This document shows, piece by piece, positions 1 to 64,000 of a DNA stretch of 64,000 nucleotides. Source of the stretch: Liolophura sinensis. Its lineage: Eukaryota; Mollusca; Polyplacophora; Chitonida; Chitonidae. The stretch spans positions 23,851,608 to 23,915,607 of the forward strand of contig NC_088300.1 of the NCBI RefSeq assembly GCF_032854445.1, in the 5' to 3' direction. A program made the position numbers and the translations under genes. The notes beneath the pieces were generated by a model that saw nothing but the letters and a program-made list of their open reading frames with translations, was not told the origin of the DNA and did no database searches. How positions within the stretch are numbered: position 1 is the first letter of the stretch; every line of letters begins with the position of its first letter.

Positions 1-1100
1 TATGTCTTACTGGGTTATAAATACATGTACATCTCACATATGTATCTGTTTATTATCAGTATAATGTGTCGACTGTGTCTTCTCAGTCCTGTCAGTCTGT
101 CTATGCTCATCTCAAGTTACCGTGTGGGAGGGAGACAAGGTCGGGTATCAGTATTAAATAGGGTAGAGTGTCATCCTACAAATGAAACTGTGCTTGTAAA
201 TACAAACCCTCCACTACTTTCAGTGTCAAGGAAATCGCGGTAAACTTTGCTTTTCATTCATGTTCGCTACTATCTACGAATATGTCATATAAAACTGAGC
301 AGCAATAGTTCACTTGCCCAAAAGCAAGTAGTTTTAAATTTTGGCATCTGTATCTTTCTGTTCCTACTGGTCAGTAGGCCACCTTCAGAAAACTTTGCAA
401 GTCAAACTTTTTCGTAAATGAAGTTGTCTGGAAAATAGTGCCATAAGGTGACCAGATTTATGAGAAAATTTGATTTAGAATGTTTTTTAGCAAGTGTAAG
501 TAAAATCATGTTTTTGATGGAATATTCTACGCACCTTTGTTATTGAGATCAAATTATATAGGTTGACTGAATTCAGAGCTTTAGAATTCAGAAAAAATCT
601 GTGATATTTTATCAATCTAGGAAATACAACACCCCAGACAGTGTGAATTTACAAAGAACATTACAAGAACTAAGCCACAGGTAAACCTATACACCTGTTG
701 GAAGGGCCTGGGAGCAGGAAGTGACTCTGTGGTATTGAAGGTGTATGACTCTACTCATGAGGCACATCGGGTGCAGGTTCAAATACAACCCTGGACGGGG
801 ACTGATTGCCCTACTCTAATTGTTGACAAAGCCTCGGTAACAATCAAACATGCCATTTGCACAGCCTCGTGTGTTGAATACAACTTAACCTCCATCATTT
901 ATATGGTCTGCGTGTATGTATGTGGGGAAGTTGGTCAGTATCTTGCCAAAACTCTAGGTTATACTCCTGTTTCTTCCACTCATAAAACTGACTGCTAGTT
1001 TATATAGTCTCAAAAATTTCTTGAGTATGGCCTTAAACAACACTCAAATAAATGTGTTCGTTAAATTTTAAAGTTTTTGGCTGCTGTTGTTTTTGCTCAG
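1..1100. other. Probable arginase intron at left edge
   Basis: No conserved coding segment is visible. It ends in a pyrimidine-rich acceptor (TTTTTGCTCAG, ending at 1100) in front of the arginase exon, so at least its right part should be intron. Around 722-800 there is a stretch with a possible tRNA-like B box (GGTTCAAATAC), perhaps the head of an old SINE, but I could not delimit it. Short open frames here look like chance. Confidence 0.5.
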
Positions 1101-1276
1101 GTCGTCTGTCGGCCATGGATCTGGTGGAGGTGAACCCCGATCTAGGTGATGAGGCGCAGAAGAAGAGGACGATAAGGACTGCTCTTGAGATCATTAAGCA
1201 CTCATTTGGCGAACGCCGCCAGGGTACCTACCCGCCTGGCTATAGCCTGCCAGTGCCGGAGAATAACTCTCCCTAA
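1101..1276 (+). CDS. ARG: Arginase, C-terminal (last) coding exon
   Basis: Arginase hydrolyses L-arginine to ornithine and urea with a binuclear manganese centre. Only the last coding exon is in the window; the metal-binding exons must lie to the left. After the acceptor TTTTTGCTCAG, and with one base from the previous exon, it reads G-R-L-S-A-M-D-L-V-E-V-N-P. This matches the strongly conserved arginase segment G-L-L-S-(G/A)-(L/M)-D-(I/L)-(M/V)-E-V-N-P. It continues through the C-terminal helix (TALEIIKHSFGERRQG) and stops at TAA 1274-1276. The D-L-V-E-V-N-P wording is closer to vertebrate ARG2 than ARG1, but type cannot be settled from 58 residues. The ATG at 1114 is internal methionine, not a start. 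Identity is secure; orthology class is inference. Confidence 0.85.
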
Positions 1277-4200
1277 CAAAGTTAGTCTGTGGACAGCAAC
1301 CCTCCGTAACATGCTACATGTACTTACCTGTCTCCAGCCTGTCAATCTTTCCCAGTGCCTTTAATCATAAAACTCCACTTGGAGGAGTTACAAGTCTGCT
1401 AGGAAAATGTTGATTCAGAACTACCACCCCTTACCACCAGAAGTTAATAGTTAATTGGAAAGATTTTTATTATCTGTTAAGAGGCCACCTTCCACCCTTG
1501 CTCAGCCTGTAGACCCCATTAAATTTTGTTTGTTTTTGCTTTTTTTATTTGTTTTTGTTATGACATGGAACTGTTTCATAGTTGTCTGTGTTAACTCTAT
1601 GAAGATAAACATCACTACTGTATAACGTTCTCTACCCTCAGACTCTAACATTTGTTGCAGTCTCATTTTTGTGACAACAAAGTCACTTGTGTACTCTTCC
1701 TATAGGGTGACCAGTTGTACCTATGATTCAGCAAGTAGTGTGGATGGCAGAGTAAGTGAGGAGTGATGGAGCGGTTTTAAAGAAAGATATTCAGTAGTTT
1801 ACAAGATGATGTCAGTTAAGATTTATTCATTTATTTAAAGACTAAGTTTTATTCTCAGGGGAAAAAAACAAAAATAAACACTAGTTCATGAGTTTCTTTT
1901 CTTGCCGCAATCAGAAGGAAATATCTGAGCATGATATTGTGACATCTTAGTTTTATATACATTTTACCGTTTGTTAACAATAATATATTTGTGAAAATGT
2001 ATTTGACTTATTTTAAGAGATCTCCATGGCAGTGTTAGTCTCACAAGGCCTGTTTTGTGTACTTACAATCACATTATTTAATGTGCAGAATATCAAACAT
2101 GAAGTATTAAGCATACTTTTAACTGTGCTTTTTGCACATAAATGTAAATAAGCCATTATTTAAGATGCTGCAAGCTGTACCTGCTTCTTATTATTGCTAT
2201 TTCCAAGGTTAACACAATTCTTTTGGAAATTACATGTTATTTTAAGAAGTTATTTTAACATACCTGCTTTGGTACGACCAAATCAAGCGAAAAGATTTTA
2301 ATTGATGTCACCAGCTAACGTTTCCAACTTATGAATTAAGAGATATTCAAGAATAGGGGAATTTTAGGATCAAACTCTTGTGTCGTTAGAGATAAAAAAA
2401 GTCCTGCTGTATCATGACTTGCCAAAGTGTTAGGCAACTTTTGTTGAGGTGTTGAAGAGGCACAAATGATTCCTCTTTCATTCATGAACTTAACTTTTCA
2501 GCTTCACAACCCTAAATACATGCAACTTCTTGTAAAACCTCTTCAGATGCACATTTTATACTGAAGGTAATCAAAAGTAGTTGCCTAGCATTTTCTCACT
2601 GGTCCCAGGGTACAACAGGACTTTCTTACCTTTTACGAAAAAAGAGTTCCAGCTTGAAACTTCCCTATCACATGTAGCTTATGTCAAATATCTCAGCAGA
2701 ACTCAGGACAAATGTTAGATATACATTTATGTACATTTTGTGAGTACAGGGTATGCAGGTTCAAGAGATTTTATGATATGGTACAAATATTTTTAATATT
2801 TATTTCAAATAAAACAAGCAGTAGTAATATCCTACACTGGCAGATTTCCAATCTGAACCAAATGAATAATTTGGAATATATATATTGATTTTCAAACGTG
2901 AATAAATGTCATTTGTTGCATGGTTGTATTATGGAAGTGTAATAAACAAGTAAATAAATTATACACATTGTGATCATCATATGAGAGTACAGTGGTGTGA
3001 AAAAAATTATGAAATCCAGACCATTAGAACATTTTTCTATGAAGCAATAGCGAAATTACATCTGGGGTAACTCCCTTGACAACATATAGTACAGAGATAC
3101 GTCGTCATGGCAATTGCACTTGACGTTGCGATGCAACAATTTGTTAAACATGTCCCTGGTGTCTTTGCTTAGCAATGCAGAAAGATAACCTACATTGACG
3201 TGACGTTAACATTTTTAGTCGTCACTTTAGACGTGTATGTTTTTGCACTGCTATTGGCTGATTCGTTGTTGAATCATGGGATGTTTTGTCTTCCTGCCAT
3301 TCCACATGTCCATATTTGGACCACCCCACCTCCCAAAAATGGTTTTCACCTTTAGGGTGCCATTTAATCAAGACAAGTAATGCAAACTTGGAGTAAGAAC
3401 GTGAAACAATTGTAATTAGTGCGTGGACATCTGGTACAGTGTGAAAGCTTACCACTATAAAAATGTTTATTTGCCTTGGGTTTTCTTTTCACTGATGTCA
3501 TATTTTGACTGTAGCATTAAAGAAAGTGACATAGTTTACCAGTTGTTGAAAATAGAACATGTAGACATTTTTACAACTATTATTTTGTATTGTAAACTTT
3601 GTACATTGTGTGTATTTTGTCATGATCATGTTTAGATTTAGATGTATACTGGGGAGTTAGGTATACACATCCTAGACCGAATATTGTTACCTCTGTCACA
3701 GTGTAAGTGTAGGCCTACTCACTTAAAGAAAAAGGTTGCAATAATGAAAAATACTCAACTCTGTCTTCAAGCACAAAGTATCTTGTCCATATTTTATTCC
3801 ATAGACTGTCAATATCAACATTTTATGTTTGCTCATATTTTGGGGGTTGGGGGGGGGGGGGGGGGCTAATTAAAAGCACTTAAATTTTTTTATTCCGGGG
3901 CTGGGCTGTATTGATTATGATGGATATAGTTGTTTGAAATGTCATTTACAGTGGTTTGCAAAGTTCTCCTAAGAATTTGGTTTAATCCTAAGAAGTAAAA
4001 AAAAAATTAAAAATTTTGAATAGTCATGCATACTGATAAGGTTTGAGTGGTCTTTAAATTGAGACTTAACTTTTTTTTTCACTTTAAGCATAATATGACT
4101 GAACAAAGTGTACAACGAAGAGAAATATTTGTTATATTATAGTGCTCATTGTTCATTGGCTGATTCAAACATCATACATGTCTTTGTGATGTATAGTCTA

Positions 4201-4661
4201 CCTTTAGTTGCTTTATACGATGTCTCAATTTCAGAGATACTTTGATTGTATACAGGTACAACAGTACTGAAGAAGAACTGTTAAGTATCATTAAAATTTT
4301 ATCTAAAATGTTTGCGATTAGTTTTCCTTCTTTTGCCTCAGAAGATTGCGTGAATTAATTGCCCACTGGACCCAGAAATCGCCCCTTTCAAATGAAGTGC
4401 ACGGAGTGGAAACTCTGCTCCTGACATGAGTAAGCCCTATGCCATCCATGTGAAACCATATTGAGTTTTAAAGAATTTACTTGCTGTAGACGGATCGATA
4501 TGGCTCCATTCCAGTTTGGTTTTGTTGTACAGCGCTGTGTGGTTTTCTCTATATGACTGGGGATTATCAGATTTCTGCCATAAATAAATCTATATATAAA
4601 ATGAAACCATATTAGTTTTCTATGAGACAGGTTGATTGATAATGTATTTCACATAAAGTGT
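1277..4661. other. Arginase 3' UTR and intergenic DNA
   Basis: The arginase 3' UTR starts here. The first AATAAA hexamer on the + strand is at about 1873-1878, with others near 2806 and 2900-2955, so the transcript end is uncertain. The rest is AT-rich, with no conserved protein segment on either strand. Confidence 0.4.
3849..3865. repeat. Poly-G run
   Basis: About 17 consecutive G after a GGGGGTT lead-in. It is a length-unstable homopolymer and a likely place for assembly error. It creates a spurious poly-glycine end on a short open frame. Confidence 0.85.
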
Positions 4662-4792
4662 GATTTATTTATTTATTTATTTAATTGGTATTTTACGCCG
4701 TACTCAAGAATGTTTCACTTATACAACGGCGGCCAGCATTATGGTGGGAGGAAACCGGGCAGAGCCCAGGGGAAACCCATGACCATCCGCTC
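4662..4792 (-). mobile_element. SINE family A, 3' part
   Basis: On the + strand it starts with the TTATTTATTT tail, followed by ACGCCGTACTCAAGAATGTT, TTATACAACGGCGGCCAGCA and GAAACCGGGCAGAGCCCAGG, ending near CATGACCATCCGC. This is the reverse complement of the 3' half of the family defined by the fuller copy at 14788-15045. The tRNA-like head is missing. Confidence 0.75.
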
Positions 4793-5202
4793 GGTGACCT
4801 TTCATGACGTGGAGTGTAACGACATTAGTCTGTACCAGTTATGTGTTGGATAAGGTAACTATAATCCGCTTGATCTGTGTAAACACTACTTAAGCTAACT
4901 TAAAGCATCCAGGGCAAAATGACCGAATAATTAGTGTCCGAAGGATAAGAAAACTTACGACACACCCTTGCATTTGCTGAACTTGTAAGTGTCTCACAAG
5001 GTTGTAGACCTATCAAGGTTACCTGTTTTAAAGTTTTAAGTATGACTCCACCCAGGATTGAACTCTTGGTCTATACCGCACTCTACATCTACAGGGCCAC
5101 TCCAACCAAGGTAATTGCCATCTGACGGAAAGTTGTTTTTAAGCCGTGACTTTTTAGAATGCGGATGTGAACTGCATAAATTACCAATTGAATGTTTTTC
5201 GT

Positions 5203-5400
5203 AATGAACAGTGGAAAAGTGTATTGGAGGAAAACGTACAGGAATAGCCGGGTGTCGGGGGAGTGAAGGAGGTGGTGTTTGAGGCTGGTCATTACTGCGC
5301 AATGAACAGTGGAAAAGTGTATTAGGTGAAAAGGTACAGGAATAGCCGGGTGTTGGGGGAGTGAAGGAGGTGGTGTTTGAAGCTGGTCATTACTGCGCAA
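5203..5400. repeat. 98-bp tandem duplication
   Basis: Two adjacent copies of a 98-bp unit beginning AATGAACAGTGGAAAAGTGT (5203 and 5301) and ending CTGGTCATTACTGCGC. They differ by a handful of substitutions. No coding match was recognised. Confidence 0.8.
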
Positions 5401-6589
5401 TATATGCCGATCTAGCGAGAGATGGATTCGAATACTTGAGCTTATGGCAAGTCTGGGTTTTAGTAACCAGTATTGCACTCAGTAGACCGCTCTGCCCGTC
5501 AGTTCTGTGCCATGTAAAAACCATGATAAATACCTATAAACCTGCGTTACTTAACCACACGGCTCTGTCATAGTCTGCCATAACGGTACACGCGTATAGT
5601 TTCAGGTCTCTCCCGGATATATAATTACACATGACCAACATATTTACGTTACGCATGACGTATGCCGTTATATTAACACATTAACCGGTAGAAACTGGAT
5701 CAGGTTAAAGGACACTATGGGGAAACAACAAACCAATCCCTCTGTATTGGTATGACCCAGAACAACAAAGACGTTCGAAAACTGTGTACGACAAAAAAAA
5801 AAACCTCTTATAACTAAATAACGGCGAATGATGTCAGTAAGTCAGATTTGCTATGTGCGTATTCACTTTGTAGTTGAGGCTTAAGATTAGCCTATATATT
5901 TCACTATGAATCAAGCAAGCCTGGCACAATAGTTTTGCTATCAGGACAGGTATATAACTCGTTTGACTATTAGATTATAAGCCTAGGCACTACAGCTTTA
6001 TAGTCCAATGGGTAATTAAGTATAGGTCACAAATACCAGTTGTATATATACGAAGGAAAGTACTGTGGGTTAAGATGATCCTTCCCCCGACCCATCATCC
6101 ACAAATTCAATGTGTCCATCTGCGAAGACCAATGCTCTTCTACACTCGCTCATAATGTAAACTTAATTTTGTGACTAGACATTCAAGCAAAGAAAAACAA
6201 TAAAATCAAGCAAGTTTCATTAAAAATATATTCATCTGAATTTAACCGTTAGTTTTTACTTTTCAGTTCTTTTAATTGATAGTATCTCAACCGAGACTGC
6301 AATCACAAAATGATGTCAAATCACTTTCTCTTTTGGGTTTACAGTATTTATTTGGAGAATATCGAATGTTAATTTACGTCATCGCTGTGAATATACATAT
6401 ATAATTATAATTATATTATTTAGAAATCCGCAACGAAAATATCATTGTATGTGTTTTTGCTCTGAAGGGTATAGAGGTTTACATTATGTAATGTGGCTGA
6501 ATTCTGATGAGTCAGGCTTGGTATGCACTCCGCATAGCAGCAAGCAACCAGAATACACGTGCCTCTCCTTAGGTTAATATTTACGTTGC
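5401..6589. other. Intergenic, nothing recognised
   Basis: AT-rich sequence without conserved coding segments, SINE motifs or long repeats on either strand. Confidence 0.4.
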
Positions 6590-7095
6590 CGTGGTACATG
6601 TACATTTTTGGTTTGCTTATGGCTTTTTATGTTGTCATGGTACGTGTGCATCGGTGTACTGTCTTTGGTTTGCTTATAGCCATTTATATTGTCATGGTAC
6701 ATGTACATCGATATACTGTCTTTGGCTTACTTATAGCTTTTTATGTTGCCATGGTACATGTACATCGAAGTACTGTGTTTAATTTGCTTATAGCTTTTTA
6801 TGTTTTTATGATACGTGTACATCAATGTATTGTCTTTGGTTTGCTTATAGCCATTTATATTGTCATGGTACATGTACATCGATATACTGTCTTTGGCTTG
6901 CTTATAGCTTTTTATGTTTCCATGGTACATGTACATCGAAGTACTGTCTGGTTTGCTTATAGCTTTTTATGTTGCCGTGGTACATGTACATCGATGTACT
7001 GTCTTTGGTTTGCTTATAGCTTTTTATGTTGCCGTGATACATGTACAACGCTGTACTGCCTTTGGTTTGCTTATTACTCTTTATGTAGCGTCGAC
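6590..7095. repeat. 57-bp minisatellite, about 8.5 copies
   Basis: The unit contains TTGCTTATAGCTTTTTATGT, then CATGGTACATGTACATCGA, then TACTGTCTTTGG. Starts at 6611, 6668 and 6725 confirm the 57-bp period. Because 57 is a multiple of three, a frame of 180 codons stays open on the + strand with a 19-residue hydrophobic period, and open frames also run on the - strand. No splice context, known family or conserved ends support a protein. Confidence 0.85.
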
Positions 7096-7414
7096 CTATA
7101 GTGGAGGCATGGTTGTACTTATCACTGATCAACTGCCATACTACATCGACGCATAACTAAAACTGATAACTCTATGGACATTTTTCAGGACATTGACCAA
7201 CTAAGACCGCTTATGTAGTACCTGTACCTATATAAGTATACTGTATTTCTCTGGGCCGAGTCCCGTTTTCCGTTGTATACACCAATACAGCATGATATAT
7301 TTGAACTACATGTGTTATCCGGGACGGCTTAAAAATCTAGTTAAATATTAAAATGTGTACATTTCCTGTTTTGAATAAATGCGGGTTGGTGCATTATACT
7401 CAGAATGTGAAAAT

Positions 7415-7416
<2 letters not shown>

Positions 7417-7453
<37 letters not shown>
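7417..7453. repeat. (AT)n microsatellite
   Basis: Uninterrupted AT dinucleotide run of about 18 units. Confidence 0.9.
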
Positions 7454-7454
<1 letters not shown>

Positions 7455-7832
7455 TTCGAGGTACTGAAGTGACTTGTATTATACATGTATATAGGAGACG
7501 TGTGTAGCTGGCACTTCCTCTATGTATATATGGTACATCCTCTGTATTGAAACCTAAACCCGCTTTGTCTTCCGCCCATCAAACTATTCACACACATCTA
7601 CATGACCTCTTAACCCGGTTATAATTGCATCTGGGCCTCATTAATCCCAGAATGTATATACAGTTAAGACGCTGACAAAGATTTCTTGCCGAGCACATTT
7701 AGGATTGCTGCTTACTTCAGGCCCATATTTAGCTGAAAGTATTTATGTCATAAATAGTTCTGATAATAGAAGGGAAAATAAAAGAACTGCAGAAAAACTT
7801 AAAATGATATGACTATACAGTATTGACTGACT

Positions 7833-7965
7833 GAGTGATTGATTGATGATTTATTGTTGTTTGACGCCATACCTGTATTCAAAATGTGTTCGTGCATATA
7901 TACGACGGCTATCAGTCTCATGGGCGGAGGAATCCGAACTTTTCGGGAAAAACCTACGACCTTGG
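7833..7965 (-). mobile_element. SINE family A, diverged fragment
   Basis: Reads TGATTTATTGTTGTTTGACG, then ATATACGACGGCTATCAG, then GGGCGGAGGAATCCGA and AACCTACGACC on the + strand. It is a diverged reverse-strand copy of the family A 3' half. Confidence 0.5.
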
Positions 7966-8964
7966 GTAAGTTTCTCACGAATTTTAAGGAAAAAAGCTAT
8001 ATTTTCACACTATTATTTTCATATCAATGCATAATTTTGGTCGAAATTTAGGGTATAGTTATGGTATTCAGATACCATGATGCAATACATCCATGTTATT
8101 CCCATGAACATTTATGAATTACAATAAAATGTAAACCAATGTACATCTAGTCGTGTATATATACGTAGTAACGAGTTATGGTATTAGAGCTAATCGACGG
8201 TGTCATTTATCACTTCAGTCGGCTGAAATATTCACTTTAAATATGAAAAAAAAATCATGATAGACCTATTTCACTTCATGCTGAATTATGTAACAATTTT
8301 TCTTTACTTTTTCCCACTCGTTGTATACAGCCTATCTATACTAGATCCATGCAACCGAATCCACGAATTATCAGAATGACCCCTGCAAACATCGGCGTAG
8401 GGCCTACCTGGCTAGCATTATGGAATGTTGGTATCAGGGACAGCATGTAATATATTTACTAAGGTTAACTCACTGTGACATGACAATCTTCATACGCCAT
8501 GACAAGGTATCAAGATAAACATTGACAAACTATAAGCAGACGGTTGAGAGGCATATTATCTTTGTCTCTGGGTTATAATCCGTCAGCCACCGTTATAGTT
8601 TACACACGTATACATACTATAGGTCAGTTACTCCCGCATGTTTACAAAAAAAAATGCGCTTTGATTATTGTTTGTCTTTCAACAACTAACTTTCAATCTC
8701 AACTTCAGAAATTTTCCAACAAACGCCTTCAACGTCATTTCATCAATGCTAAAACAACCTTCCCTTGACGTATTACTGCTCGTATTACACTGGGGCAGAT
8801 AGTCAGTCATTATTAAAGTGCAATTCAAACCGTTGTTATTAGGATTGAATGTTACATTTTGTAACTGAACGCCTCTTACCGGTCCTAAAAACTACCCGTA
8901 ATCCAAAATGACATTTCTTTTTGATATTACATAAGAGTCAATATCTGGCAGTACACCTCAACAC
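7966..8964. other. Intergenic, nothing recognised
   Basis: AT-rich sequence. No conserved coding segment or repeat was recognised. Confidence 0.4.
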
Positions 8965-9130
8965 CTAAGGTTCTGAATGGCGATGAACCTTTGGTTATGA
9001 TGATTACAAACCTTTGGCCACAATGGTGATGAACCTTTGGCCATGGTTGTGACAAACCTTTGATCATCGTGGTGACAAACCTTTCGCCGTGATGATGACA
9101 AATACTTTGGCCATAGTGGTGACGAAGCTT
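8965..9130. repeat. Short degenerate minisatellite (about 30 bp)
   Basis: Imperfect units built on ACCTTTGGCCATGGTTGTGA and GTGACAAACCTTTG recur five to six times. They create a spurious - strand open frame with repeated Gly-Gln-Arg-Phe-Val-like words. Confidence 0.65.
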
Positions 9131-9215
9131 AGAAGATCCATTCAAAACAATGCTGTGGCAATACCAAGCAAGTTTTCCTATATGTCAGCAGGCCAATTAG
9201 CGATGTATGTATGTA

Positions 9216-9483
9216 TACTTGGGTTTTTAGGTCATACTTAACAATTATTCAGTCATATGGCGACGAGGAGTCATCAGTTCTGTGTAAATATACTGTGTCT
9301 TCTTGTGGCAGGGCGAGTCCATGCTACCAGTGTACTGCTGCCACTGAAGTATCAGGCCGAAGACACCAGATGTCTCTCCCCAACCAGTGACATTAGCCAA
9401 CCAGTTCTGTTCCATGGCTTTGCTCCCGGTTCCCCTGAACTCAAAATGGAGGCTCTAACCATTAGGCCACCCAAGCTGTTCCA
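9216..9483 (-). mobile_element. SINE family B (tRNA-derived)
   Basis: Contains TGTGTCTTCTTGTGGCAGGG, GCGAGTCCATGC, GAAGACACCAGATGTC and, at the right end, GAGGCTCTAACCATTAGGCC. The copies at 43985-44338 and 63507-63850 share this order. On the - strand the right end reads like a tRNA head with an A box around GGCCTAATGGTTAGAGCCTC. The B-box part is weaker here than in the other copies. Confidence 0.7.
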
Positions 9484-9521
9484 TCAGTAATGACAGGAAG
9501 CCAAATGTTAGCTGGACATTA

Positions 9522-9527
9522 TTTATT
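9522..9527 (-). promoter_or_regulatory. Candidate NUP133 polyadenylation signal
   Basis: TTTATT on the + strand is AATAAA on the - strand. It is the first such hexamer I see downstream of the NUP133 stop at 10411 and implies a 3' UTR of roughly 0.9 kb. No transcript evidence is available. Confidence 0.3.
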
Positions 9528-9989
9528 ACAAATTTTGATTTCACATCTTTTTTTTTCATTTTACACTGTACATAGTACATCTTAGTACAAGAACAAGTGG
9601 AAGTATTTTCCCCTTAATTTTCCCCTTAATTTTCCCTTATATTAATGCCAGGTAATATAGACTTTGTTATCTGAAAAAATCATGAATTTTGACAATGTAG
9701 ATGTAAACTTCAGCACAAGTCACATAATGTAAGACAATGATGCAAGATGATATATCAATGAATCTATGAACAGGTGAATTTAAAACACACCAAATATGAT
9801 CATCATGCAAGGGAGCACACTACTTTCACTCTGCAATGGATTAGCATTTAGTTCTCAAACTTCTGGTGCATGTTTATAAAGGATGTACCATTGTCTAGCT
9901 CATGTCATATTCAGTGCTTAAGGATTTCATGGGTCAGCTTCTGGTTCAGTTACTAGTAATAACTTAACCAGAGTTCTCCCGTAGAAACT

Positions 9990-10290
9990 TCTGATGAACC
10001 TTTCAAGAGAATTTGTAACAGCAACCATTCAAGAGCGTGTTTAACAAGAACCTTTCAAAAACATGTGTAACGGATACATTTGAAAAGGATGTTTACCACA
10101 ACCCTTTCAAGAACATGTGTCACAGCAATCTTTCAAGAGGATGTACAAAAAGAACCTTTCAATGGCATTTGTAACAGGAATGCATCAGACATGAGTAATA
10201 GGAACTTTTCAAGGGCAGGTGTAACAGGAACATTTCAAGAGCATGTTCAACAGGAACTTTCCAAGAAACTTTTATGCATTTCCTTACAGG
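9990..10290 (-). repeat. 27-30 bp repeats in NUP133 3' UTR
   Basis: About ten imperfect copies of GAACCTTTCAAGAGCATGTG followed by TAACAG (+ strand) lie just downstream of the NUP133 stop, so they should be transcribed in the 3' UTR. In the sense direction the unit contains AAAGGTTCTTG, an 11-mer also present at the very end of the NUP133 coding sequence (10418-10428). Confidence 0.65.
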
Positions 10291-10410
10291 TACATGCAGT
10301 AAGAACCTGCAGAGCATTCCACAATATTAACTTATAGTTCGGCTTCCAAAAGGAACCTTAAGAGTCAAGCATCAGTCACAGATGAATCGCTCATTTACAA
10401 TTAACTCATT

Positions 10411-13400
10411 TCATCCAAGAACCTTTTGAATCTGTTCATAACCAGCTCGCAGTAAGAACTGGAAGTTTTTGTTGTGTCTAAGCTCCCCGAGCTCTTCTGC
10501 TGCAAGCAACTGATCTGCTTGTGGAAGATAGGAGCTTAGGTCTGCACCTGCCAAATATAAATTTATATAAAATTATCTCAAATTAAAAGAGGTTATTTAT
10601 TAAAATACATTATTAGTGTGAACAATGTAGAGAAAAATATAGCAGAATTTCAACAAACCAAACTTTCTTCACTTGTTTTTGTTTCTTTTGTTGTTGATGT
10701 GATGTGTCGTTTTGGTGGAAGACAAGTGGTCTATGCAAACTTCATGTAACACCACACGAGAGAAGTGATTGAAAGCAAGCTTCTAAACCACTTGATCTCT
10801 ACCTTTATCAGATAAGAACATGAGCGCATTATTCTGTGTAGACTAATAAAATTATACTTTTTGTGAAGCCCTGAAATTGGCTAATTGAACCAATGTAGTT
10901 TTGTTTTGTACAGAGTGAAGTATACCGCATTTACAAAGTCACAAATAAGAGGGCAGATGAAACATGGCATGACATTTACCTTCGTAAAAAGCTAGTTCCA
11001 CTGTTTTGAAGAAAATTGTATGTTTGTTGCCTTCTAAAGGATCATCTGTTGAAATATTAGACCAGCTGAAAAACAGAAAACAAAAAGGCAAATATCATGG
11101 TAAGTTTCAACTTATCACATAATTTCTACTTCATAATATCATGCTAGTGTATGCTTTTGACCACAAGTAAGTGTTAAAAAGATTTTCCAATGTAGGGTGC
11201 AGTTACCTAATCCAAAAGAAGGTTATCATTTTGTCGATGTTTACTTGTCTGCCTGCCAGCAATTTGGCAGAAAAAGTTCTCAACACAGTTGGATGAAATG
11301 TTCTGCACTGGTTGGCTATTAAAAGACCAATCCATTGAATTTTGAAGAAAATTGTCCTTTTGCCCTTAGTGATTGGTGGAATTTGCTGGAGTGGCTTCTA
11401 GTTTTAATAGGAAAAAAAACTTGATTATGGCCCATGGCCAAGACAGGCATGGCCTCATCTGGATGTTGTTTAAGGCAAGATAACTCAGTGATAAAGCCTC
11501 TTCCTCAGTGGTATAACTGACAGAATTGTACCTCAGAGTTATCTCCCTTACACATCATCCAGATGGCGATACGCATATCCTGAACATTGCCCATAACTGA
11601 GTATGGCTGCCTACTACTATGAGAGTATATTCCAGCTTTCTTTAGTTTAGGACAAAGCTAACTTACTTGTCCCTGAGTACAGCCTTACACCAGATATGGA
11701 GCCTCACTTGGTCCACTGGAATATCAGGCTCAGACTGAAACAGGTCAGAGAAGATTATATGAGATTATTATGAGATTACAATGCAATATTTAATGTATGA
11801 AGTTAGTCCACTGTTCATCAATTGAATTACAACAAGTCTACAATGTGTTCAACTTTGAAGTAATGTATATACCCAGGACATCATTTTAAAATCCAGGATT
11901 TTTTTTTCTTTAAATTCAAGATTAAAGAAACTCATGAAAATGAACAGAATCCCTTTCTACACATTCTCTGTATTGCAGAGGTTCATGTAAACTGGGACAG
12001 GGTATTTTTTTTTATATTGTAATAGTTTTTAAAAACAGAATTCTTATCTTATAAACAATCAATCTGTGAAACAGCTGTTACCTGTGGAACATAGCTGAGA
12101 AGATCCAGAGCCTTTTTGAAGTCATACTCTGTTGCCCCTTCATTGTCATCACTGATGTACAACTACAACCAGATAATTCAAGTCACGTAACTACTGGGTA
12201 TGTAATAATGCATTTACTTTTGACATTAAATTAAAATTAAAATTCTTATGGCAATTACATTGAGTAAAACTTAATCTTGCAACTTATATAAGTTGAATTA
12301 GAGGTATTATTTATTATATGTTGTGTTTTATGGGCAAGTTGGCACTAAAACATCCAAAACATGAACTAAAAAATCACCCTGAAAATCCACCTTTTTATTT
12401 TGTCTCCTCTTGATGCTTTCCACATACTCCTTACGGTGCAAGCTCAGCTCAATAATTTTGTTTTACATCATCGCCACTACTAGTAGATTTTGTACAGAAA
12501 TCTTGAACAACACCGTGGTCATTGAGGTCACGGAGATGAGGCAGGAAGTGATGTCAGAAAGCACAAAAACTGTCTCAACCTTTGTTTCTAATGATACTCT
12601 ATACAGATCCATTCTCTTGATCTGAAGTACACACAACATGATTCAAACCAACACCTGAAATAGTTTTATTTCTCAATGCTGATTTAATAGTTCCGTGCAT
12701 GGACAACAGCAAGCCTAGGTGGGTCGCACAGCCTCCAAAGGTCAAGATTGTCTAGTGGTGGCAGTAGGGAAATGTAGAGAGCGGTGCATATGCTGTAAGC
12801 AGTATGGGATTTCCAATCATATAAATATGTCAACATCAGAAATTGGTGTGAAATTTCTCGACAGCTAAAAAACTTACATTGATGAGTTCCAACGGGGAGA
12901 GAACTCTCATGTTATCAGGCTCCATACCAAGACTCTGAAGAAGAGAAATGGCCCCTTATCACTCAAACATACACAAGTGAGATGCCTTGAGGGGTAAAAG
13001 GGGGTAGGAGACAAGGGGGGTTGTTTACATGACATGACAGAGCTGCATGAATAAAATGCAATACTAAACCTGGTATAATTGTACAGCTTCAAAAACAGAC
13101 TGACAGTGCTTTTTCTCTTAGTTTAATAATGTTCTTTCCAAATCGTCAATTCCACAAATACTAATTTACTAAGAGTCATCAAAGAACAGAATACATGTCT
13201 TCCTCAACCCAACACCAATGAAACTAAATTATGGCTTTTTGACAACTCAAAAAAAAAAAAGAAAAAAAAGAGAGAATACATCTGTTAGAGAGGCTATCAA
13301 AGAGCATCCTTATAAGAGACATGTGTACGTAAAGCGGCTCAATGCATAAAAAAACCTTTGGATTTACCTCTGCCTACATTAACATAACTTAATATTGATT

Positions 13401-16400
13401 GTAAAACATTAAAAACTTGATGAATTTTATGATTTATGGTAAGTGATATGTGCACAGGACATCAACAATGGAACATCCTCGTCTTGCTATTGTGCTTTAC
13501 ATGTATGCAAAACTGGAGCTCAATACATGCAATACTATTTGAGATATCACCTATTAATATACATTTACTTCTTTTGAACGTCAACAATAACTCTCAGGGT
13601 ACGACACAAGCTACAAGCACAAGCTAATGGGCAGAGTATGATAATCTCACTTCAATAAGTCCGAGCGGTAAGTCCTCCTGGTGGCTAAGGAAGTTGTGTT
13701 CATCATTGATCACTGCAACCAAGAGGATAAAATAAAATCTCTTTTCTTAAATGGCTTTTAATTAACACATTAATCACTGGTGCAAGAGAATTTCCAAAAG
13801 TCTTTAGAAATATCAGTTTATTAACAAGATTTGGACATGCAAGAATCAACACCACACCAAACTGATGCAAACAACAGTATAAATCATTACAAACAGAACA
13901 AATTAAAGCATGAAAACCTTTTTATCTCTGAATATCCCGGTGAATACAATTAATACTACTTAACAGAATGTGAGTGAACCACATCTCCATGTACATGTAC
14001 CTTTTGCAGTAAATTTACTTTCTTAAATACTCTATATACGAGTTGAAGTTCAGCTCAAGCTAGCTTCCTCTCCTATCATATGCAGGCAACCTGCGAATTT
14101 CCCCTGGGCTCTGCCAGGTTTCCTCACACCACAATGCTAGCCACCGTCGTATAAGTGAAATATTCTTGAGTACTGTGTAAAACATGAATGAAATAAATAC
14201 ATCACATAAATACTCTAAATACATACACTAATGTTTGGCTTAAGACTTTTAGAAGCCTTGACAACACTAGCTGATGTTTTAGAAATAGTGCATGTATTTC
14301 CAAATACAAAATACTAAATTATATGTATATGAATAATTGGATCTTCTTAAAGACAAATTAAAATGACTTCCTTGTAAATGTTATCACTCCATGGTTGTGA
14401 AGTGGAGATAGTGGACACTAAATGCACAGTCAGCTACTCTAAAGTGATAAATTATCTTAATCTGAAGTGTCATATCACAGTAATCTCAGCTCAGGAATCT
14501 TTAGGCATACACTTATCTGACCTACATGTTCATGTACAAATCCAATGACCATGAGAGGATATTCCAAGGCATTGTAAATCTTCATGATTACTTTCTTTTT
14601 ATGCACAATATACTCAACAAGGCATGTTTTCCCTTAAAAAATGCTTAAATATACTCCAATAGAGCATGTGACAGAGCTAAATAAACAAACAAGACACTTC
14701 AGTTCTTGCATAACATTTATGAAGAGTACTATAACAATATACAGCTATACCACCCAGTTCAGGATCATATCAATCTTAAATGATTCTCAGGGGGCTTGCA
14801 TGGCTGAGGGGGTTAGCATGCCAGCAATGACCAATGAGCCTTTCACCAATGCGGTTGCTGTGAGTTCAAGTCCAGCTCATGCTGGCTTCCTCTCCAGTCA
14901 CAAGTGGGAAGGTCTGCCAGCAGCCTGCGAATGGTTGTGGGTTTCCCCTGGGCTCTGCACAGTTTCCTCCCACCATATTGCTGGCCGCTGTCATATAAGT
15001 GAAATATTCTTGAGTACGGCGTAAAATACAAATCAAATAAATAAACGGTTCTAAATCACAGAACTGAGTCAGTCTGTGAGCCCAGATGCGCTAAAGCTGG
15101 TACCATTCATAGGGTGCGATATACCCTATCAACTTCTTGAATGACACAAGTCAAATGACAATAAAGCAAGCTCTATTTTCCTACAAATTTCTACTAAAAT
15201 TGCTTGATAGTTAAAACATGATGATCTTGTTGAATTTTGGGCCTGAAAGAAGTTTAAGAAATGTTAGTTTCATTTTAATCGATGTTTACCCCACCCTCAC
15301 TGAAGTCAGATCTCTATACTGAACATTTTATTTCCCAAGCTTGAACTCACAACAACCACATTTACAAGGGGCACCCAAGTAATTCTACTGCGCTAACAGT
15401 AGAGTTAATGCCGGGTAAATTGGTATACACCAAGGTAAATTCTTACAATCTGCAAATCTGGTAAAGTAGCCAGAGAGACAAAAAGGTTATCTACATTAGT
15501 GATTGCATAAGAAACTGTAGCCCTACAAGAAAGGCTTGTACAAATCCATGTTAACAGGAGGACAGAATGAAGTCAACCTGAATATGTATCCACAAAACAG
15601 GAAAACAATAAAAATCGCCAGAGGAACCCAATACCCTTCTTGTTCTCCTACATATAGGCAGGCATGCGCATAAAAACTGTAGCTCTACATGCAACTTTTC
15701 TTGATTACAAAAATGGTAAATCTGGCATAGTCCATAAATCTCATAGGCAATAAAGTCATAGAAACCCTGTATACAAGAAATTGTTGCCGTGCATGGAGGC
15801 TTAATTTGTAGAGAACATGTTTACTACAGAAACCAAACTGAAGTCTATATAACTGGCAAATTTTTGAACTGAAAGGCTATCAATTAAAATCATTAAAAAC
15901 ATTCACAAAAAACTTAACCTGCCATCTGAGAATACGCATTTAAACACCATACCTTAAACAAGGAAGGGAACAAAAGCCTAACCTTCAATCCATGTGTGAC
16001 AGCCCAACATACAAGAGCTAACAAAAAAAGCTTAACCTGCCATCCAAGAATGTGCATTTACACACCATACCTTATACTAGGGAGAAAAAAAAACCTAACC
16101 TTCAATCCATGTGTAATAGCCCAATAAACAAGAGCTAAAAAAAAAACCTTAACCTTCCATCCAAGTACGTGCGCTTACACACCATACATGTACCTCAGAC
16201 TCGAGAGCTAAAAAAAAAAGTTTAACCTTCAATCAGTGAATGAAAGCTCATTATGCATGTACAGGAGCTGAAAGAAAAAGCTTAGCCTTCAATCCATGTA
16301 TGAGAGCCCATTATACAGGAGCTAAAAAAAAAAGCTTAACCCTTTTACTGGTGATTTTTTTCCAGTCGCCCAGTACCATTCGGTGAATTATTTTGCGGAA

Positions 16401-19400
16401 ATACTTAAAAATACGACAATGCACAAACAGTTCGCCCAGAAATGAAATGACACTATTATTTCTGTATCCAGTGTTTATTAATCATTACTATGATTACAAC
16501 AAATGCTTCCAGAGGTGCAACAGTCATGAATTTGCTACAAGTTTGTCATATTACTGGCCCTATTTGTGGTATTTTTCAAAGCACTGATTGCGGCACAGCC
16601 CAACTCCACAGTCCTTACACCACGTACCAATTCTGCTTCCTTGGTAACCTAAACCAGATTGTCTAGATTTGGCACAAACAACACATTTCCTTCTTTTGCC
16701 ATCTGGTATTTTACTGATGAAATGCCTGGCTGACTTTCTTGCCAGTGGATCACCAATACTTGGCCTGCCTACCTTCCTGCGTGGCTCCTCATACCCACCA
16801 ATAAGTCCCTCTACAACTGATATGGTAAATTTCAAGTGTGTCATAGGAATTCCTTGTATGTTGGAATTTTCCTTGTACAAGATGTAGGCATTTGTAAGGG
16901 TTCTATCAAGCAAGTGAAACACAATCTTTCTCCAACATTTTCTACTTTTTAGTTCACAAGAATATTGATCTGTCATCTGGTCAGATTTATCAACACCACC
17001 CATACCGGCATTGTAGTCAATAACGACATTGGGTACAGTCTTCTTTACCTTGTTATGATTTTCTTTTTCAACTGTTCCAGCATTTGAAATAGTAGATAAA
17101 AGCCTGACCTGTTTTCTGTCCATCCAATTTACTGCCAAAATCTGTCCTTTGCGTTGGCAAACCATATCACCTTTATGTTTCAAAGTTTTCTTTATAGGGT
17201 CAGGCAGTCCCACACGGTTTGACCTGACAGTACCAGTCACATATATCTGTTTATCCAGCATATGTTCACACAGTGGAAGGCTTGTGTAGTAATTATCCAC
17301 TACAAGATGGTGATGTTTTCCACCATGATTTTCCAACAACCTATCACACACATCGAATGGCTGACCATGATTTGAAACTTTCATATTGGCAACATGATAT
17401 ATGGTTTCATACACATAACCACTGTTAGAATCTGCAAGGGAATACTCTTTGGGTCCCCATTGGTGGTGTTTTTTTATGCGAATGTAATTGACCAGTGTGT
17501 GCCTGCCCTTGAATCCAACAATTGATTCATCAATAGAAATAACAGGGCCCAAATCATACTCCCTTGCCCATGACTCATTGAGAAAATTCAATATTGGTCG
17601 AAATTTATACTGAGGGTCATAGTCTCGATCTCCGCGTCTTGGTTCATTTTCACTATCAGAGCAATGCATGAAGCAAAGAATATTCTCAAATGTCTGAAGT
17701 GTCATGACACGCCTAAACACTGGAGTGTCCTGTGAAAAATTAGTTGAATTCCAGTACTCCGCAATGCTGTGCTTACGAACAAGTCCCATGTTGAAGTACA
17801 GTCCAACAAAAGCACGCAGTTGTGATACATCCATTGAATTCCATTTGTGATACCGTGAATGCTCCTGAAGCACACCAGCTTTTCTCAAACTAAAGCTGTA
17901 GTATTTGTTAGTCTCATCAACAATGAAATCCCAAAGTGACTGTCCATCAGGCTGGGAGCATTGGAAAAATCTGTCAAAATAGTCAACTGGTGGTGTGTCC
18001 TGTGGCGGGTTCCATACTGGTCCTCTGTGTGACACAAAGTCATTCACGTTTGGAGGCTGGTCTTGTTGCAAGTTTCGAACAGTTTGCCAAATATCATAAT
18101 CCACTGAATCATTGGAGCGATCACCATTGTCAGCAACCCCAAGACCTGCATCCCCATGCCCGTGGTCAGTTTGTTCAACCACATCACAGCTGTCAGAATT
18201 TCCCATATGCACAACGTTACGGTTACTTCCGGGTTCACTATCGTCCGGTTCAGACGACGAATCTGAATCCTCATAGCGAAATTCACTCACATCCATGTCA
18301 CTGCCAGAGTCGTGGCTGTCAGAAGAATCATCAGGATCGTCTAAAAGGCTCACAACTTGCCTGACATCGTATAAGCGTACCCGTTTTCGCACTGACCGGC
18401 GTGGTGTTGGACCTGGCGCCGCCATTTTGAAACCGCAACCTACAAACTCGCCAAATTCCGGCTAAAACGGTCTCTGATTTGCTCCAAAGTGTTGTGTCAG
18501 CTCGGCACAGTGTCTATGCACTACATGGCGCAGAGATAAAACTTGGCCCTGTATGGAGTTTGTTCCCAGAATGCATTCAAATCACTATGGCAGGAAACGA
18601 CAATAATGTCGCTCTACCAGTAAGCCTGGGGCGACAAAAATGTCGCTTTACCGGTAAAAGGGTTAACTGGACACCAACACCAACCCTGACAATGACACTT
18701 ACGCTGTTCTCACAATACCTCGTCTTGCTTCGTACATGCAAGCTAAAAGACTTTAGCATCAATACTTAAGCGTTGGAATTAAAAGCACAATTTTAGTTCC
18801 ACAATTTTTATGTGCTTCAGAAAGAGCAGTTTTTAAGGAAACTCTATAGGTAAAGTAGAGTAGTAACAAGTAGACAAATGAGTTACCCACGTTCAATGCT
18901 GTCATCAGCTTGTTCTGGTTCAGGCTCAGATGCAAGGGCTGCAAGCTTACTTAGGCTTAACAGGGTCTGAAAGGAATATACAGTAAATGTCCTAAAATTA
19001 TGTCCAAAAACTGCAAATTAAAGGCAAATATAAGATGTTACAAAATGCTCAAAAAACTCCATATTAAAGGCAAATAAAAGATGTTACCAAATGCTCAAAA
19101 AAACGCATATTAAAAGCAAATATAAGATGTTACAAAATATTACTTTCACTGCTAAAACTTGCAAACAAACCTGAAAATAGAATTTTATCCTTTTCTCACT
19201 TGTATTCAGGTGAAACTAGAAGTTTTTAAAAGTATATTTATCCGAATTCACTAGACCTACTGGCTTTATCACGTTCCATCATGTCTGTTACAAAATAAAA
19301 CGCCATTAAGTTCATGACACCAACTATCATCAATGTCGGTGACGCGGATCACTATAACGGTTTGTTTATTCATTTTATTTCATTGAGTTTTATTCCATAC

Positions 19401-22400
19401 TCAAGAATTTTTCATCTATATGACAGTGGTCAGAATTATGGTGCAACAAAACCAGGCTCAGGAAACCCACAACCATTTGCACGTTGCTGGCAGACCTTCC
19501 CACATACGACCAGAGTGGAAGCCAGCTAGCATGAGCTTCACTTGAACACAGCTATTGCACTGTTGAGAGGCTCCTGGGTCCTTGTGCTGCGCTATCACTC
19601 TAACCACCAAGTCACAAAGGCCCTATAAAGATTTATGACACCAACTATCATCAAGTTTGAGACAAATCTACTGCCTGAAATTAAGTCTGTGATACATCAA
19701 CTAACATGAAATGTGAAAAACCACATGTAATAAAGTACTGACAAGTTTAGGACAGTACTGTCATGACACAGTACAAACAATCAATTCTGTGACAACCACA
19801 GTATGATCAAGTTGTGAGTTTACCTTTCTCTTGGCTACGGACCCTCTCTCCTCTAGCCCCAGCTGTAGTAAAGTAGTGTGAGCCTGTCAACACAGCATTG
19901 TCACAAATAAGACTTACGCATTTCTTCTACTGACGTTTCTTTTAATGGTGCAGATTTACTGCACAATCTGTCCTAAAATTTAGTTGTGTTAACACTTCTT
20001 TTAAGCTTCATTCCATGAGACATGTTTTCACAAAAAAAAAAACATTTCTTGCAGGTTTTTAACTAAGGCTGCACAAAGTCGACTGTTTGCTAAGATACAG
20101 GTAGAGCCAAAAATGCATAAGGTGAACATCTTACATTATTGCTGTTGGGACTTTCACCACTAATTTGGCCATTTCCTTTCACAGAAATGTGTTCATCTCT
20201 ATACTGCTGCTTCACTGAAATGTCGCTCTGAACATACCAGATGTGACACTGTAGCGGTCATAGTATGGTCTCACATACTGGGCCAATTGTCCAAGTTAAC
20301 TTTCTTTACAGTACTTTGGTTTGTACACTATGAACGGAATCCTGATCTTCCGCTTGTGATGCAGATGTTCAAATCACTTTCAGTTCACAGCCTACATTTA
20401 GATACAGTCAAGGTTTACACTATTTGCTTGGGATTTAACACATTTTACCTCTAGAGTATTTCACCTTTTCATCACAACTGCCATAAGGAGTAAACAAGGG
20501 ATGAATGGGAAGCACACTAAGGGGAGATAATCACAAGTAAAAAGCAACAGTATCATATTGGGAATGTTCATGAATTTGGCCAGGGACAGGTTGTTCAAAA
20601 GATTATTAAATCTTAAGATAAATTAAAATCTTAAAGTTAAGGCCCATTTTGGAACCCTGATCTTCTGCTTGCAATGCAGATTTTTAAACCACTTTCATAG
20701 TTAGAAAGTTTAGGTGGGTTTCCCCGAGCTCTGCTCGTTTTCCTCCCACCATAATGATGGCTGCCATCGTATAAGTGAAATATTCTTGAGTACGGCATAA
20801 AACACCAATCAAATAAATAAATAAATAAATAATTAAATAAATAAATAAATAGAAAGTTTAGGGCAATCATGATATTTCACTGTGGCAAATAACCTTTATT
20901 TTGAAACACCCCAGTTGATTTTGGTATCAACTGCTGCCGCATCATATATAAATCATTCAAGAACAAACTGGGATATTATGAAATGAGAATGGTAACAGTT
21001 AACATTGATTTGTCAATATACTTACAGCAGAGAAGTTGTTAGCAGCAATATCATGAACCCAGCTGAGGTAACGATTATTCCCTGACTTCAGGAACTCTGA
21101 CAACTCAGACTGATCACGCACAGGCATGGCCAGAAGCTTCCCACGTTTACCTGACGGGGCAAACAGAGGGTTAACCTTACAACAGAAACTCAAAACGGTA
21201 ATCAATCTCATCATTTATTTATTTATCTGATTGTAGTTTTGAGTAATAACCCAGAACAATCCTCTCAAATGTTTCCAAATATTGGTTGCAGAAGCGGTTG
21301 AAGAGGCTGAAGAATCAGGGCAGCTTACAATGCTTTCTAATACAAACTTACCTTCTTGTAACCATCCTCATCTGGGAAAAAAATGCCATTTTGGGAGAGA
21401 AAAATTGCAGAGCCAGAGGAAGCCAGACAGTCGGAGAAAATAAGGCAGTCAGAGAAAACCCCCACAATGTACCCAGCAAACCTCCTAACATAAACCAGCA
21501 GCACAGCCCAGAAAGACGCCATGATTTCATTTGTTGATGGTTTGACATGTCCGTCCAATCACAATACCCAAACTGAGAAATTCCTAATTCAAAATTCCAT
21601 AATGCACAAGTATTTACAGCAAAACCTACCTTCCTTAAGATACCACTTGAAAAGGGTTTCTGAAAAGCCCTGCAAAGATAAAAAATAAAATCTTACCAAA
21701 AAATTCTGGAGGTATATTGAAAGCAATACATGTAGAATACACCAAAATAACAGTCCAAAAAAAACAATAAAAATGACCAAAAACTCATACTTGATCTGCA
21801 CTGAAAAACTGTCCAAAACCAGAAATGTACTTGTATATGAGATCACTCAGTTGAGAGGGCAGGACTTCAGGTGCTTATTTGCCATAAACAACTGGGTTTA
21901 CTATAATCACCTTAAACGACCATAAATTCCATCCATGACTAATGTGCTCATTTTTCCGGATTCTGAGAGTTCTATTGATTTTAGAAAGGTGTTTTGATGT
22001 TTGCTTGGAACATGAGATGACATTCTACTGGAAAATTCTGAGTTTCAGCACCAAAAATAATATTTTGTTACATTTATTAGTCTCTAAAAATGCACTTTTG
22101 TGGGCGAAATTTTAGGTCATTTAAGGTTGGTCCCATGTACAGGTGTATAACAGACATCAGTGGTACATAGCACGGACTTACCCTGTTAGCAAACTGTGTG
22201 ATGTATCTGTCCAGCCTGTCCTGTTTATTTGTCGTTTCACAGATTTTAATCAATGTAGGGAAATCGTAGTACTTCTCCGCTAATGAGGCTGCTCTCTCAT
22301 ACTCTTCATACTCAACTGAAAGATGCAGGATTTACATAACGGATTTATGAAACATGGATTTAGATGTGAAATTGTGATCATGTCAAGTCTTGATATTTAA

Positions 22401-25400
22401 GCCAATAATATAGAAATGTTCACAGCCTGCATTCAGATATAGTCATAGTTTACACTTCACAATTTGCCTGAGATTTAACACATTTTAACTCAAGAATATT
22501 AACCTTTCACATCAACAGCTATAAGTACTACACAAGGGATGAATGTGGGGAACACTAATGGGAGAAAACTGCAAACCGAAGATTTCAGTCATCAATTTGC
22601 CCAGGAACTGATTGTTCAAATCGGTACAAAACTACATGTAGTTGAATTTCAGTCAATCCTGAAGTTAATACTAGGCTTAACAGTTAACTGACTCTTGAAC
22701 AAAGGTGTTTCTGAATTTTTCGGGTCAAAATTTGAGATACCACTTCAGAAATTACTTTTTGCCCTAGAACACCTCATCAATGTTATCTTAAAACCAATAT
22801 ATCAAAATATCAACTTCCTTCACCAAAAACAAAGCATTCTGACGAAGTTTTAAATTTTGACTTAAGATAGAAATCTCTTTCCTTCACCAAAAACAAAGCA
22901 TTCTGACGAAGTTTTAAATTTTGACTTAAGGTTGTAACAGTACATACTGAATGGCTGCAGTAAAGCCTGTCTGTCCTCTTCGTATTTCCTTAACACCTGA
23001 TCCAGCCTTTCCTTCTGTCCCTCCTCTCTTTGCTCTCGGATAGAATCCAGTTGACATGAGTAACCATTCAGGATGAAGTCTGCCAGTGCCAGGGCTTGCT
23101 GGAAAAGTCCGCTCCTTGTGTCCATGTCCTTAGCTTCTGGTACAGCATTCTCAATTGTCAGCGTAAACTGAATCATGACAAACAATCCTTACAAAGAGTT
23201 GACAAACCAATCAATGTGCACGCAGCAAAACTGCCCTATTTCTTGGGGCAACGGGTCTCCTCATTTTAGCCAATATATATATATAATTGTAACAGGAATA
23301 TTAGGTTTCCTTTCTCACATGGTTAGACCATCTAATGAACAGCATACTCATATCTTTTTTTCCAAAGGCCTGGTAAAGAAATGTAATATTCTACTTTCCA
23401 CACTACTAATATCTGTCCCAAAAATTAGACGAATAAGAGTACTTAAGTTAAATCCTGCACAGGAAACATAAATGGAATGGTATTATCACTGGAATGAATG
23501 ATGGCACTGTGGACCACTAACTACGAATAGAATGCTAAGTTAGAGCTGAATCTGTTTATTCTGTTATTACAACTCTGTGACAACTATTCATTACATCTGA
23601 CACAACAATAATTCTGATGCAAATGTGTTATTACACTATGAGAGAGAAGAGATTCATTACATCTGACACAACAATAATTCTGATGCAAATGTGTTATTAC
23701 ACTATGAGAGAGAAGAGATTCATTACATGACACAACAATAATTTTGATGCAAATGTGTTATTACACTATGAGAGAGAAGAGATTCATTACATCTGACACA
23801 ACAATAATTCTGATGCAAATGTGTTATTACACTATGAGAGAGAAGAGCCTGTTGTAAGGTACCTCACTTCATGGCCAGAGAATGCTAAGGTCAATTATTA
23901 ATTTGCTCATTGGCTAATACATTTACAAAGCTACCATTCTAAGTACCCTGAGGTGTTCCGTGAATTTTAAATGTCTGGCTCAAGTTAAGAAGAAAAATTC
24001 AATCACTTGTTCTCTTTTCTGGGTGAACAGTACATGTTGAGAGGGTTTACAAGTTCCTTCATTTAAACAATAAACAGACAGGCCTTCCATGAAACAAAGC
24101 ATTTATTTCCATCATTACTTTTAACTGATGCCACAAAAATCAATCAAAACAAAATCTGCCAATATAAGGCCTTCTATGAAACAAAGTATTTCTTTTTATT
24201 ATTACTTTTAACTGATGCTGTGAAATTTAATCAAAACCAAATCTGCAAATTTAAGCCACAAAAACTGCAAAATGAACTGAAATTATCACCCACTGTTGCT
24301 CACTGGTGTTCACAGATCTTGTGTTTTTATAATGGTTGCAGATTTAATCAAGTTTATAACGCACCTGTCTATGGAGGACGGTACGAGCACCTTTAACCCC
24401 AAGAGATGACGTCCACGGGCAGTACTCTGGCAGTCTCCCTTTGGCACCAGCCTCTGACTGGTACATTTCTGCACTGGTCATACGGTACTGAAGCGCTTCA
24501 TGAATCATTCCCTGAAAGATGGAAAATAAAAACAAAAAACAGAAACATGAGAGTTTACTATCAGAGAGATAAAAATTGTATTGAGATACATGTACATGGA
24601 CATCATACAAAAACCATACAGCACATGTTAAGCTAATTGGTTCTGTCCTGGATATTTGAACTCTGCGAAAAGCAAAACTTTATGTATTTGTTTTCTGTAC
24701 TCATCAAGTAAAATAACACAGCCTAAATCAATGGATTAGATCTTTTTAATACCTAAGGTCTACTTCTAGATGAACTCACCTCAATGATGGTGTCTATGGT
24801 CATGACCAGATTCACCTACAGCTACCTGAACTCACCTCAAGAATAGTGTTTATAGTCATGGTCCGATTCACCTCCCACTACCTGAACTCACCTCAAGAAT
24901 GGTGTTTATAGTCATGGTCCGATTCACCTCCCACTACCTGAACTCACCTCAATGATGGTGTCCATGGTCATGACCAGACTCACCTCCAGCTACCTGAACT
25001 CATCTCAATGATGGTGTCCATGGTCATGACCAGATTCGCCTCATACTACCTGAACTCACCTCAATGATGGTGTCTATGGTCATGACCAGACTTACCTCCA
25101 GCTACCTGAACTCATCTCAATGATGGTGTCCATGGTCATGACCAGATTCACCTCATACTACCTGAACTCACCTCAGTGATGGTGTTTGTGGTTATGACCC
25201 CATTCACCTCATAGTACCTGAACTCATCTCAATGATGGTGCTAATGGTCGTGACCAGATTCACCTCCAACTACCTGAACTCATCTTGATGGTGTTTATGG
25301 TTATGCCCAGACTCACCTCATACTACCTGAACTCGCCTCAATGATAGTGTTTAGATTCATGACCCCATTCACCTCATACTACCTGAAATCACCTCAATGA

Positions 25401-28400
25401 TAGTGTTTATGGTCATATGAGGTTTATGGTCATTCACCTCATACTACCTGAACTCACCTCAATGATGGTGTTTATGGTCATGACCAGATTCACCTCCAGC
25501 TACCTGAACTCATCTCAATGATGGTGTTTATGGTCATGACCAGATTCACCTCATACTACCTGAACTCACCTCAATGATAGTGTTTATGGTCATATGAGGT
25601 TTATGGTCACTCACCTCATAGTACCTGAACTCACCTCAACGATGACCTTTATGGTCATGACCAGATTCATTTCACACTACCTGAACTCACCTCATAGATG
25701 GTGTTTATGGTTACAATCCGATTCACCTCATACCACCTGAACTCACCTCAATGATGGTGTTAATGGTCATCACCAGATTGACCTGGTCCCGGGGCAGGAG
25801 GTCTGTCACAAGGGTCTCCTCTTCATACTCTAACAGGGCTCCTATTACCTCATCTACCCTGGACACCTGATAATTAAGCACCAGTTGAGAATTACAAACA
25901 GCTTGTAAACTATAACTGTTTTACAACAAATTCAGCTCAACACAATGTTTAGTATGAGTAAATTTGCATGAACATTAAGTTGTTACAAAATTCAGCACAT
26001 TTACATCCCTTTTTAGAAATTTCCCATAAGTCTACTGACAACTTGTCAAAATGTCCAATGAGAAAGCTTGAAAATAACATCAATTTCGTGCCACTGGTGT
26101 AATCTTTTTAGTCAAGCTCTATCCATGTGAAACAGCCAAGCAGGCTGGTACACATGGGCAAGCAAAGTTGACCTCAAAAACCATCACAGTTCCCTGCAAT
26201 TTGTCTGTCAAAATCAACACGCAAACCGTAACACATTCATATGTCCAAAATATGATTAAAACAGTTAATTTCTTTCTTGTACTTTCATGTTCAAGGTAAG
26301 CAAGCACAATTTAAATCGAATAAACAAATTCAGAGAATATATATGCACTGTCTCATGGTAATTATGCAAAATGTGTTCAGCTGTTTAGAAGTGTACTGAT
26401 ACGTCAGACATATACTTACTGGATTTTAATCTGGATTAAAAGTTGATAATGTGTAGAAACTATAGAAGAGAAACTGTTCATATCTCTCTCAAGATTTATT
26501 GTGAAGAAACTGTTCCTACCCCTCTATAGAAGAGAAACTATTGATACCTCACTCTAGATATATTTATCTGTTTGATTTGTGTTCTACGCCAAGCTCAAGA
26601 ATATTTCACCCAAATGAAGATGGCCAGGATTGTGCTGGGAGGAAACCACAGGAAAAACATGACCATCCACAGATTGCAAACCTTTCCATGTATGGCCAGA
26701 GAGGAAGCCAGCATGAGTTGGACTTGAGTCATGAGTCACTGCATCCTGTTGGCTTCTTAACCACTCTGGCCATAGGGATCCTCTTCTCTCTGCAAGACAA
26801 ACTGTTCCTACCTCTCTGTAGAAGAGATCTTGAGGAGTGAGTCCTGGGACGAGTTCTGCGTCTTCTCTGTTGACGAGGACTCGTCTGATAGCCAGGTCTA
26901 CCAGGGCAGTGTGCCTGAGGGAAAAGAAAACCAGTGACTGAGATGATTCAATGTGGCTGGAACCAGCAGGTATTACTAATCATTACACCACCTTCTCAAT
27001 GAGTTCACAAAGTAAATCAAACAAATTTATTCCTGATGTAACTTCTTTATATACATTGTATTTCATTAGATTTTTACCAAGTACTTATAGAATATTTCAT
27101 TTATTTGACAGCGGTCAGCATTTTGGTGGAAGGAAACCGAGAAGAGTCTAGTGCCCATAATCATCATCTGCCCATGACCATCTGCAGGTTGCTGGCAGAT
27201 ATTCCTACATGATGCCAGCATGAGGTGGACTTGAACTCACAACCACTGCATTGGTTGAGAGGCTTCTGGTCATTGTGCTGAACTAGGAAGTTATAAACCA
27301 CTAGGCCAGTTTGAGATATTAGAAATAAAATGAAATTGCGGCATTGATTTACATGAAACTTTAGCACTCCTGCTTTTATTTCAAGTTCTGATATAATCCC
27401 TCACTACAGCAGTCAAACTTAATGTGTAGTAGTCATTATGCCAAATCCAGGGTCTAATGCACATGAATTTTCAATTGAAATTTCCTCCGTTATAGATGAT
27501 CTGCAGAAAAATAGAAAAACAAAAAATATTCTGAAATTTTGAATTTACACAAAATCTAACTCACTGTGAATGGAGTTCTCTGAGCACTGTAGCAGCCACA
27601 ATTTTCTCCACATGTTCACAGAGCAGAAGACGTGTTAGCATAGGTCTATCCCGGACATGAACAGTCCATAGCTGAAACACATTGTGGGTGATTTCAAGTG
27701 TCAAATAAAACTAACAATCTGATTTTTACAGTTCTTTGTGTAAATATGGATTTTTTACAAGAACAAACATGTAATGCTGAGTCTAACTTTGATAAGTCCG
27801 AGCAGAACGATGGCATGTGTTTAACAATGTCTTGCTCAATCTACAGAATGGGCAAAAAAAAAAAAAAAAATTAAAAACCAAAAAAAAAAACAAAAACAGT
27901 TTGAGTCAGCCCAATTTTACCGGGTCTGTTGCATTACCTGCAATGTCTTGATTTACCTGCAACAGACAACTTTTTACTGATCGCCTTAGCTGACAGACAT
28001 TCTTCTACCAGATAAAATCAGAGAACTTACCTTATTCCACAAACTAAACTTTTTCAGGAAATTTATGAAATAGTTATGTGCTCTTTGTTTGTTTGTCTCG
28101 CAGTTGATGTAAAATGATGAGAGAGTTGGTACTACTACCAGAATCTGAAACAGTGAAGAAAGTAAAATAATTCATGAAAAAATAAAATAATTCTCGAAAA
28201 AAGTAAAATAATTCATGACGAAAGTAAAATAATTCATGAAAAAAATAAAATAATTCTCGAAAAAAGTAAAATAATTCATGAAAAAAATAAAATAATTCTC
28301 GAAGAAAGTAAAATAATTCATGACGAAAGTAAAATAATTCACAAAGAAAGTTAAAATAATTCATGATAAAAGTAAAAAATTTCAAGAAGAAAGTAAAATA

Positions 28401-29172
28401 ATTCATGCCGAAAGTAAAATAATTTATGCAAAAGGCAGCCAAAGAATGAAATGCATACAAAAGTTTTAATTTCATCATCAGACGCAGGGCAATTTATTAA
28501 AAACCAACTTCCTCAGTGTGAAATTTTTTCAAGTCACACTAATTCACATACACTTATTTTCTTAAGGCTACATAATGTTCCAGTTTAACACAATACACCA
28601 AATCTAAACAGTATAAAAACAAATTAATGGCAATATGGTCAACCCACATTTTCACCTGTCTGTTCACCAGAAGATACATATCATTTAAATTCATGCATCA
28701 TATTCAACAATCCAGTACTTCCTGGAACATAGCTGAACAAAATAATGATATCAAACATAACTTTATCTATTACAGTCCTAGTGATGCGACAACATCTGAC
28801 ACTACATGTGTCAAAAAGAAAATGTTTAAAATTACTGTATTTCCCCCAAAGTTTGGCTTTAAAATGAGTAGACCTATACGCTGGATAAATCAATCTGAAT
28901 CATGCCAAATGTGTCCACTGAAGAATGCAAAACCTTACACAAAATACAGTAAGTCACCTATAAAATCCACTTTAGTACATAAGCCCTATAGTTTTAGAAC
29001 GTGTAAAATGCAGACCTTGTACAGCTGCCTCAGCCCAGCGTGGATCCGATGCTGGGTAATCATCCACTAGGGCTATGCTCAGTTTGACAACCAGCTGGTC
29101 CAGTTCTGGGTTAGACTCAGTGATAGGGCTGTCAGGGGGAAATAATTCATCCACAATTAGCTGAGCTTGATC
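10411..29172 (-). CDS. NUP133: NUP133 exons 17-34: alpha-helical C-terminal domain
   Basis: Exon positions, 5' to 3': 17, 29016-29172; 18, 28031-28144; 19, 27565-27671; 20, 26812-26914; 21, 25747-25866; 22, 24365-24511; 23, 22948-23167; 24, 22182-22315; 25, 21630-21669; 26, 21026-21150; 27, 19824-19883; 28, 18891-18966; 29, 13651-13712; 30, 12878-12934; 31, 12082-12162; 32, 11667-11734; 33, 10980-11065; 34, 10411-10547 (stop TGA 10411-10413). Landmarks: DDYPASDPRWAEA (17), RLLLCEHVEKI (19), LTPQDLFYRE (20), EYCPWTSSLGVKGARTV (22), RAASLAEKYYDFPTLIKIC (24), ETLFKWYLKEG (25), AHTTLLQLGLEERG (27), TLLSLSKLAALAS (28) and EYDFKKALDLL (31). These are the best conserved stretches of the family. The last residues are QFLLRAGYEQIQKVLG. 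Confidence 0.92.
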
Positions 29173-32100
29173 CTGAGGAAACAGAATATGGGAACTGGAA
29201 ATTGTAACTGGTCTGACTTACAAGGTATTTGCATAAAGTTGGCTTGCAATTTTTTGAAATCTACTTAAGTTGCAGGGTTGAGTTTTACATACACTAGTAC
29301 AAAGGAAACTCAAATTCTTGTTGAATGTACAGTTATTTTATCAGCAGTGATATATGCACAAAAAGTCTTGACAGTCTTAGATTCGTCTTTCTGTGAGTAT
29401 ATTCCAGGTTATATTTCGCGCTATATTTCACATTCATAACACATTATTTACTACTGTGGTAGATGCTAGTGTTGTATATCACTCACAATGGATCCACTAC
29501 AGGACAGACTGAAGGCAGCTTTGAGGCGATCAGACTTGTCATTGCTCAGGCTCAGCCTCTGTACCTGGGCAGTGGAGGCATTCAGGGCAGGCTGAAACAT
29601 TAAATGCATCATAACACTGACATATGTTCTTGACCACTGGATAAAACTTCAGTGAAATAAATAAATCTTCTTAACATTTTCAATTACGGCCTTCAGGAGC
29701 TGGCATTCTGCAGCACCATGAGGTCAGCAACATTGCGTTACAATGCATATGTGACCATGCTACACTTAACTATCAAATATGATGTTATTCAGGTAAATGC
29801 CGAGCTTTCTCTGTAATACATCTATTTACACGAACAACCACCGTTGAATTTTAAGTCAAACTGGACTTTCCAGTTGGTACAGGTTGACTAAATCTGTACT
29901 CACCACATCACTCCTTAGGGAAACATCAGCCGAGGGTTCCTCCATGATACTGAGAAAACATGAAGATAAACAAATAATTTAAAATCTTTAAAATCTTAAT
30001 TTAAAGAATAATAACTTTTGTTCACATTACTGCAAGAAGACAACACTTTTGGACGAGGAACAAAGAGACGTGAAACATGAAGCTGTGTAAAACATTCTCT
30101 GATTATCTTAACAGACCTTGCTTCAAGTTTCTGAGGACACTTGACAGACACCAGACCATAACTGCTGGAGAAGAAGAGGGCTGTTCGGTCACAAACACCT
30201 GAAAGATGAAAAAAAAAAAAAAGAAAGAAATAACATTTTATACAGGTTTGGTAAATTACCTAAAATTTTGCCCCCAACAGTGCATTTTCAGAGCAAAATA
30301 CATGTCATGAAATACAACTTTTGGTGATAGAACTTACATTTTTGAAGTAGGATATCACCTATGATTCAAAAAAACTTGAAAAAGGTGTTTCTAAGATTAA
30401 TACAACATATAGTAAAATGTGCAACTTAGATTCTAGGCCATTTATCATGCATGTTAGGCGAAACTTTCTTTCTTTCTTCAAGTTTAGCATTGATTATTTC
30501 TGTCATATTATAATACCATCTCCTTGTAGCCTTAACAAAACACACCGATAATCCCAACAGAAAACTCACTTTTATAATAAACTGATACCAGGAGAAATCA
30601 ATGCTTTCAATTAATAATGCAAAAAGGTGTTAATTCAGATATCTAATGGCTTTATTCCTGGCTGACATCACAGGTGAATTCACTCAGAAGTCACAAGTTT
30701 AAAAGATGTGTTTGTTCCGAGTGATGGATCATATACATTGTGATAGCCAATTGAATCCCCTAAATAAAGACTCTTACCCGCACCAAGAATGCGACTCCCT
30801 GGTGATTTGAACTCCACTTTGTCAACAGGATCAGAGGTTGTGGAATCTTTCGTGGCTAAAACAAACAAATCTGCACTGATTTGGTAAGTCCTAAATGCAT
30901 AATGTAACAGTAATTCTTCCACAATAACTCACCTTATATCATACAGGATAACGAAACATTCACTTTTAATTATGTTACAAAATTACACGCAAACAACAAT
31001 CATAAAAAGTTAAAACAGGGCTATTTTTTCTTCATTCTTCACTTCACAGTTGTTCAAAAGTGCATTAGGACTTAACTCGGTATTAACTAAAGTCCAGACT
31101 AAAGTGTTATTTACTTTAGTAAATACTTTCTCATTTCAGAATGAGACTAGTATGAAAATTTAAGCCTGGTTTAATTTTAATACACTTTTGAACAACAGGG
31201 CCCAGCTTCACAAAAATGTAAGATAAACAATCCTATAGCAAAATGATACGGTAATAGTGACATACAAAATATCATTCGACAAACGTACGATAAAAACATG
31301 TCGTACGCCGGTTTGTGAAACTGGTCCCTTGGGGGCTGAAGTTAAGACCAGATAGATGAATTGATTATCTGAAATGACTTGAAACTAGGGAAGGATTGTA
31401 AAGGTGGTTGGATTTTAAACTCACTGGTGACTATTAGGACCTGATGCTGGTCATGCATGTAGAGGGTGTTTGAGTACGGCTCTGTCAACATTAGCTGGTA
31501 ACCCAGCAACTGACTCTCCAGTTCCTCCTACAATAACAACACATTTATTATACACGCACAGTCACGCCCACTTAATCGCATATCGGTATAAGGAACAACC
31601 TGTTTTATAGCATAGGGCATTGTATGACAAAACTAAATCCGATCACTGGAGACAAATCCATACATTTATTGATAAATTTGGTCAAAAGAATAAACAAGTT
31701 CATTGCATGACAAAACCTATGCAATAACGCGGGCCCTACTGTATCAATATTCTAAAACTGACATGGCTCCACACATACCGACTATAAGTTTATTTCTCAA
31801 ATGATTTGATTTGTTTGACTGGTGTTTTACACCATACTCAAGAGTAGTTCAATATTACGGTGGGAGGAAACCAGGCTTAGCCATGGGGAAACCCATGACC
31901 ATCCATAAGACAAAACGTTTTCAGTTAACTCATTGTTTTGTTTTCAGCTAACTCACTTTACACCATGCACCCTATTTCATCTTGAGTTTAGCTTTTATCA
32001 GGTGACACACTTTGCTTGACTGACTGATTCATCTACCTTATCGCACCACTTCAGAGTTTTTCTTGTAATTCTGATTCAGGGATGAGAACTTTTCCCATGA

Positions 32101-35100
32101 AAATCAGCTGAAATGTTGGACATTTTGGTCAAAGATCACATACTCTGAAAATCTTGATTTTCCTGAAAATTTCATAAGCTGAAATTTCGCATTCCTTGTA
32201 ATTGATTTGATATCGGGAAGTGTTGGCATCAGAAGTATCTTTTGAAAGCTACAGATTTTTACAGATCAAACTTCAGATGGAGTTAGTGTGAAGTGAAGAC
32301 TGGTTCTTGTGCTGTTTTAGCACCGTACATGTACCTGTGAAAATAGTTATGATTTGCACTATCACACAGGTACCCGTCGTCATTCTCAAACACTAACCAG
32401 TCGACAAATGAGAGGAAAACATCATACATGTTTAGGGTGCCTTTGAGGCGAAGAGGATTGACCTTGGAGCGACCCTTGAGTTGAAGTCCAGCTGATGTTA
32501 GCTTCCTCTCCGGCCGTACGCATGAAGGTCTGAAAGCAATCTGCGAATGGTTGTGGATTTCCCAGGGGCTCTGCCCGGTTTTTTCTCACAAACATGATGC
32601 TGTTAAATAAGTGAAATATTCTTGAGTACATTGTAAAACACCAAAAAAAACAAAAACAAATCATATACGTTTCCCTGAAGAATTATTTCTCACATTATTT
32701 CATGCTTTGCACACAAGTGCACATCATCAACATTACTGAGACCCAAATTAATATCAAATGTCTCCACTTACCTGGTATCGTTCAGCATAATCAACCAGAA
32801 TAAACTGGTCCAAGCTGGTTGGCTGGATTAATCCACCTATATTCAGAATACCTGTACAAGAGAAATGGAAGAAAGGAAGAGTAAACTTTTGCACTGTTCA
32901 AGGCAATATCACAGGTACTATTAAGATCATGTCATAATAGGTCAGAATGCAGAGTTTTTAGATTCTACTAGCATCCTATACAATTCAGCTCTCCAAAACC
33001 TGAATTTATGGAAAATTTTAACCATTACAGGGTTAACAATTATAAATGAAAGGTATACACCTAGTCAGAGATTGTACGAGGCTTTCTCTACAGACCTATT
33101 CCATAGTAGAAGGCTGGGGAGACTTCAGGGTTAACACCTGCCCCTAAAACCATCACTCCAGACCTGTTCACAAACACATAAAACATCCATAAACACCATA
33201 ATCACTACAAAAACATTTTGAAAATAAATTATCTTTGGACCTGCCTTAATTTTCACTGGAGCTCTTGTCTACCTGTAGTCCAATCTGCTCTCTCAACATA
33301 TACTGTCTGATGACGAGAGAATGTCTGCCATTTTGAATTCTGCTGAGTTCACAACCACTGCCTTAATCAAATTACAGTATAAAAAATAAAGCACGCATCA
33401 CGTTCATTGCTGATTTCTGTTGTCTGTAAAAAACTAATATCCTTGTGACACAATCAGAGCAAAGATTTTGCCACTTTTTCCTCTAATTTCTTGGACAACA
33501 CTCGATAACCAATGAAGTTGTTCAGAATATGCAAATTGAGTTCAAATTTTGTTCTTTTGTCCACCTTTGCTGCACGTCTATAGAAGCTGACTACCTCTTG
33601 TATAATGCATGTATATACACGTCAAGGAATCAATGGTAATGAATCTACAACACTGAATAAATATAGCTGTGATAATATACAGACAATTTGAAATGAGCAT
33701 CATTCTGTCCATCACTTTACCTTGTCAACTGCATGTCCAGGAGCCAGACCTTAAGCCGGGTTAGCTGAGCTGAGTCCTGGTCCTGTAATACAAAGCTTAC
33801 ATCAAATACTACAGAAGATTTTTATTTGTTTATTTATTCTATTTGATTTGATGCTTCACGCCGTATTCGAGAATATTTCTCTTAAACGACTGTGGCCAAC
33901 ATGATGGTCAAAGAAAACCGAGTACAGCTCGGTGGAAACCCACGACCATCCGCAGATTGCTGGTAGATCTTATCAACTACGACCAGAGAGGAAGTCAGTT
34001 TGAGCTAGACTTGAACTCACAGCAGCTGCATGGGTGATGATCTGTGTACAGAGCTTCCATATTATCACCCTGTGTGTTCTTTACTGAGACATAAATTTCC
34101 AGCTTGTTTGAAAAATACCTACCCAACACTTTTTGGCGAAGGCCTCTCTGTACAACCTCTCGACATCTGCCTGGTACACCAACTTAATGAAAAGAAACGA
34201 TTTCAACATTAGATTAGATCATTAGACACCCTCACACCTATCATTAAGTACACGTATCTTCAACCAGTACTGTATGTATTAAGTCGCCTTACCTTCTCCT
34301 TACCTTATCCACATCTCTTTACCTTATCTACATCCCCTTACCTTATCTACATCCCGTTACCTTACTTACATCCCCTTACCGTAACTACATCTCCTTACCT
34401 TATCTACATCCCCTTACCTTATCTACATCCCCTTACCTTATCTACATCCCGTTACCTTATTTATATCCCCTTACCGTAACTACATCTCCTTACCTTATCT
34501 ACATCCCCTTACCTTATCTACATCTCCTTACCTTATTTACATCCCCTTACCTTATTTACATCCCCTTACCTTATCTACATTGTACATACCCTTACCTTAT
34601 CTACATCTCCTTACCTTATTTACATCCCCTTACCTTATTTACATCCCCTTACCTTATCTACATTGTACATACCCTTACCTTATCTACATCTCCTTACCTT
34701 AACTACATCTCCTTACCTTATCTAAATGTCCTTACCTTAACTACATCTCCTTGCCTTAACTACATCCCGGTACCTTATCTACATCTCCTTACCTTATCTA
34801 CATCTCCTTACCTTATCTACATTGTACACACCCTTACTGTATCTACATCTCCTTACCTTAACTGCATCTCCTTACCTTATCTACATCCCCTTACTGTATC
34901 TACATCCCCTTGCCTTATCTACACCCCCTTACCTTATCTACATCCCCTTACCTTAACTACATCTCCTTGCCTTAACTACATCCCGTTACCTTAGCTACAT
35001 CTCCCTACCTTATCTACATCCCCTTACCTTAACTACATCTCCTTGCCTTAACTACATCCTGTTACCTTATCTACATCCCCTTACCTTAACTACATCTCCT

Positions 35101-38100
35101 TATCTTAACTACATCCCCTTACCTTATCTACATCCCCTTACCTTATCTACATCCCCTTCTGACATGACCCACTTCTGTACATGAGAACCGGATAAAACAT
35201 AGAAATGACGGACCCCATCCTCATCCACGTCCCCAGCCAGAACCCTGTGTAACGGCTGAAACAACATCACAAGTTAACAAAACATAAACCATTTACTCAT
35301 AACACTGACATTTTGTGACATGCTGGGCATGCATGAGGACAGTCTAGTGTATGAAACTGCCACGCCTTTCCATCATTTTTAGCGGCTTTGTTTTAGAAAT
35401 TAATAAAAAATAAATAGTCTTCCACAACAGAAAACCCAGAGATCTATGAATTTTTGCAAGAAATGTTATCAATGGGCTTGTTTATTTATTTGATAAGTTG
35501 CTAAATTTAGTTTATTCAATATTTTTAATGCTCATCTTTAAAATTGTCTAATGTTGTAAGGAAATATCCATCACTTATTTCTTATGATGGCTTTTTTGGG
35601 AAATTATAGACTGTACATATTTGTTTCTAGCAAAACATAAGCTACAAATTGCATACATTTAAAAAAATAACAGAAAAATGTAACACAATCATCACCAAAT
35701 GTTTACCCTGACAACTTCTGGTTTCAGATCCAAACCTATGTATTTAGCCTTTAAGATGCACGAAGACTACATGTATGTCCTGCATGTAAGAGCATACTCA
35801 CGGCACCAATAGTCTGAGCTGGACCACTGCCAAAGATAAAGGAAGACATCCTGCGGCTGATCCCAGCGAACATCCCCTGAGCTTCCTTCAGGGGCCGACA
35901 CATTAACCCAGTCTGCAAGAGGGCCATTGATTGATTGATTTACTTATTTGATTGGAGTTCTACACAGTACTCAAGAATATTATAGGACGGCGGCCAGCAT
36001 TATGGAGGTAGGAAACCGGGCAGACCAGGACAAACCAGGACAAACCAACTGCAGAATGCAGGCAGACATTCCCACTTATGACCAGAGAGAATGAGGTGGG
36101 CTGGAACTCAAAGCGTTTGCACTTGTGAGAGGCTCCTATGTCACTGTGCTGTGTCAGCACACTAACAAACAGGCACGTGCTATTGAGAAAACGAAGGGTA
36201 ACAGCTTGAATTTCAGTCTCCTTATAACTGCTTACTGACAAGCCAAATCAGCAGATTATTTCAATATCCTGTAAGTCGTTTTCAACTTTGATAATCAGTT
36301 GTAAACAAAATCTAACATGTGCAAGTTTGGACTTTGACAATCTGAGTTAAGACTAAGACTTCAAAACTTTAAAACAAACTTTTACGATTGTCATTCAGAG
36401 ACATAACAGCATATTCATAAACATCTACTGACAAGCCACATCAGTAGAATATCTAAATATCTCATCAGTCATGTTCAACTTTGATATTATCAAAGTTACC
36501 CTATCTCTGCGCGTTAGATACTGAATTTTATCCTGTTCCCTGGCAAAACTATCGCACGACCGCGAAGCAACCAAGTAGATTACTATATAACCCATCAAAG
36601 AATTTATCCTATCTTAGTAAATCTATGCCGATATTTGAGTCTGACTTGTAAAAAATAAAAATAAAATAAATGAAATTGGGATACGAACTACAGGAAATCA
36701 GGTCACAGTGTGACGTCAAATATAGGTCAGCCAAAAGACTGACATCGTAAAGTTCAACTTCTGCGAGACATAAATGTAAAAGTACAGTGTTCTATTTTTG
36801 TGTCACAATTTTGTGGCAGTGGATATTCACCTTAATGACGTTACATTTGGAGAATATCAGTAACATATTTGGTTGTCTCGGTGGCCATTGAAAAGTCACA
36901 GAAGAGGCGGATTTATCCACTTCGCTGGAGTGAATTTAGGCTGACTGCAAAGTTGTTCTTGCACATGTAAATTGTAACTATTGCTGCTGGATATCAAAGA
37001 CTGATAGGGAGATTTCTGTGGGATTTACAGAGTAGTCTGGGTTCTCCTGAGGATGACACAGGTAAGCCCTATCACCGACGTCACTGCATGGTCAGAAATA
37101 AAATAGTAATCTGTGTAGAGGTAGGTCTACCCATGCAAGCGGTAAATTTCTTCAAAACTGCTGAGTTTAGCCAAAGTTTAAAACTCTGCCACTTTTCCTT
37201 CTTGTACTGAATTGTAAGTATTGTACACAATACTGACATTTTTTACTTGCTTTTGAACATGCTTTTGACTTGAGGACACTTTATTTTCGTCTAGATTTGG
37301 AAATTATTGTAACTTGAAAATGACTTGAAGGGTGGAGTGTGGCATAGACATTTACCCCACTGCACGTGATTGCTCTCAACCAATGGCTAGCCTAGAATCT
37401 ACTGCGTGTAGAACTAATAAATCATAACCTATACCCAGATAATCTGGTTTTACTTTGAAAGTTCAGTGAACTTTTACAATTTCCATTCAGAGACACAACA
37501 GCATATTAAACAGCCATTAAAATACTGCAAGATAATGAATGAATGAAATTGATACTAGATCATGATTTGAAGCTACAATTTGAAATAAAGACATTTGCCG
37601 GAACAGTGAACAGTGGCTTAAATAATTACCTCAACCAGAGTACAATAGTAGATCCTAATGCCTAACATACCTGTCCTACACACGGAGATACAAGCACTAA
37701 AGAACTAGTTGTTGTAGCCAAGATGCACCCGTAAGGCTGGAAAAAAAAAAATTAAATCAATCATTATGTTATTAGGTTTCCATATCAGCCACATTTCTGC
37801 AATTAAGAGTAATTGTTATACACGGGATTTTCAACTACTGGTATCATACGTTATAGAAAACAAATTGTCATCGTAAGCATCTAGTTTTCAAAGGTAAGAA
37901 CTCAAAACTTTTGCTGTAATACTGTTCAATGACCATATAGATGACAATGTCTCAACTGATGCATATTGTTGTTATATGGTTTTCGCCTAAAAGCTTGTTT
38001 CAAATACTTTCTGTCTGAGCACGTGTTCCAAAGCAAAATAATTTTTATCAGGGAGAGTTCTGGAGTAACTCACTTACACAATCCCTCAATTCAAACGTGA

Positions 38101-41100
38101 ACATGTTTATCTTGATTGTGATGTGCATTTCTTGATGCTTCAACTTTTATACTCATGAAAATTTTTATATCCATGAAACTTTTTCCAAACATAATTAAGT
38201 GAAACTAGCACTATCTATACACTTGAGTTTTAGAAACAGATTAGCCTGGAATTTTTACAAACATGTGTACAAAAAAATCATATCTGATGAACAGATAACA
38301 AACATAAGTTATCAAGAAATGCATATAGTTTACTACATAGCTGCATATACCCACCAGGAAGTTGATTACACTTGCACATTCTTCTCCCTTTAACTCTGCG
38401 CTGATTTCTGTAGAGGATGTTTCATGAGCCACACTTGGCCAGTATCGCACAATACCCTCGGGTGAGGCGGCCATACAGGCCACAGACTGACTATCATTGA
38501 CCCCAGGGATAACGCAGACTCGGTCAGCATTGTGGGCCAGGTCACTGGGGGGTAGAGTCAGCTCCTTACACTGGGTGGCCTGGATAACAGTAAATACATG
38601 TACCACTGCTTATACTACTGAAAGTACAGTATAGTGTGATACACTTTCTCCACATGCATTTAACCAGCAAACCATGCAGCTGTGATTTACATGGTCAGAT
38701 CTGAGAAAACACGGCTAAATATTTCATGCACGGCTCAGCTGTTCCTGTAACAAGTCATGCATCTTTTACTCCAAGCATGGAATTCATCACAGTCAACAAC
38801 AACAACGGGGCAGGGAGCCAGTTTTGTGGGGGGACTTGGCTGATCCCATAATATACCGTTGAAATTTAACCTGTCTGCTTGTGAAATAGCTTTTTATCTA
38901 ATCATAGTTTGGCTAGTCCAAATAACTGCTGGCTAACTGGCCTCTGGATAGTAAAAACTTTGCTGGGCTGGCAGGAGTTGCATAAGAAATTCCGGCAGGC
39001 CGTCTATATTTTAACATTAGTGAGGAAAAATTAGCCTTTAAACATATATACAAACGATGCTGAATCAGGGGGTGATGGGCAAACAAAGTGGGAGTTCATT
39101 CATCTCAAGTTTGATCAACCTTTGATATGCAGGTAAAAGCAAAAGAAAAGTAGATACCAACACGTGCTGGCTTTGCTATGAAACACGCCATCGCATTGGT
39201 TGTGACATACTATGTGCAATGCAGTAAATTAATTACAAATGCACGCATCTTTATCAACTACAGTGGACTTCAGTCTTCTGTACCTCAAAGCTTTGGTCTA
39301 AGGATGGCTTATATTTTACTACCGATATTTACAGATAGGGTCTATGCAAGGATTGTCGGTCCCCCAAACAGCTGATTTCCTGGCTACAATTCTCTAGTAC
39401 CTGAACTTCTTGATGACTTTCTTAACGTCATAAGTAACCATTAACATGCACATGTAATTCTTTGAGAATAGATCATAAAACATTGTATAGGAGGTCTATC
39501 AGAACAACTTACAATGTTAAATCTTATTCATGTGGTGCTTTTTTCTATTTTGTTGAAGGGCCCGTTGATCTCCATGTCAAGTGGCCCTGCTGGTCTCTTG
39601 ATTTTCGGGGCTTTCGCAGTCTGAGTCTACCCCTGTTAAACTTGGAGTGTAGCTTCCTTGATGAATTTTCTCTGAATACTGTCGCTGTGTTTATCATTTA
39701 ATTTTGTATGTACATGTATTAAAGATTCATATAAATGTGTAAATATGTCAAGGGTGATGGGCTAGATTTGCACAAGACCACGAAATGAAACAAAACTATC
39801 ACTTTTCATCAAATTTTCATTTTTTAACTCAAAAAGTTGATGTCCTGTTTATAATCTTTCGGATCACTAAATTCACTCTGAAGGCATCAGAGACAATCTT
39901 GAAACCAAGAGCTTCAGGGGCCCTGCACCCCAGCCTGAAGGGGCCCTGCACCCCAGTCTGTAGGTGCTCTGCACCCCAGCCTGTAGGCTCCCTGCCATCC
40001 GCTTGGTCGACTTCCACTGCTGCTCCCTACAATTTTTTTGCACTCCCAGTTTAACAATTCTTGGCTAACACCATGTTTCTCCACCATTACTTGGTTCATC
40101 CCAGTACTGGCTCAATACTAACCAAAATGTACCAAGTTTGCCAGGATTGAACAAAAAAGGAGTGAAAGTATACCCATACCGTCAGAAAGTTTCCGCAGGA
40201 AATAAAGGCAAAAAACAGTATCTTATCTTCTTTGCACAGCAACTGATAATGACGATACGTTATCATCAATATCCTCTCTCAAATACAGGTAACACAGCAC
40301 AAGTGAACGTCCCAGCACTTACCCTGGCATATGGTGAGGCCTTGTACCTCCAGATAAAGAGCTTCCTGCCACCAACCAGCCACGCCCACCCTGACGGATC
40401 TAACCTCACACTGACCTCTGTTGATCCTGTTAAGGAAAATGCAAATGCATGTACATGTACATTCAGGTGATCAGATTGCACAGGAGTAGTTTGCAACATA
40501 TTTAGCTCTAGTCTACTGAATGGACCTACTTACTGTCTGCCAGTGTGAGAGCCTCTGTGATTAGAACTGGTAATGGTTGACCAAAGCTCTCCACAGTATG
40601 CTGACTAGTCTTCTCCACTATCATAGACGTCTGGAGAGAGCTGTTCAGAGCCTGGCTCCTGTTAAGTCCAAAGAACAATTGATATATATCAAGTTATAGT
40701 AAAGGCGGCCTCATTATAGGATCGGCTGTCATGTGAAAGTCATTAGTAAGACAGCTGCAGCACTTAGTGACATGTATATTTTGAAGGCTAGGCATCATAC
40801 ACTCATTGGTAGGCAGGTTACACAAGACCGACAGCAAATGCCCTTCAATCCGTGCAAGAAATTGATGTGTGCTGCCATTATTAAAAGGCCAACTTTTATC
40901 AAGCCTTTTTTCATCCACCATGCAGAGTGTATTTTTCAGTTCAAAGACTAAATGTGTAAGTGAGAAAATATCAGAAATTGTTGAAAATAAACCTCAACAG
41001 TTAAATCAATTGAGCTAACCCTTAGTTCAATTGAATTAAGCCTATTTTCAACAATTTCTGATATTTACTTGCCTCAACATTTAATCGTTGAATGAAAAAA

Positions 41101-42111
41101 TCCAGTCGGAATAAAATGGGTCTTTAAATCAACTCCGAGACAGCAGCACACACCAATTTCTGTTGAGGACTGATGAGAAAAGGATGCTTTCAGTCATTCT
41201 CATACTCGTTTAAATCAATTTCAGACCAGTAATATGCAGAAAATCTGATAATCTGATGTTGACTTTTCTCTCTTCAAAATTGTGGTGTATCCAAAATCCA
41301 GACTGTATCTGAGGCAATGGGCAGAAAACATGGATAACGGCACAGGTGTGCAAGCCTTGACTGGAACCTTTAGAATTAAGAGTTCTCGCTTGACAAGGCA
41401 AATTGTTCTTTCTATTTTACATCCATGATGATTGATGAAAATCACTGTAATTTAAGACTGGTTGCGTGGTCCTGTCTGGTTAAGTTGATCTCCATATCTT
41501 TTGGAGCATACGTTCCGAGAAGTTAGTACAACCAACTCGCCATAACTTTGATGAGCGAGAAGGAAATATTTCTGTGGATTTCAACTGGGAAATGGATTTA
41601 CACTTGCAGCGGTGGTAATAAAGGTTCTATTAATTGTCTTTCGCACACATCAGAAAGTGCCCTGTGCAACAGTTTTAAAGTAGATTTAAAGGCCTACTTC
41701 ATTCCGTAAAGTGATTGCAGAACGGGCCGACTGTATTTTTCAGTTTAATTACTGAACGTTGAGGCTGGTAAATACCAAAAATTGTTGAAAACAGGCCTCA
41801 ACGTTTAATTTAATTGAACTACGAGTACATTATGGTAAGAATACTGATAGCTCGCTATGTTTATTAACACACCATATGACGTGGCGTTCTCGTGAGGACA
41901 TTTTGACATAGGAACTTCAATTTAACTAAGATGTCGAAAACTGGACCTTTTCTCATCTTTGAAGTCAGTACAATTACCTTGTGTTTATACCCGAAGTTCT
42001 CCGGCGTGGAGTGAACATTGAAGATGACCTTCTATTTGATGTCGAAGAGCGAACAGCCGAACTACTGGGAGTTATCCTGGTAGATGGCGTTCCCTGTTTA
42101 GGGGTAAACAT
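10411..42111 (-). CDS. NUP133: Nucleoporin NUP133 (34 coding exons, whole gene)
   Basis: NUP133 is a scaffold subunit of the Y-shaped (NUP107-160) complex of the nuclear pore, with an N-terminal seven-bladed beta-propeller and a C-terminal alpha-helical stack that binds NUP107. Translated exons follow the vertebrate protein from end to end: EALTLAD, LTLPPSD, DDYPASDPRWAEA, SLIILHQL, YEFDFKKALDLL-like (YDFKKALDLL here) and the C-terminal ADLSSYLP...NFQF block. Every exon has an AG acceptor and GT donor and the phases join. Summed coding length is 3457 bp, or 1150 codons plus stop once 4 extra bases in exon 18 are discounted; human NUP133 has 1156 residues. Exon 6 holds the region equivalent to the curvature-sensing ALPS helix (Ser/Gly-rich QGMFAGISRRMSSFIFG). 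Introns carry SINEs, a piggyBac element and minisatellites. One frame break in exon 18 is described separately. Identity is secure. Confidence 0.95.
14039..14205 (+). mobile_element. SINE family A, 5'-truncated
   Basis: Starts at the B-box region (GAGTTGAAGTTCAGCTCAAG), then GCAACCTGCGAATTTCCCCT, GGGCTCTGCCAGGTTTCCTC and AAGTGAAATATTCTTGAGTA, ending in AATGAAATAAAT. It lies antisense to NUP133 in intron 29. Confidence 0.8.
14788..15045 (+). mobile_element. SINE family A, near full-length copy
   Basis: This is the best reference copy in the window. The head looks tRNA-derived, with an A-box-like TGGCTGAGGGGGTTAGCATG and a B-box-like GTGAGTTCAAGTCC about 50 bases later. The body follows (CTCATGCTGGCTTCCTCTCC, CAGCCTGCGAATGGTTGTGG, GTTTCCCCTGGGCTCTGC), then AGTGAAATATTCTTGAGTAC and a tail ending AATCAAATAAATAAA. 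An internal Pol III promoter and dependence on a LINE partner are general SINE properties, inferred here. Confidence 0.85.
15930..16335. repeat. Degenerate array with CTTAACC core, piggyBac target
   Basis: About seven imperfect units of roughly 55-70 bp, each with an A-run, then CTTAACC or CCTAACC, then TTCAATCCATGTGT or CCATCCAAGAATGTGC and CACACCATACC. Several units contain TTAA, the piggyBac target, and the transposon begins at the TTAA of the last unit (16336-16339). Confidence 0.75.
16336..18666 (-). mobile_element. piggyBac DNA transposon, apparently complete
   Basis: Bounded by TTAA at 16336-16339 and 18663-18666, the hallmark target duplication of piggyBac. The ends are inverted repeats: left CCCTTTTACTGGTGA, right (reverse complement) CCCTTTTACCGGTAA, 13 of 15 identical, with a second shared block TTTTT..GTCGCCC just inside (left to about 16371, right from about 18629). 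The right end has a hairpin GCGACA-AAAA-TGTCGC (18631-18646). One uninterrupted transposase gene fills the element, with AATAAA on the - strand at 16474-16479 about 80 bp past its stop. It lies in NUP133 intron 28 in the same direction as the gene. Intact ends and an intact gene suggest a young, possibly mobile copy. Confidence 0.92.
16560..18425 (-). CDS. piggyBac transposase (DDE_Tnp_1_7), 621 residues
   Basis: It cuts and reinserts the element at TTAA sites without leaving a footprint. Residues 1-110 are acidic and Ser/Asp-rich, typical of the disordered N-terminus, after a basic start (RRSVRKRVR). The catalytic domain spans about 140-540. The three aspartates of the piggyBac active site can be placed at D299 (ISIDESIVGFKGR), D377 (HHLVVDNYYTSLPL) and D479 (YNAGMGGVDKSDQM). 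The C-terminus is a cysteine-rich RING-like zinc domain with C581, C584, C603, C606, C611, C615 and H620. No stop or frameshift interrupts it. The ATG at 18425 lies about 240 bp inside the right terminus, leaving room for a promoter. Length and motifs fit an active autonomous enzyme; host domestication is unlikely with both termini present. Confidence 0.93.
   Translation of the reverse strand: MAAPGPTPRRSVRKRVRLYDVRQVVSLLDDPDDSSDSHDSGSDMDVSEFRYEDSDSSSEPDDSEPGSNRNVVHMGNSDSCDVVEQTDHGHGDAGLGVADNGDRSNDSVDYDIWQTVRNLQQDQPPNVNDFVSHRGPVWNPPQDTPPVDYFDRFFQCSQPDGQSLWDFIVDETNKYYSFSLRKAGVLQEHSRYHKWNSMDVSQLRAFVGLYFNMGLVRKHSIAEYWNSTNFSQDTPVFRRVMTLQTFENILCFMHCSDSENEPRRGDRDYDPQYKFRPILNFLNESWAREYDLGPVISIDESIVGFKGRHTLVNYIRIKKHHQWGPKEYSLADSNSGYVYETIYHVANMKVSNHGQPFDVCDRLLENHGGKHHHLVVDNYYTSLPLCEHMLDKQIYVTGTVRSNRVGLPDPIKKTLKHKGDMVCQRKGQILAVNWMDRKQVRLLSTISNAGTVEKENHNKVKKTVPNVVIDYNAGMGGVDKSDQMTDQYSCELKSRKCWRKIVFHLLDRTLTNAYILYKENSNIQGIPMTHLKFTISVVEGLIGGYEEPRRKVGRPSIGDPLARKSARHFISKIPDGKRRKCVVCAKSRQSGLGYQGSRIGTWCKDCGVGLCRNQCFEKYHK
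18995..19140. repeat. Three 55-60 bp tandem copies
   Basis: Three copies of a unit containing ATTAAAGGCAAATATAAGAT and GTTACAAAATGCTCAAAAAA, in NUP133 intron 27. Confidence 0.75.
19358..19625 (-). mobile_element. SINE family A copy
   Basis: Reverse-strand copy, tail side left: TTTATTCATTTTATTTCATT, TATTCCATACTCAAGAATTT, TGACAGTGGTCAGAATTATG, then GTTGCTGGCAGACCTTCCCA and the head ending near GCTATCACTCTAACCACC. It lies in intron 27, in the same direction as NUP133. Confidence 0.75.
20690..20850 (+). mobile_element. SINE family A, 5'-truncated
   Basis: GGGTTTCCCCGAGCTCTGCT, TTTCCTCCCACCATAATGAT, AGTGAAATATTCTTGAGTAC and a long (AAAT)n tail. It lies in intron 26, antisense to NUP133. Confidence 0.8.
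22813..22935. repeat. 64-bp direct duplication next to exon 23
   Basis: CCTTCACCAAAAACAAAGCA followed by TTCTGACGAAGTTTTAAATT occurs twice, 64 bp apart, and the second copy ends about 13 bp from the exon 23 boundary at 22948. The copies are nearly identical, so the duplication is recent. Confidence 0.85.
23586..23850. repeat. 64-bp minisatellite, four copies
   Basis: Unit GAGAGAAGAGATTCATTACA followed by TCTGACACAACAATAATTCT and GATGCAAATGTGTTATTACA; one copy has a 3-base deletion. It lies in NUP133 intron 22, well away from exons. Confidence 0.9.
24773..25746 (-). repeat. 56-bp minisatellite made of the exon 21 splice donor
   Basis: Seventeen copies directly follow exon 21 in the sense direction. 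On the + strand a unit reads TGAACTCACCTCAATGATGG, TGTTTATGGTCATGACCAGA, TTCACCTCATACTACC. The real exon end is the eighteenth member: its last bases (CTGGTGATGACCATTAAC, ACCATCATTGAG) and donor GTGAGTTCAGG are what is repeated. In most copies the decoy donor GAG|GTGAGTTC is intact. In at least five (for example those starting near 25000, 25108, 25224, 25280 and 25505) the GT is changed to AT. Two copies near 25413 and 25592 share a 9-base insertion (ATATGAGGT). Alternating sub-variants suggest a 112-bp higher-order period in part of the array. Confidence 0.92.
26455..26565 (-). repeat. Degenerate copies of the exon 20 donor region
   Basis: About three diverged copies of AACTGTTCCTACCTCTCTGT plus AGAAGAGA lie downstream (sense) of exon 20. 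The genuine exon-donor junction at 26801-26830 carries the same sequence. The clearest copy is GAAACTGTTCCTACCCCTCT at about 26507. A family A SINE separates the copies from the exon. Confidence 0.65.
26566..26775 (-). mobile_element. SINE family A copy
   Basis: TTATCTGTTTGATTTGTGTT, TACGCCAAGCTCAAGAATAT, GGAGGAAACCACAGGAAAAA, then GCCAGCATGAGTTGGACTTG on the + strand. It is a diverged reverse-strand copy in NUP133 intron 20, in the gene's own direction. Confidence 0.75.
27063..27308 (-). mobile_element. SINE family A copy
   Basis: ACCAAGTACTTATAGAATAT, TTTGACAGCGGTCAGCATTT, AGGTTGCTGGCAGATATTCC and CTTGAACTCACAACCACTGC on the + strand, with its head near 27300. It lies in NUP133 intron 19. 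Confidence 0.7.
28031..28144 (-). CDS. NUP133: NUP133 exon 18 with a frame break
   Basis: The exon starts in the right frame (SGSSTNSLIILHQLRDK) and ends in a conserved but different frame (RAHNYFINFLKKFSLWNK, matching the vertebrate KAHSFLMDFIHQ segment). Between them is a (CAAA)n tract, three units at 28084-28095 on the + strand as TTTG. Read straight through, translation stops at TAA 28074-28076. The 114-bp exon is 4 bases (or 1 base, modulo 3) too long for the phase-0 start of exon 19. Removing one CAAA unit would restore phase and align DKQ-RAH with the vertebrate DKM-KAH without a gap. This may be an indel allele, an assembly error or a true disruption. Confidence 0.8.
28146..28435 (-). 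repeat. 20-bp array next to the exon 18 acceptor
   Basis: About fourteen copies of AAAGTAAAATAATTCATGAA (variants with TTCTCGAA, GACGAA) begin within a few bases of the exon 18 acceptor (CACTGTTTCAG). In the sense direction the unit is T-rich (TTTTACTTTCTTC), so the array extends the pyrimidine tract of this acceptor. It also keeps a spurious Phe/Tyr-rich frame open. Confidence 0.85.
29487..42111 (-). CDS. NUP133: NUP133 exons 1-16: N-terminus and beta-propeller
   Basis: Exon positions, 5' to 3': 1, 41978-42111; 2, 40534-40658; 3, 40323-40426; 4, 38355-38579; 5, 37671-37736; 6, 35802-35912; 7, 35142-35255; 8, 34123-34182; 9, 33721-33782; 10, 33096-33163; 11, 32772-32851; 12, 31425-31527; 13, 30778-30855; 14, 30117-30198; 15, 29904-29949; 16, 29487-29591. 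Exons 2-15 give the propeller (about residues 45-486). Landmarks are VSVRLDPSGWAWLVGGRKL in exon 3, GIVRYWPS in exon 4 and GSRILGAG in exon 13. Exon 16 (DRLKAAF) enters the helical part. Exons 10 and 14 use GTCTG donors. Exon 7 ends with GAT GTA GAT AAG next to a 19-bp array made of the same sequence. Introns 3-5 (38580-40322, 37737-38354 and 35913-37670) show no other gene; intron 5 has a SINE. Confidence 0.92.
31800..31908 (-). mobile_element. SINE family A fragment
   Basis: GATTTGTTTGACTGGTGTTT, TACACCATACTCAAGAGTAG, GGTGGGAGGAAACCAGGCTT, AAACCCATGACCATCC on the + strand. It is the 3' half only, in NUP133 intron 11. Confidence 0.75.
32440..32652 (+). mobile_element. SINE family A copy
   Basis: TTGAGTTGAAGTCCAGCTGA (B-box region), GCTTCCTCTCCGGCCGTACG, CAATCTGCGAATGGTTGTGG, AGTGAAATATTCTTGAGTAC and an A-rich tail. 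It lies in NUP133 intron 11, antisense to the gene. Confidence 0.8.
33826..34035 (-). mobile_element. SINE family A copy
   Basis: TTTATTCTATTTGATTTGAT, CACGCCGTATTCGAGAATAT, CACGACCATCCGCAGATTGC, CTTGAACTCACAGCAGCTGC on the + strand. It fills most of the short intron between NUP133 exons 8 and 9. Confidence 0.8.
34284..35141 (-). repeat. 19-bp minisatellite made of the exon 7 splice donor
   Basis: About 45 copies of ACCTTATCTACATCCCCTT (+ strand), with variants in the spacer, directly follow exon 7 in the sense direction. The sense unit is GATGTAGATAAG|GTAAGGG. The real exon 7 ends GAA GGG GAT GTA GAT AAG followed by GTAAGGG, so the array is a repeat of exon end plus donor. Most copies keep a strong-looking donor (AAG|GTAAGG). 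Because 19 is not a multiple of three, using the next decoy downstream gives a frame with a stop (TAA) within the first repeat. Confidence 0.92.
35930..36180 (-). mobile_element. SINE family A copy
   Basis: GATTTACTTATTTGATTGGA, CACAGTACTCAAGAATATTA, GGACGGCGGCCAGCATTATG and GAGAGGCTCCTATGTCACTG on the + strand. It begins only about 15 bp from the exon 6 acceptor, in NUP133 intron 5. Confidence 0.8.
39898..39990. repeat. About 30-bp GC-rich triplication
   Basis: Three imperfect copies of CTGCACCCCAGCCTGAAGGG in NUP133 intron 3, stopping just left of a T-rich tract. They account for short open frames in several phases. Confidence 0.7.
40923..41115. repeat. Palindromic (fold-back) repeat in NUP133 intron 1
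   Basis: Two inverted arms meet near 41020. The left arm has ATATCAGAAATTGTTGAAAA and TTAAATCAATTGAGC; the right arm has GTTCAATTGAATTAA and TTTTCAACAATTTCTGATAT. Arm length is roughly 90 bp. A third, direct copy of the left arm lies at about 41725-41830. Confidence 0.8.
41725..41830. repeat. Single arm of the same fold-back repeat
   Basis: CCGACTGTATTTTTCAGTTT, CGTTGAGGCTGGTAAATACC, AAAAATTGTTGAAAACAGGC, CAACGTTTAATTTAATTGAA. This matches the arms at 40923-41115 with substitutions, so the element is dispersed and not a one-off palindrome. It lies in NUP133 intron 1. Confidence 0.7.
41978..42111 (-). CDS. NUP133: NUP133 first coding exon
   Basis: ATG at 42111-42109 begins M-F-T-P-K-Q-G-T-P-S-T-R-I-T-P, a Ser/Thr/Arg/Pro-rich low-complexity segment of 44 residues with two MFTP words. 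It ends AAC ACA AG before donor GTAATT. The leftover AG joins the G that begins exon 2 to make Arg, and exon 2 continues in frame to the conserved EALTLAD. Vertebrate NUP133 has the same kind of basic, Ser/Pro-rich N-terminal tail. The start was chosen because it is the first ATG and the phase fits exactly. There is no similarity beyond composition, so this exon is less certain than the rest. Confidence 0.75.
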
Positions 42112-44368
42112 TTTGATTTATGTCTTATGGCGTAGCCTTTGTACGAGAAGACATGTGATTACAACTCTTCACATTTCAAGTAATAGCGCCTTCACGGGAG
42201 CGGCTTAAGCCATTCATAACAAAATGTGATCGACAAAAAGGTACCCTCCGAAATATACAACACACGGACATAAATAAAATAACGACATTTAATATCCACA
42301 CTCCGAATGTTAATGAACGGCACCAAAGTGATATCCATTTGTAAGCTAAGCCAAAAAATAAGTTGCCATAGGTGTAAGCGACCCAGCACATGCTGCGCTT
42401 TCAATATATCGGACGTCTAGTTCGTAGATCTCGTCTAGACAATTAGTCTAGACATCTGATTCATTTGTCGTTTAATGGGTGAGGTTAAGTGTTGTATACA
42501 TAAATGAATCTATGCTTAACATATTTGTGGGGTTTAAATGTCCATTTAAGCTGGTCAATCCATTTCCTGTGGTGTGGCTTTAACATGTTTAATGCCAGTG
42601 AGGAATCTGCTACTTTGAGTGGAAGACAAGGCTAAAGCAGTGGAGTTGGGTTGGCGCTAAGAGTATCCCTTTAAATTCTATGTACCAGTATTTTCAAATT
42701 GCTAATTTTGTTTCTCAATTAATGTTTTATAAGCATGGCACTGTCCTGTTATCTCCTGCTGATTACATGTAAATGCGAGTTCCAGTTCAAATGAAACAAA
42801 AAAATATGCAATGTATGTGTGTATGTATGGATGTAGTCTGAGATTGTTGTAATGTCAGCAATGGCATTATTTTCTGCGGCCAAGTACGGCCCCAAACCAG
42901 CGTCAGCATGCTCCATTTAGAAAGGTGATGCAGTTACCTGCCTTTGTCAGATATGGTAAGGCTATCAATACGGCGGGTTGCTTCAATCACCATCAAGGAA
43001 TCTCAGCGGCCATGCGGCCGAGGAAATAATCGATCAACAAAATTGACGTAGTGTTCATGAGAAATCGACAGACTTTCGTGATGGAACATAAGCATTTGTA
43101 AACTGAAGGTCATGGACACATATTTGGTGAACACTCAGTAATATTTGTCTAAAACACTGTGACAAACTGCCACGGCCTCTGCATTGTTTTTTATGTGGAG
43201 TGCTCTCTGACACTGATTTGGGACTGTCCACTGCTGAACAAAATTTTAGGACTGATATGGATGTTAAGATGAAATGAGGCAGGTTTGTGACGTATTTTCA
43301 ATAAATTTGCCTCAGTGTTTATTCCTTGATCAGAAAATAGCCTTTAGGTCAATCATTAACAAATCGATTTAGCCTATCAAATGGAGTTATATCTTCCTTT
43401 AAAGTGTTAGATGAGGACACACTCCTGGGTTAAGGTGAACAATGTCTTCTGAAGCAGGCATCCTTTCTTTATTAAATGTATTTCAATCTTAATCCCTGTG
43501 TATACTTCATCGTGTTGGGGTTTATCAAAAACAGATCTTATTGCGAACTGGTCACATAAAATGGATTTTCATTTCACAGCAAGTTGACAAAATTCAGTGT
43601 TTACAAGCGTTCAGGATGAAAATATTATTTGATAAGAGAGCATACATTGAATATGATCCATTGTTATGGAAACACTATCCTGCTCTGACTGATCAGTCAT
43701 GTTAAGAGAGATAGTGGGAAGTATCATTAGATTTTCTGGATATAATGAATCCAAAATGACTTCTGCGTTTGGTGATAAGCATGCAGATAAATATCATCAG
43801 GATTGAGTTGGTTTGTGATATATCCAGTTTCATGAATATCACTGCAATTAAAGGCGTCTCCATTAGCCATTGTCTTGTGAAAATGGAAAAGGGATATGAT
43901 TTAAATAAATTAAAAGAGAAGAAGAAAGCAGTTTCCTTTTGTCTTGTAAATATGTATGTTGATGTACTGACTTAACTGTTAATGTGAATGACGAATGGAT
44001 GAATATTTGGGGTTTAATGCCCTGCTTTACAATTTTTTTATTCGTACGACGACAAGAAGTCATTAGGAGTATGTACATAGAACTGTCTTCTTGTGGCAGA
44101 GCGAGTCCATGCGACCATTAAAGTAACATGTCAAAGACACCAAACATGACACCCCACCCAGTCACATTATACTGACTCCGGACCAACCAGTCCTGTTTCC
44201 TTGCCCTAACCCTCTCAGAGTTGAGCGCCAAGCGATTCAGCATGTACCATTTTTAAAGTCTTTAGTATGACCTAACCTGGGATTGATCCAGGGCTACTGA
44301 CTTTGAATTGGATGCTCTAACCAGTAGGCCACCGAAGAGTTCGCAGTGACGAATGTGTTCTGTTGTAG
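42112..44368. promoter_or_regulatory. Divergent NUP133 / ZNRD2 promoter and ZNRD2 5' region
   Basis: NUP133 starts leftward at 42111 and ZNRD2 is transcribed rightward, so their promoters share this interval. The palindrome GTCTAGAC occurs twice 13 bp apart (42433-42440 and 42446-42453). Two phase-1 candidates for the ZNRD2 first coding exon are present: ATGG before GTGAGG (42475-42478) and a nine-codon segment at 42928-42955 before GTAAGG. Nothing else coding is visible. A family B SINE occupies the right end. Confidence 0.45.
43985..44338 (-). mobile_element. SINE family B (tRNA-derived)
   Basis: Includes GGGGTTTAATGCCC, TACGACGACAAGAAGTCATT, CTGTCTTCTTGTGGCAGAGC, CACCCCACCCAGTCACATTA and AGTATGACCTAACCTGGGAT. 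The - strand right end gives a tRNA-like head with an A box near GGCCTACTGGTTAGAGCATC and a B box near GGATCAATCCC. It sits immediately upstream of the ZNRD2 exon acceptor. Confidence 0.8.
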
Positions 44369-45821
44369 ATTCTGACAGTTCCGAGTGGCAGCCTCCCTCC
44401 GAGGCAGAACAGAAACTGATGCAGGCCAGACGAGACCGAGCTGATAAGATCAGCAAGATCATGGGTGACTATTTACTGAAGGGCTGGAAGATGATGAGCT
44501 CTTACTGTGACGACTGTGGGGTAGGTGATGACCTAGGCTGTTTGAAAATTTAAGCTATCAGTAGAAAATTTAAGCTATTAGTAGGCATTGATTGATAAAT
44601 GTATGCTAAAAAAAGATGCTGATGCCCAAAAGATCTGTTTGACTTTATCACTGTAAACATAAAGTATTGTGACTTCTTAGAGCACTTTTTCGAAAGAAAA
44701 TTAAACCTGACATTATTAATATTTATAATTGTGTTCTTCTGAAATTAATATTAATATGCTATTGTTAACATATTAACATACCTTCATACATACCTTTTTT
44801 TTTCTCTACCCCCTTTATTGGTGAGTTCTTTGTTTTAGACAATACTCATCCAAGACAGACAAGGGAAGATATACTGTATAGCATGCAATGAGCTCAATTC
44901 TGACACAGACAAAGACAACCCAGGTGAGTGAGTGGTAAACATGACGCAGACCTGAATTTATGAAAAGTACAGGTCAAAGTTCACGTCAGTACTGAAGCAC
45001 AATGCAGTGCCTCATTGAAAACTGGCAAAAATTGGCAAAAAGAAGCAAGTAAGAAAATACTACTTTTATGGTGTAAAATTTCATAGTTACACATTATGCG
45101 AATTCTTTTGGATAGATTTTCTGCACACTGTGGGGCATTTCAATGTTTCGGAAGAAAGTTTTGAAAAAAGGAAAAAGTTCTGTTACAAGGTCTTTAACAA
45201 ATAATTGTGAATAAGTCCATAAATAGTCAGTCATTAGTTTGAGCTGTTTGCTTTTTACATGGGAGATTTCTGCACAGTGAATTAACAAATTGTGCGAGTT
45301 GCGATTGCTGTGGAATAAATCCCATTAATATTCTATGTCATACTTCACAGCCACCAATGTTGTTGCAGCACAGTCACAGGCTAAAGAGCACCAGAGAGTG
45401 ATGGGAGGGAAGAAGATAACAACCACTGCCATAGTCTGCAGCAATGGAGGCATGTGTAGTAAGCTAGATAGTGACAGTAGTGACGAATATCCTCTTAACC
45501 CCACCCATGGATCTGCCTCAGCGCCCCTCCCCCGAAAGGAACCGGTAGGGGGTGTAAAGGAGCGCCCCAAAAAGGCGACGGTATCTCTGGAGGCAGGCTC
45601 GTGCTCTACCTCCCAGCTGACTCTGCCGCACAGTAAAACAGTCACCATCAGTGATGTGGCTATCAGCGTAGATGACACCCAGGACGTACTTATACAGAAA
45701 CTTCAGTGGGCCACGGATTCAACTTAAATCCACCACCAGTGTCGAACTCTGCACTCAGCTTTGCCAGCTAATCAAGGCAGCAGCCGAGGCTTTACACGCT
45801 ATCAAGCAGCTCAATACTTAA
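44369..45821 (+). CDS. ZNRD2: ZNRD2 / SSSCA1 zinc-ribbon protein (exons 2-4)
   Basis: ZNRD2 (p27, Sjogren syndrome/scleroderma autoantigen 1) is a small zinc-ribbon protein; its biochemical role is poorly defined. Three exons are clear: 44369-44520, 44839-44923 and 45351-45821. They encode SSEWQPPSEAEQKLMQARR, KIMGDYLLKGWKMM, a CX2C pair (YCDDCG), a second CX2C pair (YCIACNELNSDTDKDNP) and, after a low-complexity linker, the conserved C-terminal helices (LIQKLQWA, then STTSVELCTQLCQLIKAAAE). The two C-terminal halves are in different frames: an in-frame TAA at 45725-45727 is followed in the +1 frame by the conserved continuation to TAA 45819-45821. The first exon is unresolved (candidates 42475-42478 and 42928-42955). 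Identity is firm; the reading-frame break is discussed in the findings. Confidence 0.88.
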
Positions 45822-47094
45822 GTTATCTCCCCTTTAGTCAAATCACTGATGATATCAATCTCCCTGGGTATGTTAACAAACGTTGGTTGAAATCTCATTG
45901 GGACGACTGACGGGCACAAATAGAACCACAGACCATCGACTGAATCCATGTAGATAAAACGACAAATAACTGTCTACTGGTTTTGGACTTGTATCGATTA
46001 CCCATGTTTAAATGTACAGGCTTTGAGTAGTGTCATTTACCATACTAATGTTGTCTTCCTCTGCTAAATTTGTTGTTTAATGAATCCCAAATATCTGTTA
46101 TCATGAATATTATATACCATAATTTGTTTGTCTTCACACAAAAATTGTAAAACTTGTCATGAGAACAAGTCTCGTCACTTGTGTTTCCAGTGGAAAAAGT
46201 CAAATATTTCACCACCATATTCCAAAATGTTTTTTTTTTTTCTCCAAATATTTTTTCATTTTTACCTCTTGAGGAAAGAACATACATGACAACTGCATTC
46301 TTCACGGTGGTTCATCCATATGCCATACAACCAAAAAGTGTCTCGCTTAGCATGGGGTAATTTTAAGAATCTGACAGTTTTATCTTACCAGCGGAAAGGC
46401 TCGACGAACATGAGAGTGGAAAAAGTTATATTTAGTTATTGTGTCTGCATCAATTATATGGGTTGATAGGACGGTTATCAGAGGAGAAAATTGACATCAT
46501 AGTATCGAGGGCAGGGATAGGGGTTGAAATTGCTCTGGGTGACAAAATGTCCAGGTGATGCACCTTTTCCACTCTACAACTGATAACAACTCTCCACATA
46601 TTAATTGATTCCGAATGCCGTTGATGAAGGCAGCAATATTAAAGCAACCCTGCTGTGCGAACCCATGGTAATTTTTTTTCCAGAGTGCTGGACAGGAATT
46701 TCTGCTAGCATGTGGAAATGGATTAATCTGTATCAGTACAGTAGTCATCGCTGAGTTAGCAAAGACTTCCCCCATTTACCTGCAGGGTCTATATCTAGTG
46801 CCATTTTTGTTATGGAAAACCTTTAGGTTCCAAAACAGTTATGTGCCCAAACTGATCAAGGTGTATTAAAACTAACAAATAAATTGAACAAAAAGTTGGT
46901 TTTGCCATTATAACAGGTTTAGTTTTTATACAAATTTCATCCACAGAAAGCATCATTTTGATGTGCATTTGATAAAATTTGTGTATACATAACCACAATG
47001 TCACCTTTAAAATTTGGGATGGATTCTTCAATTTTTTTTTGCAGATTTGGCTGTGACCTATTAAGGGAGAGCATCAGTTGTGGCTGTCCAATTT

Positions 47095-47280
47095 TATGAG
47101 GTTTTGGCCTCACACACACACATTAGCCTGTCCTCCATGGGAAAGCCTGCTAGCACCCTGTGGACAGTCGTGGGGCTCTGCGTGGTTTCCTCCCAGCATA
47201 ATGCTGGCTGTCGTCGTATAAGTGCATTATTCATGAGAATGTGGAAAACACCAATCCAATAAAAATAAAGAAATAAATAA
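47095..47280 (+). mobile_element. SINE family A copy
   Basis: GGGAAAGCCTGCTAGCACCC, GGGGCTCTGCGTGGTTTCCT, CAGCATAATGCTGGCTGTCG, GTATAAGTGCATTATTCATG and an AAATAAATAAAT tail. Confidence 0.75.
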
Positions 47281-48325
47281 ATCATTGGCCTATCTCTGAT
47301 TGGTTGATGGAACAACACCAGCCTCTGCATGATTGGTTGGTATTTGGATTGGGATACTTGGACAGGATTACGTGAAATGCTTTACACGTAATCTGAGATT
47401 GGCTTTTCTTTTTACCTGAAGTGCATGTATTTTAAACCATAATATGCCACGTTTTCTTGCCGGTGCTATTAAAATATTAGCGAAGTATTGAAAGCAGTTC
47501 TTGTATCCGTGGTATTGCTGAGCTGATCGTACAGACCTAGTGATGTTAAAGGATTAGTTCAGCCGCATGTTTGTCAAAAAGGAGACTTTAATCAGGCAGC
47601 TCTTCAGAAATGAAGAGAGAAAAAACAGTCTGAGGAAACTGAAATCCTTTGTTCAAAGTGCTGTATTTCACGTAAAGCCTAGCATTTATCAGGTAGCACA
47701 TTTTGCTTGTTTCCACTGATTCATTCACCATAAAAGGGCCACTTGAGATTTTTCTGTGAAAATTGATTAACTTCTTACCTTAAAAAACTTAAGTATTGGC
47801 ATTAAAAGTATTAAAGCCTTCATGTGAAATAAAGAATTCGTTTTGGGGACTATTTAAACAGAAGGTCTTTCCATTTTGTCACTTTAAATTGGAAATAACC
47901 CACCGAAATAATTCACCTGTAAATTAAAAAAAAAACCAAAAAAAACATGAAAATGTGTTGTGACTTTGGTAGTATATTTATGATAGTGTATGGAGGCAAG
48001 CGTTTATAGTGCACTGTTTAGAATATTACATTTATGCATTGCCCAACCCACTGCCACTTTTACATAATAACAATGAAGATACGTGTATGTCCATGTTTTG
48101 AGTAATAAGTACATTTTATATGCTTGTCCTGTGCTGAAAATAAGGCCCTCACATTGCTTCTAGTAAATTTTGCAAGTATTAATAGCAATCAAATTTACGA
48201 TAGTATAGTTGACACGGGTGTCAAAAGCCTTTTGTAGAACAAAAAACACAGCCAAGGTTTAAATTTGTGATGGCTAAACTATATTTGGTGTTACTTGCAT
48301 TTGATTGTGATATATTAGTAAAAAA

Positions 48326-48369
48326 ACGAAAAGGGGTGGGGTGGGGTGGGGTGGGGTGGGTGTGGGGGC
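48326..48369 (+). repeat. (GGGGT)n tract, G-quadruplex prone
   Basis: GGGGTGGGGTGGGGTGGGGT followed by GGGTGTGGGGG. Five or more G-runs separated by single T meet the usual G-quadruplex pattern on the + strand. Confidence 0.85.
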
Positions 48370-48590
48370 TATCTTAATGGTCTGAGAGGTTGAGTTGCTG
48401 CAGATTACACTTCCATGACCAGTGAGGTTGTGAGTTCAAATCCAGCAATTGCAAGCTGGGCTGTAGTTTTACATCATGATGTTTTTAAACTTTCTTGGAT
48501 AAATGTGATGGGTTTCACATGCTCATATACCTATACTACTGCATATAAGCGGAATATTCTTTTGTTCGTGGTAAATTTAATATCAAAATA
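48366..48590 (+). mobile_element. SINE family A, diverged near full-length copy
   Basis: The tRNA-like head GGTCTGAGAGGTTGAGTTGC and B-box region GTTGTGAGTTCAAATCCAGC are followed by a diverged body and a tail region ATAAGCGGAATATTCTTTTG. Divergence suggests an old copy or a subfamily. Confidence 0.6.
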
Positions 48591-48595
48591 AGGTT

Positions 48596-48705
48596 ACTTA
48601 TTACTAAGGATAAGTATAGAGCATACCAACCAATGAAAAGAGCAGTGACTTATTACTAAGGATAAGTATAGAGCATACCAACTGATGAAAAGAGCATTTA
48701 GTATG
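48596..48705. repeat. 57-bp direct duplication
   Basis: CTTATTACTAAGGATAAGTA followed by TAGAGCATACCAAC and GATGAAAAGAGCA-like sequence occurs twice in tandem with few differences. Confidence 0.85.
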
Positions 48706-49504
48706 TGAAATTATTGTGTCAATGGCTTAAGTCATGAAATCTATGCTTCTCAAATTGAGAGGTAAAATGATTAGACATAGTGCTGTCTAACTAATATACA
48801 TGTGTATCACCAGGAATACAGGTTATCAAGTCTACATCTGTACATGGACGGGTAAAATTCTGAACAAGGTGGACTTTAAATTGAGATTAAAAGCATGATT
48901 ATGAAGTATGTGTGTATGTACGTGTTATGTGAACCCTGTTATTCTTCATAACATTTTGCTTCCATGCTACATGTTTGTGGTTTAAAACCATTCTATATTC
49001 TACATGCTACTGTTTGTGCCAAATTTGTGCTTTAGTGCTGAGATTAAGAGTGTTAACCATGCAACATTTCATATGCATATATTATTATTATTATATATCC
49101 ACAATTTGTCCAATTTTGAGTGCAATAAATTAATTGAACAGATCTGTTTTTTCCTATGTTATCTTACAGGGAAAGAGATTAACTGATGGAGAATAAATGG
49201 GGGATGAGAATCCAATGTCTTGAGGCCCTGCTTCACACTAGCACCACCTCATGAGATTAAAACATATACCACCTCCCTACTGCATTGGGGTTATGATTCT
49301 GGTCTAGGAACAAGTGTCTGTTGCTGTTCCCCACTGGCCTTGGATCAGGCAGTCATCTTGCAAAGGGAGTTGAACTGTACATTCAGAATTGGCTTTTCAC
49401 ACATTTTCCTTTGATAGTGACCTTTTAAGGTACACTGTGAAGGAGAGTTTTTCTGTCACATGATCACTCTGACAGAGAAAAAACAAAACTGCACCATCTT
49501 GTGT

Positions 49505-49620
49505 GAAGAGCAGTGGTTTCCAGAGAGCTCTGATTGGTTTCTTCCACCAATAAACGACAGTATTGTCATATAGGTGAGATACATTATATGGTATGCTGTA
49601 AAATCACAGTCAAATGTGTC
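49505..49620 (+). mobile_element. Possible SINE family A remnant
   Basis: GGTTTCTTCCACCAATAAAC, GTATTGTCATATAGGTGAGA, TATGGTATGCTGTAAAATCA resemble the diverged 3' third of family A. Weak. Confidence 0.35.
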
Positions 49621-50169
49621 AATGATGCAACAGCCTGTGTTTTAAAGTCTCTACATTACCACTCATCCAGAGCTGACGGCGCAGCTTTTTATGCAGTGTG
49701 TTTATATGAACATAAGCTTGCGATTACCCATAATTATTATATCAGGATAATTGGAAACTGCGAAATCCTAAATATCACGGGGAGAACAAAACTTCTTGTA
49801 AACATACGTATATGAACAAAAAGCCAGTCCGAGAACATTTTCATTCACTTAGTGGTCCCCAAAACATGCAAAGATATAGACAACATAACGACATCCAATT
49901 CATTTTTATATACACTTGTCTTTATAATACCAATAGAAAGTACTATATATATACAACATATTAACAAAGGCCACTTGTGAGAGTTGAAATATTTACACTT
50001 GAAAAAAAAATGACTTAGATTAAAACCATACATACTGCTATATCAAGTAAGTTGATTATGATCCATGGTACAGTTGTAACATAGTTCGCGTGTAAATAAA
50101 GTGTAAAATTATACACGGCTCAAATATATAAAGCTTATTTAACTTGCCATGTAATGGTTGTCACTTTCA

Positions 50170-53100
50170 TAGTAAGTGTGAATGACTTGCTGGAACACTA
50201 GGTCATATTATATGTACAGCTAACTGTTACACTCACAAAAAATATCTGGAAAACTCAGTCAAATTCAATGTACAGCCACCTATCACACCCTAGTCATAAT
50301 ACATATACAACTCTCACAGTTGCACAATGTGGGTGAAATGCCCAGTCACATACGTGTAGCCAATTATTGTCACATTCACATAATATGGGTGGACACCCAG
50401 TTACACTGCATGTACAGCCCACAATATACTGTAGCTGGAACTTCCAGGCATATTTCACACACAGCAAACGTTGGCACACAATATGGCTTGAACTCCCAGT
50501 CCTATTACAGGTACAGCTGTCACACTTGCCCCAGTATGGCTGGATCACTCGGTACATCCAACCATTCATGCACGTGAACTAGGGAACACAATATGACTAA
50601 AAGTAACACTACATATACAACTGTCACATTTGCATAATCTGGGTGGAATAGCCTGTCATATGTATAGCCAAATATGGTCACAATTCAAGAATATGGGTGA
50701 AACACCTGTACAGCCATCTTTCACACCTGCACAACATAGGTGGAACATTCAACAACATTACAATTATGCAGCCAATTACTGTCACACTCCCAGAATATGG
50801 GTGAAGCACCTGTACAGCCAACTGTCATACCTGCACAACATAGTCGAACATCCAACCACATTACAATTATGCAGCCAATTACTGTCACACTCCCACAATA
50901 TGGGTGGAGCACCTGTACAGCCAACCTTTACACCTTCACAATATGAGTGGAACATCCAACCACATTACAATTATACAGCTAATTACTGCTGCACTCTCAC
51001 AATATGGGTGGAGCACCTGCACAGTCAATCGTCACACCTGCACAACAGTCGAATATCGAACCACATTACAATTATGCAGCCATGTACTGTCACACTCCCA
51101 CAATATGGGTGGAGCACCTGTACAGCCAACTGTCACACCTGCACAACAGTCGAATATCCAACCACATTACAATTATGCAGCCATGTACTGTCACAATCTC
51201 ACAATATGGAAGGAGCACCTGCACAGCCAACCTTCACACCTGCACAACATGGGTGGAACATCCAACCACATACAATTATACGACCAATTACTGCTGCACT
51301 CACACAATATGGAAGGAGCACCTGCACAGCCAACCTTCACACCTGCACAACATGGGTGGAACATCCAACCACATTACAATTATACGACCAATTACTGCTG
51401 CACTCACACAATATGGAAGGAGCCACCTGCACAGCCAACCTTCACACCTGCACAACATGGGATGGAACATCCTACTACATTACAATTATACGACCAATTA
51501 CTGCTGCACTCACACAATATGGGGTGAGCACCTGCACAGCCAACCTTCACACCTGCACAAAATGGGTGGAACATCCAACCACATTACAATTATACGACCA
51601 ATTACTGCTGCACTCACACAATATGGGTGGAGCACCTGCACAGCCAACCTTCACACCTGCACAACATGGATGGAACATCCAACCACATTACAATTATACG
51701 ACCAATTACTGCTGCACTCACACAATATGGAAGGAGCACCTGCACAGCCAACTGTCACACCTGCACAACATGGGTGGAACATCCAACCACATTACAATTA
51801 TACGACCAATTACTGCTGCACTCACACAATATGGGTGGAGCACATGTACAGGCAACTGTCACACCTGCACAAAATTGGTGGAACACAGTCCCACATTACA
51901 ATTACATAGCCAATTACGGTCACACTCACACAATATGGGTGGAGCACCTGCACAGCCAACTGTCACACCTGCACAACATGGGTGGAACATCCAACCACAT
52001 AACAATTATGTAGCAAATTACTGTCACACTCTCACAATATGGGTGGAGCACCTGCACAGCCAACTGTCACACCTGCACAACATGGGTGGAACATCCAACC
52101 ACATTACAATTATACGACCAATTACTGCTGCACTCACACATTATGGGTGGAGCACATGTACAGGCAACTGTCACACCTGCACAAAATTGGTGGAACACAG
52201 ACCCACATTACAATTACATAGCCAATTACGGTCACACTCACACAATATGGGTGGAGCACCTGCACAGCCAACCGTCACACCTGCACAACATGGGTGGAAC
52301 AGCCAACCACATTACAATTATATAGCAAATTACTGTCACACTCACACAATATGGGTGGAGCACCTGTAAAACTAACCTTCACAATTGGTCACATCACAAT
52401 TATATACCCAAATACTGTCAGAGTCACACAACCTTCACACCTGCACAACATAGGTGGAACATCCGACCACATCACAATTATATAGCCAACTGTCACACCT
52501 GCACAGCATGGGTGGAACATTCAACCACATTACAATTATATGACCAATTACTGCTGCACTCACACAATATGGGTGGAGCACCTGCACAGCCAACCTTCAC
52601 ACCTGCACAACATGGGTGGAACATCCAACCACATTATAATTATACGACCAATTATTGCTGCACTCACACAATATGGGTGGAGCACCTGCACAGCCAACTG
52701 TCACACCTGCACAACATGGGTGGAACATCCAACCACATTACAATTATATAGCAAATTACTGTCACACTCTCACAATATGGGTGGAGCACCTGCACAGCCA
52801 ACTGTCACACCTGCACAACATGGGTGGAACATCCAACCACATTACAATTATACGACCAATTACTGCTGCACTCACACAATATGGGTGGAGCACCTGCACA
52901 GCCAACCTTCACACCTGCACAACATGGGTGGAACATCCAACCACATTATAATTATACGACCAATTACTGCTGCACTCACACAATATGGGTGGAGCACCTG
53001 CACAGCCAACCTTCACACCTGCACAACATGGGTGGAACATCCAACCACATTACAATTATACGACCAATTACTGCTGCACTCACACAATATGGGTGGAGCA

Positions 53101-53935
53101 CCTGCACAGCCAACCTTCACACCTGCACAACATGGGTGGAACATCCAACCACATTACAATTATATAGCAAATTACTATCACACTCTCACAATATGGGTGG
53201 AGCACCTGCACAGCCAACCGTCACACCTGCACAACATGGGTGGAACATCCAACCACATTACAATTATATAGCAAATTACTGTCACACTCACACAATATGG
53301 GTGGAGCACCTGTAAAACTAACCTTCACAATTGGTCACATCACAATTATATAGCCAAATACTGTTAGAGTCACACAACCTTCACACCTGCACAACATAGG
53401 TGGAACATCCGACCACATCACAATTATATAGCCAATTACTGCTGCACTCGCACAATATGGGTGGAGCACCTGCACAGCCAACCTTCACACCTGCAAAACA
53501 TGGGTGGAACATCCAACCACATTATAATTATACGACCAATTACTGCTGCACTCACACAATATGGAAGGAGCACCTGCACAGCCAACTGTCACACCTGCAC
53601 AACATGGGTGGAACATCCAACCACATCACAATTATATAGCAAATTACTATCACACTCCCACAATATGGGTGGAGCACCTGCACAGCCAACCTTCACCCCT
53701 GCACAACATGGGTGGAACATCCAACCACATCACAATTATACAGATCACTACAAATTACTACCATATTCACACAATATGGGTAGAGCACCTATTCAAATTA
53801 CAAGTACAGCCAACTGTCACACTGAAACGATATGGTTGGAACCCATGGTAATGTTTCGTTCACAGCCAGCTATCAATGTCCTGTTTTATTACATGCAAAA
53901 CTGTCATACTCACACAAAATGAATGGAGTATTCAT
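50170..53935. repeat. Large tandem array, 104-bp higher-order unit
   Basis: The core (about 50690-53730) has close to 29 units of 104 bp. Each is ATGGGTGGAGCACCTGCACA, GCCAACCTTCACACCTGCAC, AACATGGGTGGAACATCCAA, CCACATTACAATTATACGAC, CAATTACTGCTGCACTCACA, CAAT. Starts at 52569 and 52673 confirm the period. Within the unit ATGGGTGGA recurs after 43 bp, so it is a dimer of unequal monomers (about 43 and 61 bp). The left flank (50170-50690) and right flank (53730-53935) hold degraded monomers (CCCAGTCACATAC, CCAGTTACACTGCATGTACA). Deletion variants near 52365-52460 and 53310-53400 are themselves near-identical, showing block duplication. Stop codons are absent from the consensus, which keeps frames of up to 579 codons open without any evidence of a gene. 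Confidence 0.93.
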
Positions 53936-55749
53936 TAAAGAATTCCAACAAACTTCAGTAACATGTTAATCACTCTTTATGCTTAATGTCATCACAAATG
54001 TATAAAAACAATATCTTCAGTTGCATTAACTCTCATTCTAACAATGTTTTCTTTCACATTTTAGAGTTTTTTCAGAATCCTGTTTAATTGTATTACCCCT
54101 ATGCATATTCTTACAAGCAACAATAAATGCAAACCATGTAACTTACCTGAGAAAAGATTTTCAACATTCTAGGATCTAAACAATGTAAAGACTACATCAC
54201 AAAATTGTTAAATAATAAATGCTGCGGTCTCCCTTCATCATTTCCTAATCTTTCATTACCGTGCTAAAATATATCCTCCCTCCTCGATAAGAATTGATCC
54301 TGATGAATTTAAGCTAGCTACCTATACCTCTAGGCAACACTACATTATCATGATTATAAAAGCCTAATTAAACAATTTTATTACGTCATGCTTCTAAATG
54401 ATATGGGAGTTTTTATTAAAGGCACCAGATAAGACAACCATATTGACCTGAAAACTGTAACATTTTAATGGTATAAAAAGTGCTTTACAACAACCAGTAG
54501 GCCTACTAAAAACATAGTATTTACACCTTATTAAAATACAATCATACTCACATTCACCTGTAACAAATTTTTACAGTAGCCTTAACATATATTAACAAGT
54601 AACATGTTTATTTTTTTTCCTGAACAGTTCATATTTCCCAAAACAAATATTAATTTCAGAAACATTAATTTCAAGCATATACAAGTAAGATCTTGGGCAA
54701 TATCCCACTTCATTTTAAACTTAGAATTTAACAATCAGATTTTGCTGCAATTTACATATACATGTTATCCAACAATACAATCATGACAAGTGCTAATTTA
54801 CAGATAATCTACTGTTCAGAAACAGCTCCAGTATACATAGCATTTGGCTGTGTACGTCTGAACTTCCTCTGCAGTGCAGGAAAAAAATCTACCTTTTAGA
54901 CTGGCAGTCTGTTATTGGGCATATGGATTCCCACTTTTATTAAGAATTTGCAGGTCTTAAGACAAATATAACTACATAAATTACATGTACATAAACTCTG
55001 TATCAAGTACCATTTTTATGAGGATATATGAAAGGTGCAGATAGACAATGTTTCCGGTATGTCTTCAGTGTCATTTTGATTAATGAATATCTTTATGCAA
55101 AATCCAACAATCCTTGCTATGTACTGATAGAATGTTTACATTCACTTCATATTTCAGAAGGTGTATTCTGTCACCCCTCGTTTGAGGTTTTTCATCATTT
55201 TCAGAAATCTGACCCAGGCCCTGGTAGTTTTTTAAACTGAAGATGCGTTATGACGTTTGCTTTTTCCACATACAAGTTATAAAAATATTTTCTTTACATA
55301 CTTCACAACCACAAGTTGGCATAGGATAAATGTTTCAGAATGTACAGTTTAACTCAATAACAAAACAGTATCCAAACCTTTAGCACTGTACAATCATTCA
55401 AACAGTTTAACCTTCAAATTAAATGAGAGACAGCTATGTAACAAACCCTAAACATTTTCATCCATGTTGAAATGCAATGGAGAATCTTTCCCGCTTCACA
55501 AAATTTGGATCCAAGCTTTCTTGCCTTTTGCGCAGATGATTTGTGGGCAACTGGTAACACAGTGCTCAAGTATTAGCACTAGGAGAATATTGGCCAATCC
55601 AGCTTGGACCCAAAGTGCCATTGATCAAGAAAAGGCAGCTAACCCCATTTGTATTGTGGCTAAATTTTCACAACACACTATCCATAAAAGTGCCACATAT
55701 ACGTGCATGGGCCAACTGTTTCAGTATATAAACATTTAAGCTACAAATG
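53936..55749. other. Probable MOCS1 3' UTR and intergenic DNA
   Basis: AT-rich. The right part, next to the MOCS1 stop at 55750, should be 3' UTR. A - strand AATAAA (TTTATT on +) occurs near 54935. No other gene was recognised. Confidence 0.4.
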
Positions 55750-56534
55750 CTACTCAGTTTGCCCAGCATGATAGTCTCCCCTTTGACCGCCTGTTTTAGA
55801 GAGTAGCTTGACATCAGTGATGACCATCTCACGACTGACAGCTTTACACATGTCGTAGATGGTCAGGGCTCCGACTGTTACGGCTGTCAGAGCTTCCATC
55901 TCCACCCCTGTCTTCCCGACAGTCCTTGCATATGAGGACAAAACGACACTGTGACTGTTCTTATCAAGCTGTACCTTAATGTCCACCTTACTCAGGGCTA
56001 TGTTATGACACAGCGGGATCAGCTCACTGGTTCTCTTGGCAGCCATGATGCCCGCTAGCTGAGATACCGTCAAAACATCGCCTTTCTTCATCTTATTTTC
56101 CTGAACTAACCGGAACACAGCCTCTCCTAAGAACACAGTAGCCGATGCTTGAGCAGTCCTTGTACTGTCAGGTTTGTCCCCCACGTCCACCATTGCAGCC
56201 TTACCAGCGCCATCTGTGTGAGTCAGCTGTCCATATGAGTTATTCCCCCCTGATTGCGATGCATCATAACTCAAGCTTCTGAGTGACCCATGTCTGTTTA
56301 AACGACTTGGCTGTAGCATTGACAAATTGCTATGCACACCCAGTCTTTTAATAAAGTCTGAATTCACTCTGTAGTTGGAAATCACTGGTGAAACAACAAG
56401 AGTGAGAAAGGCACTATGTGTTCTACAGTTATCTTCTAATTCATGACAAAATATACTCTCTGATTTCTCTGGAATGATATTTGCATATGGAATAAAAGGC
56501 TCATTTTCACCTTGATTTGATGATGGAGTAATAT
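55750..56534 (-). CDS. MOCS1: MOCS1 last exon: linker and MoaC (MOCS1B) domain
   Basis: After the acceptor TGTTTTGCAG the exon continues in frame from exon 58270-58390 (QHAG|DITPSS), giving a MOCS1A-B fusion. Roughly 100 poorly conserved residues lead into the MoaC domain. Its motifs are [37 protein letters not shown] followed by [23 protein letters not shown] followed by DMCKA, and [13 protein letters not shown]. It ends at a stop at 55750-55752 after GDYHAGQTE. The Lys and Asp residues of the MoaC active site lie in the conserved [14 protein letters not shown] and TDVKLL segments. Length and motifs fit a complete, working domain. Confidence 0.93.
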
Positions 56535-59500
56535 CTGCAAAACAGAATAAAAATTGCAAACTGAAATTCCAATGCATTTCAAAACAAATGTAATAAAACT
56601 AATGCGATTAAATTCATCACAGTACATCACAAAGCTGACAATTTCAAGAAAACAAAACTCATATACAGTATAACTGAATCTACCAGAATTAATCCAGCAA
56701 TAAAATGGATTTAAAATATACAGGAGTCAAGTTACCTTGTTATATTACCTCAAGTACAAAATAAAAATTTTTGGGCATTAAAATGATTTAATGCTGTAGT
56801 AATAAAACAGGAATAAAGTTAAACTTAAATTATTAATCTAAACTTCCCAAGCATTTACTCTAATTGGCTGTAGAATTAAGTACATACGGAAAACTCAATC
56901 TGTCACCCACCAATCAGAATCATTGGTCTATTCTTCATCTGAGATATGTTGAACATTCCTGTTAAGTAGACAAAACCACCTAAGTAAAAGATGAACTAGA
57001 GATGATTCAATCATAGTGGGAGATTCAATCACAGTGTAAGATAATCATTTATGCTTCAATAAAGCTGAAGGGGTTAGCACGCAGGCAAGGGGCAATGACC
57101 CAGGAGCCTGCCACCAATGCGTCTGCTGTGAGTTTAAGTCCATCTCATGCTGGCTTCCTCTCCTGCCATGCATGGAAAGGTCTGTCAGCAACCTGCGGAT
57201 GGTTGTGGTTTTCCCTTGAGCACTGCCATGTTTCCTTGCCAACGTATAAGTGAAATATTCTTAAGTACTGTGTGAAACACCAATCAAATAAATAAATAGA
57301 TCTTTAATAAATATTTGTAACTCTCTCTTAAATGTTGCTCTCAGTTTGCCGGTTTTGCGATCTACATCAACATGGCGTATTTATATTACCTGATATTATA
57401 CAGTGATATATTATTGCCATCAACATAAAAAAAGCAACATGTGCATTGTTCAAACCAAATAGGGGATGGAAATGGGGCCATCTCCCACTCACTTGGTTTG
57501 TTTCTCTGTACATGTGTGTAGTGTGTTCCAGCCAGCAGGGAGGTAGGAAGGGGTCGGTAATGGGCCGTCTCCCACTACCTTACTTCTCCTGCTGGTTAGG
57601 ACAGTTGCAGGGTTTTGTTTTTGTTTTTTGTATGTATGAATGTATATAGCTTCTCTTTTCAAACTACATGGTGCTTTATCTTGTACTGATGTAATTTATG
57701 ACTGGACTCTGAAGTATGTGTCCTCTATATTTGTTTTCTCTGTGAAGGCCTTGGGAAAGAACAGTTTCATTGTAAACTGTCTGAGCTACCTTCAATAGAT
57801 ATTAGTATTATTATTATTACATACCAATTACACCATCCTTTCAAATCCTGTTAGTCTATAATTTTGTTTTCACTTATGACTATCATTACAAATTCCCTCT
57901 TTCTGAACTTTTAAAGAGTTTCTTACTATAAACATAGGAATGGCTAGTCAATGCAAAAATAGTTTACAATTAGTATTTATGCGTTCCTTCTAATAATACT
58001 CATTTAGGAAACCATTTTTTCATTATTTTGCGCTGAATCACATTGTGACAGACTCAAAGTGCCAGCACATTAAATTTATGTATTTATTTATTTATTTGAT
58101 TGGTGTTTTACACCGTACTCAAGAATATTTCACTTATACGACAACAGCTATCATTATGGTGACAGGAAAGCAGATTAATAAATAAAAGCGAAATAAAGAT
58201 GGTTTCTGCAGGTACAAGTACACACAAATATTCCACACACCGTCACTCATTACCATCATGCTAGCTTACCGGCATGTTGTTTTTTCTTTCTCTTCACAGC
58301 ACAACCTATAACCTCAGTAATTTCTTCTTCAGACACCCCTGAACGAAGAGCATCCCTCAATGAAACCTCAGAGTTTCCAAACAGACAAACCTGTAGAGAA
58401 GTGATGCAGAATATTAAACTTTAGTTCGCACACGTTATCGATGGTTCTTTTTTATGTGATGCTCTAGAACATTTCACTTTACATGCCATCATGATGAGCT
58501 TTCCAGGTGGCAGTGATGGGATATAGCCCTAGGAAATCCACCATATCTCCACATATACCTGACAAACATCCAGACCAAAGCTACATCCAATAATAATACT
58601 TGGATTTGAACATAAAACTATCAGTTCTACAGCTGAACACCACTCAATCATTCAATCACTGAGACACATGTAATACACTGTAACATTATGACAAATTGTG
58701 CATTTTTTTTCTTGCACAAAATAATTTACCTTAAAACCATAAGACTGAATATCCCACAAAAGTTTAGCGAGATCAAACATTTCCGTCATACACTATCTTT
58801 AGTCCACACAAAACAAGTTTTGCTGGTTCTAGGAAAAATGGTTCTGGTTCTAAGAATTCTCTCATTTAGTATATTTTTTAAATATTTTCTGTATGTCTAA
58901 TATGATTGTCAGAAGTACCTTGAGGTTTCCATCAGCTGTAAGTCTTATACGATTACATCCGCCACAGAAGTTCTCACTCATGGAGGTAATAAAGCCTACT
59001 TGACCTTTGAACCCTGGTACTTTATATGCCTGCAAAACAGTTATTTATTGATTTATTCATTTTGTTTTATGCCATACTCAAGAGTTATTCACTTCATACA
59101 ATGATAATTATGTTCGACCAGAGGAGAAAACTTTAGTGCCCAGAGTACACCAACCCTCTTTACTAGGCACCCTACCGATTTATTTATAGACTCATGATTT
59201 AAAGCAACATTGACATGGCTTTATTAGAACATGCACAGTCTATGGGCAAGGGATGATTGGATGCAAAATATAAAGGAATAAAAAAATCAGACAGAATATC
59301 ATGAAGGTGATGTTTTATGTAGTGAGTAAATGTGAATTTAAAGTAAGAGACTGAAGCCAATATAGAATGGAAGAATACATTATATTTCGGACCTAATACC
59401 ACATGGCAAAACATAGGCTGTTCATGCTGATGTCCCAAATGAGTAAATGTAAAAACCAGTCCTACTCCATCATATTCTCAGCAATGTCATATCACTGTCG

Positions 59501-62500
59501 ATGTCTGAAGGCAATGAGTCAAACGTTATCAATTTTTTATCCACACAAAGTGGAACAACAACAAACAAAAAAAAAAAGCAAAGGGGAGGGGGTGGGGGGG
59601 CGCAAGAGCCATTTTGTATTATACAGTTTCCCCCCTACTCACTTTTGATGTGTCATTAGGTAAATCTGGCAGTCGAGAAAACTGGGGCCAGCGGGCTGTG
59701 ATAGTATCTAACATCTCCTGGTATGCCACCATTTTCTTAAAGTTCCACTTGTTACCATCAAAAGGCATGTACTCAATAAACCTAATATCCACGTTCTGAA
59801 AACACAGAAAATATGGCATATGTTGAAGAAGATTCCAGACAGATTCCAATCTACATGTAAATGCTTTTGCTCTGAATACATATTTCTAGGCTTACAAGCT
59901 TATACCTATGTTGAACTTCAATCTACACGCTGATATTTATTATAGTTTTGTTTACTGATTGTTCACTATACTCCAGAATTCTTTATTTATACAAAGATGA
60001 GTAATGTTATGGGTGGAGAGAACCAGAGGGCCAGGGGTAAATCATCCGCCTTTCTAGTTACAGATGAAATGTCTCATGAGTGATAAAGGTGAGTCATGTT
60101 ATGGGTGGAGAGAACCAGAGGGCCAGGGGTAAATCATCCGCCTTTCTAGTTACAGATGAAATGTCTCATGAGTGACAAAGATGAGTCATGTTATGGGTGG
60201 AGAGAACCAGAGTGCCAGAGGTAAATCATCCGCCTTTCTAGTTACAGGTGAAATGTCTCATGAGTGACAAAGATGAGTCATGTTATGGGTGGAGAGAACC
60301 ACAGTGCCAGAGGTAAATCATCCGCCTTTCTAGTTACAGGTGAAATGTCTCATGAGTGACAAAGATGAGTCATGTTATGGGTGGAGAGAACTGGAGTGCC
60401 AGGGGTAAATCATCCACCTTTCTAGTTACAGATGAAATGTCTCATGAGTGATAAAGGTGAGTCATGTTATGGGTGGAGAAAACCGGAGTGCCAGGGGTAA
60501 ATCATCCACCTTTCTAGTTACAGATGAAATGTCTCATGAGTGATAAAGGTGAGTCATGTTATGGGTGGAGAGAACCAGAGTGCCAGGGGTAAATCATCCA
60601 GCTTTCTAGTACAGACGAAATGTCTCATGAGTGACAAAGGCAAGTCGTGTTATGGGTGGAGAGAACTGGAGTGCCAGGGGTAAATCATCCACCTTTCTAG
60701 TTACAGGTGTAATGTCTTATGAGTGTTGTATAGCTACATATATGCACACCATATAGGTGAAAGTGGTCTACAACAAGTGTTAAAGTGTGAGAAACACTCC
60801 CACCAACACTGAGAATAAGGAATTACTAGTTAATCACTACATTCCCAATTCAACATGTTCAACGCCATACACTACAATTTTGGTTGGGTTTATGGCAAGA
60901 AACCTTGCAAACATGCAGGGGCACTCAAAATCTGTCATAAATTTATTTGAAATGAAACTGTTTATTTGAAACTGTACAATGCACAGCTGAGGGTAGCAAC
61001 ACAGTTTCATAAATAGACACTGACAAAATACATATATCAGAACAGTATATTACAAATATGTATTTAATGTGCTGGAACATACAAACCTTCTTCTCTGTAA
61101 ATGCTACAAAATCACAAATTTCTTCTTCATTTGTTCCTCTCATGACAACACAGTTTACCTTGAAAGAGAACAAATTTTACATTTCTTACAGAAACACACC
61201 TAACCAAACAACAACTAACTAGCTTTGGTAGATGTAACAACATATATTTAAAAACATTTCCCATGATTAGATTGGACAATGTATATTATTTATTTTTTGA
61301 AGGAAATATCAATTACACTATAATACATGTATTCACCATTAAATTTAAGATTTACGTATTTATTAGGCTGGTGTTTTGTGCCACCATCAAGGATGTTTCA
61401 CTTATATTATGCACTGGGCGGGGCTCAAAGGAAAACCATGACCATCCGCAAGTTGCCTTACCTTCCCATGTATGAATGGAGAGGAAGCCAGGAAGAGTTA
61501 AACTTTAACTCACAACAACTAAAGCTGAGATAAACTTCAGGGTCATTGTGCTGTGCTAGCTTACTAATCACTATGCCATAGAGGACCCCCACAAAATTAA
61601 GGCTTCAGTATTAGAGCAATAAGTCAATGTGTTCAGCCTAAACATTTTCTTCGCTGATATAAATGTGCAGTGTTTCTATACTGACAAGTTAATTACTTTG
61701 ATTGGGGCTCAGCACCATATTCACGAATTTCAATTAGATGATCGTTGTCCAGTTTATGGGTTGAGTATAACACAAGCTCCTTTTTCCAGGTTCCTGTCAA
61801 AACGTCAGACCCAAAGCCACACCAAACCAGTGGGAGTATAACCTCATTTGTTCCAGTTATCAGCTGTTCACTTGTAGTTAATAACAAGAGCCAACAAGGG
61901 TGATTAAATTGTTTTGGATTAACCAGACTGGAAAATATATTTGAAATTAGAACATACAGCTAAATTTCATTACCTTGACTGGATCGTAACCTAACTGTAA
62001 GGCCACATCAATGCCCTCTATGACCTTCTGCCAGCCTTTCCGGCGAGTTATGAACTCAAACTTGGCTGGAATCAGCGTGTCCAGACTGATGTTCAGCTGA
62101 TCTAAACCAGCTTCCTTGAGAACAGGTAACTTTCGGGCGAGTGTTACGCCATTGGTTGTCATGGCAATACTCTTTAGCCCTTCTGACTTCAGTTTGCTCA
62201 GTTCACCTAAGAATGGAGAAACATGTAATTTTTTTTTAAATTCTACCCCTCAATGCTCATTTTGACATTCTTTTAATTGGAAACCGTATTTGTCCAACTT
62301 TATTTTCTTGTTTGTCAGCTTACTGTTTGACCTTTTCAAATCAATTTTATGACTGTTTCACAACAGTGTCTCCTTCAAGCAGGTTGGTGTCAGCTTTATC
62401 ATACTTGTTGTGCTGCTTCACCAAGAAAACTATGCTGAAGACACCAAACATGCACTCCATTCCTCCCTCACCCAGTAAGAATATACTGACACCATGCCAA

Positions 62501-64000
62501 CCAGTACTTTGCCTACATCTTATAAAACATCAAAGCAAAAGTACACAGACTGTCCATATATCCTACAAACTCATAATTTCAAGTGGTAGTAGGTCACCAG
62601 ACTACATAGCATGGCACTTCTACTCAGGCATCATCTCTCACCTATAAGTGCTGGCAAGTCCGCTCGTACTAAGGGCTCACCACCAGTTAATCGTATTTTG
62701 GTCACACCTTCCTTAACAAAGAGTTTAGATAAAGTGATGATTTCTGAAGTGCTAAGCAACCGCTGTTTGGGAGTAAGATCCACCCCTTCCTCTGGCATAC
62801 AGTACTGACCTGAAGAAGCAAGACAATCATCAATATTATAAAGCTCTGACAGGAGAAATGATACTGTAATACAATGAACATATATTCTAATATATGTCCA
62901 CAGAAGAAGGCCACGGAGGCCTCTTACTGTGACCAAATATAAATGATTCAGTTTTCACGTCCCTAACACCCAAATCCGAATAATAGAAACCCTCAGAATA
63001 GTATTAGCTCAATGTCATATCCACATAGTACAGACGGAACACCCAGTCATATTACATTTAAAACTGCCTGACCGTGATGTCCACATACTAGAGAGGGAAC
63101 ACCCAGTCATATTACATTTAAACCTGCCTGACTGTGATGTCCACATACTAGAGAGGGAAAACCCAGTCATATTACATTTAAACCTGCCTGACTGTGATGT
63201 CCACATACTAGAGAGGGAACACCCAGTCATATTACCTTTAAAACCAACTGATAATCATGTCTACATATTAGAGGGATGCACCCAGTCATATTATCGCTAA
63301 GACTAACTGACTGTCACTTGGAACACCCAGTCATAATACATTTAAAACCAACTGACTGTCACATTCATGTAACATCGTGGGAATACCCAGTCATATTACC
63401 CCTCAAACGAACTACATTCACTACAAGCCAACTGGAAATGACCAGTCATGAAACAAGCAATGATATAAATGTGACACCATTCAGCTTGAACTCCTACAGA
63501 ACACAGCTGGAATGAATACTGAATAATTTTTCAGACATATGATGATGTGGAGTCATTAGGTGTGTGTATATATACTGTGTCGTCTTGTGGCTGGGCGATG
63601 TCCATGCCACCAAAGTGCTGCCACCACTGAAATATCATGCCTAAGACACCAGACAAGACACCCCACCTAGTCACATTATATTGGCACCGGGCCAACCACT
63701 CCTGTTTCCTTGTTCTATCCTCTCAGTGCTGAGCACCATGCGAGACAGCAACAAGTACCATTTTTGAAATCTTTGGTATGACCTGACCTGGGTTTGATCC
63801 TAGGTCTCCTGATTTCAAGGTGGATGCTCTGACCATTAGGCAACCGAAACGGTCAACACAGCTGAAAATACCCAGCTGTACTACATTTGGAGTAATACAA
63901 CATATCCCTGTAACATATGCGTATATCAGGTGGTATATAGTCATATCACCTGATCTTAAGACAACTTACATCTTAAATTACACCTTTCTGTTAACGATAT
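55750..64000 (-). CDS. MOCS1: MOCS1, molybdenum cofactor biosynthesis protein 1 (5' end off window)
   Basis: MOCS1 makes cyclic pyranopterin monophosphate from GTP, the first step of molybdenum cofactor synthesis, in mitochondria. MOCS1A is a radical-SAM enzyme (MoaA) and MOCS1B is MoaC. Exons, 5' to 3': 63970-64000 (partial), 62642-62809, 61974-62206, 61087-61158, 59643-59795, 58919-59029, 58270-58390, an alternative exon at 56903-56958, and 55750-56534. The SAM-cluster motif CNLRCQYC is split by the first visible intron inside its second Cys codon. Other landmarks are [39 protein letters not shown] and [13 protein letters not shown]. The second cluster motif [19 protein letters not shown] has CX2CX13C spacing. 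All phases join. N-terminal exons and the mitochondrial targeting region lie beyond 64000. Confidence 0.95.
56903..56958 (-). CDS. MOCS1: MOCS1 alternative exon ending in Gly-Gly (MOCS1A terminus)
   Basis: After the acceptor CTTAACAG (phase 1) it reads [18 protein letters not shown] then TGA (56903-56905). This is the conserved MOCS1A/MoaA C-terminus, whose double glycine is needed for catalysis. Including it gives MOCS1A followed by a separate MoaC frame; skipping it gives the in-frame fusion. A possible donor (CC|GTATGT, after 56888) lies 15 bp past the stop, which would make the long mRNA bicistronic as in mammals. It was found by eye; the phase, motif and stop all agree. Confidence 0.88.
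57055..57296 (+). mobile_element. SINE family A, near full-length copy
   Basis: Head AAGCTGAAGGGGTTAGCACG, GCAATGACCCAGGAGCCTGC, B-box region GTGAGTTTAAGTCCATCTCA, body GTCTGTCAGCAACCTGCGGA and tail AATCAAATAAATAAAT. It lies in MOCS1, antisense, upstream of the Gly-Gly exon. Confidence 0.85.
58077..58185 (-). mobile_element. SINE family A, 3' fragment
   Basis: TATTTATTTATTTATTTGAT, TGGTGTTTTACACCGTACTC, AAGAATATTTCACTTATACG, then a short body on the + strand. It ends about 85 bp from a MOCS1 exon boundary. Confidence 0.8.
59040..59160 (-). mobile_element. Possible SINE family A fragment
   Basis: TTATTTATTGATTTATTCAT, TTTATGCCATACTCAAGAGT, TATTCACTTCATACAATGAT resemble the family A tail region. 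Diverged, next to a MOCS1 acceptor. Confidence 0.5.
59945..60715. repeat. 92-bp minisatellite grown from a SINE fragment
   Basis: About eight copies of GATGAGTCATGTTATGGGTG, GAGAGAACCAGAGTGCCAGG, GGTAAATCATCCGCCTTTCT, AGTTACAGATGAAATGTCTC, ATGAGTGACAAA. The 'gagtcatg' start at 60091 and 60183 confirms the 92-bp period. The stretch just left (59945-60000) is the SINE family A tail region, and the first half of each unit aligns with the SINE segment that follows it (ATTATGGTGGGAGGAAACCG, CCCAGGGGAAACCCATGACC). It lies in a MOCS1 intron. Confidence 0.85.
61350..61585 (-). mobile_element. SINE family A copy
   Basis: ACGTATTTATTAGGCTGGTG, GATGTTTCACTTATATTATG, AAACCATGACCATCCGCAAG, AACTCACAACAACTAAAGCT on the + strand. 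It lies in MOCS1, in the gene's own direction. Confidence 0.7.
62360..62520 (-). mobile_element. SINE family B fragment
   Basis: GTGCTGCTTCACCAAGAAAA, GAAGACACCAAACATGCACT, CACCCAGTAAGAATATACTG, CACCATGCCAACCAGT match the middle of family B. Both ends are missing. Confidence 0.55.
63010..63450. repeat. 60-bp array related to the 50-54 kb array
   Basis: Four good and several decayed copies of CCACATACTAGAGAGGGAAC, ACCCAGTCATATTACATTTA, AACCTGCCTGACTGTGATGT. The order matches the 61-bp half of the 104-bp unit (GGTGGAACATCCAACCACAT, TACAATTATACGACC). It lies in the MOCS1 intron that splits the CNLRC motif. Confidence 0.85.
63507..63850 (-). mobile_element. SINE family B (tRNA-derived), near full-length
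   Basis: ATATACTGTGTCGTCTTGTG, CTAAGACACCAGACAAGACA, CCCCACCTAGTCACATTATA, TTCCTTGTTCTATCCTCTCA, TGACCTGACCTGGGTTTGAT. On the - strand the right end gives a tRNA-like head: A box TGCCTAATGGTCAGAGCATC and B box GGATCAAACCC about 35 bases on. This is the clearest copy for defining the family. Confidence 0.85.

Follow-up and report, generated by a model that had tools for sequence, protein, structure and literature searches.

When the splice donor of an exon is repeated dozens of times in the adjoining intron, which copy is used, where did the repeat come from, and does it serve any function? The question is raised by a 19-bp minisatellite in the 64,000-nucleotide stretch of chiton (Liolophura japonica) DNA analyzed here, hereafter called the window. 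The host gene is NUP133, which encodes a housekeeping protein: a hand-joined draft of 731 amino acids, with exons missing, matches the NUP133 chain of 5a9q with an E-value of 7e-106. Our main conclusion is that the 19-bp array is probably a minisatellite of the type called mirage in amphioxus, that its first donor is likely to be the one used, and that the gene probably tolerates it as a neutral element.

Two arrays derived from exon ends of NUP133

The features of the 19-bp array locus are as follows (a slash marks the exon-intron boundary).

35142..35255, minus strand: NUP133 coding exon, PLHRVLAGDVDEDGVRHFYVLSGSHVQKWVMSEGDVDK, whose 17 final bp recur in the 19-bp array
35136..35144, minus strand: authentic donor AAG/GTAAGG, ruler score 11.3
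34298..35158, minus strand: 19-bp array, unit GATGTAGATAAGGTAAGGG, 44 full copies, 39/44 with GT, copy 1 being the exon end
34183..35141, minus strand: intron with the 19-bp array, 959 bp, of which 844 bp are array and 115 bp are unique sequence up to the acceptor
34123..34182, minus strand: next NUP133 exon after the 19-bp array, LVYQADVERLYREAFAKKCW

A preliminary description of this locus had reported about 45 copies of a 19-bp unit, a figure that agrees with both TRF (44.2 copies, 83% matches, 34298-35158) and a wrap-around alignment, which yields 44 full copies and has the NUP133 exon end with its real donor as copy 1. The interval originally given, 34284-35255, does contain the array but also takes in the exon, which begins at 35255. 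The exon-end word is indeed repeated, as the 17 final exonic bp equal the next copy without a mismatch, and most copies do keep a near-consensus donor: exact AAGGTAAGG is present in 28 of 44, and GT in 39, GC in 4 and AT in 1. An exact search of the assembly with a double unit gave 2 matches, both within this array; a single copy of the locus was found there, and no second haplotype.

The exon comprises 38 codons in phase 0, joins in frame to 34182-34123, and terminates in GAT GTA GAT AAG/GTAAGG on the minus strand, as the preliminary description had it. NUP133 homology and intron phase agree with this terminus, so its placement at 35142 goes beyond the repeat alone. Indeed, the alignment of the joined protein to NUP133 spans the 35142/34182 junction with a one-residue gap, the stretch by itself being weak (i-Evalues of 0.0053 and 0.041).

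The preliminary description also spoke of an independent array, different in length and sequence and likewise derived from an exon and its donor. This array was found in the same gene, together with another that stops close to an acceptor.

24771..25784, minus strand: 56-bp array, TRF period 56, 17.9 copies, opening with an exon end and donor GAG/GTGAGT
25747..25866, minus strand: NUP133 exon seeding the 56-bp array, ending ...NLVMTINTIIE, exon end ...ATTGAG/GTGAGT
24365..24511, minus strand: NUP133 exon after the 56-bp array, GMIHEALQYRMTSAEMYQ...
28154..28428, minus strand: 21-bp array, TGAATTATTTTACTTTCTTCA, pyrimidine-rich and branch-point-like, stopping 7 bp short of the AG acceptor that precedes the exon starting at 28144

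The 56-bp array occupies 976 bp of a 1235-bp intron, and a copy can be aligned with as many as 38 bp of the exon if mismatches are allowed. As judged from homology and exon phase, the exon ends of both donor arrays lie where they had first been put. In the 21-bp array, no copy across the AG/exon junction was found.

Donor arrays at other exons

Arrays of the donor motif AAGGTAAG recur elsewhere in the genome. Among those with a readable exon-side edge, 17 of 36 lie at coding exon ends, in genes for annexin, SID-1, LEDGF, raptor, a PDE5-like protein and others, and the remaining 19 were not assigned to a coding exon. L020, a GGTAA microsatellite, was dropped from this curated set, as were L095, L098, L105, L106, L107 and L109, in which the exon-side edge of the array lies beyond the sequence; the latter were kept in the automated set of 42. 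Outside the 17 are also L092, where the array starts about 295 bp downstream of a coding-like exon, the doubtful L011 and L102, and L010, which owes its high automated score to array sequence. The automated counts include L010 and L092, as well as L111 and L113, two hits under relaxed scoring that lie far from the array. For L099, L101 and L103 the match between exon and unit was judged by eye, since too little downstream sequence was available for an automated match. At L017, 10 exonic bp match, and at L006 about 9 match by eye and in one comparison, none passing the final exon-unit test; L008 scores 6.0 exactly at the donor, and a weak Pfam match (E 0.0034) with the codon/acceptor score is the basis for L097.

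Copies spanning the acceptor were found upstream of 3 of the 17 array-bearing exons tested (L006, L007 and L108) and at 0 of 20 NUP133 exons. The exons tested were 16 of the 17 counted ones and the doubtful L011, L017 being left out as having no acceptor near its tested start; flanks were shorter than 900 bp for the batch L097-L108.

Are splice junctions preferred sites of array birth?

Splice junctions might be favored for tandem duplication, through a sequence motif, R-loops or transcription-coupled breaks, in which case the arrays would be targeted without being functional. We consider this unlikely, on evidence that points both ways. The codon/acceptor score used was trained on 1089 codons of the NUP133 and MOCS1 genes of the window, and some of the test exons were also training exons; it exceeds 6 at 17 of 18 real donors and stays below 5.7 at 95% of 238 plus-strand sites. 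Both rulers, for donors and for acceptors, are approximate.

In favor of targeting, the curated arrays at exon ends (17/36) exceed single donor motifs scored automatically (11/57; P 0.006), a comparison in which the criteria differ between the two sides, and three exons have copies of both boundaries. Moreover, a junction is found no more than 40 bp away from 4 of the 16 array edges in NUP133, against a mean of 0.84 under an intron-limited null (P 0.007); narrower limits leave 2 of the 16 edges (20 bp, P 0.12) and 1 of the 16 (10 bp, P 0.25), the cut-offs having been picked post hoc and some exon limits being approximate. A null in which arrays were shifted randomly over the gene (observed overlaps 2-3, null means 3.9-4.4) was rejected because shifted arrays may cover exons.

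Against targeting, automated scoring on both sides gives no significant preference of arrays over single donors for splice sites: 13/42 versus 11/57 (P 0.24), and with relaxed scoring 18/42 versus 17/57 (P 0.21), the single-site sample being 57 of 67 listed sites. Reversed-motif arrays, moreover, are about equally common. Three successive motifs at gaps of 4-34 gave 271 matches versus 222 for the reversed motif, and at gaps of 35-65, 602 versus 418, while single sites number 25,008 and 27,441, respectively. As matches are not loci, and as a count by eye at gaps 4-34 from C1 to C3:22.3 Mb, the range that the matches listed for both motifs seem to share, gave 9 donor-motif versus 14 reversed-motif loci among the matches listed, an excess of donor-motif arrays is not claimed; the listed matches seem to end sooner on one strand than on the other. 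Pointing the other way, relaxed scoring found exons at 18/42 donor-motif arrays and at 1/14 of the reversed-motif controls L021-L034 (P 0.02), that one being a low-complexity stretch.

The preliminary description had argued that two arrays of the same origin make coincidence unlikely. The exon-donor origin is supported; the improbability is weakened by a minisatellite-rich genome in which donor-motif arrays have no clear numerical edge over reversed ones and, by automated scoring, the exon-end excess over single donors is not significant. A common donor origin alone does not demonstrate function.

One donor among many

Scoring of each copy, as had been suggested at the outset, shows that 38 of 42 copies found have GT, and that 27 of 42 score at least as high as the real donor. 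The two array donors (11.3 and 11.1) are top among NUP133 donors within the range scored; the exon at 28144, outside this range, has AAG/GTAAGT, a word scoring 12.7 elsewhere, and a ranking of the array donors as the strongest of the gene was dropped. In the 19-bp array the first in-frame stop lies 15 nt past the authentic donor, ahead of the second donor at +19, and in the 56-bp array 21 nt past it, ahead of the second donor at +56. Any later copy used as donor would therefore add a stop, and the protein would require the first donor.

According to the title of a 1995 article by Turri et al., the minisatellite of the human interferon gene IFI6 (6-16) reportedly provides several donors to the transcript. 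The human IFI6 unit, CAGGTAAGGGTG, has AGGTAAGGG in common with the NUP133 19-bp unit, and the NUP133 units likewise contain a donor; unlike the several donors of that title, however, later NUP133 donors would add a stop. A working array of this kind, in which several copies vary the transcript or switch it via stop-containing, decay-prone isoforms, seems to us quite improbable. Many decoys do equal the real donor in strength, and the donor columns show no decay, but the stop at +15 would truncate each decoy isoform, a housekeeping role counts against such a switch, and amphioxus mirages reportedly leave splicing undisturbed (excerpts of PMC3087553). Of the nine-base windows, 1 of 19 in the 19-bp array and 9 of 55 in the 56-bp array surpass the donor window in conservation, which leaves the donor columns neither decayed nor strikingly retained in either array. 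The donor window is among the better-conserved ones in each, as a functional reading would likewise predict.

We give still less weight to retention of the array as a landing pad for U1 snRNP, shielding the intron from early polyadenylation or speeding splicing; 38 GT decoys in U1-like context within a single 959-bp intron would suit it, but the two NUP133 arrays differ in period, copy number and donor sequence, and 19 of 36 resolved arrays were not counted at a coding exon. That an unrelated repeat adjoins an exon truly ending elsewhere is scarcely credible, for although the alignment over the junction is weak by itself (i-Evalue 0.0053), phase and frame, the 17-bp identity with the exon end and whole-gene homology speak against it.

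Under the preferred reading, a mirage-type minisatellite with its first donor in use, the founding unit would comprise about 17 final bp of the exon and the first intron bases, donor included. The array may have begun with a single 19-bp tandem duplication, possibly through slippage of donor AAGG against exonic AAGGGG, and may then have grown and been homogenized as ordinary minisatellites are. Use of the first donor would not reflect greater strength: in exon definition, the acceptor lying 114 nt upstream would be paired with the donor closest to it. Later copies would then remain as intronic decoys, and such arrays would be tolerated for the same reason. The gene model, by homology and phase, is consistent with undisturbed splicing. 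Splice sites would thus be captured by minisatellites that arise neutrally in a genome rich in repeats, the NUP133 array being one among many such in L. japonica.

Comparison with known boundary minisatellites

Excerpts of two papers on amphioxus (PMC3087553, PMC3902484) describe mirages as minisatellites of exon-intron boundaries in Adh3, the globins BflGb6 and BflGb9, TnC and PGBD5. Their units, which measure 10-72 bp in Adh3 and reach about 150-160 bp in the globins, lie at 5' or 3' boundaries and in many copies retain splice signals; length instability and normal splicing are reported as well. The excerpts of the globin paper suggest, from Adh3 data and from the authors' RT-PCR, that splicing proceeds undisturbed by mirages (PMC3087553). 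As far as these excerpts go, the NUP133 arrays are alike in having minisatellite-sized units (19 bp x 44.2 and 56 bp x 17.9) that cross the exon-intron boundary, the real one first, and that carry the donor along with exonic sequence (17 bp in one array, as much as 38 bp in the other); both boundaries are affected in both animals, by donor arrays in NUP133 and by acceptor-spanning copies at L006, L007 and L108. They differ in their chiton host and in the many genes involved in one genome. The NUP133 arrays thus appear to match amphioxus-type mirages and to extend this known kind of repeat to another phylum. No report of boundary minisatellites in molluscs was found among openly licensed papers, and a string search also gave no match.

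Boundary arrays have until now been described mainly in amphioxus, and chiton NUP133 adds a mollusc; their occurrence at many genes suggests that minisatellite birth yields them quite generally, as a by-product (or product). Each is a natural competition test, with one correct donor among dozens of near-identical ones in a row, and if RNA has the first donor only, these loci would gauge the choice that exon definition makes between equal 5' splice sites. They also bear on how introns grow and, following a proposal made for amphioxus, on how introns are gained. More speculatively, and in our view doubtfully, junctions may be favored sites of minisatellite nucleation across Bilateria, with many genes per genome splicing against dozens of equal decoys; on that reading, the arraying of both donor- and acceptor-side boundaries in animals as distant as chitons and amphioxus would imply that a property of the junction (motif, transcription or splicing) drives tandem duplication.

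In human segmental duplications, internal tandem repeats at exon-intron boundaries alter exons or create introns, according to excerpts of PMC2812944. The NUP133 minisatellites share this position at the boundary; unlike the repeats in those excerpts, they stand in a gene model whose exon and protein appear unchanged.

Two minisatellites begin at NUP133 exon ends

The gene carrying the arrays was identified by homology: a minus-strand exon draft of 731 aa, joined by hand and lacking several exons, gave an E-value of 7e-106 against the NUP133 chain of 5a9q (which we take to be human). The exon and repeats concerned are the following:

35255-35142, minus strand: NUP133 exon, ending TCAGAAGGGGATGTAGATAAG, then GTAAGG
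34298-35158, minus strand: 19-bp array, 44.2 copies, a single array by TRF
24771-25784, minus strand: 56-bp array, period 56, 17.9 copies
28154-28428, minus strand: 21-bp array of pyrimidine-rich, branch-point-like units, ending 7 bp before a NUP133 exon acceptor AG

The exon preceding the 19-bp array is 114 bp long with both ends in phase 0, and the joined exons contain no stop. Across the junction at 35142, the query KWVMSEGDVDK followed by LVYQADVERLYREAF aligns to the NUP133 chain with a one-residue gap, a stretch that is weak by itself (i-Evalue 0.0053 and 0.041). NUP133 homology, phase 0 and stop-free joining thus place the exon end where the preliminary description had put it, to the extent that these lines of evidence can locate it. 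About 45 copies, most of them with a near-consensus donor, had also been claimed, and both points hold: alignment to the 19-bp unit yields 44 full copies, the first being the exon end with the real donor, and AAGGTAAGG is exact in 28 of the 44, while GT is retained in 39 (the other five are four GC and one AT). The array makes up 844 bp of an intron of 959 bp, leaving 115 bp up to the next exon; the exact double unit occurs at two places in the assembly (609 Mb, 632 contigs), both within the array itself.

The further claim of a separate array, different in length and sequence and with the same exon-donor start, was confirmed by the 56-bp array, which starts inside the NUP133 exon that ends NLVMTINTIIE and is followed by the donor GTGAGT. 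Neighbouring exons likewise align to NUP133, and 976 bp of the 1235-bp intron is array. The 3' splice region of the NUP133 exon starting at 28144 also has a minisatellite, the 21-bp array, although a search for copies spanning the AG junction found none. We also observed that in this exon (about 28144-28020, minus strand) the frame of human homology shifts between ...LIILHQLRDK and ...QRAHNYFINFLKKFSLWNK, which points either to a mistake in the assembly or to a frameshift polymorphism of the sequenced animal.

Donor strength and decoys

Donors were scored on a ruler that approximates a general donor matrix. The donors of the 19-bp and 56-bp arrays (11.3 and 11.1) are the highest among the NUP133 donors scored together; AAG/GTAAGT, at the end of the exon starting at 28144 and outside that set, would outscore both. 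Scoring of each copy, as proposed in the preliminary description, covered 42 copies of the 19-bp array found via exon similarity, with GT in 38: 27 of the 42 equal or exceed the real donor in score, so that the first donor is no stronger than those copies, merely first. Exon definition probably settles its choice. When the exon's frame is continued into the intron, it meets a stop that begins 15 nt past the first donor of the 19-bp array; for the 56-bp array the distance is 21 nt. Use of any later copy as donor would therefore truncate the protein in both cases.

The donor 9-mer shows neither decay nor striking preservation among copies. Its mean mismatch within the 19-bp array is 0.050; for the 56-bp array the value is 0.049, compared with 0.092 over the remaining positions of the unit. 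Nine-base windows more conserved than the donor window number 1 of 19 and 9 of 55, respectively.

Recurrence at other genes

Arrays of the donor motif AAGGTAAG were taken, among the matches listed, from genome-wide searches covering part of the genome; clusters among single AAGGTAAG sites at the start of contig C1 were added, and exon-side flanks then fetched. Of 43 loci among these matches, one microsatellite and six loci with no readable edge were removed. Among the remaining 36 listed, 17 arrays begin at a judged coding exon end, eight with homology support and nine on open frame, acceptor and codon score together with an exon-unit match.

Loci whose array begins at a judged coding exon end
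L001: annexin, E 1.9e-19
L006 (C1:95188000-95190800): SID-1 channel, E 5.9e-10
L007 (C2:6165800-6168800): LEDGF, E 9.5e-10
L013: alpha/beta hydrolase, E 1.1e-6
L094: raptor, E 5e-11
L100: PDE5-like, E 1.9e-16; no Pfam match
L103: glutamate carboxypeptidase-like, E 9.8e-8; no Pfam match
L097: adaptin ear, weakly, E 0.0034
L005, L008, L012, L016, L017, L099, L101, L108: open frame, acceptor, codon score and exon end matching the unit; no match in family search
L093: same evidence; family search gave a sub-threshold coiled coil alone (E 0.038)

The exon-unit match was judged by eye in L099, L101 and L103. Exonic sequence included in the unit reaches 86-87 bp in L093 and 66 bp in L100.

Mirages, amphioxus minisatellites built from an exon-intron boundary, were reportedly first described by Canestro et al. 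in 2002, and human IFI6 is said to be a known minisatellite case with splice donors. As we found no report of boundary minisatellites outside chordates in the openly licensed papers that our searches covered, this is an already described kind of repeat in a new phylum, Mollusca, at many genes of one genome.

Relation of arrays to splice sites

Among the matches listed, an automated exact score for true exon ends gave 13/42 arrays versus 11/57 single AAGGTAAG sites (P 0.24), and a relaxed score 18/42 versus 17/57 (P 0.21); by the relaxed score, reversed-motif control arrays gave 1/14 (P 0.02 against the 18/42). Curated arrays compared with automated singles (17/36 versus 11/57, among the matches listed) give P 0.006, but the yardsticks differ. 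Within NUP133, with arrays placed randomly within introns as the null, 4 of 16 array edges lie within 40 bp of a junction (null mean 0.84, P 0.007), 2 within 20 bp (0.59, P 0.12) and 1 within 10 bp (0.29, P 0.25). On our reading, arrays do not avoid donors; a preference for them is possible, and unproven.

Acceptor-spanning copies were present upstream of 3 of the 17 array-bearing exons tested (L006, L007 and L108), versus 0 of 20 NUP133 exons (P 0.09). Upstream of the SID-1 exon (L006) lies a 52-bp array with 17 acceptor-like copies, and those shown have AA in place of AG; downstream, a 21-bp array keeps an open frame for 1134 nt, so that decoy donors, judging from this frame, could extend the protein rather than stop it. 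In some L108 copies the AG is kept. The LEDGF-type exon (L007) has arrays of its own boundaries on both sides: 26-bp units upstream, with 24 junction-spanning positions matched and AG kept in those shown, and 41-bp units with the donor downstream.

Other features of the window and mitochondrial contigs

The window occupies C6:23851608-23915607 of the assembly, and TRF gave 37 rows for the whole of it, some overlapping. Further features are:

16563-18461, minus strand: 633-aa open frame within a NUP133 intron, encoding a zinc finger and a DDE_Tnp_1_7 transposase domain (E 2.9e-70), presumably piggyBac-type
50690-53743: 104-bp array in the interval separating NUP133 from MOCS1, with over 25 copies
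55753-62954, minus strand: gene upstream of NUP133, which we take to be MOCS1-like, with a Radical SAM exon (E 3.3e-10) and a MoaC domain (E 4e-55)

On one strand of the mitochondrial contig C632 lie 16S-ND1-ND6-CYTB-ND4L-ND4-ND5, and on the opposite strand COX3-ND3-ND2-COX1-COX2-ATP6; a tool assigned COX1 and 16S, while the remaining names were given by eye from translations. This is presumably the ancestral molluscan order. According to PMC7003433, the order inferred for the mollusc ancestor is kept in most chitons. The genome belongs to a chiton (Mollusca) and not to an amphioxus. On contig C99, seven COX1 matches lie about 15.5 kb apart; these are head-to-tail mitochondrial genomes, probably an assembly concatemer.
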